64,000 nt of DNA, taken from the NCBI RefSeq assembly GCF_005503445.1, contig NZ_SCOH01000024.1, positions 1 to 64,000 of the forward strand, read 5' to 3'. A program made the position numbers and the translations under genes. Origin of the DNA: Chitinivorax sp. B (lineage in GTDB: Bacteria; Pseudomonadota; Gammaproteobacteria; Burkholderiales; SCOH01). Positions 1 through 64,000 of the stretch are shown piece after piece. How positions within the stretch are numbered: position 1 is the stretch's first letter; each line of letters begins with the position of its first letter. The notes below the pieces were generated by a model. That model worked only from the letters and a program-made list of their open reading frames with translations, ran no database searches and was not told where the DNA came from.

Positions 1-1680
1 CGCCTGAACTGGGCGTTACTGCAGGTCACCAATCAGATCCATGCCGTGTTCTGTGATCGCCCCATGGCAGATCCCTTGGAGGAAGACGGCAAGCTGGCAC
101 AGCGTTTCAATGTGCTACGCGAAGCCCCGGGCCGCAACACTCCCTTCACAATACCGGCAGTCGAAGTGCTCAGTCGGGAACAGGTGTTAAGAGAGCGTGC
201 TGAGCAGTTACGCAAAGCCATTACCCCTTATTTGAAAAACAAGCCCGTCATTCGCTCGGTACGGGTATCGGTGTATGGGTTTTCACGTGGTGCTGCTGAG
301 GCCAGGGCATTCTGTAACTGGTTGCTTGAAGCCTATGGCAATGGTGTGGCCGGGATTCCGCTGCAAATCGATTTTTTGGGGATTTTTGATACGGTTGCGT
401 CCGTAGGTATCGCTCACTCTGCCCCTGGTGGGGATGGTCATTTTGCCTGGGCGAGCGAAGCCAACCTGCGGGTGCCACCTGCTGTGCGCCGCTGTGTGCA
501 TCTGGCCTCGGTGCATGAGGTACGCGGCTCGTTCCCACTGGATTCGATTGGCAGTGCGCCCAACTGTAAAGAGGTGTTTTACCCCGGTGTGCACTCTGAT
601 GTGGGTGGCGGTTACCCACCCAACGACCAGGGGCGGGCATTGGGTGAAGGTGCGGTGGGGGATGCCCGCAAGCTGTCACAGATATCCTTGGCGCAGATGT
701 ATCGGGAATCGTTGATTGCAGGGGTGCCGTTGTTACCTAGCAATGAACTGCTAAAGATTCGGCAGGCTGATTTCCAGGTTCACCCCGACACCATCAAACT
801 CTTCAATGCCTACATAGAGTCCACCCGTTTTGGCCGGGTCAAGGCAAAAGGGCCATTGTGGTTGACTGAGACACAGCCGCTGAAGCCCGTGTCTGCCTTG
901 CGTGGTTTGCACTATGGCCTGTTTCTGGCCTGGCGGCGAAGTATGCTGGGGAAAGCACACCAATTGCCGGGTTTGAAGGCCTCAACGGCAGGAACACATG
1001 ATGAGGATATTTTTGATATTCGTCAGGCCGATGAGGAATTGAAAAAAGAAATCCAGTTTTTGGAAGATCCATCCAAGGATAAGTTTGACAAGGTGGATAT
1101 CGACCCGGCCATGCAGGCATATGGTGCCGTTCTTGCGAATTCAGTACCGCTTTTTTTGGGAAAGTCGGTGGAATTCCTGTTGAAGAAGTACGCGAGTATT
1201 CCCATGAGAGCGAAGCAAAAAGAGTGGGATGATTACCTCAAGCGTGCCTGGTATCAAGAAGTCGAACCCAACACCATCCCCTTGTTTGAGCAATTGATGC
1301 ATGATTCACGTGCGTGGTTTCGTGTGGGTCAATATCACGAGCCCTATCAGATGTGGGGGTATGTCCGTTATCGTCATATCTATTTACCGGCTGGCGATAA
1401 AGAACCCATTGCCAATGAGCCGGAAGATCATTCTGAACATGAACGGAAGATGGCCGAGGCTAGAGCCCAGGCGATTGAGCAGGAAAAGGCGGATCATCAA
1501 CGGCGCATGGAAAACTTGCGTCAGCAAAAGGAAGCAATCAACGAGCGTTGGAAAGCCAATCCAAGGTCCCCAAATGCTACGGAGGTATTTCGGGAGGCAG
1601 ATCGCGTCAATCATGAGCAAATGCAGCGCGAACGTCAGCGCCATGCGCAAGCCATGGCTGAGCTGAGCAAGAAGGCGTGA
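1..1680 (+). CDS. Tle1-like T6SS phospholipase effector (DUF2235), 5' end outside window
   Basis: The reading frame is open from base 1, so the gene starts upstream; a GTG at 46 is only an internal codon. The protein has the DUF2235/Tle1 alpha/beta-hydrolase signature: the nucleophile elbow GFSRGAA (Ser codon 283-285), a GIFDTVASVG strand around 388, and the block GVHSDVGGGY around 586-615 that is typical of this family. Tle1 proteins are phospholipases delivered by type VI secretion to attack membranes of rival cells. The last 80 residues (from about 1430) are highly charged and probably form a coiled coil. The next gene encodes a lipoprotein, which fits an effector followed by a periplasmic immunity protein. 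The family call is firm; delivery by T6SS is inferred, because no VgrG or other T6SS gene is in view. Confidence 0.85.
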   Translation, partial: RLNWALLQVTNQIHAVFCDRPMADPLEEDGKLAQRFNVLREAPGRNTPFTIPAVEVLSREQVLRERAEQLRKAITPYLKNKPVIRSVRVSVYGFSRGAAEARAFCNWLLEAYGNGVAGIPLQIDFLGIFDTVASVGIAHSAPGGDGHFAWASEANLRVPPAVRRCVHLASVHEVRGSFPLDSIGSAPNCKEVFYPGVHSDVGGGYPPNDQGRALGEGAVGDARKLSQISLAQMYRESLIAGVPLLPSNELLKIRQADFQVHPDTIKLFNAYIESTRFGRVKAKGPLWLTETQPLKPVSALRGLHYGLFLAWRRSMLGKAHQLPGLKASTAGTHDEDIFDIRQADEELKKEIQFLEDPSKDKFDKVDIDPAMQAYGAVLANSVPLFLGKSVEFLLKKYASIPMRAKQKEWDDYLKRAWYQEVEPNTIPLFEQLMHDSRAWFRVGQYHEPYQMWGYVRYRHIYLPAGDKEPIANEPEDHSEHERKMAEARAQAIEQEKADHQRRMENLRQQKEAINERWKANPRSPNATEVFREADRVNHEQMQRERQRHAQAMAELSKKA

Positions 1681-1969
1681 TTCTGGCAAGGTATGGTGCA
1701 GACTCTGTGTCACGGGCTTCACTAGGACATGTACAAACGAGTGTAGTTGGATGGCAAGCACGCTGACCCATTGTCATTTGATCCGCAGTCTGCCATGCCT
1801 ATGGCTTGCTGCGCGCCACGCGATAGTGTTTGTTTACCATCTATGATTACCAGTATTCGAGATCGTTATATCAATAGATCGCTAAAGCAGATTTGTGTTG
1901 GCATGCGATGTTGAGAATAATGAGTGTATTTAAGGTTTTCATCATTGTGTGTGGGAAGGCGTAGTGGAT

Positions 1970-2503
1970 ATGTACAAATTATTATGTGCAACATCTGTTG
2001 TATTGTTGGGTTTGGTGGCCTGTAAGCCTCACGAGGAGCAAGTTAAAGAGAAACACACTGCGGGCCAGCAACTGGTGGAAAAAGAAGCTGCTTTGGCCAA
2101 AGGGGTGGGTGAGGCTTTGCAGAAAGATGGCCAGAGTGCCGCTGAGGAGCTGGCTGCAGGGGCCGGGAGTTTGCTGAAAGGGATTGCTAAGGGTGTGGAT
2201 CGGGCAGAGGAACTGACGATTGTGCTTGATGGATCGTCATCGGGTAAAGGGTTGAAAGTAACCCGATCGCAATATGTGGGTAGTGGCCAAGAAAGCGATA
2301 CGCTAAAGCTGTATGTGATGTCAGCGCAGGCTTACAGTGGCAAATTGCACCTGCGTGCCTTTGACGACAAGGATGCGGAGGTCGGGCGTAGTGACAAGGT
2401 GGAAGCCAAGCTGGATGCGGATGATGCCAAGTATGTCGAGTTCAAGTTTGATGATGCGACACCGGTTTCCCGTGTAAAGAAATTTGTGCTGTTTGCGGGG
2501 TGA
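1970..2503 (+). CDS. small lipoprotein, possible immunity protein of the upstream lipase
   Basis: The start is placed at ATG 1970, about 10 bases after GGGAAGG; GTG 1949 and 1964 are in frame but would lengthen the n-region. The first 20 residues form a signal peptide ending in a lipobox (LVAC), so the mature protein is predicted to be lipid-anchored and about 160 residues long. It continues with a charged helical stretch and then a small beta-rich C-terminal domain. I recognise no named family. The gene follows the Tle1-like effector by 289 bases on the same strand and ends at a terminator. Immunity proteins of Tle1 effectors are periplasmic or lipoproteins, so that role is possible but unproven. 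Confidence 0.6.
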   Translation: MYKLLCATSVVLLGLVACKPHEEQVKEKHTAGQQLVEKEAALAKGVGEALQKDGQSAAEELAAGAGSLLKGIAKGVDRAEELTIVLDGSSSGKGLKVTRSQYVGSGQESDTLKLYVMSAQAYSGKLHLRAFDDKDAEVGRSDKVEAKLDADDAKYVEFKFDDATPVSRVKKFVLFAG

Positions 2504-2567
2504 GTTTGATTGCCGGGTCAAGGTAGTTCAGTGCTTGAACCTTTATTGCAAGCTTGATCCATTAAAT

Positions 2568-2603
2568 GGGCGTTGCCATCTGGTTGGCAGCGCCCTTGTT
2601 GTT
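2568..2603 (+). terminator. intrinsic terminator after the lipoprotein gene
   Basis: An 11-bp stem, GGGCGTTGCCA (2568-2578) with TGGCAGCGCCC (2585-2595) and one G.T pair, has a 6-base loop and is followed by TTGTTGTTT. It lies 64 bases after the lipoprotein stop and directly against the stop codon of the convergent EAL-HDOD gene, so it separates the two converging units. Confidence 0.75.
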
Positions 2604-3973
2604 TAGTCTTCCAGCTGATTGGCCCAAACGATGGCGTCGATGTGATGTTCATTGACATCGTCTTCGGTCAGGCCGATACGCTCCGCAATGGCGGTCACCT
2701 CTTTCGGGGTGCCGGTTTCGCAGGCCAGGGCGAGCTCCAGGAACGGGTAGTAGTCGCCGTGCTCATTCAATAGCGCATCGACGACGGATTCGGGCAGTTT
2801 CAGGTAACCAAGTGCACGATGCAGTGGAAGCTTCAGCAGCACATCCAGTAGTGAGAAGATGCCGGTGAGGAACAGTGCGCTGCCATGCTTTGGGCCAAGA
2901 ACGCGGCTACCGACCAATTCGATCATGCGGGCACGGATCAAGGCATTGTCCAACAGGGCAAATTCATCGCCGGTATCCTGATTGGTGATGAATAGTAGTA
3001 AAGATAACCAGTTGTAGAGTTTATCCCGCCCCAATACCAATACTGCTTGCTCGGCTGTTTCCACATGAGTACGCAGACCGGTGAGTGGGCTATTGACATA
3101 GCGTAGGATTTTGAACAGCAGCACCGGATCTCGCTTGAGGGTTTCGGCAATGGTCTGCAGGGCTTCGTCCTGTTTGACTTTATTCAATAGCTCGATGATA
3201 CGTAACTTATTGGCTTCAACGGGCTTGTCTTCCCATGGCTCACGCGACGTGACGAACGGCCCCTGGAAGTACTCCACTTGTTGGCCATAGGTGCTGTTGC
3301 TGAAGACGGCGCTGAATTCTTCATGGACCAGAATGTTCTTGATCAGTACTTCGAGATGGGGGCATTTACTGAGGATGGTATTGATGGCATGGCTGATGTC
3401 GAGGTCCGATGGGCGGCTCAGATCCAGAATCAAATACTGGGCCAGCGCATAGTGCTGATGGTCGTTCGACTCAATGCGTCCATCAAACAGGCAGGCAATG
3501 CGAAACCCTGCCTCGTGAAGATCAGTGATGCGCTGCCGTTGATCAGCATTGGCTTGTCGGAGCTTGTCGATATCGATACTGAGCACGATGTGTTTGGCCG
3601 GCAATTGCTCGATACCGGGGTCGTGCAGGCTGTCCAGCGTGAACAGGGCGACAAAAGCAGAGCGTTTGCCCAGCATGCGATCAATGCCGATGGTGATCAG
3701 ATGGGCGATCAGGGCAACATCGTAAAATTTGCCAATGGCTGAAGTGAGCACGCGGGCACGGCTGGTGATGCCTTTGTGCAACATGAATTCATAGCCAATT
3801 ACACGTTGCCTACGATTGAGGATGGCCTCTCGACACAGAAAGGCACGGTCGTCGTGTTCATCACCATTGATGGAAACGGGAGCCTGGTCACTCATGTCTT
3901 GATCTGCCTTGGTGGATGAGGTGGTTTGTTGGTATCGCTGCTGATGCTGTTGGGCGCTGGTTGTGGTAAGCAT
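2603..3973 (-). CDS. EAL-HDOD (YuxH-type) signalling protein
   Basis: The 456-residue protein has a Gln-rich leader (1-30), a degenerate EAL-like region (about 40-230; the opening reads RQRVIGYEFMLHKG) and a C-terminal HDOD domain (about 240-440). This is the layout of YuxH-type proteins, which act in c-di-GMP-linked or stress signalling; the EAL part in this family usually lacks phosphodiesterase residues, and that seems true here. A second start, ATG at 3895 (MSDQAPV), has AAGG 11 bases upstream, whereas 3973 has no clear ribosome site, so the shorter form (430 residues) is a real alternative. Cellular target unknown. Confidence 0.8.
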   Translation of the reverse strand: MLTTTSAQQHQQRYQQTTSSTKADQDMSDQAPVSINGDEHDDRAFLCREAILNRRQRVIGYEFMLHKGITSRARVLTSAIGKFYDVALIAHLITIGIDRMLGKRSAFVALFTLDSLHDPGIEQLPAKHIVLSIDIDKLRQANADQRQRITDLHEAGFRIACLFDGRIESNDHQHYALAQYLILDLSRPSDLDISHAINTILSKCPHLEVLIKNILVHEEFSAVFSNSTYGQQVEYFQGPFVTSREPWEDKPVEANKLRIIELLNKVKQDEALQTIAETLKRDPVLLFKILRYVNSPLTGLRTHVETAEQAVLVLGRDKLYNWLSLLLFITNQDTGDEFALLDNALIRARMIELVGSRVLGPKHGSALFLTGIFSLLDVLLKLPLHRALGYLKLPESVVDALLNEHGDYYPFLELALACETGTPKEVTAIAERIGLTEDDVNEHHIDAIVWANQLED

Positions 3974-4137
3974 TTCAGGTATTCGAACATTCGAATGATG
4001 AAATGATTAACCGCATAGCAAGAATAGCAGCCATGCTGATACATCTAATCTTAGTTATCAGGGCAGATTTTACAAGCGGGTGCAGGGTAAGGGTGTGATC
4101 GAGCTGTCAGGGGCTGGATTGTCGGCAAGAGCAGGTG

Positions 4138-4160
4138 GGTGGTGTTGATGCAACACCACC
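4138..4160. other. 10-bp perfect hairpin between hrpA and the EAL-HDOD gene
   Basis: GGTGGTGTTG (4138-4147) and CAACACCACC (4151-4160) form a perfect stem around ATG. It lies 78 bases beyond the hrpA stop in the direction of hrpA transcription. There is no T run on that side, so Rho-independent termination is uncertain; it may only protect the mRNA 3' end. Confidence 0.4.
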
Positions 4161-4237
4161 TTTCCTGGTGGCCTGTGGTTGGGGAGAGGGGCGCGGCTCA
4201 GCTGGGCATGGCGAGGGTGCTGTGTTTGCTTGGCTGG

Positions 4238-7200
4238 TTATCGGCTAATTTCATCATCCCAGAATTTGTTCAGGCGCTTCAATGACACTGGGAATGGTGT
4301 TTTCAGCTCTTGAGCGAACAGCGATACTTTCAGTTCTTCGATCAGCCAGCGGAAATCCACCAGCTTCGGTTCATCGATACCTGCTTTGCGATTACGCTCC
4401 AGTCGGGCTTGCAGCCTTGCTGACAGTTCGATGATCTCGGCGCTGCGCTGGTTATCCCGTGCTGGATTGTTGGCGTATTTTTCCTGCCGCACCCGCAGGG
4501 CTTTCAGATAGCGTGGCAGATGGGTCAACTGAACCCACGGCGTTGCGTGGAAGAACCCTTTGTAAACCAGCTTCTGCATCTGTTCGCGTAATTCGGGTGT
4601 GGGTTTTTGTTGTCCGGTCAACTTCAGCACGTTCTGTTGATATTCGGTCGCAATCTGGGCCAGCAGTTGCATTGCGCCCTGTGTGACTGCCGGTAGGCGG
4701 GTTTTGGCCTTTTGGCGTAGGTCGGCGAAGGCTTTCTCGTTACGTGGCAGCGCTTCGTCACCGATAAAGGCACGGTCGGTGATGGCGAGCAGAATGTCGT
4801 CCTTGAGGTCGTCCGCATTGGCTACTGCCCGGAGTTGCATGGCGATCTGGGTGAAGTTGGGCAGGCTTTTTTCCAGCTGCTTCATCTGTTCCTTCAATTC
4901 TAGCCGTAGCAAGCGCCGCACGCCGCCCCGCATGGCGTAAGAGGCTTCCTGCTCGGTGTCGAACAGGCGGATGGCGACAGAGTCACCCATGTCTTCCAGC
5001 GCCGGGTACCCGGTGAGTTGTTGACGGCCTTTGCTGAAGGCGATTTTTTCAGGCAGGTCGCCAAAATCCCACTTGGTCAGGCCTTCGCGTTCAATACTGG
5101 GTGCATTGTCGCGGAAAGTCAGTTGTGCCGCTTGTCCCAATTGTGCTTTCAATTGGTTCAGGTCGCGGCCCATGGCCAGTTCATTCTTCCCGTCGTCCAC
5201 AATGCGGAAGTTCATGAAGCAGTGAGGGGACAGACCATCCAGCGACCAGTCCTCACGCGATACATGCTGGCCGGTGCGCTGCTTGATAAAAGCCGCCAAG
5301 GCATCAAGCAATGGGCCGTCGCCAATTGGCAGGTCGGTCAACGCATTGGTGACAAAATCCGGTACGGGCACGCAGTTGCGGCGCAGGGCTTTAGGTAGCG
5401 ACTTGATCAGGCTGGTGAGCTTTTCGCGCAACATGCCGGGCACCAACCAGTCGAACTGTTCAGGCTCCAGCTGATTCAGCAGCGCCAGGGGAACGGTGAC
5501 GGTGACGCCGTCCAATGCGTGACCCGGTTCGAAACGGTATTTGAGCGACAGCTTGGCACCGGCAATCATCATATGCTCCGGGTACTGTTCTGCCGTGACC
5601 TGATCGGCGCCATGTCGCATCAGGCGCTCACGGGTCATCCACAGCAGCTTGGGCTGGTGCTTCTCGGCCTGCTCGCGCCAGGCTTCAAAGCCGGCTGCAC
5701 TACACACATCCTGCGGAATGATGGCATCGTAGAACTCGAAGATGGCATGCTCATCCACCAGCACATCAGGGCGACGGGATTTGTGTTCCAACTGCTCGAT
5801 ATCACGTACCAGATCCCGGTTGTGCTGGTAGAAACCACCACGGGTGTTGAATTGGAATGTGGCCAGCGCTTCACGGATGAACAGCTCACGTGCTTCCTGT
5901 GGGTTGATGCGGCCATAGGACACATTCCGGCGGGGTACGATGGGTAACCCATACAAGGTGACGCGTTCCCAGGCCACGACCTCACCACGATCTTTTTCCC
6001 AGTGCGGTTCGTAGTAATGGCTTTTGCACAATGTCTTGGCAATCGACTCCACCCATTCAGGCTCAATTTTGGCCACGCAACGTGCATACAGTTTGGTGGT
6101 TTCCACCAGTTCACTGGTCAATACCCATTTGGGACGCGTTTTCTTGAGGCCAGAGCCGGGGAAGATCGAGAATTTGATACCACGCGCTCCCAGGTACTGT
6201 TCGTCTTCGGTCTGCTTCATACCCAGGTTGCCAAGCAGGCCGGCCATCAGTGCCTTGTGAATCTGTTCATAGGTCGCGGGCAGCTCGTTGATCCGCAGGC
6301 CCATCTCGCCAACAATGCTCGCCAGTTGCGCATGCAGCTCACGCCATTCGCGCAATCGTAAATGTGACAGGTAGTGATCGTGACAGAGGTTGATCAGTTG
6401 CTTGTTGGATTTTTTATGCTTCAACGCATCGTCGAAGAATTCCCACAGTTTGAGATAGCTCAGAAAGTCCGAGCGTTCATCGGTAAAACGTGCCTGTGCA
6501 CGGTCCACTGCTTCACGCGCTTCATAAGGACGTTCGCGCGGGTCCTGAATGGACAGGCCGGAAGCAATGGTGAGAATCTCGGCCAGGCAATGCTCATCAC
6601 GCCCGGCTAGTAGCATCCGACCGATTTTCGGGTCGACCGGTAATTTGGCCAATTCTTGGCCCAGCGAGGTCAATTGACGTTTGTCATCAACCGCACCGAG
6701 TTCCTGCAAATGCTGATATCCATCGGCAATCTGACGGGAGGAGGGGGCCTCGATGAACGGGAAGTCTTCGACATCACCCAGATGTAACGAGGCCATGCGC
6801 AAAATCACATTCGCCAGCGAAGACCGCAGGATTTCCGGATCGGTGAACGGTGGACGGGCGTTGAAATCATTCTCGTCATAAAGCCGTACACAGATGCCTT
6901 CGGCTACCCGGCCGCAACGACCAGCACGTTGCCGGGCCGATGCCTGGCTGACTTTTTCGATCTGCAGTTGTGCCACCTTGGCACGAGCGCTGTAGCGGTT
7001 GACACGTGCCAAACCGGTATCGATCACGTAACGGATGCCGGGTACGGTCAAGGATGTTTCGGCCACGTTGGTTGCCAGCACGACCCGGCGCTGCCCGCCG
7101 GAACGGAACACTCGTTGCTGGTCTTCGATCGACAGGCGAGCGAACAGCGGCAGAATCTCTACCCCTCGCAGCTGATGCTTGCGCAAATGTTCAGCCGTGT

Positions 7201-8107
7201 CACGGATTTCGCGTTCGCCCGGCAGAAACACCAGAATGTCGCCACTGCCTTCACGAATCAACTCATCCACCGCGTCGACAATGGCTTCTTCCATGTCTTC
7301 CTCACGGTCGTCTTCATCTTTGGTCTGCAATGGGCGATAACGGACTTCAACGGGATAGGTGCGCCCGGATACCTCAATCACCGGCGCGCCGTTGAAGTGT
7401 TTGCTGAAGCGATCGGCGTCAATGGTGGCGGAGGTCACGATGATTTTCAAATCGGGCCGCTTTGGAAGCAGCTGCTTCAGGTAACCCAGCAGGAAATCGA
7501 TGTTCAGGCTGCGTTCGTGCGCTTCATCGATGATGATGGTGTCGTAGGCATTCAGATAGCGATCGCCCTGTGTCTCTGCCAGCAAGATGCCATCAGTCAT
7601 CAGTTTGATGTAATTACGCTCACTGATCTTGTCATTGAAGCGTACTTTGTAACCGACGATGTCACCTAATTGCGATTCCAGTTCCTGAGCAAGCCGACCG
7701 GCAACCGAGCGGGCAGCAATCCGCCGGGGTTGGGTATGGCCGATCAGGCCTGCTGCACCACGCCCCAATTCCAGGCAGATCTTGGGTAATTGGGTGGTTT
7801 TACCCGAACCCGTTTCACCACACACAATCACGACCTGATGCTTGTCGATGGCCGCTCGCAGCTCATCCCGCTTCTGATTGACCGGTAGTACCGGGTCAAA
7901 GCTGGGTTTGGGCTGTGCTGCAACACGGGTAGCCAACTTGGTGGCAGAGGAGGTGATCAGCCCATCCAGATCGGCCAGCATCTTGTCGGAAGGCTTGCCT
8001 TGTTTCAGGCGTTCCTCAAGTTGCCGCAACCGGCGCTTGATGGGTTGGCGATCGATCAACAGGCAGTGTGACAGGCGTTGGTATAAGGGGCGCAGGGCAG
8101 CGTGCAT
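4238..8107 (-). CDS. hrpA: ATP-dependent RNA helicase HrpA
   Basis: This 1289-residue protein is a full-length HrpA, a DEAH-box RNA helicase acting in mRNA processing and rescue of stalled ribosomes. Visible motifs are the Walker A loop GETGSGKT near residue 96, DEAH near 193, the SAT motif (VTSATID), and the QRAGRCGR motif VI near 390. The conserved HA2/OB-fold and the long bacterial HrpA C-terminal region (DUF3418) follow to the end. The start ATG 8107 has no strong Shine-Dalgarno but fits the known N-terminus of the family. The gene appears monocistronic. Nothing is truncated. Confidence 0.95.
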   Translation of the reverse strand: MHAALRPLYQRLSHCLLIDRQPIKRRLRQLEERLKQGKPSDKMLADLDGLITSSATKLATRVAAQPKPSFDPVLPVNQKRDELRAAIDKHQVVIVCGETGSGKTTQLPKICLELGRGAAGLIGHTQPRRIAARSVAGRLAQELESQLGDIVGYKVRFNDKISERNYIKLMTDGILLAETQGDRYLNAYDTIIIDEAHERSLNIDFLLGYLKQLLPKRPDLKIIVTSATIDADRFSKHFNGAPVIEVSGRTYPVEVRYRPLQTKDEDDREEDMEEAIVDAVDELIREGSGDILVFLPGEREIRDTAEHLRKHQLRGVEILPLFARLSIEDQQRVFRSGGQRRVVLATNVAETSLTVPGIRYVIDTGLARVNRYSARAKVAQLQIEKVSQASARQRAGRCGRVAEGICVRLYDENDFNARPPFTDPEILRSSLANVILRMASLHLGDVEDFPFIEAPSSRQIADGYQHLQELGAVDDKRQLTSLGQELAKLPVDPKIGRMLLAGRDEHCLAEILTIASGLSIQDPRERPYEAREAVDRAQARFTDERSDFLSYLKLWEFFDDALKHKKSNKQLINLCHDHYLSHLRLREWRELHAQLASIVGEMGLRINELPATYEQIHKALMAGLLGNLGMKQTEDEQYLGARGIKFSIFPGSGLKKTRPKWVLTSELVETTKLYARCVAKIEPEWVESIAKTLCKSHYYEPHWEKDRGEVVAWERVTLYGLPIVPRRNVSYGRINPQEARELFIREALATFQFNTRGGFYQHNRDLVRDIEQLEHKSRRPDVLVDEHAIFEFYDAIIPQDVCSAAGFEAWREQAEKHQPKLLWMTRERLMRHGADQVTAEQYPEHMMIAGAKLSLKYRFEPGHALDGVTVTVPLALLNQLEPEQFDWLVPGMLREKLTSLIKSLPKALRRNCVPVPDFVTNALTDLPIGDGPLLDALAAFIKQRTGQHVSREDWSLDGLSPHCFMNFRIVDDGKNELAMGRDLNQLKAQLGQAAQLTFRDNAPSIEREGLTKWDFGDLPEKIAFSKGRQQLTGYPALEDMGDSVAIRLFDTEQEASYAMRGGVRRLLRLELKEQMKQLEKSLPNFTQIAMQLRAVANADDLKDDILLAITDRAFIGDEALPRNEKAFADLRQKAKTRLPAVTQGAMQLLAQIATEYQQNVLKLTGQQKPTPELREQMQKLVYKGFFHATPWVQLTHLPRYLKALRVRQEKYANNPARDNQRSAEIIELSARLQARLERNRKAGIDEPKLVDFRWLIEELKVSLFAQELKTPFPVSLKRLNKFWDDEISR

Positions 8108-8567
8108 AGGTAAGTCGTTATCTGCAAAAGTACAACAAAGCCCATCATGCTAGCACATTGCCTGGTTTGGCTTGTAGTTACTGCGTGAATCCGCGGTCGT
8201 GGCCAGCGGGGCAATGCTGCAACTACGCGCTAAATAACATAATCAAATACGAACATTTACTATTTATGGCGTGATGCATTCATTGATTTATTAATCCGGA
8301 ATAATTCATTTTTATGATTTTCAAAGATTTTTTTGCTACTTCTCACTTTCTTTGGATTGAGTCTGCGCACCATTTTGGTGATTTGTTGCACTTTATTAGG
8401 GATTGATGTTTTTGATTAATTGCATGTTGTTGACAGCGATGTTCTATTTAAGAAGAATTGTTTCGGATAAATGACTGTTTTATTTTTGTGGCTTGGTGCG
8501 GGCGACTGAATTTCCATGCTCGTCATCATGTAGTGAATTTCATGATTTGCAACGGGTTGATTGTACG
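8108..8567. other. AT-rich intergenic stretch between hrpA and the GNAT gene
   Basis: About 400 bases without a supportable gene, strongly AT-rich from 8220 to 8480, unlike the genes on either side. It must hold the hrpA promoter and that of the GNAT gene. Apart from the promoter candidate listed separately I see no repeat or RNA gene. Confidence 0.6.
8430..8458 (+). promoter_or_regulatory. candidate sigma-70 promoter for the GNAT gene
   Basis: TTGACA (8430-8435), a 17-base spacer, then AAGAAT (8453-8458). The -35 box is perfect, the -10 box matches 4 of 6. It lies just upstream of both possible starts of the GNAT gene. Confidence 0.35.
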
Positions 8568-9023
8568 ATGCTGAATGTTGTTGCAACTGAATTGAATTCT
8601 GAAGATGCCATTTTGTTGATGGATGAATTGTCTTCTCGCTTGTATGACATCACGGGGAGTGATGGCAGGAAAAATTTCCGGATGGATGAGTTTTCCGGGC
8701 CGCGATCGGTGTTCCTGATGGCGCGGTCTGGTTTGGAGCCAATCGGATGTGGTGCATTGCGGCCAATCTCCGATTCGATTTGTGAAATAAAGCGGATGTA
8801 TTCGCGGCATCCCGGTAAGGGAGTAGGGGGTGCCATGCTTCGGGCACTTGAGGAATATGCGGCCAGATTTTCTTATGAAGCCATCTGGCTGGAAACGCGT
8901 GTGGTGAATGACGAAGCTGTCAGGTTCTATTTGGCGAATGGGTATCAAGTTCGTGAGAATTACGGTCCTTATATCGGGCGGCAGGATGCCATCTGCTTCG
9001 AGAAGATGGTAATGCCTGGTTGA
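8568..9023 (+). CDS. GNAT-family N-acetyltransferase
   Basis: A 151-residue GNAT protein if it starts at ATG 8568; an in-frame GTG at 8493 would add 25 residues that do not look like part of the fold. The acetyl-CoA-binding motif A is clear (CEIKRMYSRHPGKGVGGAML, about residues 72-91), followed by LETRVVNDEAVRFYLANGY, the usual motif B. The substrate cannot be told. It lies between hrpA and the PKS gene on the same strand as the cluster, 197 bases before it. It may belong to the cluster as a tailoring or self-protection acetylase, or be unrelated. Confidence 0.8.
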   Translation: MLNVVATELNSEDAILLMDELSSRLYDITGSDGRKNFRMDEFSGPRSVFLMARSGLEPIGCGALRPISDSICEIKRMYSRHPGKGVGGAMLRALEEYAARFSYEAIWLETRVVNDEAVRFYLANGYQVRENYGPYIGRQDAICFEKMVMPG

Positions 9024-9220
9024 TCTAATTTCTCGGGATGGTGGGGTGGCTAATTCTAATGCTATCCATCCGAATTTAATCTTCAGTCAATTCCAATTTG
9101 TGCATTGATCGCCAGGGTGATATTGACCTGGTTGGGGATTTCTTTGTTTTTTTATTGATCCCGATGAACAGCAGGGTGACGATCGCCCAAGTTGGTTGAC
9201 GGGTAGTGGAGTGTCGGCAA

Positions 9221-12200
9221 ATGGAAATTGCAGTAGTAGGCATGGATGGGGTGTTTCCAATGGCGGCGGATGTCGCTGCCTTGTGGTCGCACTTGTTGGC
9301 TGGGCGAGAATGCATTACCGATTTCACCGATGAAACGCTGCTGGCGGCGGGTGTCGATCCCTCCCTATTGGCTGACCCGAGTTATGTGAAGCGACGCCCG
9401 TTGGTTGGGGCTGTAGATCAATTTGATGCGCGTTTTTTCGGTTTTACCGAGATTGAGGCAGAGGCACTGGATCCTCAGCTCCGTTTAATGATGCAGTGCG
9501 CCTACCACGCGATGGAGGAAGCCTCTGCCACCAATGACACAACGCGGCTGCGCACGGGTGTATTCGCTGGCTTGCGTCATTCCCGTTATCTGGAGCAGCA
9601 CTTGCTTTTCAGCGAGCGACACCTCGAATCGCTGGGTTCGGATTATCTGCAGATGATCAACCGCAAGGATAGTGCAGCAACCTTGCTGGCCTATAAGCTC
9701 AATCTAGGCGGGCCCGCAATCAGTGTGAACACGGCATGCTCAACATCGCTGCTGGCCGTACATTTGGCCTGTAACAGTCTGTTGACCTTTGAATGCGATG
9801 TGGCATTGGCCGGTGGGGCGGCTCTGCCGGCCTTTGCACCGGAGGGGCAGCATTATGTACCAGGTGGGTTCCTCGCATCGGATGGCCGGTGTCGACCATT
9901 CTCCGACGGAGCAGATGGCACGATCGATGGGGCTGGTGTCGGTGTCGTGGTGCTGAAACGGCTGGAGGATGCCTTGCGTGATGGCAACCGGATTCACGCC
10001 GTGATTCTGGGTAGTGCCGCCAATAACGATGGTAGCGATAAGGTTGGTTATACCGCACCCAGCGTTAACGGTCAGGTACGAGTGATTACCGATGCACTGG
10101 AAGTGGCAGGTGTTTCGCCGGATACCATTGGTTTTGTGGAAACACACGGCACGGGCACCAAATTGGGTGACCCGATCGAGGTGCGTGCCTTGACGCAGGC
10201 TTACCGGCAGTACACGCAACGACGGGGATTCTGCTATCTCGGGTCAGTCAAGGCAAATGTTGGCCATCTGGGGGCCGCCGCAGGCGTGGCGGGCTTGATC
10301 AAGGCCGTACTGGTCTTGCGTGAGGGGCAGATTCCACCGTTGACCCACTTTATCAAACCTAATCCGCAGTTGCAGTTGGATACCACACCTTTTTCCATAC
10401 CAACCAGTGTGGTGCCATTTATGGATGGGGAAGGCCCGCGTCGTGCGGCAGTGAGCAGCTTTGGTATTGGTGGCACCAATGTGCATGTGGTGTTGCAACG
10501 TGCACCGGATCAAGCTGAACCTGAAGCCCAATCAACCTTGCCAATATTGCTGGTGCTGTCTGCCAAAAGCCCAGCCGCATTGGCGAAAACTGCCCAGGCG
10601 GTAGCATCACATCTGGCTGGCTTATCCGATGCTGAATTACGTGGTGTGGCGGCCAGTTTGCTGCAAGGACGATCGCAGTCGTCTTACCGGCATGCAATGG
10701 CGGTGGCATCAATGGAAGACGCCGCGAAGCGATTTGCGAATGTAGGGTCTGCTTTGCAGCCGGTTGGTATCAACGCTCCCGAAGTGGCCTTCCTGTTTCC
10801 AGGGCAGGGCGCACAGCACGAGGGGATGACGCTCGCGCTATGCGATCACTTTCCGGTATTTGCCAAGGCCCTGGCAGAGGTCGTTGATTTGGTACAGCAG
10901 TATGGCGGGTTTGATCTGATGGCGATGATCAACGCGACATCGCCTGACCTGTTGACCCAGACTGCCCACACACAACCTGCATTGTTTGCCACTGAGTATG
11001 CATTGGCGCAATTGTGGCAATCGTTGGGCGTCAAACCGGCGGTATTGCTGGGGCATAGCATTGGCGAGCTGACTGCGGCCTGTGTGGCCAAGGTGATGTC
11101 ATTGTCCGATGCGGTCCGCCTGGTGTGCGCACGTGGTCGATTCATGCAGGCTGCGCCGGGTGGAGCCATGCTGGCGGTATCCATGACGGCATCGGATTTG
11201 ACGCGCCAGTTGCCGGAATCCGTCGAAATCGCCGTCATCAATGGACAGTCAGCCTGTGTCGCGGCCGGGCCAGTCGATGCAATCGACCGTCTGGCTGTGC
11301 AGCTCGAATCGGCTCGCATTGGCCATCGTCGCCTCAACACCTCACATGCTTTCCATTCGGCATCTATGGAAGGCGCCGCAGCCGCATTCCAGCTACTGGT
11401 TACCGAGATTCAGTTGGCGCCACCGCAGATTCCGATCATCTCCAATGTGACTGGTGACGTGTTGTCTGATGCTGATGCGACATCGCCTGCATATTGGGCG
11501 CTGCAATTGCGCAGCACGGTGCAATTTGCCCAAGGCCTGCAAAGCGTGGCCAACCAGTCGGTTGCGATGGTGTTGGAAGTGGGGCCAGGGAATGTATTGA
11601 CCAGCCTGGCACGTAGTGAACTGCGCGCCATGACGTGCATTGCTTCACAGCCAAATGCCGCCCGTCGCGAAAAGGCGCTGCTGACATTGATGGCGGCGGC
11701 TGGCGAGCTATGGGTGCGTGGCGTCACGGTTGATCTGGCCAAGGTCAGTCAGTTAGCGCCCACTACGCAACAAGTTGGGTTGCCTGGTTATTGCTTCGAG
11801 CGTCAGTCCTACTGGGTGCCAGCCAGCGCTGCCAAACCTGCGCCTGTGCTGCCAGCAGCATTGGGTCAGCCCGTTGGTGTGATCGAATGCTTGCCTCTGC
11901 TGGGGCAGGTTGCACGGGCTACCGCTGAGCCAACGGTACAACTGGTTCATCAACGGCCTGATCTGGCTGCGATGCTGGTTGCTGAACTGCAGCAGGTGGG
12001 GTGCCAGGTTCGTCTTCTCGATATCGCAGATCTGTCATCAACCCGCCTCGACCCGGCTTTGCCGACCTTGTTGCTGGACACGTCAGCTGATGGTGATGTA
12101 CGTGACCAATTGGGTGCTTGGGCACAGGCATGGCCTATGACCGTGCTGCGCCATACTACCATGGTCACCGAAGAGGCGTTGCTGGTTGATGGCATGACTG

Positions 12201-13087
12201 CGGATTTCTCCAAAGTGACCAATTGTCGTGCGGTTGCCACCCACTGTGCCCGGTCTGCTCCGGCCAAGCCTGTGATGCTGCTGGATGGCACCAGTCTGGC
12301 CATCCGCACCGGTGCTGTCGATGCCCGGCATGAATCGGTTGCGCTCGCGGGCTGGCAGGGCGTACCTGAATCATGGCTGGCTCAGTTGCCGGTTGATACC
12401 GCATCGTTTTCTTCCACGCCGCAATGGACCATTTGGGCCCTGACCGGGCAAATCACACCCAGTGAGTTGGATTGGCCAGAAGGCAGGCATTGGCTATTGG
12501 TCGATAGCGCGGATTTGCCCAGCGGATTGCGGGCAAGGCGCCTGCACGCCGCTCGCCAAGCCCTGCTGACGGCCAATGCAGCGAGTGTGCGTTGGTTGAT
12601 TCTACAGCAACCGCTGGTGCAACTTACCCCAGCCAAATTGATGGAGGCGGTCAAGTTGTCACTCGTTGGCGAACAATCCATTTATCTGCATTTGCAAAAA
12701 GAGGAGGTGGCCATGAGCTTGCCACATGCATCTACAGGTGCACCGCAAATCGAGGCTGCGGTTGATCTGAGTGACATTCCTGCGGTGATTACCGGTATCT
12801 GGACCAAGGTACTGGGCATCGAACAGGTTGGCCCGCATGACAATTTCTTCGATCTGGGTGGCAATTCACTTTGGGCATTGCAGATTGTCAGCAAGGTCAA
12901 TGCTGCATTTGGCTGTGAGATTCATCTGTCTGAGTTGCTGGGGGCCGCGACGGTGACGGATCTGGCTGCATTGGTGGAGAAAAGGCTGCTGAGCACGGTG
13001 GATGAAGGGGAGTTGGATGCGCTGCTGAGTGAGCTGGGTGACCTGTCACCGGAAGAAATCCATCAACTGTTGGAATCGCAGACCTGA
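9221..13087 (+). CDS. mono-modular type I polyketide synthase, KS-AT-ACP
   Basis: ATG 9221 is preferred over the in-frame GTG 9206, because GGAG sits 9 bases before it. The 1288-residue protein begins directly with a ketosynthase. Its triad is Cys173 in VNTACSTSL, His309 in HGTGT and His349 in ANVGHLG. An acyltransferase follows with GHSIGE (Ser613) and the HAFH signature (709-712), which predicts malonyl-CoA. Residues 880-1180 show no intact reductase motif and look like a structural linker or a decayed ketoreductase. An acyl carrier protein follows with LGGNSL (Ser1216). The tail ends in LSPEEIHQLLES, resembling a docking helix. It adds one malonyl unit to a chain supplied by another enzyme; no KR, DH or ER activity is visible. 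It is the first gene of a tight operon. Confidence 0.93.
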   Translation: MEIAVVGMDGVFPMAADVAALWSHLLAGRECITDFTDETLLAAGVDPSLLADPSYVKRRPLVGAVDQFDARFFGFTEIEAEALDPQLRLMMQCAYHAMEEASATNDTTRLRTGVFAGLRHSRYLEQHLLFSERHLESLGSDYLQMINRKDSAATLLAYKLNLGGPAISVNTACSTSLLAVHLACNSLLTFECDVALAGGAALPAFAPEGQHYVPGGFLASDGRCRPFSDGADGTIDGAGVGVVVLKRLEDALRDGNRIHAVILGSAANNDGSDKVGYTAPSVNGQVRVITDALEVAGVSPDTIGFVETHGTGTKLGDPIEVRALTQAYRQYTQRRGFCYLGSVKANVGHLGAAAGVAGLIKAVLVLREGQIPPLTHFIKPNPQLQLDTTPFSIPTSVVPFMDGEGPRRAAVSSFGIGGTNVHVVLQRAPDQAEPEAQSTLPILLVLSAKSPAALAKTAQAVASHLAGLSDAELRGVAASLLQGRSQSSYRHAMAVASMEDAAKRFANVGSALQPVGINAPEVAFLFPGQGAQHEGMTLALCDHFPVFAKALAEVVDLVQQYGGFDLMAMINATSPDLLTQTAHTQPALFATEYALAQLWQSLGVKPAVLLGHSIGELTAACVAKVMSLSDAVRLVCARGRFMQAAPGGAMLAVSMTASDLTRQLPESVEIAVINGQSACVAAGPVDAIDRLAVQLESARIGHRRLNTSHAFHSASMEGAAAAFQLLVTEIQLAPPQIPIISNVTGDVLSDADATSPAYWALQLRSTVQFAQGLQSVANQSVAMVLEVGPGNVLTSLARSELRAMTCIASQPNAARREKALLTLMAAAGELWVRGVTVDLAKVSQLAPTTQQVGLPGYCFERQSYWVPASAAKPAPVLPAALGQPVGVIECLPLLGQVARATAEPTVQLVHQRPDLAAMLVAELQQVGCQVRLLDIADLSSTRLDPALPTLLLDTSADGDVRDQLGAWAQAWPMTVLRHTTMVTEEALLVDGMTADFSKVTNCRAVATHCARSAPAKPVMLLDGTSLAIRTGAVDARHESVALAGWQGVPESWLAQLPVDTASFSSTPQWTIWALTGQITPSELDWPEGRHWLLVDSADLPSGLRARRLHAARQALLTANAASVRWLILQQPLVQLTPAKLMEAVKLSLVGEQSIYLHLQKEEVAMSLPHASTGAPQIEAAVDLSDIPAVITGIWTKVLGIEQVGPHDNFFDLGGNSLWALQIVSKVNAAFGCEIHLSELLGAATVTDLAALVEKRLLSTVDEGELDALLSELGDLSPEEIHQLLESQT

Positions 13088-13099
13088 CGGAGCCTTGCC

Positions 13100-14266
13100 A
13101 TGAGTGATTTGAAACAGAAGTTGGCCGGTTTGACACCGGAGCAATTGGCCAAGTTGAAAAGCCAACTGGCCACCAAAAAACCGGTGGAGTCGAATGGCAA
13201 GCCGCTGGATTTCACCATTTTCTTTTTTTCAGCAGATGGAACGAGCGATGGTGGTGACAAATACGACATGCTGTTCCGTTGCGCCGAATTTGGCGATCGC
13301 CATGGCTATAAGGCGATCTGGATGCCGGAACGTCATTTCACCCCATTTGGCGGTTTGTACCCGAACCCGTCGGTGTTGGCGGCAGCGTTGGCGGTGAAGA
13401 CCAGTCGTATCGAACTGCGTGCCGGCAGCGTGGCATTACCGTTGCATAACCCGATTCGGGTTGCGGAAGAATGGGCAGTGGTCGACAACCTGTCGAAAGG
13501 GCGGGTGGCCTTGTCGTTTGCCAGTGGCTGGCACAAGACTGATTTCGCATTGCGGCCCGAGGCCTATGAAGACCGGCGGATGCTGATGGGCCCCAGTCTG
13601 GACATGGTTCAGCGATTGTGGCGTGGTGAAAAGGTGTCAGTCCCCGGTGTGGATGGCGAACCGGTCGACATCATCTCCTATCCGCGTCCGGTTCAACCGG
13701 CGCTGCGCTTCTGGTTGACCTGTGCTTCGCCAACGGGTTGGGAAAAGGCTGGTGAGATGGGGGCCAATGTGTTGTGCATGCTCGGTTCTTCCATCAGCAA
13801 GCTGGAACAGCAGATTGCCGTCTACCGGCAGGCTCGGGCCAAGGCGGGCCATGCACCTGCGGATGGCATCGTGAGTGTGATGTTGCATACCTATGTCGAT
13901 AACGACAGCAAGCGAGCCAAGGACAAGGTCCGTGGGCCGATGAAGCAATACCTCGAAGACTACATCCAGCAATACAACGTACTGGTCGATGAATCGATCA
14001 AACAGGATGTGGCGGCAAACAAAGATGCATTTCTCGAATTTGCATTTGAGCGCTATTTCGAGCAGGCCTCATTACTGGGCCCACAAGACAAATGCCAGGC
14101 ACTGCTGAACACGCTGGCTGATATCGGCGTCAACGAGATTGCCTGTCTGGTGGATTTTGGTGTCTCGACTGAAGACGTGCTGCAAAGCCTGGCCTTGCTC
14201 AAGGAAATGGATGATCGCCGTCGCATCCAGCCCGCCGCTGTTACCGAACCTGCCACTGTGGAATGA
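13100..14266 (+). CDS. stand-alone luciferase-like FMN monooxygenase of natural-product type
   Basis: The 388-residue protein starts 12 bases after the PKS stop, with GGAG 7 bases upstream of ATG 13100. After an N-terminal helix containing LTPEQLAKLKSQLA it is a complete luciferase-like (LLM) alpha/beta barrel: YKAIWMPERHF near 72, GSVALPLHNPIRVAEEWA near 112, and GRVALSFASGWH near 135 are hallmarks of the MupA-type subfamily found inside NRPS and PKS proteins. These enzymes use reduced FMN and oxygen, usually to hydroxylate a carrier-bound chain. Here the domain is a separate protein, so it must act in trans. A flavin reductase encoded at 34779 could supply reduced flavin. The family is firm; the exact reaction is unknown. 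Confidence 0.88.
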   Translation: MSDLKQKLAGLTPEQLAKLKSQLATKKPVESNGKPLDFTIFFFSADGTSDGGDKYDMLFRCAEFGDRHGYKAIWMPERHFTPFGGLYPNPSVLAAALAVKTSRIELRAGSVALPLHNPIRVAEEWAVVDNLSKGRVALSFASGWHKTDFALRPEAYEDRRMLMGPSLDMVQRLWRGEKVSVPGVDGEPVDIISYPRPVQPALRFWLTCASPTGWEKAGEMGANVLCMLGSSISKLEQQIAVYRQARAKAGHAPADGIVSVMLHTYVDNDSKRAKDKVRGPMKQYLEDYIQQYNVLVDESIKQDVAANKDAFLEFAFERYFEQASLLGPQDKCQALLNTLADIGVNEIACLVDFGVSTEDVLQSLALLKEMDDRRRIQPAAVTEPATVE

Positions 14267-15588
14267 ACATGACTCAACCCAATGTACAACTCGACAATCT
14301 GCCCCCTGAGCTGCGTGCCAAGCTGTTGGCCAAATTGGCAGAACGTTCACGCCAAGCCAGTAAGAACATTACCTTGCATAAGCAACCGGCCGACTGGCTA
14401 CGTCTGGATCAACGGTCGTTGTTGAGTCTGTTTGCGGCAGGCGAAGAGGCGCCGGTCGATGCCGTTTCCATCACCTGCATGACGGATCGGGTGGTCGGGA
14501 ACGGGGTGACGTTGTCGGATGTGACACACAAGTTATGTGGCGATTTGCCCATGCTGACCAATATCCGTGAGCTGTCGATCGGTCGTATCGCGACCCTGAC
14601 CTTGCCCCGTACACACGGCCAGATCTATGCCGAGAGCCAGGATGTAGTCAGGTTGGTGGAGCAGAGTCTGAACATGGCTGCCCTGATTGGTGCCAAGACC
14701 GTTTCGCTGACGGGCTTGATTCCGTCGGCGACTGAGTATGGTCGTGCAGTCAGACATCGCGAAGGTCAGCCAACGATTACCACGGGTCATGCCACTACGA
14801 CTTCATCGGTATTGCTGGCACTGAAGCGCTTGCTGGAGGAGAGTGGTCGGCATCTGGCTGACGAGGATCTGTGTTTCATCGGATTGGGTTCGATCGGTAC
14901 GTCAACATTGCGACTGATGCTGAATGCGCTGGATCACCCAAAAAGCCTGACCTTGTGCGATGTCTATGCCAAGCAAGCCGACATCGAAGCTTTGATGCGT
15001 GAGATTCGCGAGGACTTCGAATTCACGGGCAATTTGCGCTTTACCCCATCCCAGCGTACCTGCCCGGATGAAGTGTACGAAGCCACCGTCGTGGTTGGGG
15101 CAACCAATGCACCGAATGTACTGGATATCCATCGGGTCAAACCGGGCACCTTGGTCGTGGACGACTCCGACCCGCATTGCTTTGACGCCCAACAAGCCAT
15201 TGAGCGTTTCGAAAACTGTGGCGACATTCTGTTTACCGAGGGTGGAGCGCTGCGTTCGCCAGATGTGGTCAAACACACCATTTATGTACCTGAACAGTTT
15301 GAATGGGCGCTGCAATACCCGGTCGATGACGACAATGCGCATCACATCACCGGTTGCATCTTCTCCAGTCTGCTGTCGGCCAAGTATGGCTACCCACGTA
15401 CGCTGGGCATGGTCAGCCAGGAGGATGCCTGGACACACCTTTCCGGGTTGGTCAAATACGGCTTTACCGCATCCAACCTGCATTGCGGTCCCTATCGATT
15501 GCAGCGGGAGCGGATCGATACCTTCCGTCGCCAGTTCGGCCATACCGAGGCGCGGCCGGTCAAGGTGTATTTCGACGAGCACGCCTGA
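14263..15588 (+). CDS. acyl-ACP-reductase-like (AAR-like) NAD(P)-dependent thioester reductase
   Basis: The gene overlaps the preceding stop as ATGA; a second ATG lies at 14269. Three blocks match the cyanobacterial long-chain acyl-ACP reductase by eye: TVSLTGLIPSATEYG then TITTGHATTT (about 145-180; AAR has ALGGFTSII and FTTGNTHTA), a dinucleotide loop FIGLGSIGTSTL (about 203-214), and TLVVDDSDPH with TEGGALRSP. Cys365 in TGCIFSSLL falls where AAR has its proposed catalytic Cys in FACFAEAML. The 441-residue protein should therefore reduce a carrier-bound acyl chain to an aldehyde. Its N-terminus carries LPPELRAKLLAKLAER, like the preceding LLM protein. The stop TGA is also the target site of a MITE. 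The family link is by pattern only; a related dehydrogenase is the alternative. Confidence 0.7.
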   Translation: MNMTQPNVQLDNLPPELRAKLLAKLAERSRQASKNITLHKQPADWLRLDQRSLLSLFAAGEEAPVDAVSITCMTDRVVGNGVTLSDVTHKLCGDLPMLTNIRELSIGRIATLTLPRTHGQIYAESQDVVRLVEQSLNMAALIGAKTVSLTGLIPSATEYGRAVRHREGQPTITTGHATTTSSVLLALKRLLEESGRHLADEDLCFIGLGSIGTSTLRLMLNALDHPKSLTLCDVYAKQADIEALMREIREDFEFTGNLRFTPSQRTCPDEVYEATVVVGATNAPNVLDIHRVKPGTLVVDDSDPHCFDAQQAIERFENCGDILFTEGGALRSPDVVKHTIYVPEQFEWALQYPVDDDNAHHITGCIFSSLLSAKYGYPRTLGMVSQEDAWTHLSGLVKYGFTASNLHCGPYRLQRERIDTFRRQFGHTEARPVKVYFDEHA

Positions 15589-15733
15589 GAACCTGTTCAA
15601 TGTCTTATTGCGCGACCACGATCAGGGCTCATGTGCTGCTCAACATCCGCATGTATCACCCCTACACGCCGGTTTTTGTGCTGCACTTCACCCCGCTGGT
15701 GGCCGCTCATCACAGACCTTGAACAGGTTCTGA
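15586..15733. mobile_element. MITE-like element copy 1, inserted in the stop codon of the reductase gene
   Basis: A 142-bp element (15589-15730) has perfect 12-bp terminal inverted repeats, GAACCTGTTCAA and TTGAACAGGTTC, and is flanked by TGA on both sides (15586-15588, 15731-15733). A second copy at 41135-41276 has the same length and the same TGA flanks; I count 11 differences. A 3-bp TNA-type target duplication is typical of part of the IS5 family, so an IS5-related transposase may move it. It encodes no transposase. The left TGA is also the stop codon of the upstream gene, so that codon survives insertion. Confidence 0.8.
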
Positions 15734-15824
15734 GGCGCCTAATGGCAAACCCTGCCCGTTTGCCAGAACCTGATGATTCCCACCGCTACCTGTGGTTTGT
15801 TCGGATAGCGGGTAGCGCTTTGAG

Positions 15825-18800
15825 ATGACGATGATGCAACTTCCTGGCAATGCGAAGAATTACTATGATGTGATCCGTCACTGGGCGGACGTGCGACCGG
15901 ATCAACTGGCCTTCAATTTTATGCAGAACGGTGAGGAAACCACCGCCACGCTGACTTTTGGCCAATTGGATCAAGAGGCGAGAGCTGTCGCCGGCATGTT
16001 GCAGACCCGTGGGTTGTCGGGTCAGGCTGTACTGTTGCAGTATCGGCCCGGCCTGGACTTCATCGTGGCATTTTTCGGTTGCCTGTATGCGGGCGCCATT
16101 GCGGTATCTGCTTACCCGCCCACGGGCAATCGCTCCAAATCTGATCGTTTGCAAAAGTTGGTGGCCAGTTGTGGCGCCCAGACGATTCTGACCAATGCTG
16201 CCACCTTGCCGGATTTGTTGCGTGAAGCAGAGGCGTCGGATCGCGATCCATTACCGATGATCTGCACGGACCAATTGTCAACCGTGGAGGCATTACTATG
16301 GAGAAACCCAGCCGCCACAACGGGAACCATTGCTTTCCTGCAGTATTCGTCGGGCTCAACGGGCGACCCGAAAGGCGTCATCATCAGTCATGGCAACATC
16401 CTGCAAAACCAGCAACTGATTCGTGAAGGCATGGGCAATGGCCCCCACACCGTGTTTGCCAGCTGGTTGCCATTGTTTCATGACATGGGGCTGATCGGTA
16501 ACGTGATGCAGCCGTTGTTCTTGGGGGTGCCGTGCCATTTGATGCCGCCAATGGCTTTCCTGCAAAAGCCGCTGCGCTGGTTGAAGGTCATTTCCGAGCA
16601 GGGGGTGACGTGTACGGGTGGCCCCAATTTTGCCTATGACCTGTGTGTCGACAAAGTAGCGGAAGCTGATCGTGCCGGGTTGGATTTATCCAGTTGGTCA
16701 GTGGTGTATAACGGCGCTGAGCCAATCCGTGCCGCGACACAACGACGTTTTCTGGAAACCTACGCGCCACACGGGGTACGGGAAAGCGCGATCTATCCTT
16801 GTTATGGGCTGGCCGAGGCTACGCTGTTCGTGACCGGCCCAGTGCCGGGCAGCATCTCCCCAATGATCGAGGTGGATGCCGATGCACTGGAGTCAGGTGT
16901 GTTGGCACCGCTGTTGGCCAGTACGGCTCAACGCACCCGTTCGCTGGTCAGTTGCGGTAAACCTTGGGGTGATCAACAGGTTCGGATCGTTCACCCGGAA
17001 ACGCGCAAGTTATGTGCCGCGGGCGAAATCGGCGAAATCTGGCTGCAAGGCGAAAGTGTTTCGCGTGGCTATTGGATGCGACCCGACGCGGATGCGGCCG
17101 TGTTTCAGATTTGTGCCGATCTGCCCGATGCTGGGCTGTTTTGTCGTACGGGTGATCTGGGCACGTTGCTGGATGGGGAGTTGTATGTCACTGGTCGTCT
17201 CAAGGAATTGCTGATTGTCCGTGGCCGTAACCATTATCCGCAGGATATTGAAGCAACCGTACAACAAGCGTGGTCTGGCTTTGTCAGTGGCGGTGGGGCA
17301 GCTTTTCTGCATGAGGGCGGGCAAGGGGAGCAATTGGTCGTGGTGCAGGAAGTCGGGCGCACCGCGTTACGCCAATATGATCACGAAGCCGTATTGCAGC
17401 AGGTTCGCGAGCGAGTGGCTGCAGTCCATGGCTTGACGTTGTCCCGGCTCATTGCCATCAAGCCGGCAACGTTGGCTAAGACCTCCAGCGGCAAGATCCG
17501 TCGTGGTTTCATGAAATCGGCCTGGTTGTCGGGTGGCCTGTCGTTGGTCGAGGGGCAATCAAATGCGCTTGACGCAGCTCACCAGACAAGTGATCAAGGC
17601 TTGGTCGCCCTGGCCTTGCAAGATATCGCGATCCCATTGCCACGGCTCGACCCCAACGCCAGTTTGTTGCAGGCCGGGCTGGATTCATTACAGCTGATTG
17701 AATTGCAAGGCAGTTTGGGGAGGCGCCTGGGTAGCCTGCCCCCGATTGAATGGCTATTCAGCGAGCAATCGCTTGCCGAATTGGAAGCTGCATTGATCAA
17801 CCTGCCGCGTGATTCTGTCGCGTCGGCCGTGACATCGCTTGCAACAACCGATGCATCGGTAAGCTTTACCCCTGCCACCTCGGGCCAGCGACGCTTGTGG
17901 TTGCTTGACCAGCAAGGAGCGGGCAGCGCCTACAACATCGCCGCAGGTATTGCCTGGCAGGGCAAGCTGAATCTTCAGGCCTGGTGCCAGGCGTTGAATG
18001 CCTGTTTGGCGCGTCATCCCGCCCTGCGTACCTTACTGATTGAGCAGAATGGTGAGCTGAGCCAGCAGTTGGCTGATGCACAACCGATGGTCGACTTGAT
18101 TCCCGTGCCAGAACAACCGCCGGAGGATTGGCTGGCGGCTTTCGCCAATCGCCCGTTCGATCTGGCACATGACCTGCCGATTCGGGTCTGCATGACACAA
18201 GCGGATGCAGAGACCCATTACTTCTTTATCAGCGTCCACCATACCGCCATCGACGGCTGGGGTTTTTCAGTACTGCTGAAGGAATTGCGCAGTGCCTATG
18301 ACAGTTTCTGCCAGGGCACCATACCGACTTGGCCTGTCAATAGCACGACCATGGCGGACGTGGCACGTCGTCAGCATTCAGCTCAGCATGACACGGCGTT
18401 GGCGTTTTGGCGTGAACGGCTGACATCTCCGCCTGTTCCTATCCGTTTTAATGGGGCGGGTGAAGTGGCTGGTGCCGCCTTTGCGGGTGGCGATTTGCTG
18501 TTCGATTTACCCATTGAGTTATGTAACCAGTTAAGTGCCTGCGCCGCGTCGAGCGGTGTGACGCCGTATCATTGGTTGCTGGCGGTGTACAAGCTGTTGC
18601 TGAGCAAGTATGCGGGGCAACGTGACCTGTGCGTGTTGGTACCGGTCGCCAACCGCAGCCACCCGGACACCCAGCCACTGGTGGGTTTCCTGACCAACAC
18701 CGTGGTCAGCCGCAGTGTGCTGGACCCAGCGCAATCGCTGCTGGCCTTGGTGCAGCAGGAAGCGGCGGCGACGCGGGCGATGCTGCCGCACCAGGGTATC

Positions 18801-21800
18801 CCGTTCGAACAGGTGGTGGCGGATGGCCGGGCACGTGGCGACACAGTGCCCAGCAACCTGATGTTCAGCCTGCAGACGGTATCGGAACAGGACCTGGCGC
18901 TGCCGGGCCTGCGCACCCGGCTGCTGCGTTACCGCCCGCAGCAAGCCAAGTTCGACCTGTGTCTGACGGTGGAACAACGCGGTCAACACTGGCAAGGCCT
19001 GTTCGACTACCGGCAGGCGGCACTGAGCGCGGCGCAGGTAGCGACCTTGGCCGCCGGCTACCAGACCTTGCTGCGCCAGGCGTTGGCCGACCCACAGCGT
19101 GTACTGGGCGAGTTCGCCCTGGCCGAGCCGAGCGCACCGGCCGCGCTGGCGCGCCCCACACCCTGGCAGCCGGTGCTGGCCCAGATCGCCGCGCAAGTGG
19201 CCGCCACGCCGCAGGCGGTGGCGCTGGTCCAGGGCGACCAGTCACTGGACTACGCCACCCTGTGGGCACGAGTGGGCGCCACCGCCGAGCAACTGCGGCA
19301 GCATGGCCTGGGTGCCGGGCAGCAGATCGGCCTGCAACTGCCGGCCAGCCCGGCACTGGTGATCGCGCTGCTGGCCAGCCTGGCAGTCGGGGCCGCCTAT
19401 GTCCCGCTGGACCCGCAACTGCCGCTGGCCCGGCGACAGACCCTGATCGAAGAAGCGCAACTGTCGGCGCTGTTCCTGACCGCGGAGCCGACCGACGCCA
19501 CCGTCACAGAGACTGCCACGTCCACCATCCCCTTATTGACCGTCTCGCCCCATCGGCTGGCTGACTGGCAACCCACGCCGGTCGAACCGACCGACGCGGC
19601 CTACCTGATCTTCACCTCCGGCTCCACCGGACGGCCGAAAGCCGCGCGGGTGCATCACGGCGGCCTGACCGGCCTGTTGCAGTGGTACCGGCAGACCTGC
19701 CTGACCGACGCGGCCCGGGTGTTGGTGATCAGCAACCCCAGCTTCGACCTGACCCAGAAGAACCTGCTCGGTCCGCTGACCTGCGGTGGCCAGATCGGCT
19801 TCCCGAGCAGCGCCCGCTTCGACCCGCAAGCGATCCTGCAGGCGCTCCAGGTACAACAGGCGCAACTGGTCAACTGCACCCCGACCGCCTTCCACAGCCT
19901 GCTGCTGGACAGCGAACCCGACCACTACCGGGCATTGGCCAGCCTGCGGCAAGTGGTCCTGGGCGGCGAACCGATCCAGCTGGAGCCGTTACGGCACTGG
20001 CAGCAGGTCAGCGGCAGTCCGGCGCGTATCCTCAACAGCTATGGCCCCACCGAATGCGCCGACGTGGTCGCCTACCACTGGCTGGCGGCCGACCTGCAAC
20101 AACAGACAAGCCCGGTGCCCTTGGGCCATGCTGTGGCTGGTTGCTGGCTGCAAGTGGTCGACCAGGACGGTCAGCCGCTGCCGGAGGGGGTGGTCGGTGA
20201 ACTGCAGATCGACGGCGACTGCGTCGGACTGGGCTACTTCCAGCGCCCGGACCTGACCGTGCAGGCCTTCCTGAGCGGCGGCCTTGGCCATACCGGGCAA
20301 CGCTACCGCACCGGTGACCTGGTGTACTGCCAGGACGGCTGCTACCACTACCTGGGCCGTCGCGACCAACAGATCAAACTGAACGGCTACCGCATCGAAC
20401 TGGGGGAGATCGAAGCCGCCCTGCTGGCGGTGCCGGCGATCGCCCAGGCAGCGGTGGCCTTGCGTCAGGACGACCACGGCCACCCGATCCTGGTCGGCTT
20501 CTACCAGAGCCGGGATGGCCAGGCGCAAGCGGAAGCCAGCTTGCGGCAGACCCTGGCGCAGACCCTGGCCAGCTACCAGCTGCCGGCCCGTTACCTGTGG
20601 CTGCCTGAGCTGCCGCTGACCCGCAGCGGCAAGGTGGACCGTAACGCCTTGCCGCAGCACCTGCCGGCCCGGCAGGAGGGGACCGCGCAGCAGGACGACT
20701 GGACCGCATCGGAACGGCAACTGGCGGGCCTGTGGCAAACCTTGCTGGGGCAGGCGCCACGGCAGCGGACGGACGACTTCTTTGCCCTGGGTGGGCATTC
20801 GCTGCTGGCGTTGGAACTGGTACGGCGCGTCCGGCAGGAGCTGGGCTTGGCGCTGAGCGTGGAAGCCATCTTCCGCCATGGCCAGCTGGCCGACATGGCC
20901 CAGCAACTGCAAGCCACTGCGGCCGAGGCCCCGATCCCGGCCCTGGCTGGCGGCTCGCCGCAGCCCGCCACCCCTGGCCAGCAACGGCTGTGGTTATTGG
21001 ACCGGTTAGGCGCCGGCAGTGCCTACCATGTGGCGGCAGGCATCGAACTGCATGGTCCGTTGCAACGCGAGGCGTGGCAACAAGCCGTACTTGCCACCTT
21101 GCAACGTCATCCCGCCTTGCGGACCCGCCTGCAGGAGCACGCCGGGCAACTGCAGCAACACTGGGACCTACCGGCCCCAGACTGCGCTCTGCAGTCTGCC
21201 CCCGCCAGCGACAGCCAGGCCTTGTTGCAGGCCTTTGCCGATCGACCGTTCGATCTGGCGCAGGATGCCCCGTGCCGCAGTCAATTGATCTGTCACGGTC
21301 CTGAGCATCACACCTTCCTGCTGTGTCTGCACCATAGCGCCATCGACGAATGGGCGATGGCGCAGTTGCTGGACGAACTGACCGCGACCTATCAGCACCT
21401 GCTGCAGACCGGTCAATTGCCCTCATTGCCGGCGGTGACGCTGACGGTGGCGGACTGGGCCGTCTGGCAAGCCGGGCAGCCGGCCCAGCAACAGGCTGGT
21501 CGCGACTACTGGCAGCAGCAACTGACCCCGGCGGTATCCCCGCTGCGCTTTGGCGCGGCTGCCAGTGACGACGATCGGGCTGGCCAGCTGATCCTCAATT
21601 TGCCGGACAGTCTGCACAGCGTCTTGCAACAACGCGCCGCGTCGAGCGGTGTGACGCCGTATCATTGGTTGCTGGCGGTGTACAAGCTGTTGCTGAGCAA
21701 GTATGCGGGGCAACGTGACCTGTGCGTGTTGGTACCGGTCGCCAACCGCAGCCACCCGGACACCCAGCCACTGGTGGGTTTCCTGACCAACACCGTGGTC

Positions 21801-24800
21801 AGCCGCAGTGTGCTGGACCCAGCGCAATCGCTGCTGGCCTTGGTGCAGCAGGAAGCGGCGGCGACGCGGGCGATGCTGCCGCACCAGGGTATCCCGTTCG
21901 AACAGGTGGTGGCGGATGGCCGGGCACGTGGCGACACAGTGCCCAGCAACCTGATGTTCAGCCTGCAGACGGTATCGGAACAGGACCTGGCGCTGCCGGG
22001 CCTGCGCACCCGGCTGCTGCGTTACCGCCCGCAGCAAGCCAAGTTCGACCTGTGTCTGACGGTGGAACAACGCGGTCAACACTGGCAAGGCCTGTTCGAC
22101 TACCGGCAGGCGGCACTGAGCGCGGCGCAGGTAGCGACCTTGGCCGCCGGCTACCAGACCTTGCTGCGCCAGGCGTTGGCCGACCCACAGCGTGTACTGG
22201 GCGAGTTCGCCCTGGCCGAGCCGAGCGCACCGGCCGCGCTGGCGCGCCCCACACCCTGGCAGCCGGTGCTGGCCCAGATCGCCGCGCAAGTGGCCGCCAC
22301 GCCGCAGGCGGTGGCGCTGGTCCAGGGCGACCAGTCACTGGACTACGCCACCCTGTGGGCACGAGTGGGCGCCACCGCCGAGCAACTGCGGCAGCATGGC
22401 CTGGGTGCCGGGCAGCAGATCGGCCTGCAACTGCCGGCCAGCCCGGCACTGGTGATCGCGCTGCTGGCCAGCCTGGCAGTCGGGGCCGCCTATGTCCCGC
22501 TGGACCCGCAACTGCCGCTGGCCCGGCGACAGACCCTGATCGAAGAAGCGCAACTGTCGGCGCTGTTCCTGACCGCGGAGCCGACCGACGCCACCGTCAC
22601 AGAGACTGCCACGTCCACCATCCCCTTATTGACCGTCTCGCCCCATCGGCTGGCTGACTGGCAACCCACGCCGGTCGAACCGACCGACGCGGCCTACCTG
22701 ATCTTCACCTCCGGCTCCACCGGACGGCCGAAAGCCGCGCGGGTGCATCACGGCGGCCTGACCGGCCTGTTGCAGTGGTACCGGCAGACCTGCCTGACCG
22801 ACGCGGCCCGGGTGTTGGTGATCAGCAACCCCAGCTTCGACCTGACCCAGAAGAACCTGCTCGGTCCGCTGACCTGCGGTGGCCAGATCGGCTTCCCGAG
22901 CAGCGCCCGCTTCGACCCGCAAGCGATCCTGCAGGCGCTCCAGGTACAACAGGCGCAACTGGTCAACTGCACCCCGACCGCCTTCCACAGCCTGCTGCTG
23001 GACAGCGAACCCGACCACTACCGGGCATTGGCCAGCCTGCGGCAAGTGGTCCTGGGCGGCGAACCGATCCAGCTGGAGCCGTTACGGCACTGGCAGCAGG
23101 TCAGCGGCAGTCCGGCGCGTATCCTCAACAGCTATGGCCCCACCGAATGCGCCGACGTGGTCGCCTACCACTGGCTGGCGGCCGACCTGCAACAACAGAC
23201 AAGCCCGGTGCCCTTGGGCCATGCTGTGGCTGGTTGCTGGCTGCAAGTGGTCGACCAGGACGGTCAGCCGCTGCCGGAGGGGGTGGTCGGTGAACTGCAG
23301 ATCGACGGCGACTGCGTCGGACTGGGCTACTTCCAGCGCCCGGACCTGACCGTGCAGGCCTTCCTGAGCGGCGGCCTTGGCCATACCGGGCAACGCTACC
23401 GCACCGGTGACCTGGTGTACTGCCAGGACGGCTGCTACCACTACCTGGGCCGTCGCGACCAACAGATCAAACTGAACGGCTACCGCATCGAACTGGGGGA
23501 GATCGAAGCCGCCCTGCTGGCGGTGCCGGCGATCGCCCAGGCAGCGGTGGCCTTGCGTCAGGACGACCACGGCCACCCGATCCTGGTCGGCTTCTACCAG
23601 AGCCGGGATGGCCAGGCGCAAGCGGAAGCCAGCTTGCGGCAGACCCTGGCGCAGACCCTGGCCAGCTACCAGCTGCCGGCCCGTTACCTGTGGCTGCCTG
23701 AGCTGCCGCTGACCCGCAGCGGCAAGGTGGACCGTAACGCCTTGCCGCAGCACCTGCCGGCCCGGCAGGAGGGGACCGCGCAGCAGGACGACTGGACCGC
23801 ATCGGAACGGCAACTGGCGGGCCTGTGGCAAACCTTGCTGGGGCAGGCGCCACGGCAGCGGACGGACGACTTCTTTGCCCTGGGTGGGCATTCGCTGCTG
23901 GCATTGGAACTGGTACGGCGCGTCCGGCAGGAGCTGGGCTTGGCGCTGGATATCGATATTGTGTTCCGTCATGCCACGTTGGGTGGCATGGCCTCACATC
24001 TTTCTCAAGATGGGATGATGGCGGCATTGCCTACCTTGTCAGTAGCACATTGCGTGCCATTGACGGCCATGCAGCGACGCTTGTGGTTCCTGTTCCGCTT
24101 GGAAGGGCCGAACGCAAATTACAACATGGCCGCGGCGTACCGACTGGAAGGCAGGCTGGATATCGGTGCTTTGGCGGCCGGCTTGCGTGATCTACTGGCG
24201 CGCCATTGGATTTTGCGTAGCCAGCTGGATTGTCATCACGACATGCCCACATTGCAAGTGATGCCGTACGAAATCGTTCTGATCGAACGGCACTGGGTGG
24301 AGCCTGCAGTCGTTGAGTCGCAAATGGCCGCTTTTTTGAGCAGACCGTTTGATCTGGTACACGAGCCGCTGTCACGCTTTGGTATTTGGTCGGTCAGTGC
24401 GGAAGAGCACTACCTGCTGGCCAATATCCACCATATCGCTTGCGACGGTATGTCATTGATCACGTTGTTTGGCGAATTGAGCGAAGCTTATCGTCGTCGT
24501 CGGGACGGCGAACCCCCGTTCATTGATCGCGCGCCGGTGCAGTTTGCCGAATTGGCGCAATACCAGGCCGATGAACAGCAGCGGGAAGATTATCGTCGTC
24601 AGTTGGCCGAGCTGGCCGAGATGTTACGTGACGCACCACCGGAATCCGGCTTACCCGTTGATCGAGACCGGTCGCCGAGCAGTCATTACCAGACATCGCG
24701 ACATCACTTCCAACTGGACTCAGCGACACGTCGCCATGTCCAGCAACTGGCGGCAGAACAAGCAACGACGCCGTTCTGCGTGCTGCTGGCCAGTTGGTTC

Positions 24801-27296
24801 CTGCTATTGGCTACCTATCGGCGACAGCATGATCTGGTCGTCGGTGTACCGATTGTGTGTCGCGATGTGCCAGGTAGTGAGGATGTGATCGGGCCATTGC
24901 TGAATACGCTGGCAATCAGGGTGGATAGCGCGGAGGCCACGGATTTTGTCGAATTACTGCGTCGGACGACTCAGGCCTTCCGCTTTGCACGGGATCGACG
25001 GTCGGTGGCCTTTGACGATGTGGTGGATGCAGTCAATCCACCGCGGCGGCTCGGCTTGTCCCCGTTGTTTCAGGTTCAATTTGTACTGGACCCTGTTTCA
25101 CAGGCAGGGTTGGCATTGGATGGCGTCAGTGTGACCGCCATGCCATTGGGCGATGGCAGTGCGAAGTATGACTTGAATGTCCATTTGTTCGATGACGGCA
25201 ATACGATTGAGATCAATCTCGATTACCGCAGCGCGCTGTATCTGCCAGACACCATCCAGGCCCTGGGCGCCAGTTGGGCAGCGTTATTGCAAATGGTGGC
25301 CAGCAATCCGGCCAAGCCGCTGGCTGGTTTGTGCTTGCTGTCGGCGGCTCAACTGGATGAATTGAATCTTGTTCAGTCCCGGCCGGACACAACCTTACTG
25401 GCAGATGATCTGGTACACCACCTGTTTGAACAGCAGGCCGGCCACTCGCCTGATCAGGTGGCCTTGCTGAGCGAGAGCGGGCAATTGAGTTATGGCGAGC
25501 TGAATCAGCAAGCCAATCAATTTGCGCATAAATTGATTGCTGCTGGTGTACAGCCAGGTGACATCGTGGGGGTGTTCCAGTCACGTGGTTTTGCGCGGAT
25601 TGTGTCCTTGTTCGGTATTTTGAAAGCCGGGGCTACCTACTTGCCGATCGACCCGGAATGGCCGTCAGCACGCCGTCAATTGGTGCTCGGTCAGGCGGCG
25701 TGTCGTGCAGTGGTGGTGGAAGCCACCTTGCGAAGCGAGATCGATGCGCTTGGGTTGCCAGCGGTTTTACCGTATGGCAACGACGATACGCATTTCGATA
25801 TCACCGCGCCTCAGGTGCCAGTAACGGCAGAGCATCCGTGCTACCTGATGTTTACCTCCGGCTCGACGGGTGTTCCCAAGGGGGTTCTGATTCGGCACGG
25901 TGGCGTAGCCCATGATCTGCAGTTCCTGATCCGCAAGCTGGGGTTACGTCATGGCCACAGGGTCCTGCAATTGACTGCTTTCAGTTTCGACCCATCCGTG
26001 CGTGATCTGTTTGCCGCGCTGGGGGCTGGGGCGAGTGCTGTGGTGGTCGACGATACGGTCGCCAAGCACCCGGCGCGCATCATTAACACCATAGTGGGAC
26101 AGCGCGTCAGCCATGTGCTGTCGATGGTGCCGACCTTGCTGCGGGCGTTGTTGGCAGAGCAGGGGAGATTGGTGACAGACGGACATGCCTTGCAAGCGCT
26201 GATGTTGAACGGCGAGCGGTTGCGTGGCGACGATTGTCGTCGCGCCCGCCAGCTGTTTGGCCCAGCTCTGACGCTGATCAACCAGTATGGCCCGACCGAA
26301 GCCACCATGACCAGTGCGACACACGTTGTCGCAGAACAGGATCTGGATACCCTGACGGTGCCACTGGGTGTACCCAACGCCAATACCACGCTGTTCGTGG
26401 TGGATGCGCATGGGCAACCGTTACCGCAAGGGGCCATTGGCGAAATCTGGATAGCGGGGCCTGGTCTGGCTGCTGGGTATACCAATCAACCTGAGCAAAC
26501 CGCGGCCAACTTTGTGACGACCCAATGGGATCAGCTGGGCTGCCCTTTGCCTTGCTATCGAACTGGTGATTTGGGGCGTTGGCGCGGTGACGGTGTGTTG
26601 ACTTTTCATGGTCGGATCGACTTCCAGATCAAGTTGCGTGGTAACCGGATCGAACTGGGTGAGATCGACGCTGCCATTGGTCAACTACCGGGCGTGGCTC
26701 ATTGCGCCACGACGATCCATGAAGTGGAAGGGCAGACGCCACTATTGGTAGCGTTCATGACCAGCAGCAACGGGATGACCCTCGATTCCGTGGCATTGAA
26801 ACAAGCCCTGTCGCAGTACTTACCGTCCCACATGGTCCCGGTACATTTCTTCACGCTGCCCGCTTTGCCGTTGACTGCCAGTGGCAAGGTTGACCGCAAG
26901 CGCTTGCCAGATGCCACGCCCTATCTTCAGCAACGGCAACCGGTGGAAGGCATCGTGCCGAAAAACAAGCTGGAACAAGAAATCGCATCTGTCTGGATGG
27001 CATTGTTGAGTCTGTCCGCATTGCCAAACCGAGAAGCCAATTTCTTTGAGCTGGGCGCCAATTCATTGCTGATGGTACAAGCGCGGGACCGGCTGGTCGA
27101 ACGTCTGAATCTGCAGCTGGATGTTGTGGATTTGTTTCAGCACCCGAGTATTGCCGCGCTTGGGAAACATCTTCAACAACAGAATCAACCTGAAGAAAGC
27201 GCGTCAACCACGGTTCAAAGTGAATCAGCAGTACACGCTGCACGCCGCAAGCAGGCGCTGACCGCGCGACGACCTGGCCGGCCTGGGCTGCAATAA
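15825..27296 (+). CDS. lipo-NRPS: FAAL-ACP-C-A-PCP-C-A-PCP-C-A-PCP
   Basis: A 3823-residue megasynthase. FAAL, residues 1-580 (YSSGSTGDPKG near 173, FHDMGLIG, YGLAEATLF), activates a fatty acid. ACP: GLDSL, Ser621. C1: HHTAIDG 805-811. A1: YLIFTSGSTG near 1260. PCP1: Ser1659. C2: HHSAIDE 1836-1842, where the usual Gly is Glu. A2: near 2291. PCP2: Ser2690. C3: HHIACDG 2869-2875. A3: YLMFTSGSTG near 3340. PCP3: LGANSL, Ser3747. A basic tail ends the protein; no TE, reductase or epimerase domain is present. Reading A-domain pockets against GrsA by eye gives DLKNVGSDV for A1 and A2 and DPRSMNQMT for A3; I cannot assign substrates. The product is an acyl tripeptide with residues 1 and 2 alike. ATG 15825 has a weak ribosome site; ATG 15831 and 15834 are alternatives. 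Confidence 0.95.
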   Translation: MTMMQLPGNAKNYYDVIRHWADVRPDQLAFNFMQNGEETTATLTFGQLDQEARAVAGMLQTRGLSGQAVLLQYRPGLDFIVAFFGCLYAGAIAVSAYPPTGNRSKSDRLQKLVASCGAQTILTNAATLPDLLREAEASDRDPLPMICTDQLSTVEALLWRNPAATTGTIAFLQYSSGSTGDPKGVIISHGNILQNQQLIREGMGNGPHTVFASWLPLFHDMGLIGNVMQPLFLGVPCHLMPPMAFLQKPLRWLKVISEQGVTCTGGPNFAYDLCVDKVAEADRAGLDLSSWSVVYNGAEPIRAATQRRFLETYAPHGVRESAIYPCYGLAEATLFVTGPVPGSISPMIEVDADALESGVLAPLLASTAQRTRSLVSCGKPWGDQQVRIVHPETRKLCAAGEIGEIWLQGESVSRGYWMRPDADAAVFQICADLPDAGLFCRTGDLGTLLDGELYVTGRLKELLIVRGRNHYPQDIEATVQQAWSGFVSGGGAAFLHEGGQGEQLVVVQEVGRTALRQYDHEAVLQQVRERVAAVHGLTLSRLIAIKPATLAKTSSGKIRRGFMKSAWLSGGLSLVEGQSNALDAAHQTSDQGLVALALQDIAIPLPRLDPNASLLQAGLDSLQLIELQGSLGRRLGSLPPIEWLFSEQSLAELEAALINLPRDSVASAVTSLATTDASVSFTPATSGQRRLWLLDQQGAGSAYNIAAGIAWQGKLNLQAWCQALNACLARHPALRTLLIEQNGELSQQLADAQPMVDLIPVPEQPPEDWLAAFANRPFDLAHDLPIRVCMTQADAETHYFFISVHHTAIDGWGFSVLLKELRSAYDSFCQGTIPTWPVNSTTMADVARRQHSAQHDTALAFWRERLTSPPVPIRFNGAGEVAGAAFAGGDLLFDLPIELCNQLSACAASSGVTPYHWLLAVYKLLLSKYAGQRDLCVLVPVANRSHPDTQPLVGFLTNTVVSRSVLDPAQSLLALVQQEAAATRAMLPHQGIPFEQVVADGRARGDTVPSNLMFSLQTVSEQDLALPGLRTRLLRYRPQQAKFDLCLTVEQRGQHWQGLFDYRQAALSAAQVATLAAGYQTLLRQALADPQRVLGEFALAEPSAPAALARPTPWQPVLAQIAAQVAATPQAVALVQGDQSLDYATLWARVGATAEQLRQHGLGAGQQIGLQLPASPALVIALLASLAVGAAYVPLDPQLPLARRQTLIEEAQLSALFLTAEPTDATVTETATSTIPLLTVSPHRLADWQPTPVEPTDAAYLIFTSGSTGRPKAARVHHGGLTGLLQWYRQTCLTDAARVLVISNPSFDLTQKNLLGPLTCGGQIGFPSSARFDPQAILQALQVQQAQLVNCTPTAFHSLLLDSEPDHYRALASLRQVVLGGEPIQLEPLRHWQQVSGSPARILNSYGPTECADVVAYHWLAADLQQQTSPVPLGHAVAGCWLQVVDQDGQPLPEGVVGELQIDGDCVGLGYFQRPDLTVQAFLSGGLGHTGQRYRTGDLVYCQDGCYHYLGRRDQQIKLNGYRIELGEIEAALLAVPAIAQAAVALRQDDHGHPILVGFYQSRDGQAQAEASLRQTLAQTLASYQLPARYLWLPELPLTRSGKVDRNALPQHLPARQEGTAQQDDWTASERQLAGLWQTLLGQAPRQRTDDFFALGGHSLLALELVRRVRQELGLALSVEAIFRHGQLADMAQQLQATAAEAPIPALAGGSPQPATPGQQRLWLLDRLGAGSAYHVAAGIELHGPLQREAWQQAVLATLQRHPALRTRLQEHAGQLQQHWDLPAPDCALQSAPASDSQALLQAFADRPFDLAQDAPCRSQLICHGPEHHTFLLCLHHSAIDEWAMAQLLDELTATYQHLLQTGQLPSLPAVTLTVADWAVWQAGQPAQQQAGRDYWQQQLTPAVSPLRFGAAASDDDRAGQLILNLPDSLHSVLQQRAASSGVTPYHWLLAVYKLLLSKYAGQRDLCVLVPVANRSHPDTQPLVGFLTNTVVSRSVLDPAQSLLALVQQEAAATRAMLPHQGIPFEQVVADGRARGDTVPSNLMFSLQTVSEQDLALPGLRTRLLRYRPQQAKFDLCLTVEQRGQHWQGLFDYRQAALSAAQVATLAAGYQTLLRQALADPQRVLGEFALAEPSAPAALARPTPWQPVLAQIAAQVAATPQAVALVQGDQSLDYATLWARVGATAEQLRQHGLGAGQQIGLQLPASPALVIALLASLAVGAAYVPLDPQLPLARRQTLIEEAQLSALFLTAEPTDATVTETATSTIPLLTVSPHRLADWQPTPVEPTDAAYLIFTSGSTGRPKAARVHHGGLTGLLQWYRQTCLTDAARVLVISNPSFDLTQKNLLGPLTCGGQIGFPSSARFDPQAILQALQVQQAQLVNCTPTAFHSLLLDSEPDHYRALASLRQVVLGGEPIQLEPLRHWQQVSGSPARILNSYGPTECADVVAYHWLAADLQQQTSPVPLGHAVAGCWLQVVDQDGQPLPEGVVGELQIDGDCVGLGYFQRPDLTVQAFLSGGLGHTGQRYRTGDLVYCQDGCYHYLGRRDQQIKLNGYRIELGEIEAALLAVPAIAQAAVALRQDDHGHPILVGFYQSRDGQAQAEASLRQTLAQTLASYQLPARYLWLPELPLTRSGKVDRNALPQHLPARQEGTAQQDDWTASERQLAGLWQTLLGQAPRQRTDDFFALGGHSLLALELVRRVRQELGLALDIDIVFRHATLGGMASHLSQDGMMAALPTLSVAHCVPLTAMQRRLWFLFRLEGPNANYNMAAAYRLEGRLDIGALAAGLRDLLARHWILRSQLDCHHDMPTLQVMPYEIVLIERHWVEPAVVESQMAAFLSRPFDLVHEPLSRFGIWSVSAEEHYLLANIHHIACDGMSLITLFGELSEAYRRRRDGEPPFIDRAPVQFAELAQYQADEQQREDYRRQLAELAEMLRDAPPESGLPVDRDRSPSSHYQTSRHHFQLDSATRRHVQQLAAEQATTPFCVLLASWFLLLATYRRQHDLVVGVPIVCRDVPGSEDVIGPLLNTLAIRVDSAEATDFVELLRRTTQAFRFARDRRSVAFDDVVDAVNPPRRLGLSPLFQVQFVLDPVSQAGLALDGVSVTAMPLGDGSAKYDLNVHLFDDGNTIEINLDYRSALYLPDTIQALGASWAALLQMVASNPAKPLAGLCLLSAAQLDELNLVQSRPDTTLLADDLVHHLFEQQAGHSPDQVALLSESGQLSYGELNQQANQFAHKLIAAGVQPGDIVGVFQSRGFARIVSLFGILKAGATYLPIDPEWPSARRQLVLGQAACRAVVVEATLRSEIDALGLPAVLPYGNDDTHFDITAPQVPVTAEHPCYLMFTSGSTGVPKGVLIRHGGVAHDLQFLIRKLGLRHGHRVLQLTAFSFDPSVRDLFAALGAGASAVVVDDTVAKHPARIINTIVGQRVSHVLSMVPTLLRALLAEQGRLVTDGHALQALMLNGERLRGDDCRRARQLFGPALTLINQYGPTEATMTSATHVVAEQDLDTLTVPLGVPNANTTLFVVDAHGQPLPQGAIGEIWIAGPGLAAGYTNQPEQTAANFVTTQWDQLGCPLPCYRTGDLGRWRGDGVLTFHGRIDFQIKLRGNRIELGEIDAAIGQLPGVAHCATTIHEVEGQTPLLVAFMTSSNGMTLDSVALKQALSQYLPSHMVPVHFFTLPALPLTASGKVDRKRLPDATPYLQQRQPVEGIVPKNKLEQEIASVWMALLSLSALPNREANFFELGANSLLMVQARDRLVERLNLQLDVVDLFQHPSIAALGKHLQQQNQPEESASTTVQSESAVHAARRKQALTARRPGRPGLQ
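18541..20855 (+). repeat. long direct repeat in the NRPS gene, copy 1 (end of C1, A1, PCP1)
   Basis: 2315 bases repeated at 21634-23948 (offset 3093 bases, i.e. 1031 codons). I see a single mismatch, at 20810 against 23903. It covers the second half of the C domain, the whole A domain and most of the PCP, past its Ser. The start is sharp (18540 and 21633 differ) and so is the end, just after LGLAL in the PCP. Confidence 0.93.
21634..23948 (+). repeat. long direct repeat in the NRPS gene, copy 2 (end of C2, A2, PCP2)
   Basis: Second copy of the 2315-base repeat. The 778 bases between the copies (20856-21633) hold the end of PCP1 and the first half of C2 and are not repeated. The whole block 18541-23948 is visibly richer in G and C than the NRPS sequence on either side. 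Confidence 0.93.
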
Positions 27297-27311
27297 ACAA
27301 GGAGCTTTGCA

Positions 27312-27752
27312 ATGGATACCCAAGATAAACATCACGAATCCAGTCGATTGGAAACTGGCATCGCAGTCTTGAAGGAGATGGAACTGGACCTTGGCAATCC
27401 GCACGGCTTATTGCATGGGATGCGTGTCAATGCACCAGCCTTCAAGCAACGGACTATTGAAATGTTTGGGGAGTTTTATGGAGGAGAACAAGCCATCGAC
27501 CTCAAGACAAAACTGTTGTTGGCAACGGCATTGGCTGCCACCCAGCCGTCAGAAGAAGGTGGGCTGGAGTTCCATGTGGCAGCGGCCATCAAAGCGGGTT
27601 GGTCGAAGCTGGAAGTGGTAAATGTGATTGAATTGACTGCATTTTTCGTGGGTTGGCAGAAGGCCATCAAAGCGATGCAGGTGGCCATTCAGACTTTTGA
27701 CAAAATTGATCAATTAGCACCACAAGGTCAGGAGATATCGCATGCCGGCTGA
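27312..27752 (+). CDS. carboxymuconolactone decarboxylase-like (AhpD-fold) protein without the Cys pair
   Basis: A 146-residue all-helical protein starting 11 bases or less after GGAG. The core, from LKTKLLLATALAA (about 58) through EFHVAAAIKAGWSKLEVVNV to FFVGWQKAIKAM, is that of the CMD/AhpD family. The CxxC motif that gives AhpD its peroxidase activity is absent: the equivalent stretch reads EEGGLEFH, with only the His kept. It is therefore not an alkyl hydroperoxide reductase. It may act as a decarboxylase or isomerase on the product, or bind an intermediate. It follows the NRPS by 15 bases and overlaps the next gene, so it belongs to the cluster. Function unknown. Confidence 0.7.
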   Translation: MDTQDKHHESSRLETGIAVLKEMELDLGNPHGLLHGMRVNAPAFKQRTIEMFGEFYGGEQAIDLKTKLLLATALAATQPSEEGGLEFHVAAAIKAGWSKLEVVNVIELTAFFVGWQKAIKAMQVAIQTFDKIDQLAPQGQEISHAG

Positions 27753-28569
27753 TATAAAGGCTGTGGGCTCCTTTCTGCCCCTAACCCCTGATGGCGCACT
27801 GATCAACGATACCAGTCTGTCCCATATCGAGCCGAGCCTGGCAAAGGAAACGGTGCGTCTATATGAGCAATGGTTTGGCGACACACTGCGCAGTGTTTAT
27901 GTACGTGGCTCGGTCGCAAGAGGCAATGCAATCCCGGGATGTTCCGATTTCGATACCTTTGCGGTACTGGATCGTGACGCATTGCCACAATGCCCGGCGC
28001 CGACCGATACAGAACTGAAGCATTTATCCATGCTGGCACCGGGCTTAACGCAGTTTGAATTTCACGCCTGCACCGAAGCAAATGTGTTGGACAGCTATTA
28101 CAGCACTTGGCCCTTTCTGATCAAAACACAATCTGTTTGCCTGCATGGCATCGATTATGCGCAACAGCTCGAAAACTATTACCCGGGCCCGGAAGTGATG
28201 GGGGAGGCTTTGTATGTACCGGAACGACTGCGGTTGTATGGCGAGCGATTGCAAAACGAGCAGCAAGTGGCACAAAAGGTGAATACCTGCGAATGGATCA
28301 TGAAAGCGTTGGTACGAGCAGCGTTTGATCTGACCATGGATCGGTGCCGGCAATATACCCGTGACCTATGGCTATGCCATCGGACATTCGCTGAGTATTA
28401 CTCCGCACAGGCGAATGACTGTCATCAAGCACTTTGCTGGGCGATTGAGCCCGATGCAGATTCGATTGCCCAATCGGAATTGGTCAATCGCCTGGGGGCT
28501 TGGATCACCAATGAGATGTTAAGACTGGTTGGACAATATGGCATCGATTTGAGTCGTTACCGGCTGTAG
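27742..28569 (+). CDS. nucleotidyltransferase-domain protein, possible self-resistance enzyme
   Basis: A 275-residue protein overlapping the previous gene by 11 bases, with AGGAG before ATG 27742. The DNA-polymerase-beta-like nucleotidyltransferase motif is visible at about residues 53-71: GSVARGN followed by SDFDTFAVLD, giving the two metal-binding Asp residues. The rest is helical, as in aminoglycoside adenylyltransferases and kanamycin nucleotidyltransferase. It could transfer AMP to a hydroxyl group on the cluster product, either to protect the producer or as a tailoring step; neither is shown by the sequence. It is the last gene before a 170-bp inverted-repeat element that separates it from the exporter gene. 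Confidence 0.7.
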   Translation: MPADIKAVGSFLPLTPDGALINDTSLSHIEPSLAKETVRLYEQWFGDTLRSVYVRGSVARGNAIPGCSDFDTFAVLDRDALPQCPAPTDTELKHLSMLAPGLTQFEFHACTEANVLDSYYSTWPFLIKTQSVCLHGIDYAQQLENYYPGPEVMGEALYVPERLRLYGERLQNEQQVAQKVNTCEWIMKALVRAAFDLTMDRCRQYTRDLWLCHRTFAEYYSAQANDCHQALCWAIEPDADSIAQSELVNRLGAWITNEMLRLVGQYGIDLSRYRL

Positions 28570-28595
28570 TTGGGGTGACTACCGGTACGGAATAG

Positions 28596-28765
28596 CTAGC
28601 CTGGATATTTCATAAATTGACGCGAGTGCTGGCTTGTCTTTTGATCCATATGAAGATTTTCGTTCTGTCGCGCGTAAGAGCCACTACGCGACTCCTTCAC
28701 GAAATCTCCCTATGAATCAAAATCCTGCGCCATCACCTCGCGAATTCGCGAAATATCCAGGTTAG
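28596..28765. mobile_element. 170-bp inverted-repeat element (MITE-like), single copy here
   Basis: The ends are inverted repeats of about 30 bases: CTAGCCTGGATATTTC...GCGAG (28596-28626) and CTCGC...GAAATATCCAGGTTAG (28737-28765), matching apart from a few central bases. No reading frame spans it. It sits between the nucleotidyltransferase and MFS genes and could fold into a long hairpin in the transcript. The ends differ from those of the 142-bp element, so this is another family. No second copy is in the window. Confidence 0.6.
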
Positions 28766-28846
28766 ATGATTTAAGGCTGGATGTGGCAAGTTGACCTGGC
28801 GAATGATAGGCGTGCCGCCCAGAATCTGCTGAAAATAGGAGTAGTC

Positions 28847-30082
28847 GTGCCAAGCTTGATGGAAGTGATTCGTGACCGTAGCTTTATCAGGATATGGTTA
28901 GCCATCTTTGTCAGTACCACCGGTAACTTTTTGCTGATGTTGTCGTTGTCAGTATATGTTTACCAACATACCACCTCCAATTTTGCGGCGGCTGCAGTAT
29001 TTGCCACACAATGGCTTGCGGCGATTTTTTCAGCACCGTTGGTCAACGTGCTGAGCAGCCGTTTGTCCTCACGCCGTCTATCCGCTTACAGCGAATGGGT
29101 AGGCGGTGCGATTTCGTTGCTGATTGGTTTGAGCTATGGTTGGCTACCTGCTGTCTATCTGTGGTTGTTCGGTCGTGGGCTGGCCGAAAGTATCAGTAAG
29201 TCGGCACGGGTGGTGGCTTTGAAAGAGCATGTCCCGGATCGATTCATTGAAAAAGCGGCGTCATTGGTGGGTACCGCTACCTTTCTTGGAATTTCAATTG
29301 GTTCGCTGATTGGTGCCGCACTGGTCGGCAAGTTGACCATGCTAGGGATTACGCTGGCAGATGCGTTGACCTTCTTGATATCCGGGGCGCTGTATTGCTC
29401 GCTATCTCCATTACATGCCGAAACGGCAGCCCGTCCCACGGGTGGCAGGGCCAGTATCTGGCAAGTGTTCAGTGTGGTGCAGCAGAGCCCCGACATGACC
29501 CGGCATTTTGCCTACGTAGTCATGACCACCGCATTCTTTCAGGGATATCACAATATTGCTCGTACCTTGTTGCCGGTATCTCATCTGCAGATGGGGCCGC
29601 AAGGGGTCATGTACCTGCAAGCGATCGCCAGCGCGGCATTCTTTGTTGGGGCAATGTTTGTGGCGCTGTTGATGCAGCAAAACAACCGTGCTGGTAAAGC
29701 GGAGCCATGGGTCATGTGTTTATGGGCTGCCATGGCGATGTTGGGTTCGGTGCTGTTGCAGTGGACCATTCCCAGTCTATTGGTGTACGCCGTCTACCTA
29801 TTCCTGTTTGAAATGGCTTTTACGTTCTCTCAGAAAAATCTGATCACTGCTTGCCCCAAGGAAAACATGGCGGTGGTGTCTTCCATTGGCATTTCAGCGT
29901 CCACCCTGGGGATTGTGGTGGTGATTTATCTGGGTGGATGGTTATCTGATGTGATGGGTCTGCTCAGCACCACATTGGTCATGTTTGGGGCAATTGTTGT
30001 CAGCATGGTGTTGATCGAATTGCGTTTTATGCAAGGCAAAAGAATACAGATGTTCAATCGAATGGGTGAGGAACAGAAATAA
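28847..30082 (+). CDS. MFS efflux transporter (EntS-like)
   Basis: A major facilitator protein of 411-433 residues with about 12 hydrophobic segments. GTG 28847 is preferred because TAGGAG sits 5 bases before it; in-frame starts at 28781 and ATG 28859 are alternatives. Its opening, VIRDRSFIRIWLAIFVSTTGNF, and overall pattern resemble the small-molecule exporters of the EntS/DHA3 type often found in NRPS clusters. Its likely role is export of the lipopeptide (or its precursor) across the inner membrane. The stop overlaps the next start by one base (TAATG). Confidence 0.85.
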   Translation: MPSLMEVIRDRSFIRIWLAIFVSTTGNFLLMLSLSVYVYQHTTSNFAAAAVFATQWLAAIFSAPLVNVLSSRLSSRRLSAYSEWVGGAISLLIGLSYGWLPAVYLWLFGRGLAESISKSARVVALKEHVPDRFIEKAASLVGTATFLGISIGSLIGAALVGKLTMLGITLADALTFLISGALYCSLSPLHAETAARPTGGRASIWQVFSVVQQSPDMTRHFAYVVMTTAFFQGYHNIARTLLPVSHLQMGPQGVMYLQAIASAAFFVGAMFVALLMQQNNRAGKAEPWVMCLWAAMAMLGSVLLQWTIPSLLVYAVYLFLFEMAFTFSQKNLITACPKENMAVVSSIGISASTLGIVVVIYLGGWLSDVMGLLSTTLVMFGAIVVSMVLIELRFMQGKRIQMFNRMGEEQK

Positions 30083-30627
30083 TGGACAGACGACTGCGGA
30101 TTGATTTGACTGACAAGCTGACCCACTGGCTGAAGCCAACTGTGGGCGATATTGTCGCCGATTTCTCTCGGGCCTTGGCCAGCAAGCAGATAGCTGGCAC
30201 GAAGCCACCTTATATATTGGGTAGCCAGCATTGTGTGGGTTTCACCGAAACCCCGCTCAATGTATCAGCCAAGCTGCTGGCATCCTCCAAGACCTTTGGG
30301 ATCAATTATGCGCCTGTGGGGTTTGTTGTCGACCGTAATTGGTTGTTCCGCCAAGGTGCACGTCCGGTGATCTATCAGACTGAGGCAGAAGCGACTCAGT
30401 TGCCTGACAGTCAGTTGTATCGTCATGTGACCTTGGACCCCGATCGGAACATCGATTTCACTTGGAAACGTGAATGGCGAGTTCCTACCCAGCATTTGAT
30501 ACTGGATGAACGTTACTGCACGCCCGTGGTGCCATCTGTCGAATGGTTGCAATTGATTCGCGAAGGACAAGGCGACGCGGTCGAGCAATGGCTGCGTAAT
30601 GCAATTGTCCTGTCACATTTCCTGTGA
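30082..30627 (+). CDS. uncharacterised 181-residue cluster protein
   Basis: The gene shares one base with the MFS stop codon, so the two are almost certainly co-translated. The protein is soluble, with no signal peptide and no membrane segment. A recognisable pattern is CVGFTETPL (about 53) followed by FGINYAPVGFVVDRNWLF and DFTWKREWRVP, i.e. conserved aromatic and acidic residues. It is reminiscent of small conserved proteins sometimes linked to phage defence, but I cannot assign a family. Its position suggests a role in resistance, export or tailoring. Confidence 0.6.
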   Translation: MDRRLRIDLTDKLTHWLKPTVGDIVADFSRALASKQIAGTKPPYILGSQHCVGFTETPLNVSAKLLASSKTFGINYAPVGFVVDRNWLFRQGARPVIYQTEAEATQLPDSQLYRHVTLDPDRNIDFTWKREWRVPTQHLILDERYCTPVVPSVEWLQLIREGQGDAVEQWLRNAIVLSHFL

Positions 30628-30649
30628 TTCGAAATCAAGGCTGATCACC

Positions 30650-32320
30650 ATGTCTGAAATCTTCAAACCCGCTTTGTCACAAGGTGGGCCGCTGAATCAT
30701 CCAGTCAAGGCGTTATCGTCCTTGGCTGCCGCACTGGCGCGGGCGGCAGCTGCTGATGAGCAGATCGGTATTCATGTGGTTGACAGGGCCGGTCAGGTCG
30801 TTTTCTTCAGCTACCGAGAGGTCTATCAGCGAGCCCAGGCGATTGCTGCGCGATTGTTGGCGGCAGGGGCGCGCCCTGGCAGTAACGTGCTGATCCGATT
30901 GGCCGATCCAATGTCATTCCTGTTGGCATTCTGGGGCGCTGTAGTGGGGGGATTCGCTGTCGTACCATTGGCCGCCAGTAACCCCTGGCCTGACGATGAG
31001 CTCGCGCTACGTGGTGTGGTCAGCGCCCTGAAGCAGCTGGATGCCACAGTCATGTGGGTTGCCGGCGATGAATTGGAGCGGGTTGCGTCTGCCAAGGCAC
31101 GGTTTGGCTGGGATGAACTGACCGTCATCAATGGTGACATGTTGTCCATCACCACAGCGGATGCTGAACCAATCGCGGTATCGGAACGATGTGCCGCGGA
31201 TCTTGCCGTCATCTTCCCTACCTCTGGCTCAACGGGGGTACCCAAGCCGGTCATGCAAACCGGGGACGCCATACTGAGCATGTGTGCTGGTGGCATCTTG
31301 ATGAATGATTTCTCGCCGACTGATTGCTTTCTTAACTGGATGCCGATGGATCATGTCGGTGCGGTTGTTTTTCTCGGGGTTTTGCCGGTGTGCGCAGGCG
31401 CTTCGCAGGTACACATTGCCCATGGTCTGGTGCGGCAGGATGTTACCCGTTGGCTTGATTTTATCGAGCAGTACCGTGCTACCGTGACCTGGGTGCCGAA
31501 TTACGTGTTTCATGTCGTCGCCAAAGCGCTGTTGCAACGCACCGATGCCAACTGGGATCTGTCTTCAATGCGTTTCCTGGTCAATGCGGGTGAAAGTATC
31601 AGTACCCGATTTGCTGAACATTTTGTTGATCGACTCGCCCAACATGGGTTACGTCGGCAGTCTGTACGCCCTGCATTTGGTATGTCGGAAACCTGTTCGG
31701 GCATTACCTGGCCAACGGGTCTTTCGGTGGTCGATGGTCGCTATGCAAGCCTGGGCAAGCCCATTGCGGGTGCTGAGATTCGGATTGTGGATGAGCAAGG
31801 GGCGGTGCTGCTGGAAGGAGACGTGGGAGCCCTGCAGGTCAAAGGGCCATCGGTAACCTGTGGTTACTACAACGCTGGGCAGGATGAAAAGTTTCTGGTG
31901 GATGGATGGTTCGATACCGGTGATCGCGCATTTATCCTGAACGGCGAGCTGTATATGACCGATCGGGAAGGAGATGGCATCGATGTAGCGGGGCAAAATC
32001 TCCATTCTTACGAATTAGAGGCACAACTGGAGGAGCTGACAGGTGTTGCAGCTGGATACTGCGCAGTATGCAAGGTGGTCGAACAAGGGCGTACCGTGCT
32101 GGGCGTGTTCTACTGTGCTGAGCAGGGTGGCGATGCTGTTGCACTGTTGTCGCAGATTCAACAAGTCGTAGCGCAGCAGATTTCGGATATCGCAGTGCAT
32201 TACTTCCCCTGCAGCCAAACTGATATCCCACGCACATCCATTGGCAAGATTCAACGCAAGGCCTTGCGCCGTCGATTGGTCGCATGGCTGGCGGAACAAC
32301 CCGACATGGCACGCTCATGA
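30650..32320 (+). CDS. stand-alone AMP-dependent acyl ligase (second adenylating enzyme)
   Basis: ATG 30650 is chosen because AAGG lies 9 bases before it; an upstream in-frame start would overlap the previous gene. The 556-residue protein is an acyl-adenylating enzyme: PTSGSTGVPKPVMQ (about 189), NWMPMDHVG, FGMSETCSGITW, DTGDRAF and the C-terminal Lys motif TSIGKIQRKAL are all present. It has no carrier domain. It is closer to FAAL and acyl-CoA-ligase-like starters than to amino-acid A domains, since it lacks the usual YGPTE. It could load a second starter, or feed the PKS ACP. The stop overlaps the thioesterase start (ATGA). Confidence 0.85.
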   Translation: MSEIFKPALSQGGPLNHPVKALSSLAAALARAAAADEQIGIHVVDRAGQVVFFSYREVYQRAQAIAARLLAAGARPGSNVLIRLADPMSFLLAFWGAVVGGFAVVPLAASNPWPDDELALRGVVSALKQLDATVMWVAGDELERVASAKARFGWDELTVINGDMLSITTADAEPIAVSERCAADLAVIFPTSGSTGVPKPVMQTGDAILSMCAGGILMNDFSPTDCFLNWMPMDHVGAVVFLGVLPVCAGASQVHIAHGLVRQDVTRWLDFIEQYRATVTWVPNYVFHVVAKALLQRTDANWDLSSMRFLVNAGESISTRFAEHFVDRLAQHGLRRQSVRPAFGMSETCSGITWPTGLSVVDGRYASLGKPIAGAEIRIVDEQGAVLLEGDVGALQVKGPSVTCGYYNAGQDEKFLVDGWFDTGDRAFILNGELYMTDREGDGIDVAGQNLHSYELEAQLEELTGVAAGYCAVCKVVEQGRTVLGVFYCAEQGGDAVALLSQIQQVVAQQISDIAVHYFPCSQTDIPRTSIGKIQRKALRRRLVAWLAEQPDMARS

Positions 32321-33090
32321 ATCCAATATTTCTGCAGAATCTGCATCGTTACCATTCAACACCGCCGACTTGCGTGGGTTTTGGTTATGCTGGTGGAAAT
32401 GGCATGGTATTTCAGCCACTTGCTCAGCCATTGACGGATGCGGTCAGCCTGGCCGAATTCGTCATGCCTGGGCGAGGGCGTCGAATCCGGGATGCGCAGG
32501 ATGGCACATTGCAAGATATCTGCCATGAAGCCGTTCAAGCCATTCTGCCCATGGGAACATCCCCCATTTTGCTGGGTTACAGTCTGGGGGCACTGCTGGC
32601 CTATGAAGTTGCCTTGATGTTGACTGAGGCTGGCATGCCACCCAAGGCACTATTGGTGTGTGCAATGAATGCCCCGCATCAGCTACCGCCCGCCAAAGAT
32701 GTTCATCGGATGACCTTGCCTGCTTTACAGCAGCATCTGGCCACCATGGGCGGCACGCCGGCCGAAATTCTTGCTGATCTTGAGTTGTTGGCCTGCTTTG
32801 CGAAACCCATCCAGCACGACTACCGGCTGATTGAAACTTATCGCCCACAGGCCCGGCCATTGTTGACTTGTCCAATCGAGGTGTTGGCTGGTGAACTCGA
32901 CCCAGAAACCGATCTGGGTGGTATTGCTGCTTGGCAGTCGCTGACGTTAGGCCCGTGCCGCCAGCACTGGTTGCCAGCCGGTCACTTCTTCATTCATTCG
33001 CATCTGCTACAAATGGCTGACTTGCTGCGGTCAGCCATCTCCCGTGCTTGTCATCATTCGTCCCCGGCTGGGGTGGAGTCATTGTCTTGA
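32317..33090 (+). CDS. type II thioesterase of the NRPS/PKS cluster
   Basis: The start is ATG 32317, overlapping the ligase stop as ATGA. The 257-residue alpha/beta hydrolase has the motifs of GrsT-like editing thioesterases: FGYAGGNGMVF near 20, nucleophile GYSLGA (Ser89), Asp in GELDPETD, and His223 in GHFFIHSH. Such enzymes remove wrongly loaded acyl groups from carrier proteins. As the NRPS has no terminal TE, this protein could also release the product by hydrolysis. Its stop overlaps the TTG start of nadE. Confidence 0.9.
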   Translation: MNPIFLQNLHRYHSTPPTCVGFGYAGGNGMVFQPLAQPLTDAVSLAEFVMPGRGRRIRDAQDGTLQDICHEAVQAILPMGTSPILLGYSLGALLAYEVALMLTEAGMPPKALLVCAMNAPHQLPPAKDVHRMTLPALQQHLATMGGTPAEILADLELLACFAKPIQHDYRLIETYRPQARPLLTCPIEVLAGELDPETDLGGIAAWQSLTLGPCRQHWLPAGHFFIHSHLLQMADLLRSAISRACHHSSPAGVESLS

Positions 33091-34775
33091 AGAACCAATC
33101 ACTATCGATTGCCTGCGCCCAACTCAACCCACGCGTGGGTGACATTCTCGGCAATAGCCGGCATATCCAGTCCGCCTGGCTGGAGGCCCAACAGTTGTCG
33201 GCCAATCTGCTGATCATGCCTGAAATGGCGTTGTCTGGTTATCCGGCAGAAGACCTGGTGCTCAAGCCCGAGTTCATGGATTGCATTGAGCGTGAAGTGT
33301 CACAGTTACAGCAATTGTCTGAGGCCAGTACGTGTGCGTTGTTGCTGACCACACCGTGGCGGATTCATGGCGTGCTCGCCAATGCGGCTTTACTGATTGA
33401 TCAGGGTGAGATCAAGCAGGTATTGAGCAAGCAGCTGTTGCCCAATTATGGCGTGTTCGACGAACTGCGTATCTTCAGCCCTGGCCGTGATAACACGCCG
33501 ATCGAACTTGCTGGAATCAAACTCGGTGTTCTGTTGTGTGAAGACGGCTGGCAAAGCAACGTGGCGCAACAATTGCAACAACAAGGCGCACAAGCGCTGT
33601 TGGCCTTGAATGCCAGTCCTTATTCACGTCAAAAACGTGCCGCGCGGCTGGCTGCGGCTGGGGCGCGGGTGCAGGAGACCGGTTTGCCCCTGCTGTATGT
33701 CAATCTGTTGGGTGGGCAGGATGAACTGGTATTCGACGGGGCGGGTTTCGCGTTGAATGCACAGGGCCAATTGGCGGCGACGTTCCCTGCATGGCAACCA
33801 TCGTTGGATGTGGTCACGCTGGTGGCGAACGAGGACGCACGTTGGCAATGGGTGGATGGGCCTCATCACAACCAGCCGGCCGATATCGGCGACGCTTATG
33901 CTGGCATGGTGCTTGGCTTGCGTGACTATGTCATCAAGAATGGTTTTCCTGGCGTGGTGTTGGGTTTGTCCGGCGGGATTGATTCTGCACTGGTTGCCGT
34001 TGCAGCGGCCGATGCGTTGGGGCCTGATCAAGTATTGGCAGTGATGATGCCTTCGCGTTACACCAGTCAGGATAGTCTGGATGATGCCAAAGCCATTGCC
34101 GATGCCTTGGGTATTCGGTTGCATCATATTGCCATCGAGCCTGCCCACACAGCGCTTGAAGGCATGCTGAACGGGGTACTGGGTGAACAGCTGGGTGATC
34201 TGACCGGCCAGAATCTGCAAGCACGAACCCGTGGCGTGACGTTGATGGCCTTGTCCAATCAGTTGAATTACATGTTGCTGACGACAGGAAACAAATCGGA
34301 GATGGCTGTGGGTTATGCCACGTTGTATGGCGATATGTGCGGTGGGTTCAACCCACTGAAAGATGTGTACAAGACCGATGTCTATGTGGCAGCACAGTGG
34401 CGTAACCAGCATACCTTGGCGGATGGCCTGGCGCCGGCCGGGCAAATGATCCCGGATCGGGTGTTGACCAAGGCGCCTACCGCGGAGTTGAAGCCGGGGC
34501 AAAAGGATCAGGACAATCTGCCAGCTTATGACGAGCTGGATGCCATTCTGCATGGTCTGGTCGAGTTGGAGCAGACCGTTGCAGATCTGGTTTCACAGGG
34601 CTTTGCGCGTGATACGGTCCTGCGAGTCTGGACCTTGCTGGAGCGGGCTGAATACAAGCGGCGACAGGCACCGCCGGGCGTCAAACTGAGCGAAAAGGCG
34701 TTGTCGCGTGAGCGGCGGTATCCCATGACCAACGGGTTTGTGCCTCACCTGCAAGCGGCCTTACTGGTTGATTGA
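33087..34775 (+). CDS. nadE: glutamine-dependent NAD+ synthetase
   Basis: The start is TTG 33087, with GGTGGAG 8 bases before it; it overlaps the thioesterase stop as TTGA. Starting here gives KNQSLSIACAQLNPRVGDI, the usual NadE N-terminus, and 562 residues, the usual length. Residues 1-260 are the nitrilase-type glutaminase (Glu in MPEMALSGYP, Lys in KQLLPNYGVFDE, Cys in GVLLCEDGW). The rest is the synthetase with the ATP loop LSGGIDSALV near 290. It makes NAD from deamido-NAD using ammonia from glutamine. This is normally housekeeping; its tight coupling to cluster genes is unusual. Confidence 0.95.
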   Translation: MKNQSLSIACAQLNPRVGDILGNSRHIQSAWLEAQQLSANLLIMPEMALSGYPAEDLVLKPEFMDCIEREVSQLQQLSEASTCALLLTTPWRIHGVLANAALLIDQGEIKQVLSKQLLPNYGVFDELRIFSPGRDNTPIELAGIKLGVLLCEDGWQSNVAQQLQQQGAQALLALNASPYSRQKRAARLAAAGARVQETGLPLLYVNLLGGQDELVFDGAGFALNAQGQLAATFPAWQPSLDVVTLVANEDARWQWVDGPHHNQPADIGDAYAGMVLGLRDYVIKNGFPGVVLGLSGGIDSALVAVAAADALGPDQVLAVMMPSRYTSQDSLDDAKAIADALGIRLHHIAIEPAHTALEGMLNGVLGEQLGDLTGQNLQARTRGVTLMALSNQLNYMLLTTGNKSEMAVGYATLYGDMCGGFNPLKDVYKTDVYVAAQWRNQHTLADGLAPAGQMIPDRVLTKAPTAELKPGQKDQDNLPAYDELDAILHGLVELEQTVADLVSQGFARDTVLRVWTLLERAEYKRRQAPPGVKLSEKALSRERRYPMTNGFVPHLQAALLVD

Positions 34776-34778
34776 GCG

Positions 34779-35333
34779 ATGACCACGCTCGGACAAACCA
34801 TCGAAACAGGCACGATGCCGGCACCGCTCGATAGTCGTGCCTTGCGCAGGGTTCTGTCGCAATTTGCGACCGGTGTGGCCATCGTGGCGACCCAAGCGGG
34901 TGATGCCCAGCCGGTCGGGTTGACGATCAATTCGTTCAGTTCGGTATCGCTTGATCCACCGTTGGTGTTATGGAGTTTGTCACGACAATCCGGGCTGTTG
35001 CCGATTTTTCAGGCAACAGGCCACTTTGCGATCAGTATCCTCAACCATCAGCAGAGTGTATTGGGCCGGCATTTTGCCACTGCACCGGGCAATCGGTTTA
35101 CCAGCGTGCCGCATCGGTTGATGCTGCACGATCAACCTGTGGTGGACGATGTCCTGGCCTGGTTTGTATGCGCCAATCGGAGGCAATACGTAGAAGGCGA
35201 TCACGTCATTTTCATTGGCGAAGTATTGCAATGCGAGCGCATGACCACTACGCAACCGCTGCTGTTCTGGAACGGGGATATGAATCCGTTCTGTATCGAT
35301 CAGCCAGCAATGGCGAGTCAGGTAACAATCTAG
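34779..35333 (+). CDS. flavin reductase-like FMN-binding protein
   Basis: A 184-residue protein starting 3 bases after nadE. It has the split-barrel fold of the flavin reductase family: LRRVLSQFATGVAIVAT (about 22), GLTINSFSSVSLDPPLVLWSL (about 47), then FAISILNHQQ and FVCANRRQYVEGDHVIFIGEV. Such enzymes reduce FMN or FAD with NAD(P)H and hand it to a partner monooxygenase. The obvious partner here is the luciferase-like protein at 13100, making a two-component system. That pairing is inferred from shared location only. Confidence 0.85.
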   Translation: MTTLGQTIETGTMPAPLDSRALRRVLSQFATGVAIVATQAGDAQPVGLTINSFSSVSLDPPLVLWSLSRQSGLLPIFQATGHFAISILNHQQSVLGRHFATAPGNRFTSVPHRLMLHDQPVVDDVLAWFVCANRRQYVEGDHVIFIGEVLQCERMTTTQPLLFWNGDMNPFCIDQPAMASQVTI

Positions 35334-35417
35334 TTTGTTGAGGATCTTGTCTGGTCCGATTGTCCCGTCATCGTAAATTCTTAATCGGAGCGGCGTTGGC
35401 AACAGCGCCTGTCAACC

Positions 35418-36035
35418 ATGTTTGAATTGAAGTTCCTGATTACCTTTGCCGTTACCAATTTTCTACTGAATATCTCCCCTGGCCCGGCTGTATTGCAGGT
35501 TGTCGGGCATGCCATTTCAAACGGTTGGTGGCGTGCACAGGCGTCGGTACTGGGTATTCTGGCGGGCAATGTCATTTATTGCGGGCTGTCTGCCTTGGGT
35601 TTGGGGGCCATTTTGTTGGCCTCGCCGACCTTGTTCAATGTCATTCGTTATGCTGGAGTTGCCTATCTGATTTACATCGGCCTCAAGCGTATGCTGTCAC
35701 CCACTTCAGTGTTGCAGGTCAAGGCCGGAGTCACCAGCCATCAGCCGATGGCGTTGTTCCGGCAAAGTCTGGTGTTGCAAATCTCCAACCCCAAATCCAT
35801 TTTGTTCTTCGGCGCGATGCTACCCAATTTCATCGGCTCGAATGACCATGCGGGTCTGCGCATCATGGTGTTGGGGTTACTGGCTATTGTGCTGGAATTC
35901 CCGATTCTGTTGGCGTACTCGGTTGTGGGTGCACGTATTGCAGCCGTGGTGGAAAACGAACGCTATCGGCGCATGCTGGACATTGTCTGTGGCCTGCTGC
36001 TGATCTCTGCAGCGTTGTTCGTTGCTACTGCCTGA
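35418..36035 (+). CDS. LysE/RhtB family amino-acid exporter
   Basis: A 205-residue inner-membrane protein with about six hydrophobic segments. The N-terminus, FLITFAVTNFLLNISPGPAV, and the later NPKSILFFGAMLPNF are the signature of LysE/RhtB proteins, which export amino acids and derivatives such as homoserine lactone. In this setting it may export an amino-acid building block or the deacylated product. It starts 84 bases after the flavin reductase and ends 36 bases before the acylase gene. Confidence 0.88.
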   Translation: MFELKFLITFAVTNFLLNISPGPAVLQVVGHAISNGWWRAQASVLGILAGNVIYCGLSALGLGAILLASPTLFNVIRYAGVAYLIYIGLKRMLSPTSVLQVKAGVTSHQPMALFRQSLVLQISNPKSILFFGAMLPNFIGSNDHAGLRIMVLGLLAIVLEFPILLAYSVVGARIAAVVENERYRRMLDIVCGLLLISAALFVATA

Positions 36036-36071
36036 ACAAAACCCTTTTCTATTTCTCGAAGGTGAATTTTC

Positions 36072-38486
36072 ATGCGCCGGATTGTCATGACGCGCCCGTT
36101 TCAACTGTGCAGCTATCTGCTGGCAGGCATGCTCTCCCTGATCTTCTTGAACGGGTGCGAACAACAGAACGATGATGCGCTCAAGGCGGATATTCGTTAC
36201 ACCAGCTGGGGTATTCCACATATCAAGGCGGCTGATCATGCCAGCCTGGGCTTCGGTATGGGCTATGCCTATGCGCGGGATAATCTATGTATGCTGGCTG
36301 ATCAGGTCGTGACGGTAAACGGCCAGCGTTCACGGTATTTTGGGGCAACGGGTAAAACCAATGTGGCGTTTGCCGAGGTCGATAATCTTAGCAGTGATGT
36401 GTTTTTCAAAACCTATTTTGATGATGCCACATTGAAAAGCGGTTATGAATCTGCCCCTGCAGAGGCCCGTGAGCTGATGCGGGGTTATGTGGCTGGTTAC
36501 AACCGTTACCTTCGCGAGAGCGACACCCGTCATGCGACCTGTCGTGGGAAACCGTGGCTACGTCCAATCACCGATGCGGATTTGTATCGCTTGATGTCCG
36601 AAAAGGCGATTCAGGCTTCTGGCGGGGCATTCCTGAAGGCGATTGTTACAGCTCAACCTCCGGTGGCGGCTGCTCGTGCGATGCGAGCCTACCCTCAGAC
36701 GGTCGAGCCATTGCTATCTGACCCGGAAGGGTTGCGTCAACTGGGTAACATGACTGAAAAGCCGTTCGGATCGAATGCGTATGCATTGGGCAAGCAAGTG
36801 ACCGGTTCGGGGCTGGGCATGTTGTTAGGGAATCCTCATTTTCCGTGGGCGACCACCAATCGCTTTTATCAACTGCATTTGACGATTCCCGGGAAGCTGG
36901 ATGTGATGGGCGCTACCATTGGCGGTGTACCGGGTGTGTTGATCGGATTCAATCGTGATGTGGCCTGGAGCCACACAGTTTCGACAACACAACGGTTCAC
37001 GCTGTATGAGCTGAAGATGGATCCGCAGGATCCGTTGTCTTATATCTACGACGGCACACGTCGTAAGCTGCAGGCCAAAACCGTGACGGTAGAGGTGATC
37101 GAGCCGAGCGGAGTGCTGAGCACGCAGACTCGCACGGTCTATTTCTCACACTTCGGGCCGATAGTCATTAACCCACCTAATCTGAATTGGACTGCGGACA
37201 AGGCCTATACCCTGCGTGATGCCAATTTGGGGAACACCCGAATCGTGGAGCAGTGGTTCCGTCTGGATACGGCCAGAAATGTGCAGGATGTGAAGCGTGC
37301 CCTGTATGACGTGACCGGCTTGCCATGGGTCAATACCATTGCGGCTGATCGTGCCGGCGATACCCTTTATGCCGATATTGGCGCGGCACCGAATGTATCG
37401 GCCGCGCTGTATCAGCAATGTGGACAGTTCCCCTTGTCAAAAGCCGTCTACGCTGCATCCGGCATGTTGCTGTTGGATGGTAGTACCGCTGCTTGCGAAT
37501 GGGTGCAAGATCCCCTGGCCCGTCAACCCGGCCTGTTCGGTGGCGCTGCCATGCCATCGCTACTGCGGGAGGATTATGTCGCCAACGGGAACGACAGCTA
37601 TTGGCTTTCCAACCCGAAACAACCGCTGACAGGCTTTTCGCCCGTGTTTGGCCCAGTGGGTACCGTGCGCACCTTGCGCACCCGACTTGGCATCATGCAG
37701 ATCGAGCAGCGGCTGGCCGGGACAGATGGTTTGCCTGGCAAAGGTTTTGACAGCTTGGCCTCATTGCAGTCGGTCATGTTCGGTAATCGCCTGTTGGCAG
37801 CAGAGTTGACGCTGGATACGTTGCTTGCAGCCTGTCAACAGCAGTCAGTCGTGACATTATCGACGGGTGAAGTCGTTGATTTGAGCGCTGCGTGCGGTGT
37901 GCTGTCCCGTTGGGATCGCAAGGTGAACCTGGACAGTGTTGGTGTGGTGGTGTTCCGAGAGTTCTGGCGCGATGCACGCAAGCTCAAAAACATCTGGGCG
38001 GTACCATTCAATCCGAATGATCCGGTACATACCCCCAACACGCTCAATACGGCCGACCCGGTGACACGGCTGGCCATTCTTCAGCACCTGGGTCTGACGG
38101 TTAAGAAGCTGACCGCGCTGGGTATCAATCTATCGGTCCCCTTACAACAACTGCAGTTTGTGCGTCGCAATGGTGTGACAATCGGTTTGCATGGCGGTGA
38201 CGACTTTGAGGGGGCGTTCAACAAGATCACGATGACACCGCTGACTACAGCGGGTTATACCGAGGCGGTATCGGGTTCCAGCTACATTCAGACTGTCAGC
38301 TGGGATCGTCAGGGACCGATTGCGGAGGCGATGTTGACCTATTCACAGTCAACAGACCCGGATAGTAGCCATTTCATGGACCAGGCAATGCCGTTGTATC
38401 AGAAAAAGGTGTTTGCAAAGCTGCCATTCAGTGATGCGGAGATTCAGGCTGATCCCAACTATCGTCGTCTGTTGATACGTGAGTAA
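36072..38486 (+). CDS. periplasmic lipoprotein penicillin/AHL acylase (PvdQ-like Ntn hydrolase)
   Basis: ATG 36072 has GAAGGTGA upstream. The first 29 residues are a signal peptide ending in LNGC, so the enzyme should be an exported lipoprotein. The 804-residue protein has the penicillin acylase layout: alpha chain to about 215, linker, then the self-cleaved nucleophile Ser234 in FGSNAYALG. The beta chain includes LGNPHFPW and GFNRDVAWSHT. These enzymes hydrolyse amides of fatty acids or aromatic acids. PvdQ removes the fatty-acyl group from pyoverdine precursors and also cleaves acyl-homoserine lactones. Next to a FAAL-started NRPS, the likely job is deacylating the exported precursor. Cleavage of signals is the alternative. 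Confidence 0.88.
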   Translation: MRRIVMTRPFQLCSYLLAGMLSLIFLNGCEQQNDDALKADIRYTSWGIPHIKAADHASLGFGMGYAYARDNLCMLADQVVTVNGQRSRYFGATGKTNVAFAEVDNLSSDVFFKTYFDDATLKSGYESAPAEARELMRGYVAGYNRYLRESDTRHATCRGKPWLRPITDADLYRLMSEKAIQASGGAFLKAIVTAQPPVAAARAMRAYPQTVEPLLSDPEGLRQLGNMTEKPFGSNAYALGKQVTGSGLGMLLGNPHFPWATTNRFYQLHLTIPGKLDVMGATIGGVPGVLIGFNRDVAWSHTVSTTQRFTLYELKMDPQDPLSYIYDGTRRKLQAKTVTVEVIEPSGVLSTQTRTVYFSHFGPIVINPPNLNWTADKAYTLRDANLGNTRIVEQWFRLDTARNVQDVKRALYDVTGLPWVNTIAADRAGDTLYADIGAAPNVSAALYQQCGQFPLSKAVYAASGMLLLDGSTAACEWVQDPLARQPGLFGGAAMPSLLREDYVANGNDSYWLSNPKQPLTGFSPVFGPVGTVRTLRTRLGIMQIEQRLAGTDGLPGKGFDSLASLQSVMFGNRLLAAELTLDTLLAACQQQSVVTLSTGEVVDLSAACGVLSRWDRKVNLDSVGVVVFREFWRDARKLKNIWAVPFNPNDPVHTPNTLNTADPVTRLAILQHLGLTVKKLTALGINLSVPLQQLQFVRRNGVTIGLHGGDDFEGAFNKITMTPLTTAGYTEAVSGSSYIQTVSWDRQGPIAEAMLTYSQSTDPDSSHFMDQAMPLYQKKVFAKLPFSDAEIQADPNYRRLLIRE

Positions 38487-38623
38487 TTGTCCGGGAACCG
38501 TCCGTGTCACCGAACTTCGCCGGCTACGGATGGTTTGTCTTACGATGCCATGATGCGGTTTTTGCTACCTCGAAAGTAAATTTTTGTTATAAAAATGTAA
38601 TTTTTAATTCTAATTGGTTATTA

Positions 38624-38636
38624 ATGGCCGGGCCAT
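38624..38636. promoter_or_regulatory. short palindrome in front of the sigma-54 activator gene
   Basis: ATGGCC-G-GGCCAT within an AT-rich stretch (38570-38640), 15 bases before the start of the activator gene. It could be an operator for autoregulation. I know of no match to a named site. Confidence 0.25.
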
Positions 38637-38651
38637 AATCCAGTACCAACC

Positions 38652-39938
38652 ATGCTGCAATCACATGCTGATCGATACAGCAGGCTTGCAGCCCAAGTAC
38701 AGGAGCATGCCATGCAAGGACAGCCCACCGTGGCTGATTGCGCATCCATTCCAGGCGAATGGGGCGCAGCCAACAGATTGTTGACCTTTCCTGATCACCA
38801 TACGCAAGTCCTTTCCATTCGCGCAAAGGCATTGGTGTTCAACGACCCGACCTCGGCTGCATTGCTGAGCCGGATTGAGCGGATTGCGCTGACCGACGTC
38901 ACAGCCTTGATCACTGGTGAGACTGGCACCGGTAAGGAATTGGTGGCACGGCATATTCATGAGCGGAGCGGCCGCAAGGGGCCATTTGTTGCAGTGAACT
39001 GTGGTGCATTCAACGAAACATTGGTTGAGTCGGAACTGTTTGGCCACGAGAGCGGCGCATTTACCGGCGCAACGCAAGCCCGCGCCGGGTGGTTTGAAGC
39101 TGCGAACGGCGGCACCCTGTTTCTGGATGAAATTGGCGATTTGCCATTATCGATGCAAGTGAAACTGTTGCGGGTGCTGCAAGAGCGGCAGGTGGTAAGG
39201 ATTGGGGCACGCAAGCCAGTATCGATCGATGTGCGGCTGATAGCAGCCACCAATGTTGATCTGGACAAAGCCGTGGCCGCAGGGAATTTTCGACAGGACC
39301 TGTATTACCGCCTGAATGTGGCAGCGATTGAACTGCCGCCATTAAGAGAAAGGCCAGGCGATATCCTGCCGTTGGTACACCATTTCATCAGCGTCTATCG
39401 CACCCGCCTACAATTGCCGCAGATTATGCTGGGCGCCGCTGCCGAGCAGGCCTTGCTGCGCTATACCTGGCCTGGCAATATCCGTGAGCTGGAGAATGTG
39501 ATCCACTTTGCGTTGATCGTCTGCTCGAACCAGCAGATCGACGTGGCAGACTTGAAGTTTGCTGGGGCATCGGCATCGTGTTGCCCTTCCGTCGCACTGG
39601 CAGATCTGGTATCGACTGCGCCGGTGGATGTCGATCAGGCTGACTTTACAGCCCTGGCTGCGGTCTTCGGTCGCTTGTTCAGCAACCAAGAGCCTGCATT
39701 GTATCAACGTGTCGAATGGGTACTGGTACACACGGCATTTCATCACTGCGGCCAGAATCAGGTCCGTACCGCCCGGTTGCTGGGTATATCACGCAATGTG
39801 CTGCGGGCGCAGCTGAAACGCTTTGGACTGCTGGCTGGTCGCGATGACCAGCAGGCCATACACACGGATGTGGGGCCAGGTTGGGCTGAAGGCCCGCAAG
39901 ACTTGAGAAATCAGTATGAACAGATAGGGAGCGCATGA
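38652..39938 (+). CDS. sigma-54-dependent transcriptional activator without a receiver domain
   Basis: A 428-residue enhancer-binding protein. After about 65 residues of unassigned N-terminus comes the AAA+ domain: GETGTGKE (about 93), GAFTGA (135-140), which contacts sigma-54, and GGTLFLDEIGDL. The C-terminus has a Fis-type helix-turn-helix (AFHHCGQNQVRTARLLGISRNVLRAQL). There is no receiver, GAF or PAS domain, so the protein may be constitutively active or controlled by a partner, as with PspF-like activators. The gene ends overlapping the aminotransferase start (ATGA). It probably activates the cluster, but I found no convincing -24/-12 site. Confidence 0.92.
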   Translation: MLQSHADRYSRLAAQVQEHAMQGQPTVADCASIPGEWGAANRLLTFPDHHTQVLSIRAKALVFNDPTSAALLSRIERIALTDVTALITGETGTGKELVARHIHERSGRKGPFVAVNCGAFNETLVESELFGHESGAFTGATQARAGWFEAANGGTLFLDEIGDLPLSMQVKLLRVLQERQVVRIGARKPVSIDVRLIAATNVDLDKAVAAGNFRQDLYYRLNVAAIELPPLRERPGDILPLVHHFISVYRTRLQLPQIMLGAAAEQALLRYTWPGNIRELENVIHFALIVCSNQQIDVADLKFAGASASCCPSVALADLVSTAPVDVDQADFTALAAVFGRLFSNQEPALYQRVEWVLVHTAFHHCGQNQVRTARLLGISRNVLRAQLKRFGLLAGRDDQQAIHTDVGPGWAEGPQDLRNQYEQIGSA

Positions 39939-41104
39939 TGACACTACACACCGCACAACGCATTGCCCGCTTGCAACAATCCGATATTCGCGCGATGACC
40001 CGTGCCTGCGAGCGTTTGGGCGGTATCAACCTGGGGCAGGGCTTGGGTGATCTGCCAGCACCGCTGGCGGTCAAGCAAGGGGCAATACAGGCCATTGAAG
40101 CCAATGCGGCCACCTATACGGCATCGGAAGGCATACCGGAGCTACGTGTGGCCATTGCCCGCAAACTGGCACGGGATAATGGGATTCATGCTGACCCGGC
40201 AGCTGAGATTGTCGTGACCGTAGGGGCAACAGGGGCATTTGCCGCTACCTTGCAAGCCTTGTTGAATCCAGGGGACGGGGTACTGCTGTTTGAACCCTAT
40301 TATGGTTACCACCTCAACACCATTTTGCTGACTGGTAATGAGCCACAGTTCGTCACGTTGAATGCCCCGGCCTTTACCTTGCAGGAAGCCGTAATCGAAG
40401 CTGCCATCCGCCCCAATACCCGGGCCATCGTATTGTGTACGCCAGCCAATCCCAGTGGGCAGATGTTGTCACAAGCTGATATCGAGTTGATCAGTCGTGT
40501 GGCAGCAAAGCATGATCTGCTGGTCATTACCGATGAAATCTACGAATACATTGCCTACGACGGTCGTCAGCACATATCACCAGCGAGCTTGCCTGGACTG
40601 CGGGATCGTACCGTGATGATCTCGGGCTTTTCCAAAACCTTCAGCATCACTGGCTGGCGGTTGGGGTATGTGGTGGCACCTGCTGCGTTGGCCAGGGCCA
40701 TCAATCTGGTCAACGATCTGTACTATGTTTGTGCACCAGCACCGCTACAACGTGGTGTGGCCGCAGGCTTGGAACAGGCGACGGACTATCTGTATCAACT
40801 GAAGCATGACTATCAGCTGCGGCGCGATGTTCTGTGCGAAGGACTGGTCACGGCCGGTATGCGGCCAGTGATTCCTCAGGGGGCCTACTATGTGCTGGCT
40901 GACATCAGTGAGTTTGGTTATGCCGATGCCCGCAGCGCAGCCATGGCTTTATTGGAAACAACGGGCGTGGCATCGGTTCCAGGGTCAGCCTTTCATCAAA
41001 GTGTTGCAGGCGAGAGGCTGTTGCGATTCTGCTTTGCCAAAGATGAAGCCACCTTGCGTGATGCCGCTGACCGCTTGAAGAAATTCCGTCCAGCGGCCAA
41101 TTGA
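39935..41104 (+). CDS. PLP-dependent aminotransferase, class I/II
   Basis: A 389-residue fold-type I aminotransferase whose ATG overlaps the activator stop, with GGGAG upstream. Key blocks are INLGQGLGDLP, TPANPSGQ, ITDEIYEY and the PLP lysine K234 in SGFSKTFSITGWRLGYV. It resembles methionine/aspartate-type aminotransferases (subgroup I-gamma). In the cluster it could make an unusual amino acid for A3, or aminate a keto or aldehyde group formed by the PKS or the reductase. The substrate cannot be predicted. The gene ends 27 bases before the second MITE copy and closes the plus-strand cluster. Confidence 0.9.
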   Translation: MMTLHTAQRIARLQQSDIRAMTRACERLGGINLGQGLGDLPAPLAVKQGAIQAIEANAATYTASEGIPELRVAIARKLARDNGIHADPAAEIVVTVGATGAFAATLQALLNPGDGVLLFEPYYGYHLNTILLTGNEPQFVTLNAPAFTLQEAVIEAAIRPNTRAIVLCTPANPSGQMLSQADIELISRVAAKHDLLVITDEIYEYIAYDGRQHISPASLPGLRDRTVMISGFSKTFSITGWRLGYVVAPAALARAINLVNDLYYVCAPAPLQRGVAAGLEQATDYLYQLKHDYQLRRDVLCEGLVTAGMRPVIPQGAYYVLADISEFGYADARSAAMALLETTGVASVPGSAFHQSVAGERLLRFCFAKDEATLRDAADRLKKFRPAAN

Positions 41105-41131
41105 AAAGGCTTTGTCAGGCAGGAATGCGTC

Positions 41132-41279
41132 TGAGAACCTGTTCAATGTCTTATTGCGCGACCACGATCAGGGTGCATGTGCTGCTCAACATCCTCATGT
41201 ATCACACCTACACGACGGTTTTTGCGCTGCGCTTCACCCTGCGGCTGGCCGCTCATCACAGGCCTTGAACAGGTTCTGA
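41132..41279. mobile_element. MITE-like element copy 2
   Basis: 142 bp (41135-41276) with the same 12-bp terminal inverted repeats and the same TGA flanks as copy 1 at 15589. The remaining bases up to 41405 hold nothing I can identify. The two copies lie within and just after the biosynthetic region, in the same orientation. Confidence 0.8.
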
Positions 41280-41405
41280 GCGGCCAGTCCTGCATTTGCT
41301 ACGTTCTGATTGGCGCTTACCTGGTTAAAAGCTGCGGCTTTGGGTGGGTAGTCTTCCGGGAATATCACTGGATGAATGAGCCGGTGATCAGACGGTCTGG
41401 CAGCA

Positions 41406-42005
41406 TTACTCTGGCAAAAACCGAAGTAACCAGGTCAGCCGGGTGCTTCCCTGTAAAAAACAAAATCTCAGTGGCTGCTTTCGACCAAACGGCCTGACTT
41501 CAATAACCAGTGCATGACGTGTCCAGCCAGCATTGAAAAATGCACGCATTGACGGTTTGTTGGAATGCCATACGCGTGCATATGCGCGATCAAATCCATG
41601 TTGCAGCACCAAAGGAAGGGTTGCAGTGAGCAGGGTGTAGGCAACTTTTTTTTCGCGCATGGCCTGGGCGGTAACAATTTGCACTAATTTGACTTCGTTC
41701 TCTTTCAATGGCCAAAAGTTGCGCCTGAGATAACGTGCGCCAAACCAATAGAAACATAGGCCGACAATATGCCCATTTTGCAGGCAGGCGTAGGCCAAGG
41801 AACCATCGCCAGCATAGTGGGCCTGGGCTTGCATCAACGGGTCGGTGCACTGTCGAATTGTCGTCTCATCTACCAACGCAACGGTATACCCAGCTGGGGA
41901 TGGTGAGTGTGATGCGTATTTATCTTTATGTTCGTATGTCAAGATGTAATATATTGAATACTCGCCTAACAAGGCACGAGCCACCGATTTTAGCAATTCT
42001 TTCAT
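41406..42005 (-). CDS. GNAT-like acyltransferase
   Basis: A 199-residue protein, last of a three-gene minus-strand operon. The middle and C-terminal parts show a GNAT-like fold: LAYACLQNGHIVGLCFYW (strands 4-5), then VKLVQIVTAQAMREKKVAYTLL in place of motif A and ARVWHSNKPSMRAFFNAGW as motif B. The motif A glycines are poorly kept, so acetyl-CoA binding is uncertain. With a deacetylase and a FemAB/CelD-like protein upstream, it is likely to modify a sugar or cell-envelope component. Confidence 0.65.
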   Translation of the reverse strand: MKELLKSVARALLGEYSIYYILTYEHKDKYASHSPSPAGYTVALVDETTIRQCTDPLMQAQAHYAGDGSLAYACLQNGHIVGLCFYWFGARYLRRNFWPLKENEVKLVQIVTAQAMREKKVAYTLLTATLPLVLQHGFDRAYARVWHSNKPSMRAFFNAGWTRHALVIEVRPFGRKQPLRFCFLQGSTRLTWLLRFLPE

Positions 42006-42017
42006 GTGACCATTCCG

Positions 42018-42956
42018 CTAATGGGTGAAGCGAATCAGACGCTTGATACGCGCCTTTAAGCCAAGATCCTCCATCGCTTTCCCCAGTGAACGGGATAGTG
42101 TGTCCACCATCCTGTGGCAATAGATCATGGCGCGATTACGCAGTGAGTATTTTATGAAGCATATATTTCCGCAAAGCTGCTGATTGGTGGCAAACAGACG
42201 CTTGTGCTCGGATTGACCCTCCGTAAAATCGAAATAGCGGAAGCGTTTTTCCTCGAATAGCTGCTCAATCGCCAGCCATTGCAGTACTGTGCCAGGTGAA
42301 AGGTTCATGTATTCTGGGTCGTAACCAACATATGAATAGCTCAGGACGCCGTGATCGACCGGGCAATACAGATACGATACCGGTCTTTCACCATGAAAGA
42401 GCAGATAGGCTCGTACTTGATCAGCCTGTGCCAACCCTACTGCTTGCTGACGGAATGCAGGTGTATTGGGCAAGCCAGCACTCAGTAACCGTTCTTGATA
42501 AGTCACTTTGGATAGCGGCAGAGCCAGTTGTAGAAACTGTTCAATATCCTCAGGGGAGCGAAACGTCTTCCACACAATCGGCCCATTGCAGTGCTGTTCA
42601 TATTTGCGCAATTTGCGTTGAATCGTCGAACGCGTTTTCGCAGAAAATTTGGATCGATATCGTTCGAATCCAATACTCAGATCGATATAACAATGTTCAT
42701 ATTGTTGGCGAACATAGCATATGTAGTCACCAACACGTCTGAGTGCAGGTAACTGCTCAACCAAGGGAAGGGCACGAATGAGGAATCCCTGGCTTCCTTC
42801 GGTCAATTCGTCAATCGGCGGGTTGGGGGTGGTCACGGGAGGGGTGTCATCAATCAATCGCTCTGCCCGGACTTGCAAGGGCAGCGATATGGTGAATAGC
42901 GTCAAATCACTGAGCTGAAAACTGAATGGTACCGTTCGAAATTGCCAACGACTCAT
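42018..42956 (-). CDS. BcsL/CelD-type GNAT acyltransferase (FemAB-like)
   Basis: A 312-residue protein of the CelD/FemAB-like acyltransferase superfamily. The C-terminal half carries the family pattern: RAYLLFHGERPVSYLYCP, YVGYDPEYMNLSPGTVLQW and FRYFDFTEGQSEHKRLF. Members modify exopolysaccharides, cellulose or peptidoglycan. Its start overlaps the deacetylase stop by 4 bases, and it is followed 12 bases later by a second acyltransferase. Together they look like an accessory set for an envelope polysaccharide, but no glycosyltransferase is nearby. Confidence 0.75.
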   Translation of the reverse strand: MSRWQFRTVPFSFQLSDLTLFTISLPLQVRAERLIDDTPPVTTPNPPIDELTEGSQGFLIRALPLVEQLPALRRVGDYICYVRQQYEHCYIDLSIGFERYRSKFSAKTRSTIQRKLRKYEQHCNGPIVWKTFRSPEDIEQFLQLALPLSKVTYQERLLSAGLPNTPAFRQQAVGLAQADQVRAYLLFHGERPVSYLYCPVDHGVLSYSYVGYDPEYMNLSPGTVLQWLAIEQLFEEKRFRYFDFTEGQSEHKRLFATNQQLCGNICFIKYSLRNRAMIYCHRMVDTLSRSLGKAMEDLGLKARIKRLIRFTH

Positions 42957-43978
42957 TGATATGCCCTTCGGTACGCTTGTTGCATCATGCGGAGGCCCGT
43001 GCGATAGAGGGGTGAGGCAAGGGGCTCGGGTTGATGTTCGATATGCTGCGGAATGAGGTTTTTGAAGCCGACCGTACGAAAGCAGTCACGATTCCGGTCG
43101 AGAAAAGCGCACAGTTTGTGAAAGCGTTTCACTGCGATGGGGTCAGCGCGATCCTTCGCCATATTCAATAGCTCAAAGCCATGAGATAGAATGACAAACG
43201 AAGTCCGATGTTGTTCGAGCGCCTGCCACATGAGGCCTTCAATTTCATCAAATGAACAGGCTGTGAGCTGAACATGACGTAGCGAATTGATGCCATCTTT
43301 AAATACCATGATTGGATATTCATGGACACTGCCAAATTGAGCTGGCTCAGTCATCAGCTGCCCAGGCATCACACCGCTATCCGGGCCGAGCAGTGAGGCA
43401 TTGTAGCTGGTGTCAAACTTGAATCGATTGTCAGCCAGAGCCAAAAGCGTATCGCTATTCATTCCAAAGCTACCTGCGCGAAACGCATTGACCCCGTGGG
43501 CGCCCGCATCATGCAACATGTCTGTTCCCACTTTGATCAGCAGTGCCTGCTCTTCTCGCGAGAAATACCGCATATGTTGTCGTTTTCCAATGACGTTGGG
43601 CAGCAGCGGAGAGCATGCCTCGTCTACCCACTCGGTATGAAGGTGAAGCTGCACCTCCTGGCGAGCTGCTTCAACCATTCCGACGATCTCCGTCAACGGT
43701 TGAGTGCCAAAACAGGCAGAAAAGAGCGGTTCAATAAAGAACACGCCGGCTAAGTTGTAGTCGTTCAATACCTTAAGTTGATAGGGTAATCCGTAATTTC
43801 CTGCCGCTGTCGAGCCATGGATGTACTTGCGATAAGCTGATGGGAACTTTTCCTGAAGATTGTTCCAGCCATTGCACCATATTTCGACATCAATAGTGAA
43901 AAAAGCATCAAGCAATGCATTCTCCCAGTCGTTGAGTCGTAGGCAAGAAAAGCAGAATTGGCTAAATGTGCTTCGCAA
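42953..43978 (-). CDS. polysaccharide deacetylase-family protein (WalW-like)
   Basis: A 341-residue protein with the NodB-type deacetylase pattern: FFTIDVEIW near 27 (first metal/catalytic Asp region), EVQLHLHTEW near 110 (metal-binding His pair), GVNAFRAGSFGMN near 160 and SFVILSHGFE near 275. The HLH form is typical of WalW-like exopolysaccharide deacetylases. There is no signal peptide, so it probably acts in the cytoplasm on a lipid-linked or nucleotide-linked sugar. It is the first gene of the operon; an internal start about 25 residues in is possible. Confidence 0.75.
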   Translation of the reverse strand: MRSTFSQFCFSCLRLNDWENALLDAFFTIDVEIWCNGWNNLQEKFPSAYRKYIHGSTAAGNYGLPYQLKVLNDYNLAGVFFIEPLFSACFGTQPLTEIVGMVEAARQEVQLHLHTEWVDEACSPLLPNVIGKRQHMRYFSREEQALLIKVGTDMLHDAGAHGVNAFRAGSFGMNSDTLLALADNRFKFDTSYNASLLGPDSGVMPGQLMTEPAQFGSVHEYPIMVFKDGINSLRHVQLTACSFDEIEGLMWQALEQHRTSFVILSHGFELLNMAKDRADPIAVKRFHKLCAFLDRNRDCFRTVGFKNLIPQHIEHQPEPLASPLYRTGLRMMQQAYRRAYQ

Positions 43979-44619
43979 TTTTGCAAACGGCTTCTGGTCA
44001 GTACAGATGTTTAGTGTAAATGATAATGATCAGGTGTAATTCATTTCATTGAAATCATACAGCACCTTGTCGTGTGTGCAGTTTCATGGACCGATATTTA
44101 ATCGTTATATCTGATGTTTTTATTGTTGTGAATATTTAAATTGTAGAATGTTCAATTTTCCAGAAAATTACATGCAATGATCAAGCTTTTCAATGGCTTG
44201 CTTTAATGTGAGTCCGATCTGCTTTACATTCTGTTTTGTGAATGTTTGAATTGGATTGGATGTGGTTGTCTTGAGGTAATCCGTAAAATGCATAACCAGT
44301 AGTGAATATTGTTTGTGAGCGTGAAGGTGGCTTAATCTGCACTGTCTGATATGCCAGCATCAGATGCATTGAGTAGATATATCGGACAGAAAATCATGAT
44401 AGCGCGGGCGATTTGATCACGCACCCACCTGTGTGGTGCTAAAATGAATGATGAATATCTGGTATTGCACTGTGTGTTTAGAATAGGTTCGTGGGCCTTT
44501 CTTGGGTTGCGCTTGGCTGTTTGAAATTAATTCTCATTATTGCGCACATTGTTATTGATGCGGCTGCAATGCTCGGCACCAATCAAATTTATATTCCATG
44601 CTGGTAGAGGAAGGTGGAA
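43979..44619. other. AT-rich divergent intergenic region
   Basis: About 640 bases between the minus-strand deacetylase operon and the plus-strand zinc-ribbon gene. It is clearly richer in A and T than the flanking genes and contains no supportable reading frame. It must contain both promoters. I see weak AATGATAATGAT-like stretches but no full operator. Confidence 0.6.
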
Positions 44620-44910
44620 ATGGGTGCGACATTCAAGTGCCCGCACTGTCATGTTGGCGTGCCTGATGCTGCAAAGGTTTGTCCGGGATGCAATGCGGAA
44701 ATCGAATATGGGACGCCTATGCGTCTCAAGCTACTCATTGTGTCGCTGGTTGCAATTATTGGTCTTTCCGGGAGTGCGGAACTTCCCGAATCACTGATTT
44801 ACATCGCTTGGATCATTGGTATCGTGATTGGCCTTGGATTGCTGGCATTGGCACGAAGGTTTTTTGCGAATCGGGTCGCGTTTAAGCGTGTCTATAAGAT
44901 GCCCAGATAG
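44620..44910 (+). CDS. small zinc-ribbon membrane protein
   Basis: The start is ATG 44620, with GAGGAAGG 5 bases before it. The 96-residue protein has an N-terminal zinc ribbon (CPHC about 8-11, CPGC about 22-25) and two hydrophobic segments (about 39-58 and 62-82), ending in a basic tail. It is a cytoplasmic zinc knuckle anchored in the inner membrane. Function unknown. Confidence 0.75.
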   Translation: MGATFKCPHCHVGVPDAAKVCPGCNAEIEYGTPMRLKLLIVSLVAIIGLSGSAELPESLIYIAWIIGIVIGLGLLALARRFFANRVAFKRVYKMPR

Positions 44911-44996
44911 TCCGCCATTCTGCTTGATCGGCTGGAAACAAACCGGTGCTTGGTTTGGTGCGATTGAAATCGTGTTCTGTGCGTGCTCCAGGCCGA

Positions 44997-45458
44997 TCAG
45001 GTAAGCAGTCGACCCAGCGTCGCCAACGCGATTGTCACCATGCCAAGTGAGAGGTTCAAACCAACCAGACGCCGGATACGACCCAGTGCGGTGCCACCTG
45101 CTTGCCAGTTTTCAACCGCCACTGCCCGTTTCAGCATGTGATAGGGGCCCGTGACCACATGGATGAAAATGGCGATCATGACCAGCCCACTACCCATCAT
45201 TAGATACCAGTGCAACGGTGCGGCCAGGAAACCGGCACGGCCCAGCATGATGAGCCCGCTGATCGGAATCAGCATGACAGCAATCCAGACCCAGTAGAAA
45301 AACCGTGCGAAAACCTGCTGCCACATACGTAATCGTTGTGGCGGTTCAAATAGCTCGACGGCGACTGGTCGAAGGCAGAGGTAGGCGAAGAACATACCAC
45401 CCACCCAGACAGTCACGCTGGTCAAGTGTAAAAAGCGTAGCAAGGGATCCAAGGGCAT
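44997..45458 (-). CDS. CopD-like integral membrane protein
   Basis: A protein of 153 residues from ATG 45458; an in-frame start at 45509 would add 17 polar residues before the first membrane segment. It has four hydrophobic helices and the CopD-domain opening LLRFLHLTSVTVWVGGMFF, in which the His may bind haem or copper. Later parts read PISGLIMLG and HVVTGPYHMLKRAV. Members are linked to copper resistance or are uncharacterised electron-transport membrane proteins. No copper gene is nearby. Confidence 0.7.
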   Translation of the reverse strand: MPLDPLLRFLHLTSVTVWVGGMFFAYLCLRPVAVELFEPPQRLRMWQQVFARFFYWVWIAVMLIPISGLIMLGRAGFLAAPLHWYLMMGSGLVMIAIFIHVVTGPYHMLKRAVAVENWQAGGTALGRIRRLVGLNLSLGMVTIALATLGRLLT

Positions 45459-45582
45459 GGTGAATTGGTCAAGGTCGGTACAGTGTCCGTTATAGCCCGC
45501 CCTGACCATTCACTGCAATGGGATTCCCTGCCAGTAATCTGATGGAGGTATTGAACAACGAAGCTGGTGGATTGGATCCTCC

Positions 45583-45873
45583 TCACATCGTTTGACGGTT
45601 TTCCAATACCTGTTTCAGTGCACAGACCGATCGCTTGCAGGCAATGAAAGGAATGTTGCCTGCCTCGGCCAGGTCGCGATAACGGCGCATGACGTTGTGT
45701 CCCAAAAAGTCGGTGAATAGCACCACCATTTCAGCTTGAATCGGCAAACTGCCTATTTTTCGCTGCTGCGAGCGATTTCGCCCGGTCACATGGCCAATGA
45801 TCTCGATATCATGTGCCGCCAATACATCGGGAATTCTTCCCAGCACATCTGCGCCCACAATCAGTGCTTTCAT
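45583..45873 (-). CDS. DUF2325 protein
   Basis: The start is placed at ATG 45873 (MKALIVGAD), with GGGATG upstream; a longer frame to 45981 adds 36 residues without family features. The 96-residue protein is a Rossmann-like DUF2325 member: ALIVGADVLGRIPDVLA, then VVLFTDFLGHNVMRRY and IPFIACKRSVCALKQVL. Such proteins are common next to redox or metal genes, but no activity is known. Confidence 0.75.
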   Translation of the reverse strand: MKALIVGADVLGRIPDVLAAHDIEIIGHVTGRNRSQQRKIGSLPIQAEMVVLFTDFLGHNVMRRYRDLAEAGNIPFIACKRSVCALKQVLENRQTM

Positions 45874-46032
45874 GATGCATCCCATTCGTGTTTGAGATGC
45901 ATGACCTATTGCAATTGCCGTGCCATGAAAAACAGGTGATTTGACACTGAAATGAAGAGGTTGTTGCTTGAGATGCAGCAAATTGGAACGGCGACTGTTG
46001 CGATATCAGCAATTGACTTGATCACGCATGGG

Positions 46033-46563
46033 TCAGATTGCTTTGGTACGGAGCCACAGGATGGTCGGTCTGATAGTCAGGCCAACCAGCCAAAGTATCG
46101 CGTAGCCAACAGTCGCAAATTTGATGGTGGCGATCAGGGTAGCTGGCCAAGTGTAGATTATGTTGGCGGGATCAAGTAACAAGCGGATTAGGCAGTAATT
46201 TTCGATGGCATCGGTAGGAACGGCCAGCCAAGTTAGCCAAGCAGCGCCATGGGCACCACGTTGCCACGGACGGGACAGAGGCTGGCTGAGCAGGTATAGC
46301 GCGGTAAACAGTGCTGTCGGGTAGGCCAGTAGGAAAAGATGATCCAAACCCAGACTCAGCATTGCCAATTGGACTTGCAATGGCGTCCAACTGTTTAGGA
46401 TAGCGGTACAGCGATCACCATAGGCACATAGCTCAAGCGACACAATACCTTCGGGCGCGGCAATGGTCTGAGTGCCAGCATTGATGGTGCCCAGCGCAGC
46501 AAACGTGACCAGCGTGATGACGATTGACAGCCAGCATACTGGTTTCAGTCGCGTCATATCCAT
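46033..46563 (-). CDS. uncharacterised four-helix membrane protein
   Basis: A 176-residue inner-membrane protein with about four to five hydrophobic segments (about 8-28, 60-84, 98-115, 120-135 and 147-167). No motif I can assign to a family. It stands alone between a DUF2325 gene and an alpha/beta hydrolase gene, all on the minus strand. ATG 46563 is taken as start; ATG 46557 is two codons downstream. Confidence 0.6.
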   Translation of the reverse strand: MDMTRLKPVCWLSIVITLVTFAALGTINAGTQTIAAPEGIVSLELCAYGDRCTAILNSWTPLQVQLAMLSLGLDHLFLLAYPTALFTALYLLSQPLSRPWQRGAHGAAWLTWLAVPTDAIENYCLIRLLLDPANIIYTWPATLIATIKFATVGYAILWLVGLTIRPTILWLRTKAI

Positions 46564-46616
46564 GGCGGGGCTTTCAGTAATATGTCGTATCTGCCAATAC
46601 TGGGCAGGTTGAGTGG

Positions 46617-47522
46617 TCAGCTGTGTGTAAAAAAGGTGTCAAGTGCCAGGGCAACGGCAAGGGGCTGGTCCTGATGCAACATGTGGCCGCTATCCGGTAT
46701 TTGTTGATACCGAAAATCACGGAAGCAATCCATGCGTTGCTGGAACTGTTCCGGTGTTTCCTTCAGCCAGTTAGGCAGCCAGTCGCTGTCGCTGGCCAGC
46801 CATAATGTCGTGGCGGTGACTTCTCTCCAGATGGCCTTGGCTTCTTCCAGACGATAAAGCACCGGGTTGACCATTTTATGGCTGGGGTCGGCAAGGTAGG
46901 TGAAATTGCCTTCACCGGCGCCTTGTGTCAGATGTCGAGCGAGAAACTCGGCCTTGCCACGACTGAGCCGGGGATTGTTACGCATCAACCTTGCGACGAT
47001 GACATCGCCAGCATACTCACCGAAGGTAGGTAGATCACGTTGCTCATCCAGCCAGTTGCGCATGCGTTGCACCGCCTGTTGTGGCTCGGTGGCAGGTAGG
47101 CCAAAACCTTCAAGCGAAACCAGTTTTGTGACTCGATCCGGACGCAGGCCGGCATACAGGCAGGCAACTATTCCCCCCATGCTGTGGCCTACCAGCATGA
47201 CAGGCCGGTCTGGCGATAAGGCTTGTAGCATTGCATCCAGGTCGGCGACATAATCCGGAAACCAATAGCTGCCATGGTTCCAGTCGCTACCGCCAAAACC
47301 TCGCCAATCTGGGGCGACAACATGCCACACTGGTTGCAGCGCATCTACCAGGAACTGAAAGGAAATGCCGCTATCCATCCAGCCATGAAGCATCACCAGC
47401 AACGGGGCATGCGGATCGCCCCAGTGCCAGAATTGATGTTGCAGCCCACGAATCGTCAGTGATTCGCGGATAGGCTGAATACATGGCGAATAGCTCAGGT
47501 CTTCAGGCGGAGATGATTTCAT
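46617..47522 (-). CDS. alpha/beta-fold hydrolase
   Basis: About 301 residues from ATG 47522 (47537 is an in-frame alternative). Motifs: oxyanion turn MLHGWMDSGISF near 44, nucleophile GHSMGG (about 113-118), Asp in LWLASDSDWLP, and His in IPDSGHMLHQDQP near the end. The profile is that of general esterases and dehalogenase-like hydrolases; the substrate is unknown. The start lies inside the last codons of gcvR, so the two are translationally coupled. Confidence 0.85.
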   Translation of the reverse strand: MKSSPPEDLSYSPCIQPIRESLTIRGLQHQFWHWGDPHAPLLVMLHGWMDSGISFQFLVDALQPVWHVVAPDWRGFGGSDWNHGSYWFPDYVADLDAMLQALSPDRPVMLVGHSMGGIVACLYAGLRPDRVTKLVSLEGFGLPATEPQQAVQRMRNWLDEQRDLPTFGEYAGDVIVARLMRNNPRLSRGKAEFLARHLTQGAGEGNFTYLADPSHKMVNPVLYRLEEAKAIWREVTATTLWLASDSDWLPNWLKETPEQFQQRMDCFRDFRYQQIPDSGHMLHQDQPLAVALALDTFFTHS

Positions 47523-48027
47523 CAAGCGTAATATCAACGATCAGGTCATTGGACAATTGTTCAAGCTCGCGCTGCAGGGCAGGGGCATCCAGGCTGGCGT
47601 CAGCTTCCAATTCGGCTTTGGCATGAAACAACACATCGCCGGACATTGGCGCACTACTGGTAAAGGTGGTGAGTTTTTCCACATTCACCGTGTGCTTGGC
47701 CAGTACTTGCGATACTTCCCGGACAATACCGATGCGATCATTCCCTACCAGATTCAGTGTCAATTTGCGATTGAACTGTTTGGGTGTGGCGTCAACCGAC
47801 GTCTCTGCAATGACCTTGAGCTGGGACAGATTGCCAAGCGCTGCTTTCAGTGCGTCGGCCTGATTGCTGGGAATGCTGACCTTGAGGATGCCGGCGAATT
47901 TACCCGCCAGATGTGACATGGACGATTCCAGCCAGTTGCCTTGATGGCGACTGATCGTAACGGAAAGCTGTTCGACCAGACCAGGTTTGTCATCACCGAT
48001 GACAGTCAATACCAGAAACACAGACAT
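47503..48027 (-). CDS. gcvR: glycine cleavage system transcriptional repressor (ACT-domain protein)
   Basis: The start is ATG 48027 (MSVFLVLTVIG), with GGAGA 9 bases upstream; a longer frame exists but is not supported. The 174-residue protein has two ACT domains, LVLTVIGDDKPGLVEQLS (about 5-22) and LTLNLVGNDRIGIVREVS (about 92-110), the layout of GcvR. In E. coli GcvR binds glycine and counteracts GcvA. No gcvA is in the window. It lies downstream of gcvP on the same strand and overlaps the hydrolase gene. Confidence 0.82.
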   Translation of the reverse strand: MSVFLVLTVIGDDKPGLVEQLSVTISRHQGNWLESSMSHLAGKFAGILKVSIPSNQADALKAALGNLSQLKVIAETSVDATPKQFNRKLTLNLVGNDRIGIVREVSQVLAKHTVNVEKLTTFTSSAPMSGDVLFHAKAELEADASLDAPALQRELEQLSNDLIVDITLDEIISA

Positions 48028-48262
48028 GCACGTTCTCCAATCAAAATAAGGCTGGAGCGGGCTGGACGATAGCCAACGGGCGCCTTGTCGGCAAGGCTGC
48101 AGGTTGGGTGAGGTAGCCCGCCTTCTATGATGCAGAGTACACAGGCCAAGGGCGGCTGTCACAGGGATTTACCCTGAATTGGGCGGCCAATGGTGAATTC
48201 ACTGGTTACGGCAGGTGCGACATGCTGTACGACGGGTGCTGCAATGCACTGTTTTTGATGCG

Positions 48263-48339
48263 CTTGTTATCAACCGCTGCGCGGTCGATAACAAGGGTCA
48301 AGCAGATTGTCAGGTGTCGCGGGAATGCAGCGACACCTG
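48263..48339. other. two adjacent hairpins between gcvP and gcvR
   Basis: Hairpin A, 48263-48295: CTTGTTATC-A-ACCGC against GCGGT-C-GATAACAAG around TGC. Hairpin B, 48311-48339: CAGGTGTCGC against GCGACACCTG with a 9-base loop, perfect. Both lie just after the gcvP stop (48353). Neither has a T run on the minus strand, so they may stabilise mRNA ends or be a weak terminator rather than a classical one. The rest of 48028-48352 holds nothing I can identify. Confidence 0.5.
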
Positions 48340-48352
48340 CAGAACAAGGCGC

Positions 48353-51226
48353 TTACTGGGCGTACTCGTCCATCGGGACGCATGCGCAGAACAGGTTGCG
48401 GTCGCCATATACATCATCGATACGATTCACACTTGGCCAGAACTTGTTGTCACGCACCCAGGCCAGTGGGAATACAGCAGTTTCCTGACTGTATGGACGG
48501 CCCCAATCGGTGCCAATCACATCGCTTTGTGTGTGTGGCGCATGCTTGAGCGGGTTGCTATCAGCAGGCCATTCACCAGCTTCCACTTTGCTGATTTCCT
48601 GACGGATGGCAATCAATGCCTCAATGAAACGATCCAGCTCGGCCTTCGATTCCGATTCGGTCGGTTCAATCATGATGGTACCTGCCACCGGGAAGGACAT
48701 GGTCGGGGCATGGAAGCCGTAGTCCATCAGGCGCTTGGCGATATCCACCTCACTGATGCCGCATGCAGCCTTGATCGGGCGAATGTCGATGATGCATTCG
48801 TGCGCTACACGGCCCTTGCTGCCGGTATACAACACCGGGAAATAGGGTGCCAGCTTGGTAGCCACGTAATTGGCATTCAGCAACGCAACTTGGGTGGCCA
48901 TCTTCAGGCCTTTGGCGCCCATCATCGCAATGTACATGTAAGAGATCGGCAAAATGGAGGCTGAGCCGAATGGCGCTGCAGACACGGCACTCTGTCCCTG
49001 ATTAGGGCCTTCGACCGGCTGTACGGCATGGTTGCTGGCAAAAGGCGCCAGATGGGCCTTCAGGCCAATTGGGCCCATGCCGGGGCCGCCACCGCCATGT
49101 GGAATGCAGAAAGTTTTGTGCAGGTTCATGTGTGACACATCGGCACCAATCAGCGCCGGTTGGGTCAAACCGACCTGGGCATTTAGGTTGGCACCGTCCA
49201 TGTAGACCTGGCCGCCATGACCATGCACGATCTCGCAGATTTCCTTGATTGCTTCTTCAAATACGCCATGGGTAGACGGGTAAGTGATCATCAGGCAGCT
49301 GAGGTGTTTGGAATGCAGCTCTGCCTTGGCTTTCAGATCGGTGACATCGACATTGCCATTGTCATCGCAGTTCACCACTACTACTTCGAGGCTGGCCATT
49401 TGTGCGGTAGCTGGGTTGGTGCCATGGGCAGACTTCGGGATCAGGCATACATTACGGTGGCCTTCACCGCGTGATGCGTGGTAGCGCTGGATGGCAACCA
49501 GGCCTGCATACTCACCCTGCGCGCCGGAGTTAGGTTGCATGCAGATGGCGTCAAAGCCAGTGATCGCGCGCAGATAGCCATCCAGGCCGTTGATCATTTC
49601 CAGATAACCCTGGGCTTGATCCAGCGGCGCAAACGGGTGAATGTCGCCAAATTCGGACCAGGTGACTGGGATCATCTCGCTGGTCGCGTTCAGTTTCATG
49701 GTGCAGGAACCCAAGCTGATCATCGAATGATTCAGCGCCAGATCCTTGTTTTCCAGGCGCTTGATATAGCGCAGCATCTCGTGTTCGGTGTGGTAGCGAT
49801 TGAATACTGGATGCGTCAGGTAAGCCGACTCGCGCCCTAGGCTTGCCGGAATGCCATTGCCATCTGCCAGCAGACCATCAATAGTATCGACCGAATGGCC
49901 ATTGGCACCAAAGGCTTGCCACAAGGCTTCCACATCAGCACGACTGGATTTCTCGTCAAACGATACGCCCAACACGGTGGGGCTGACGCGGCGCAGGTTG
50001 TAACCCGCAGCCAAGGCGGCTTGGTAGACATCGCCAGCATGCGAACCCAGCTCAATATGAATGGTGTCGAAGAAGCTGTTGTTCAGCACCACCAAGTGGG
50101 TTTGTTTCAAGCCTTCGGCAAAAATGGCGGCCAGACGGTGAATGCGGGTTGCAATCCTTTTCAGGCCTTGCGGACCGTGGTAGACAGCATAGAACGATGC
50201 AATATTGGCCAGCAACACTTGCGAAGTGCAAATGTTGGAATTGGCCTTTTCTCGGCGGATATGCTGCTCACGTGTTTGCAACGCCATACGTAGCGCTTTT
50301 TTGCCCCGCGCGTCGATCGATACACCGATGATACGGCCCGGTACCGAACGTTTATGCTCGTCCCTGGTTGCAAAGAAGGCAGCATGCGGGCCACCGAAAC
50401 CCATAGGAACACCAAAGCGCTGAGCTGAGCCAAGGGCAATATCTGCACCTATTTCACCGGGAGATTTGAGCAACAACAGTGCCATCAGGTCAGTTGCTAC
50501 GGCGGTGATCACACCTTTGGCTTTCAGCGCGCTAACGATGGCTGGAAGGTCGGCCAGTTCACCTTGCTGGTTCGGGTATTGCAAGAGTGCGCCAAAGACA
50601 TCATGCAATGCGGCATCTTGCGCTTTGCCGAACACCAGTTCAAAGCCAAAGAACGCAGCGCGGGTCTTGACTACGTCAATGGTCTGTGGGAAGCAATCTA
50701 CATCAACGAAGAAAGCATTGCTCTTGGCTTTGCCGACACGGCGAGCCATGGCCATGGCTTCCGCCGCGGCAGTGGCTTCATCCAACAACGAGGCGTTGGC
50801 CAGTTCCATGCCGGTCAGGTCGATGACCATTTGCTGATAATTCAGCAATGCTTCCAGGCGACCTTGGGCGATCTCGGCTTGATAAGGGGTGTACGCGGTA
50901 TACCAGCCGGGGTTCTCCAGCACATTGCGCAGAATGACCTTCGGGATGATCACATCGTAATAGCCCATGCCAATAAACGAGCGTTGGACTTTGTTTTTAC
51001 TGGCAACTGCTTTCAGGGCGGCCAGGGCGTCGTACTCGGTTTGTGGTGCGTCCAGTGGTAGTTCATGCGGCAGTCGAATGGCGGCAGGGACAGTCTGGCT
51101 GACCAGATCGTCCAGCGAACTGGCGCCGATATCTTTCAGCATGGCATCGAGGTCGGCGGTTTCCGAGCCAATATGGCGACCGATGAATTCTTCGTGGTGT
51201 TCAAGTTGGGTAAGCGAGTGCGTCAT
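48353..51226 (-). CDS. gcvP: glycine dehydrogenase (decarboxylating), P-protein
   Basis: A 957-residue full-length P-protein, matching the single-chain type of proteobacteria. It decarboxylates glycine and passes the aminomethyl group to the lipoyl arm of GcvH. Visible features are the N-terminal half with [16 protein letters not shown], and the C-terminal half with the PLP lysine in [19 protein letters not shown]. The start ATG 51226 has GGAT upstream. It is separated from gcvH by 89 bases containing an intrinsic terminator, so its level may be set lower than that of gcvT and gcvH. Confidence 0.97.
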
Positions 51227-51268
51227 CGCTGGGTATCCTTACATGCGCGCGGCCAGCCGTCACCGGCC

Positions 51269-51295
51269 GAAAAAACAACAGCCCCGCGGGGCTGT
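51269..51295 (-). terminator. intrinsic terminator between gcvH and gcvP
   Basis: Read on the minus strand: ACAGCCCCGCGGGGCTGT (51295-51278), a perfect palindrome able to form a 7-bp stem with a CGCG loop, followed by TGTTTTTT. It begins 21 bases after the gcvH stop. It should end part of the gcvTH transcript. Confidence 0.75.
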
Positions 51296-51315
51296 ATGTC
51301 CACTGCGAAACTGCC

Positions 51316-51702
51316 TTAGGCACCAATTTCCTTGGCATAGGCGGCCGCATTCATGCAGCCATCCAGGTCAGCCAGATTCATCGGTTTGATCTTGAAGAAC
51401 CAACCGTCACTGTACGGATCGGTATTGGCGAGTTCAGGGCTGGCCTCGAGTTCCTCGTTGATAGCCACGACTTCACCGGCAATCGGACAGTACACGTCAG
51501 ATGCGGCCTTGACCGATTCCACGACGCCGGCCTGGCCATCCTTATCCAGCACTGAACCTACTTTTGGCAATTCGACAAATACGACATCGCCCAGCAGTTC
51601 CTGAGCGTGGTGGGTGATGCCGACGGTAACGGTACCATCCGCTTCTTGGCGCAACCACTCGTGGGATTCAACATACTTCAGTTCGGCGGGGATCGTGCTC
51701 AT
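51316..51702 (-). CDS. gcvH: glycine cleavage system H protein
   Basis: The start is ATG 51702 ([17 protein letters not shown]), with AAGGAAAG before it; a longer frame to 51774 is not supported. The 128-residue lipoyl carrier has the lipoylated Lys in VESVKAAS and the flanking GIAGEV-like turn (YCPIAGEVV). It shuttles the aminomethyl group between the P and T proteins. Length and motifs are normal. Confidence 0.96.
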
Positions 51703-51720
51703 GATGCTTTCCTTTTGTTT

Positions 51721-51793
51721 GTAGGGCGGGTACAAACCGCAGCCCGGCTTTGGATAACGGCGGACAACGGCCAAGCGGCTGTCTCCGTCCTAC
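51721..51793. repeat. 73-bp palindromic spacer repeat between gcvT and gcvH
   Basis: The ends are near-perfect inverted repeats (GTAGGGCGG at 51721 and CCGTCCTAC ending 51793), with smaller inverted repeats inside. It looks like the short GTAGG-ended palindromic repeats dispersed in many proteobacterial genomes. Only one copy is in this window. Confidence 0.4.
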
Positions 51794-51855
51794 ATCGACG
51801 CTAAAATTGGGGGCCCAGGCTACACGGTACGGCTGGTGTGACTGGCAGCCTCTTG

Positions 51856-52947
51856 TTATTCGTAAACCTTTTTACCGTTGCGAACGAACGGCATCTTGAC
51901 AACTTTGACTTCTACCAGCGTGCCACGGATGTCCACCTTGGCAGTACTGCCGGTACCTGCGGGTACGCGAGCCATGGCGATTGAGGTTTTAATGGTGGGA
52001 GAGAAGGTGCCGCTGGTGGTGATGCCTTCGCCCAGGCCATCGACCACAACTTTCATGCCGTCACGCATGACACCACGGCCTTCCAGCACCAGTCCGACCT
52101 GCTTCATTTTGATGCCGGCAGCCCGCTCGGTTTCAATGATGTCGCGGCCAATGAATTGACGATCGGTGGGTTCCCAGGCAATGGTCCAGCCCATCCCGGC
52201 CTGTAATGGGGAAACGGTATCATCCATTTCATGGCCGTACAGGTTCATGCCGGCTTCAAGGCGCAAGGTGTCGCGCGCCCCCAAGCCACATGGGGCGACG
52301 CCGGCTTGGACCAATGCCTGCCAGAAAGCGGGGGCTTCAGTTGCGGGCACCATGATTTCCAGGCCATCTTCACCGGTGTAACCAGTACGGGCAATAAACC
52401 AATCGCCTGCAGGTACACCCTGGAAGATTTTCAGGGACTGGATTAGCTCAGCCCTGTCTGCAAAGGCTGCACATGCCTTGGCAATGGCATTGGGGCCTTG
52501 TACGGCAACCATGGCGAGTTCGGGGCGTTCAGTCAGTGTGACATCGAAACCGGCAGTTTGCTTGACCATCCAGGCCAGATCCTTGTCACGCGTGGCGGCA
52601 TTGACCACCACACGATATCCCGAAGCAGTCAGATAGACGATCAGATCATCGATCACACCGCCTTGCTCATTCAACATGCCGGAATAAAGTGCCTTGCCGA
52701 CGAAGCCCAGCTTCGCGACATCGTTGGCAATCAGGCGTTGCAGGTAGGTTTTTGCGCCACTACCTGTTACATCGACCACAGTCATGTGGGAAACATCGAA
52801 CATGCCGGCGTCAGTACGTACCGCTTCATGCTCTTTCAGCTGTGAACCATAATGGATAGGCATTTCCCAGCCAGCGAAATCGACCATTTTGGCACCACAG
52901 TCGACGTGGCTTTGGAAGAGGGGCGTGCGTTGCGGAGCGTTGGTCAT
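51856..52947 (-). CDS. gcvT: aminomethyltransferase, glycine cleavage T protein
   Basis: A 363-residue T protein, usual length. It transfers the methylene group to tetrahydrofolate and releases ammonia. Key parts visible are [20 protein letters not shown] near 21, [12 protein letters not shown], the catalytic-loop region [18 protein letters not shown] near 180, and [20 protein letters not shown] near 215. It is the first gene of the operon and follows the tandem glycine riboswitch. Confidence 0.97.
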
Positions 52948-52989
52948 TGAGTGAGTCCAGGTTCGTTCGTAAACGGGGTTTTACCCATC

Positions 52990-53272
52990 ATAGACTCACC
53001 CCTCTGTCCTTGGTACCTGAGATTTTCCGGCTGAAAACAGCCGTTAGCCCCTTCGGCGGATGGCTTTGAATCAGCCAACTCTCTCCAGAGTGATTGGACG
53101 CTAGCGCGCCACAGCATCTGCTGGCCAGACCGTTCTGCATGTTGGATAACATTTATGAACGGCAGCGTCTGCTGCATCATGCAGTCCTTGTTGCCTGAGC
53201 GATTCCGGGTGAATTTGCGCCTTCGGCGGCAGCGACGCCTTTGGCGGCGCTGCACTCTCCTGCATGAACGGG
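52990..53272 (-). promoter_or_regulatory. tandem glycine riboswitch (gcvT leader)
   Basis: On the minus strand two glycine aptamers follow each other. Aptamer I (about 53270-53174) reads GGAGAG, then GCCGCCGAAGGCGC, then CTCAGGCAACAAGGAC. Aptamer II (about 53095-52995) reads CTGGAGAGAG, then CCGCCGAAGGGGC, then TCTCAGGTACCAAGGACAGAG. These are the conserved blocks of the family, in order. The double aptamer binds glycine and normally turns on gcv expression when glycine is plentiful. The leader ends about 45 bases before the gcvT start. Confidence 0.95.
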
Positions 53273-53275
53273 CGA

Positions 53276-53305
53276 ATTATCGTTCAGAAGCTGGTTGAAT
53301 GGCAA
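53276..53305 (-). promoter_or_regulatory. candidate sigma-70 promoter of the gcv operon
   Basis: On the minus strand: TTGCCA (53305-53300), an 18-base spacer, GATAAT (53281-53276). Transcription would start just before the first aptamer. Confidence 0.5.
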
Positions 53306-53361
53306 CACGCGCATCACCATGCATGCAAATAGCCATGTAACTTGAACAATCGATAGTTAGG

Positions 53362-53389
53362 TTGACGAGGCTGGCAAAACACTTATGAT
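53362..53389 (+). promoter_or_regulatory. candidate sigma-70 promoter of the permease gene
   Basis: TTGACG (53362-53367), a 16-base spacer, TATGAT (53384-53389), 31 bases before the start at 53420. Confidence 0.5.
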
Positions 53390-53419
53390 GCGTGTTCGTC
53401 AAGATTTCCCTCGGATTTT

Positions 53420-54448
53420 ATGAATACTGCATCAGGCCGTTGGACGGCACCCAATCTGCGATTTGCTGCGTTTGCCTTTGCAGCGCTCATCTACATGCTG
53501 GCGGTGTACGGTGGCATGCTCGTCCCGTTATTTACCGGTTTGTTGACTTTCTGGTGGGTGGAATCGTTGTCCCGAGCCTTGGTTGGTCGTCTTGGTTCAT
53601 CCGGTCGCGCCAAATGGATTGCTGTGTCGACCATTGCCATTCTGGTGGTGGGGTTGCTGACAGCGGTGGTGACGGGTGCTATGTTCTTCTTCAAGCCGCA
53701 TGGCATGCTGGAGGAGCTGTTGCAGGAAATGGCCGATGCGGTTGATTCCAGCCGGGCCTGGTTGCCTGCATTCATTGCCAAATTCTTGCCACCGCGTAGT
53801 GAGCTGTTGGGTGAGGTGGGCCGACTGCTGCGGGAACACGCCGCCATGGTTGGCAATATTGGGTTGGGTGCGCTGAAAGTGTTGGGCTATGCTTTGCTGG
53901 GGATGCTGCTGGGAGCTATGATCGCATTTGCCGATATCGTTGAATATGCCCGTCTGGGGCCGGTGGCCAATCAGTTGATGACGCAGATGGCGGCGGTACG
54001 GTTGGCTTTTGCCCGTATTATCTCGGCACAGGTGAAAATCTCTGTCCTGAATACCACGCTGACCGGCCTGTATCTGGCGGTGGCGCTGCCTTTGATGGGC
54101 GTCCATCTACCATTTACCAAGACCATGATCGTTGTGACGTTTGTGTGTGGTTTGTTGCCGGTGGTGGGTAATTTGATCTCCAACGTAGTCATCTTTCTGC
54201 TGAGTTTGCATCATTCGTTTGGTGCGGCCATCGGAGCGCTGACCTATTTGATCGTAATTCACAAACTGGAATACTTCTTCAATGCCCGCATTGTTGGTGG
54301 TGAAATCAAGGCCAAAGCCTGGGAAATCCTGCTGGTCATGTTATTGATGGAGCGGGTGTTCGGGCCAGTGGGTGTGGTGGCGGCACCGGTGTTCTATGCT
54401 TGGTTCAAGGACGAATGGCGGCGTTGGGATGTGCCAAAATTCAAATAA
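53420..54448 (+). CDS. AI-2E family (PerM-type) membrane permease
   Basis: A 342-residue inner-membrane protein with about seven hydrophobic segments, paired near the N-terminus and clustered after residue 150. The overall pattern, including FVCGLLPVVGNLISN and a C-terminal VFGPVGVVAAPVFYAWFKDEW, is that of the AI-2E/PerM family. Members export AI-2 or act in sodium/proton exchange; the substrate here is unknown. It is divergent from the gcv operon and ends at a terminator. Confidence 0.85.
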   Translation: MNTASGRWTAPNLRFAAFAFAALIYMLAVYGGMLVPLFTGLLTFWWVESLSRALVGRLGSSGRAKWIAVSTIAILVVGLLTAVVTGAMFFFKPHGMLEELLQEMADAVDSSRAWLPAFIAKFLPPRSELLGEVGRLLREHAAMVGNIGLGALKVLGYALLGMLLGAMIAFADIVEYARLGPVANQLMTQMAAVRLAFARIISAQVKISVLNTTLTGLYLAVALPLMGVHLPFTKTMIVVTFVCGLLPVVGNLISNVVIFLLSLHHSFGAAIGALTYLIVIHKLEYFFNARIVGGEIKAKAWEILLVMLLMERVFGPVGVVAAPVFYAWFKDEWRRWDVPKFK

Positions 54449-54451
54449 GAA

Positions 54452-54504
54452 GGGAGTATTGCGACTCCCATGAAAAAAGCGAGATCAATTCATCTCGCTT
54501 TTTT
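54452..54504. terminator. bidirectional terminator between the permease gene and recJ
   Basis: AAAAAAGCGAGAT (54473-54485) and ATCTCGCTTTTTT (54492-54504) form a perfect 13-bp hairpin with T runs in both directions. A smaller hairpin, GGGAGT/ACTCCC (54452-54469), precedes it. It serves both converging genes. Confidence 0.9.
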
Positions 54505-54510
54505 GTTGCT

Positions 54511-56199
54511 TCAAGCCGTTTCCCAGTGTTCCAAAATCAGTTGTAGCGTCGTATTGCCATTGTACTCATTGGCACTGAGCCGATAGACGGCCCGCACCCG
54601 TTCCGGTAAAGGAGTGGCGTGATTGAACAGCATGGCATCCAGCACTTGGCCCTGGTTGGCCAGCTTGAGTTTAAGGTGTCTGTCTGCAACCACGCGCTGA
54701 TTGGCGACATGGAATTCCCCATGAAAGGCGGGTTGGGGAAAACCTTGTCCCCATACGTGGCGATTTAGATTGGCGGCAATATCCAGCGAGAATTCGCGAG
54801 CACTCAGCTCGCCATCGGTCAGGAATTCGCGCGCCAGATCGTCGGCGTGCAGCAGGCTGCGTGCCACGTCATCAAACGCCTGCTTGAAGTGTTCAAAGTC
54901 ACACTCACGAATGGTCAGCCCGGCTGCAGCAGCGTGACCGCCAAATTTCAGGATCAAATTTGGATAACGCTTGGAGAGCAAATCCAGTGCATCACGCAAA
55001 TGGAGTGGGCCGATAGAGCGTCCGGAGCCTTTGATCTCTCCCTCGTGGCCAGGGGCAAATACAATAGTCGGCCGATGAAAACGATCCTTGACGCGTGAGG
55101 CCAGAATGCCGATTACGCCCTGATGCCAATCATTCCGGTACAAACTGATTGCATAACGGTCATCGGCGTTCAATCCATCCAGAATCGCTAGGGCTTCTTC
55201 CTGCATGCCGCTTTCGATGTTGCGACGCTCCCGGTTCAGTCGATCCAGTTCGCTGGCCAATGCCAGTGCATGGTCCACATTGTCGGTCAGCAGGCAGGCA
55301 ATGCCCAGTGACATGTCGTCCAACCGGCCGGCAGCATTCAGGCGTGGGCCTAAGGTAAAGCCCAAGTCGAAACAGCTGGCCTGGGCAAATTGGCGACCAG
55401 CAATGCGAAACAGGCTCAGAATGCCCGGTACGGCCCGGCCGGCACGCATACGCGCCAACCCCTGACTGACCAGAATGCGGTTGTTGTGGTCGAGTTTGAC
55501 AACATCGGCCACTGTGCCAAGTGCGACCAAGTCAAGTAGATTGCCCAAATTGGGGCCACTGCCATCGCCAAATGCGCCACGTTGGCGCAATTCGGCCCGT
55601 AAGGCCAGCATGACATAGAAAATGACGCCGACGCCAGCCAGACTCTTGCTAGGGAACGGACAATCCGGCTGGTTGGGGTTGACGATCAATGCCTCTGGTA
55701 ATGTATCGCCCGGTAAATGGTGGTCGGTAACCAGTACGTCAATGCCAAGTGTCTTGGCAGCTTGGATGCCGTCGACGCTGGCAATGCCGTTATCAACGGT
55801 GATCAGCAGGTCGGGTTGTCGCTGGGCTGCCAATTCGACAATTTCGGGCGTCAGGCCATAACCATATTCAAATCGGTTGGGGACGATGAAATCAACTGTA
55901 GCGCCCATGGCGTTTAATGCACGCATGGCGACAGCACAGGCCGTGGCGCCGTCTGAATCGTAATCGGCAACGATCAACAGGCGTTCACGGTGCGCAATGG
56001 CATCGGCCAGTCGGCTGGCGGCGGCTTCAACGTTCTTCAGTTGATGAAATGGAATCAGTTTGTCCAGGCCGGTTTCCAAATCACCTGGATGACTGACTCC
56101 GCGCGCAGCGTAAAGGCGTGCAAACAGTGGAGGCAAACCACTACTGACCAGCTGTTCAACATGGGTGGATTGATAGGGGCGGGTACGAATCGTGCTCAT
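54511..56199 (-). CDS. recJ: single-stranded-DNA-specific exonuclease RecJ
   Basis: The start is ATG 56199 (MSTIRTRPYQ), with GGAG 8 bases before it; a longer frame to 56283 overlaps the previous gene. The 562-residue protein has the DHH phosphoesterase motifs VADYDSDGATA (about 75), ITVDNGI (about 130), VTDHHLPG (about 155), and the DHHA1-domain GGHAAAAGLTI near 430. RecJ is the 5'-to-3' exonuclease of RecF recombination and mismatch repair. The start overlaps the stop of the upstream gene (ATGA). Confidence 0.95.
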   Translation of the reverse strand: MSTIRTRPYQSTHVEQLVSSGLPPLFARLYAARGVSHPGDLETGLDKLIPFHQLKNVEAAASRLADAIAHRERLLIVADYDSDGATACAVAMRALNAMGATVDFIVPNRFEYGYGLTPEIVELAAQRQPDLLITVDNGIASVDGIQAAKTLGIDVLVTDHHLPGDTLPEALIVNPNQPDCPFPSKSLAGVGVIFYVMLALRAELRQRGAFGDGSGPNLGNLLDLVALGTVADVVKLDHNNRILVSQGLARMRAGRAVPGILSLFRIAGRQFAQASCFDLGFTLGPRLNAAGRLDDMSLGIACLLTDNVDHALALASELDRLNRERRNIESGMQEEALAILDGLNADDRYAISLYRNDWHQGVIGILASRVKDRFHRPTIVFAPGHEGEIKGSGRSIGPLHLRDALDLLSKRYPNLILKFGGHAAAAGLTIRECDFEHFKQAFDDVARSLLHADDLAREFLTDGELSAREFSLDIAANLNRHVWGQGFPQPAFHGEFHVANQRVVADRHLKLKLANQGQVLDAMLFNHATPLPERVRAVYRLSANEYNGNTTLQLILEHWETA

Positions 56200-57224
56200 G
56201 TCGGATCTCCAGCGGATGCCCAATGGCCGAGCGATTGGCTGCCTTTCCAGAACTGCCAGCGTGCAGTCGGTTTGATAAGGCAATCAAAATACCCAGGGGC
56301 CACTAGCAATAGGCTATTGAGTTGTCCACTGGCCAATAGTGTTTTCATTGGGGTGAACCAGTCTTGTTCCAGGTGTAACAGCGTTTCCCGCCAACCATAG
56401 GCATCGCCATAGGAGGCAGCCCCGCTTAAGCTGTCAAGGATAATCAGTTGTTGCTCGCCCTGCGCTTGACCATGCCATACGGTTGCTGTGGCGGGCAAGT
56501 TGTCAAAGGGTAGTTGGGCGGCGTGGGCCAGTGCGGCCGCCTCGTGTTGATCTGCCCAGCATTGTTGATAAGGCTTGTGCAAGCTTGGCGGCAAAGTGCC
56601 GCCGCCCCAAGGCCAGATACTGTTGATCGTCGGGTCGCCTGCCGCATCTCGTGCATCATTGACTGGGTGGTTGTACAACAGCATTTGCAGTTCGTTCAGC
56701 AGGTGGTGCCAGTGCATGGCGTCGTGCCCCTGTGGTAGGTGGCGATGGATATCCTGCCCGATGACGTGCTCGACCGGTACTACCGTGATGTGGGGTGTTT
56801 GATTGCAGCGTAGATACCAGCGATTGGGATAGGGGGCGATGAAATGCAGACCATCTTCCGAAAAATGTTGATTGAGTGAAGCCATAATTGCATCGGCCTC
56901 GTATTGGGTGATCGACAGAATCCCGCTGTCCGCCAGAATCAATTGGTCGCGATTGACTTGCAGGTGCACCGGGTCGGCGCGCATCCAGTAATCTCCAGCC
57001 GGTTCGGTACCGTCCAGCAACAGGCTCAATGGCGCCCAGGGCAACATGCCATCCGTCGACATGCCAAACCGCTGCGCCAGCCAGTGGTGTAGTGACAGGG
57101 GCTGAGGTGCATGTGCACCACGGGATAGTAGCCAGCTTAATGCGGGCAAGGGCAGGTCACGGTAGATTTCCGGCAGTGCCGGATCAGGCCAGAACAAATG
57201 CGGGGTGACAAGCGTCAGATGCAT
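56196..57224 (-). CDS. uncharacterised protein of the COG4255 (phosphoglycerate-mutase-like regulatory) type
   Basis: The start is ATG 57224 (MHLTLVTPHLFW); an in-frame start at 57260 adds 12 residues. The 342-residue soluble protein shows conserved LPALSWLLSRG near 25, LILADSGILSITQYEADAIMASLNQHF near 100 and WPWGGGTLPP near 215. This is the pattern of betaproteobacterial proteins often labelled phosphoglycerate mutase although no such activity is shown. It is coupled to recJ by a 4-base overlap, as is common in this group. Confidence 0.75.
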   Translation of the reverse strand: MHLTLVTPHLFWPDPALPEIYRDLPLPALSWLLSRGAHAPQPLSLHHWLAQRFGMSTDGMLPWAPLSLLLDGTEPAGDYWMRADPVHLQVNRDQLILADSGILSITQYEADAIMASLNQHFSEDGLHFIAPYPNRWYLRCNQTPHITVVPVEHVIGQDIHRHLPQGHDAMHWHHLLNELQMLLYNHPVNDARDAAGDPTINSIWPWGGGTLPPSLHKPYQQCWADQHEAAALAHAAQLPFDNLPATATVWHGQAQGEQQLIILDSLSGAASYGDAYGWRETLLHLEQDWFTPMKTLLASGQLNSLLLVAPGYFDCLIKPTARWQFWKGSQSLGHWASAGDPT

Positions 57225-57423
57225 GAGCGATGAATGCGGGCATGACGGGAAAGCGCGCATTCTACACTTACCATTTCCACCATTGATGCAGTTTTTTCCT
57301 TCGGTCAGTGTTGATTGATCACTGAATAGGCATGGCCGTCGCTGTGCCTTCGGGTTGGCATAAACTGGAGCCGACTTCTCGGATGTGGCACACTGCCGGC
57401 TCCATAAATTGAGGTAATGTCCG

Positions 57424-58668
57424 TTGACGCCATTTGAGTTGTTCGTCGGCTTGCGCTATACGCGCGCCAAGCGGCGTAATCATTTTATTTCCTTTATCTC
57501 CGGTGCTTCCATGGTCGGCATTGCGCTGGGCGTATGGGCTTTGATCGTGGTGTTGTCGGTGATGAACGGCTTTCAGAAAGAAGTCAGGGCACGCATGCTG
57601 TCAGTGGTGTCGCATGTGCAGGTGGTCGGCCCGCGCGACCGGTTGATGGATTGGCAGTATGTTACGAGCCAGGTCAAACAAAACAAACAGGTGGTGGCGA
57701 CCGCACCTTATGTCACAGGGCAAGGTCTGCTGAGCTTTGATACCACAGTCAAGGGTATTGCCGTCCAAGGTATTCTGCCAGTTGCTGAAGCCACAGTGTC
57801 TGATGTGGCCAAGCACATGAAGCATGGTCGCATGGATGCTCTTGTGCCCGGTGCGTTTGGCATGGTTTTGGGGCGTGGGGTGGCGCGTGAGTTAGGTGTA
57901 CAGCCTGGTGACAAAGTTACCTTGATCACACCGCAGGGCCAGGTTTCCCCAGTGGGCACTATGCCACGCTTCAAGCAGTTCACGGTGGTGGGTGTGTTCG
58001 AGATGGACCTGTTCCAATACGACGACACCTTGGCTTACATTCATATGACAGATGCGCAAAAGTTGTTTCGTTTTGGTGATGATGTCAGCGGCGTTCGTTT
58101 GAAACTGGATGATGTGATGCAGTCGCCCAGCGTCGCACGGAATCTGATCCATACACTGAAAGCGGATGCCTATGTGATGGACTGGACACAACAAAACGCC
58201 AATTATTTCCGTGCGGTACAAATCGAAAAGCGCATGATGTTCATCATCCTGACCTTGATTGTGGCGGTGGCGGCATTCAATCTGGTTTCCACGCTGGTGA
58301 TGACGGTCACCGACAAGCAGGCTGATATCGCCATCTTGCGCACCATGGGGGCATCGCCAGGTTCCATCATGAAGATTTTTGTGGTTCAGGGATCGATTGT
58401 CGGTTTCATCGGCACCATCATTGGTTCCCTTGCTGGCATTGTGACGGCGCTGAATATCGACGTGATCGTACCGACCATCGAACGTTTCATCGGCACCAAA
58501 ATTCTGGCAGGCGAAGTCTATTTCATTACCGAATTGCCCTCTGACCTTCAATGGATGGATGTTTCGACCATCACCGTTGTGTCGTTGATTCTTTCCCTGT
58601 TGGCCACGATCTACCCAAGCTGGCGTGCTGCCCGCATCAATCCGGCGGAGGCACTGCGCTATGAGTAA
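57424..58668 (+). CDS. lolC: lipoprotein-releasing ABC transporter permease LolC/LolE
   Basis: The start is TTG 57424, giving [23 protein letters not shown], the normal N-terminus. The 414-residue inner-membrane protein has one membrane segment near 25-48, a large periplasmic domain, and three segments after residue 270 with the coupling motif [16 protein letters not shown]. Together with LolD it detaches lipoproteins from the inner membrane and hands them to LolA. Only one permease gene is present; many betaproteobacteria have a single LolC/E-type protein that works as a homodimer. Confidence 0.92.
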
Positions 58669-59335
58669 GCCAATCATTCATTGTCAGGCGGTTGAAAAGA
58701 TCTTCCTGCAGGGCAAAACGGAAGTACCCGTCTTGCGGGGTATCGATTTCACGGTGGAAAAGGGCGAGATCGTTGCGATCGTGGGTGCTTCCGGTTCTGG
58801 CAAGAGCACTTTTCTGCATGTGGTGGGCGGCTTGGATAGCCCGACACGTGGCCAGATCCAGATTGATGGCCAAGAGATCGCCAAGCTGGATGAGCGCCGC
58901 AAGGGGGAATTGCGCAATCGGGCTTTGGGTTTCGTTTATCAGTTCCACCATCTGCTGCCAGAATTCACCGCGCTGGAGAACGTCGCCATGCCTTTGCTGA
59001 TCCGTCGTGAAACGGCGGCATCTGCTACGCAGCAAGCCAAGCAGATGCTGGAGCAAGTTGGCCTGGGGCATCGTCTGACCCACAAGCCGGGTGAGCTGTC
59101 TGGCGGCGAGCGCCAACGTGCTGCCATCGCTCGGGCGTTGGTTACCAAGCCCGCCTGCTTGTTGGCCGATGAACCTACCGGCAATCTGGATCGCAAGACA
59201 GCCAATGAGGTGTATGAGCTGATGCTGAACTTGAACCGACAATTGAGCACCTCGCTGGTGCTGGTTACACATGATCAGGAGCTGGCCGCCAAGGCGGACC
59301 GGATTCTGCATATGGAAGATGGGGTGCTGAGGTAA
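58661..59335 (+). CDS. lolD: lipoprotein-releasing ABC transporter ATPase
   Basis: The start is ATG 58661, with GGAGG upstream, overlapping lolC by 8 bases; an earlier in-frame start is not supported. The 224-residue ATPase has Walker [10 protein letters not shown] (about 41), the Q-loop, the signature [15 protein letters not shown] (about 145), and Walker [12 protein letters not shown], the MacB/LolD form. It powers lipoprotein release with LolC. Confidence 0.95.
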
Positions 59336-59354
59336 TCATCCGGCTGGCTTTGCC

Positions 59355-59399
59355 ACTTGGCCTGTCATCATCATCCGTCAATAAAATGACAGGCCAAGT
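59355..59399. terminator. 14-bp perfect hairpin after lolD
   Basis: ACTTGGCCTGTCAT (59355-59368) and ATGACAGGCCAAGT (59386-59399) pair perfectly around a 17-base loop, 20 bases after the lolD stop. No T run follows, so it may be Rho-linked or an RNA-stability element. The rest of 59336-59577 shows only a possible gltX promoter area. Confidence 0.5.
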
Positions 59400-59577
59400 C
59401 GTGCGCGCTGGGTTTCCTATTTGCATGCTCAGTAAATACCCTCATCAAAACACAGGGTGACTGCCCAGCAAATCTGCAGCTACTGGCTGTGGCGAGTCAG
59501 TGGGACCCAAGCCCGTGCTTAGGTGGCCTACATTTTTCAGGTAGAATGTACCGTTTTCCCGCAACGATACGTTCATC

Positions 59578-60960
59578 ATGATTCGCACGCGTTTTGCTCC
59601 TAGCCCTACCGGCTATCTTCACATTGGCGGTGTACGCACCGCACTGTTCTCCTGGGCTTTTGCCCGTAAGCATGGCGGCACCTTTGTGTTGCGCATTGAA
59701 GACACCGATCTGGAGCGTTCCACCCCTGAATCTGTCAAGGCGATTCTGGATGGCATGCAATGGGTGGGGTTGGCGCATGACGAAGGCCCGTTCTATCAAA
59801 CCCATCGCTTTGACCGCTATAAGGCCGTCATCCAGGAAATGTTGGTCACAGGTACCGCCTATTACTGTTACAGTTCGAAGGAAGAGTTGGACCAGATGCG
59901 TGCCGATGCCGAAGCACGGGGTGAGAAGCCGCGTTACGACCGGCGTTGGCGCCCGGAGGCAGGTAAAACATTACCCCCTCCACCTGCTGGCGTGCAGCCT
60001 GTAGTGCGCTTTAAGACGCCATTAGATGGCGTGGTAGCGTGGGATGATGCGGTGAAGGGCCGTATCGAAATCAGCAATGATGAGTTGGATGACTTGATCA
60101 TTGCCCGCGGTGATGGTGCGCCAACCTATAACTTCTGCGTGGTGGTGGACGACTGGGATATGGGCATCACCCATGTGATTCGCGGGGATGATCACGTCAA
60201 CAACACGCCGCGTCAGATCAATATTCTGAAAGCATTGGGCGCACCTGTGCCGGTTTACGGCCATTTGCCGATGATTCTGCGTGAAGATGGCCAGAAGATG
60301 TCCAAGCGTCGTGATGCGGTGAGCGTGGTGGAATATGCCACCATGGGCATCCTGCCTGAAGCGCTGTTGAACTATTTGGCGCGTTTGGGGTGGGGGTATG
60401 GCGATGCGGAATTCTTTACCGTGGATCAGTTTGTGGAATGGTTCAGCCTGGAGGGAGTTAGCCCCAGCCCGTCGCGTTTTGATAAAGAAAAGCTGATGTG
60501 GTTGAATGCACAGCATATGAAGGCTGCAGACAACATCCGTTTGGCTGATCTGGTTTTACCGCGCCTGACGGATAAGGGTATTGTCACAGATGCCGGGCCT
60601 GTCTTGGCGGCGGTGATTGGTTTGGTCAAGGAGCGGGTGCAGGATCTGAATGCCTTGGCAGAGCAGTGCGATTACTTCTACCAGAAGCGTGCCCCGTCTG
60701 CCGAAGACTTGGCCAAGCATCTGGATGACGCTTCTGCGGCTCGTATGGCCCGTTTCGCAGCCAGGTTGGCTGGGTTGTCGGATTGGACTGCTGAAGCGAT
60801 CCATGGCCTGTTCAAGCCCTTCTGCGAAGAGGAGGGTGTCAAGATGGGTCAATTGGGTATGCCGCTGCGGGTGAAGGTATGTGGTACCACCCAGACTCCG
60901 TCGATTGATGCGGTTCTGACATTGATCGGTAAGGAAGAGGTGTTACGCCGGATGGCATAA
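59578..60960 (+). CDS. gltX: glutamyl-tRNA synthetase
   Basis: A 460-residue class I synthetase. The HIGH-type motif is in [20 protein letters not shown] (residues 4-23) and the KMSKR motif in [12 protein letters not shown] near 240. The anticodon-binding domain follows to the end. The enzyme charges tRNA-Glu; length and motifs are normal. It is monocistronic and ends at a strong terminator. Confidence 0.97.
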
Positions 60961-60977
60961 GATCTTGCAGGGTATGG

Positions 60978-61009
60978 AAAAAAGCCGGCATGTCATTGCC
61001 GGTTTTTTT
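60978..61009. terminator. intrinsic terminator between gltX and hrcA
   Basis: AAAAAAGCCGGCA (60978-60990) and TGCCGGTTTTTTT (60997-61009) around TGTCAT, with one G.T pair. T runs are present on both strands, so it can serve gltX and the convergent hrcA. Confidence 0.88.
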
Positions 61010-61026
61010 ATGGCGTGGGTTTATGC

Positions 61027-62049
61027 TCAGGCGTGCGTGGCTACTGTTAATGCGCTGGATAGTAATTTGGCGGTTACATCCACGATTGGAATCACTCGCT
61101 CATAAGCCATGCGTGTGGGGCCAATGACACCTACTGTGCCAACGACTTCTCCATTCACTTCGTAAGGTGCGGTGACAACGGAGAACTCATCCAGCGGGAC
61201 GACACCTGATTCGCCACCAATGTAAATCTTCACACCTTGAGCCTGTCGGCTGATTTCCAGCAACTTCAACATTTCTGTTTTGTGTTCGAACAGGTCGAAT
61301 AGTCGACGCAGGCTATTAACGTTGGATGAAAAATCATCAATATTCAATAGGTTACGCTCGCCTGCAATCACGTATTGTCCTCCTGCACTAAGTGTTTCAT
61401 TGCTGGCGGCGAGCGCCGCAGTCATCAGGGCGCTGATGTCCACCTGCAATTGCTTCAATTCATCGCGCAGTGAAAGGGTGATGTCGTCCAGCGTCTTACC
61501 GGCGAAATGCAGATTAAAGAAGTTGCTGGCCAAGGTCAGTTCTGCCTGGGTATGCGTGCGATCGGTCAGCAGCATTCGATTTTGCACATCACCCTCGGGG
61601 GTTACCAGAATCAAGAGCACCCGTTTTTCGGAGAGTGGAATGAATTCGATGTGTTTGAACACATTGCTAGGAACTGGGGACATCACCACGCCGGCAAACT
61701 GTGTCAGTTCGGATAACAATTGGGAGGCTGAACTGATTAATCGTTGCGGGTTATCTGGATGCAGTTGCTCTTCCAGTTGATGGATCTCAACAGAGTGCAG
61801 TGGTTTGACGGTCAGTAATGTGTCGACAAATACTCGGTAGCCCAGTGGCGTCGGAATGCGGCCAGCCGACGTGTGGGGGCTGGTGATGAAGCCCATTTCT
61901 TCAAGATCTGCCATGACATTGCGTATGGAGGCAGCTGACAGGTCAAGCCCGGAATATTTGGATAGCGTCCGGGAGCCAACCGGCTGGCCGTCGCAGATAT
62001 AGCGTTCGACCAGTGTCTTGAGCAGGATTTGCGAGCGTTCGTTCAACAT
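61027..62049 (-). CDS. hrcA: heat-inducible transcription repressor HrcA
   Basis: ATG 62049 gives [20 protein letters not shown], the standard HrcA N-terminus, and 340 residues; ATG 62058 and a frame to 62130 are alternatives. The N-terminal winged helix ([36 protein letters not shown]) is followed by the GAF-like regulatory domain. HrcA represses groE/dnaK-type genes by binding CIRCE elements with help from GroEL. No CIRCE sequence was seen in this window, so its targets lie elsewhere. Confidence 0.95.
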
Positions 62050-62314
62050 ACTTTGCATTGTGTCACAAGTGATCGAAATCCTGTTGACGTTTGTTGTATC
62101 AAATATCATTATATTGTCATAAAGCAGCATTGCATCAATGGGTGTGATGTGTGTGCCAGTGGCATGTCAATCGGTATTCAACCTAGTATTGACGGGCTTT
62201 CTGGTGGATTCAAGAGTTATATGGCATCGGCCCGGCTTTCCTTAATGAACGTTGTTCAGTAAAAAACAATGCGATTCAAGGTATTGGTTTAACCATTCGG
62301 GTAACTACTTATTG

Positions 62315-62343
62315 TTGACAGTGGAAAATTTAGAGTTTACATT
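62315..62343 (+). promoter_or_regulatory. candidate sigma-70 promoter of the exported-protein gene
   Basis: TTGACA (62315-62320), a 17-base spacer, TACATT (62338-62343), 66 bases before the start of the exported protein. Confidence 0.5.
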
Positions 62344-62409
62344 CCACTCCAATTTGGGTGGTGCGGTGCTATATACATATTAATAAATCGCACTTGTTGA
62401 GGAGACGCG

Positions 62410-63090
62410 ATGAAGTTGCGGTGCTGCCTGTGCGGCATGCTGCTGGGTGCGGTAAGCATTCCAGTGGCTGGGGCGCCAGTAGGGTGCAACCCGCTCATCG
62501 AACCAGTGGAGCTGCGGGGTGAGGAATCACCCCGCAGTATTCCCGTTTTCATTCCCCGTGATATGGTGGCGCGTTTGCCCGGCTTTATGGTGCAGCCCCT
62601 CATTACACCCAATAATCTGCCCGAGCCTGGGTTGGGTTCTTCGTATTTGCCTCATATTGAATCTGCCGGGTCGTCTGCTGATGTGGTAACTGATGCGCAC
62701 CCTTATTCAGGGCAATCTGATAACCCACTGAGCATGGTGGGTATCAAGCTGGTTAGCTTGGCGCAGTCAATTGGACAGGGTGTCAAAGATGTGGCCTTGA
62801 CGGCTGGTCAGTTCACAATTGGCAAGCTTGCGCCGTTACTGGGGGTGGATCTCAGCCGTGCTCGCCTCAAGCCTACCGGTTTGAATCTGGTTGCAGATGT
62901 CGGTATGGCTCAGGCAGGCCGCCCGCGGTATGTTGGTATCAATAATGCCAATCCATCGCTGAATGCTATGCTTGATCGAGAATGGCAAAGCATGGAGCGT
63001 GCGCAGGCACATAGTCCGTCTGCTTGGCAGCCGCCTGGTGGTAAGTGGGAGGCTGCGGCAACCATTGGTATTGATTACCGCTTCGAGTAG
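62410..63090 (+). CDS. exported protein of unknown function
   Basis: ATG 62410 follows GAGGAG. The 226-residue protein has a signal peptide (MKLRCCLCGMLLGAVS...GAP, cleavage near 22), a Pro-rich first half, a helical middle (LVSLAQSIGQGVKDVALTAGQF), and ends in AATIGIDYRFE, which resembles a terminal outer-membrane beta strand. No family recognised. It is probably periplasmic or outer-membrane-associated. Confidence 0.65.
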   Translation: MKLRCCLCGMLLGAVSIPVAGAPVGCNPLIEPVELRGEESPRSIPVFIPRDMVARLPGFMVQPLITPNNLPEPGLGSSYLPHIESAGSSADVVTDAHPYSGQSDNPLSMVGIKLVSLAQSIGQGVKDVALTAGQFTIGKLAPLLGVDLSRARLKPTGLNLVADVGMAQAGRPRYVGINNANPSLNAMLDREWQSMERAQAHSPSAWQPPGGKWEAAATIGIDYRFE

Positions 63091-64000
63091 TTCTTCCTTT
63101 CTTTGATTTCTCCTCTGAATTCCATCTCGATGTGAGCGGGTTCTGTTTGGCTATTGGATTCAACATGTTTTGATGTTGGATCGCATGGCTGTTGGCAAGG
63201 CTTGGCTCTGGCTTGTGTTGTGGGGCGATATTACTTGATGGTTCGACGAGGCACTGGTGCCTATGCTGTGAATGCTGGCTAGGTCTAGGTTGGACGTACC
63301 GCCAAAACCTGATCATTGCCTCCTATAAATTGATGGGCATAAGCTTCATTGCTTGCATTCTCTGGTGGTGTGGCAGGTTTTTTTGCAGTGCGTGATGGAG
63401 CTGCTGCACCTCGCCCTGCGATTTCTTCTCATCATCTCGTCTGTTTTTCCTTTCGTCGGATTGGTGCTGGTTTTCGTAGTTTTACGAATTGACCGCCTGA
63501 TGCCGCTACAGCACTGTCATGTTCGGCATTTGCTCATGTTATTTATATATTCAATAAAGATAAATTATTTGTTGGTATATTTTTGAGATTTGTAGGTAGT
63601 TATGCCAAGATTTTTCTGGGGTTTCGCTATTTGCTTTTCATGTTGGATGTTTATTTTATTCGTTTTAAAACAATGTATTGTTTGATTTAAAGTTGAATTT
63701 ATTGGTAGTAATACTGACATGTCTATTATTTTATAATACTTTATTGATATTCTAGTAATTGATAGAATTAATGCAAATGTGTTGTTGGTTGGGCTGGGGC
63801 CATTCTATTGATCGGGTAGCCATTTTTCTGCCGAGATTTTCAGTTCAAGTATCTGATGTTGAATGAAGTTGTCGCTAGTGAGCATCTTTTCCTTGAGCGT
63901 GGTTGTAAGCAAGTCCAGCGTTTGTTAGCACTGTTTGGGACAGTGCTCCTGATTAATGATTGATTGTTGAGGTGTGTTGTGGTGTTTATCCGTAGTTCCA
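63091..64000. other. AT-rich region without a supportable gene
   Basis: About 910 bases, strongly AT-rich after 63540. Short open frames (63192-63395, 63353-63586) lack ribosome sites and look accidental. The one clear structure is a hairpin at 63927-63947: AGCACTGT and ACAGTGCT around TTGGG. It may be a terminator or operator for a gene beyond the window. Confidence 0.55.

Follow-up and report, generated by a model that had tools for sequence, protein, structure and literature searches.

A GC-rich patch with two near-identical modules in a FAAL-NRPS gene of Chitinivorax sp. B, most likely brought in by recent recombination

The rules by which NRPS genes recombine in nature guide the engineering of new peptides, and one such gene of Chitinivorax sp. 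B raises the question of how two of its modules came to be almost identical within a GC-rich patch. The gene lies in the window, the 64,000-nucleotide stretch at positions 1 to 64,000 of contig NZ_SCOH01000024.1, whose features are given in Table 1. The patch is most likely a foreign, repeated synthetase stretch that was recently recombined in. Base comparison of the two repeat copies, both inside this one gene, confirms the near-perfect match described in the initial annotation, with a single mismatch over 2315 bp (99.96%) and exact runs of 2269 bp and 45 bp. The lone mismatch is synonymous, so the protein copies are identical, and dS between the copies is ~0.002. The limits are as sharp as had been claimed, with ungapped in-register identity dropping to 47% in the 641 nt preceding the repeat and 32% in the 641 nt following it, and a match of this length is far beyond chance; chance likeness of modules is ruled out by the contrast between inside and outside. 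The repeat period of 3093 bp corresponds to 1031 codons, or one unit of acceptor-lobe C, A, PCP and donor-lobe C. No second spacer follows copy 2, which rules out a simple tandem duplication in place.

Table 1. Features of the NRPS gene, its repeat and the surrounding cluster in the window
Feature	Position	Strand	Remarks
Type I PKS of the cluster	9206..13087	+	Beta-ketoacyl synthase gene at the equivalent place in Pantoea
MupA/Atu3671-family luciferase-like monooxygenase	13100..14266	+	
441-aa protein	14263..15588	+	Faint likeness to SbnB-type dehydrogenases
NRPS gene	15825..27296	+	3823 aa; FAAL-ACP-[C1-A1-PCP1]-[C2-A2-PCP2]-[C3-A3-PCP3]; no terminal TE
Fatty acyl-AMP ligase (FAAL) starter domain	15864..17543	+	Host-like composition, 57% GC
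Acyl carrier protein (ACP)	17601..17795	+	After FAAL; joined straight to a module-2-type C domain
C1 N-terminal (donor) part	17853..18540	+	Host composition; motif HHTAIDG; module-2 type
Repeat copy 1	18541..20855	+	C1 C-terminal (acceptor) lobe, A1 (code DLKCVGSDV), start of PCP1
Sole difference between copies	20810 G vs 23903 A	+	Third position, GCG/GCA, Ala, synonymous
Spacer	20856..21633	+	Remainder of PCP1; C2 N-terminal part (motif HHSAIDE)
Repeat copy 2	21634..23948	+	C2 C-terminal lobe, A2, start of PCP2; 68.7% GC
Remainder of PCP2 and module 3 (C3-A3-PCP3)	23949..27296	+	A code DPRMMNQMT; host composition
Downstream cluster genes	27312..38486	+	Pantoea order
Separate TE-like protein	32284-33090		

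Both break points fall inside domains, a C domain and a PCP, in agreement with the initial annotation. The right end, which had been placed just after the PCP serine, does lie within the PCP, 18 residues beyond Ser1659 (codon 20799-20801) and not immediately after it. In an AlphaFold2 model (pLDDT ~90 in this region) the left end is at C1 residue 232, within the helix (222-234) that comes after the first strand of the acceptor lobe (215-220). It lies ~20 residues into this lobe, near but not at the linker (~191-214). An assembly effect is improbable. In a short-read graph the repeat and its one spacer would collapse into a simple loop, so that the loop may be spurious or the count of modules taken from it (1, 2, 3 or more) wrong, and the genome is a draft of 169 contigs in 5.66 Mb with an exact run longer than short reads; however, the spacer encodes correctly placed, in-frame parts of a PCP and a C domain, the single-base difference is phased with differing right flanks, no further occurrence of the repeat was found elsewhere in the assembly, and the three-module gene matches the module count of its relatives. 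The 153-bp repeat found close to the gene has nothing to do with that of the modules; it is an element present genome-wide.

The outer limits of the repeat lie close to the edges of the GC-rich block. Each repeat copy has 68.7% GC compared with 57% on either side of the block, bearing out the change at the outer edges noted earlier, for which the quoted counts (47 of 60 G or C at 19141-19200, 30 of 60 at 24001-24060) are correct. An unsupervised two-edge fit on third codon positions, blind to the repeat, places the GC-rich block at 18537-23949 (log-likelihood gain 110), with its edges differing from the outer repeat ends by 4 bp and 1 bp, and the inner repeat ends show no clear step (gains 4.7 and 2.2, best points elsewhere). 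Third-position GC is 0.850 in the repeat, 0.754 in the spacer and 0.623 in the flanks. The spacer value is below that of the repeat (p=6e-4), which is unexpected under one donor genome and counts against a single donor; the N-lobe in the spacer is 0.10 under the rest, a larger drop than in any of the 28 modules used for comparison (mean -0.011, sd 0.042). Likelihoods of codon choice, having the repeat as their own training set, were partly circular and gave way to counts at fourfold sites. There the spacer has a GC of 0.839, similar to the 0.844 of the repeat's C-lobe part (p=1.0) and higher than the 0.68 of the flanks (p=1e-4). Among the 2315-bp stretches examined, none reaches the 68.7% GC of the repeat, the maximum being 64.7% in other NRPS genes of the host and 64.6% in a congener, so the repeat is outside the host range, whereas the spacer alone, with 65.9% overall GC against 67.9%, is not. 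The block is not wholly beyond the host range, since third-position GC in host NRPS genes elsewhere reaches 0.82 over 260 codons. These local GC-rich stretches, together with a GC maximum that coincides exactly with the shared stretch and falls off in the spacer, would also be expected if repeated GC-biased gene conversion within the lineage had raised the GC of the shared stretch, with no import at all. We consider this very unlikely, as the unshared spacer is still well above the flanks at fourfold sites, its third-position GC is higher than in any of 313 windows taken from other genes of the 64-kb stretch (maximum 0.715), and the adjacent N-terminal half of C1, also of module-2 type, keeps host composition with no GC rise.

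To place the gene among its relatives, the 441-aa protein, which is 62-64% identical to orthologues in Pantoea, Erwinia and Hahella, was used as a marker for locating the cluster in other genomes. Four orthologous clusters were compared: Pantoea stewartii pCN101 (NZ_CP046586.1), Erwinia sp. ErVv1, Erwinia piriflorinigrans CFBP 5888 and Hahella sp. CCB-MM4. The order PKS, luciferase-like monooxygenase, 441-aa protein and FAAL-NRPS is common to the window and these relatives, as checked gene by gene against Pantoea and, for Erwinia and Hahella, by sequence for the 441-aa protein and the NRPS and by ORF size and place for the others. Downstream of the NRPS the window encodes a CMD-size protein, a nucleotidyltransferase-like protein, an MFS protein, an unknown protein, an AMP ligase, a thioesterase, an NAD synthase-like protein, a LysE-size protein and a penicillin acylase (the CMD, nucleotidyltransferase and LysE assignments being by position and size only), and Pantoea also shares the MFS, AMP ligase, hydrolase, NAD synthase-like and penicillin acylase genes. 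The cluster is absent from the sole congener in the genome set. All four relatives have three NRPS modules, as does the window, which rules out an additional module and to that extent corrects the earlier reading of NRPS module evolution caught early. In the relatives these modules are spread over two genes, FAAL-ACP-module 1 and then module 2-module 3, the second of which bears a TubC_N docking domain, and the modules are mutually unlike, with no internal repeat or GC block. The window has one fused gene, which has no TubC_N and in which a module of module-2 type follows the ACP in place of the distinct module 1 seen in the relatives (C motif HHxxxDH/A, A code DLFTLALVY). Both A1 and A2 bear the module-2 code DLKCVGSDV found in all relatives, trees group both C halves with the relatives' C2 and not C1, and module 3 is orthologous to that of the relatives, with an identical code in Pantoea. 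Module 1 of the relatives has thus been lost and the first two modules both belong to the module-2 kind, so that the module count is unchanged and module 2 is present twice. The initial annotation had held that relatives carrying both modules normally diverged would speak against its reading; the distant relatives have one module-2-type unit each and so do not refute it. The N-terminal halves of C1 and C2 group as sisters yet share only 43% identity, indicating that the two module-2-type units are old relatives in which only the stretch from the C acceptor lobe to the middle of the PCP is freshly identical.

Import of an A-PCP unit with half-C borders, together with its duplication or homogenization, as first proposed, is still the best class of explanation. 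We tentatively favor a single import, of ~1.75 units, from a GC-rich module-2 array that was tandem beforehand. The starting gene would have been a FAAL-ACP-(module-2 type)...-module 3 gene of host composition, into which a 5.4-kb GC-rich stretch (18541 to 23948) would have entered by recombination between homologous places, at the start of the C-domain acceptor lobe and out in mid-PCP. The donor, which is postulated and presumably foreign, would have carried the 3093-bp unit, made up of C acceptor lobe, A, PCP and C donor lobe, in perfect tandem repetition. Importing 1.75 periods of it would leave a perfect repeat of 2315 bp, with the import ends as its outer limits, because the donor array was already tandem. 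Two break points would then account for all four ends, since the import is periodic, whereas other histories need an extra coincidence. The donor-side half of C1 facing the acyl carrier and the end of PCP2 facing C3 would be native, and the middle foreign. The segmentation edges, the missing steps at the inner ends, GC above the NRPS stretches examined, spacer fourfold GC, the module-2 codes and the C-half trees all support such an import. No donor was found in plasmids or in ~1980 genome look-ups, where the best match outside the orthologous clusters was 39%, nor a closer module in plasmids, the family, order, class or phylum, or around Erwinia and Hahella. A whole-protein search of genome contigs for the donor gave no match, and a search of genome contigs with the 441-aa marker gave three orthologues, all low-GC.

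A close rival, somewhat less probable in our estimate, is a two-step history in place, in which a GC-rich module 2, either acquired or long resident, then had its acceptor-lobe-A-PCP part copied onto module 1 by gene conversion or unequal exchange, making the two modules alike. A1 and A2 are 100% identical, compared with 47-56% identity to the relatives' orthologous A2, so that paralogues of one assembly line are closer to each other than to orthologues, as in concerted evolution by gene conversion, and neighboring related modules are known to homogenize (PMC4256081; mcyB1/mcyC, PMC2174460). Sister C1 and C2 N-lobes with so low an identity are likewise as expected for an old pair around a fresh tract, and the lower third-position GC of the spacer fits a tract and spacer of unlike history. 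Conversion in place requires, however, that the right end of the tract at 20855 match by chance the exit of copy 2 from the block at 23948/23949.

Imported or converted, the enzyme is predicted to build a small lipopeptide and represents a clean natural example of re-programming, a process already known in outline. Under the import model the product would be acyl-X-X-Y, compared with acyl-Z-X-Y in the relatives; X is left unnamed because the code DLKCVGSDV had no match in the literature searched. Concerted evolution or recent module duplication has been described in NRPS and PKS systems for syringopeptin, mycolactone and the daptomycin family (PMC4256081), which share with the window near-identical adjacent modules within one assembly line. 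Unlike in those cases, identity in the window is limited to one acceptor-lobe-A-PCP stretch, the outer ends coincide with a change in composition, and there are as many modules as in the relatives. In microcystin synthetase mcyB1/mcyC a module specificity is likewise overwritten by another from the same cluster, but there A domains alone move, without C, whereas in the window half a C domain, an A domain and part of a PCP are involved (PMC2174460).

The direct repeat could in principle also act as a standing switch of module number, with two-, three- and more-module forms held in the population, which we regard as unlikely. Recombination between the copies would remove or add exactly one in-frame module, because the period is a whole number of codons; the peptides would then be acyl-(X)n-Y of varying length, and the two copies in the draft only a lower bound. 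Both this change in copy number and the acyl-X-X-Y product are testable predictions. At this locus a natural exchange of very recent date can be seen with its two break points resolved almost to the base, alongside relatives with the unexchanged architecture. The exchange appears to swap the acceptor lobe, the A domain and most of the PCP jointly, so that the C half that faces upstream and the PCP end that faces downstream stay native. Engineered exchange units are cut inside the C domain (XUC) or at or inside the T domain (XUT) (PMC11546977, PMC12668312). The period in the window, C acceptor lobe-A-PCP-C donor lobe, is that of an XUC unit, and its ends lie in C and T domains. Unlike these units the exchange is natural, with its left end inside an acceptor-lobe helix, and where the XUT break is directly before the T domain or in FFxxGGxS, the break in the window follows the serine.

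The sequence is one end of a contig in a 5.66-Mb draft genome of 169 contigs. Its NRPS comprises FAAL, ACP and three C-A-PCP modules, with no TE within the gene. Two direct repeats with a period of 3093 bp lie in this gene, and the coordinates and counts that the initial annotation had given for them were right on recheck. The sole difference between the copies (20810 G, 23903 A) is synonymous, GCG/GCA, giving one change in ~614 synonymous sites (dS ~0.002), and in-register identity directly outside the repeat is 47% and 32%. No further occurrence was found in the whole draft genome. The true copy number may exceed two, because repeat and spacer of this draft assembly would loop in a short-read graph, making two a possible lower bound.

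Features of the NRPS region and of the downstream sequence
Feature	Position	Strand	Remark
441-aa neighbour	14263-15588	+	cluster marker
153-bp element	15582-15734		directly ahead of the NRPS gene
NRPS	15825-27296		3823 aa
Repeat copy 1	18541-20855		2315 bp
Spacer	20856-21633		
Repeat copy 2	21634-23948		2315 bp
Sigma-54 activator and class I/II aminotransferase	38652-41104		after penicillin acylase
153-bp element	41128-41280		directly behind the aminotransferase gene
Tandem glycine riboswitch aptamers	52994-53272	-	RF00504, 61 and 44 bits; precedes gene 51856-52947

Copy 1 starts at NRPS residue 907, or C1 residue 232. The AlphaFold2 model places this position inside helix 222-234, preceded by strand 215-220 and a long loop (~191-214); we take the loop for the inter-lobe linker and consider the strand to open the C-terminal lobe. 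The copy ends 18 residues past the PCP1 serine (Ser1659), so that one period corresponds to C acceptor lobe-A-PCP-C donor lobe. The C motifs are HHTAIDG in C1, HHSAIDE in C2 and HHIACDG in C3; that of C2 (~21330-21354, in the spacer) has glutamate in place of the glycine of the usual DG in C1 and C3.

Orthologous clusters were reached via the 441-aa neighbour in Pantoea stewartii (plasmid pCN101), Erwinia sp. ErVv1, E. piriflorinigrans and Hahella sp. CCB-MM4. In each of the four, gene A encodes FAAL-ACP-C1-A1-PCP1 and gene B TubC_N-C2-A2-PCP2-C3-A3-PCP3 (TubC_N tested in three). The Erwinia and Hahella loci compared lack the end of the third module; the further module is known from a whole-genome search, which gave a gene B length of 2115-2173 aa. 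The A-domain codes, with positions set by motif alignment to GrsA, are DLFTLALVY for A1 (4/4), DLKCVGSDV for A2 (4/4) and DPRMMNQMT for A3 in Pantoea, and DLKCVGSDV, DLKCVGSDV and DPRMMNQMT in order in the window. In trees, window C1 and C2 cluster with the relatives' C2 in both of their halves (C-lobe 100/100; N-lobe weak, 82/53), the C1 and C2 N-lobes being sisters (94/83) with 43% identity, and window C3 joins the relatives' C3 (97/92 and 100/99). The relatives' C1 domains form their own clade (100/100) with the motif HHxxxDH or DA (HHIALDA in Hahella), and are perhaps a special acyl-accepting type. We infer that the relatives' module 1 was lost together with the gene boundary and docking domain, fusing FAAL-ACP to a module-2 C domain. 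The fused gene has two module-2-type units, compared with one in the genome of each relative; from the C acceptor lobe as far as mid-PCP the two are freshly identical. The predicted product is acyl-X-X-Y, compared with acyl-Z-X-Y for the relatives; a search of papers for the code DLKCVGSDV gave no name for residue X.

Each copy has a GC content of 68.7% and the spacer one of 65.9%, against 57% on both sides (before 18541 and after 23948). When two edges were fitted by likelihood to third-position composition, blind to the repeat, the GC-rich block came out with edges at 18537 and 23949 (gain 110; 2-unit support 18522-18624 and 23850-23967), indicating that it ends where the repeat has its outer ends. 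No clear composition step was seen at the repeat's inner ends. In other NRPS genes of the host, GC rises to 64.7% over 2315 bp and to 67.9% over 778 bp, and therefore the repeat lies outside the host's NRPS range and the spacer alone inside it. Simple duplication is ruled out by the observed order host-repeat-spacer-repeat-host, since the spacer is not repeated past copy 2. The pattern may plausibly, if tentatively, be explained by import from a donor that already carried a perfect 3093-bp tandem: a 5408-bp piece of it would contain a repeat 5408-3093 = 2315 bp long that ends where the import ends, which matches the observation and needs two break points only. A close but somewhat less likely rival is that a module-2 unit was imported and then spread over module 1 by gene conversion; the tract would need to stop precisely at the site homologous to the import end. 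The best evidence for this rival is the spacer's third-position GC of 0.754, between repeat (0.850) and flanks (0.623). A 0.10 drop in the C N-lobe is unusual against 28 other modules compared; at fourfold sites the spacer (0.839) is level with the repeat's C-lobe part (0.844; flanks 0.68). The donor was not found in ~1980 genome look-ups, a small sample of prokaryote species with some genomes searched repeatedly.

The swapped part joins acceptor lobe, A and most of PCP, with the native C1 donor half still facing the acyl carrier and the native PCP2 end still facing C3. XUC engineering likewise moves these parts as one (PMC11546977); the natural breaks are near, but not at, those of XUC and of the XUT exchange unit (PMC12668312). 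Modules homogenised or recently duplicated are known from syringopeptin and mycolactone (PMC4256081), and A domains overwritten by another module's from microcystin (PMC2174460) and wollamide (PMC9205934). Because the predominant natural exchange reported is the A-core swap (PMC8097286), which leaves C and T domains largely unaffected (PMC12184294), an exchange that takes in one half of a C domain along with part of a PCP is less usual, yet not a new kind. Since the period of 3093 bp is a multiple of three, recombination of one copy with the other would remove or insert one module without a frameshift.

The two 153-bp elements are 92% alike, with ~40 genome places at 78-95%. The element folds as one long imperfect hairpin (ends GAACCTGTTCAA/TTGAACAGGTTC, z -6.6) and is a palindromic, MITE-like intergenic repeat. 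The Pantoea comparison reaches into the penicillin acylase gene.
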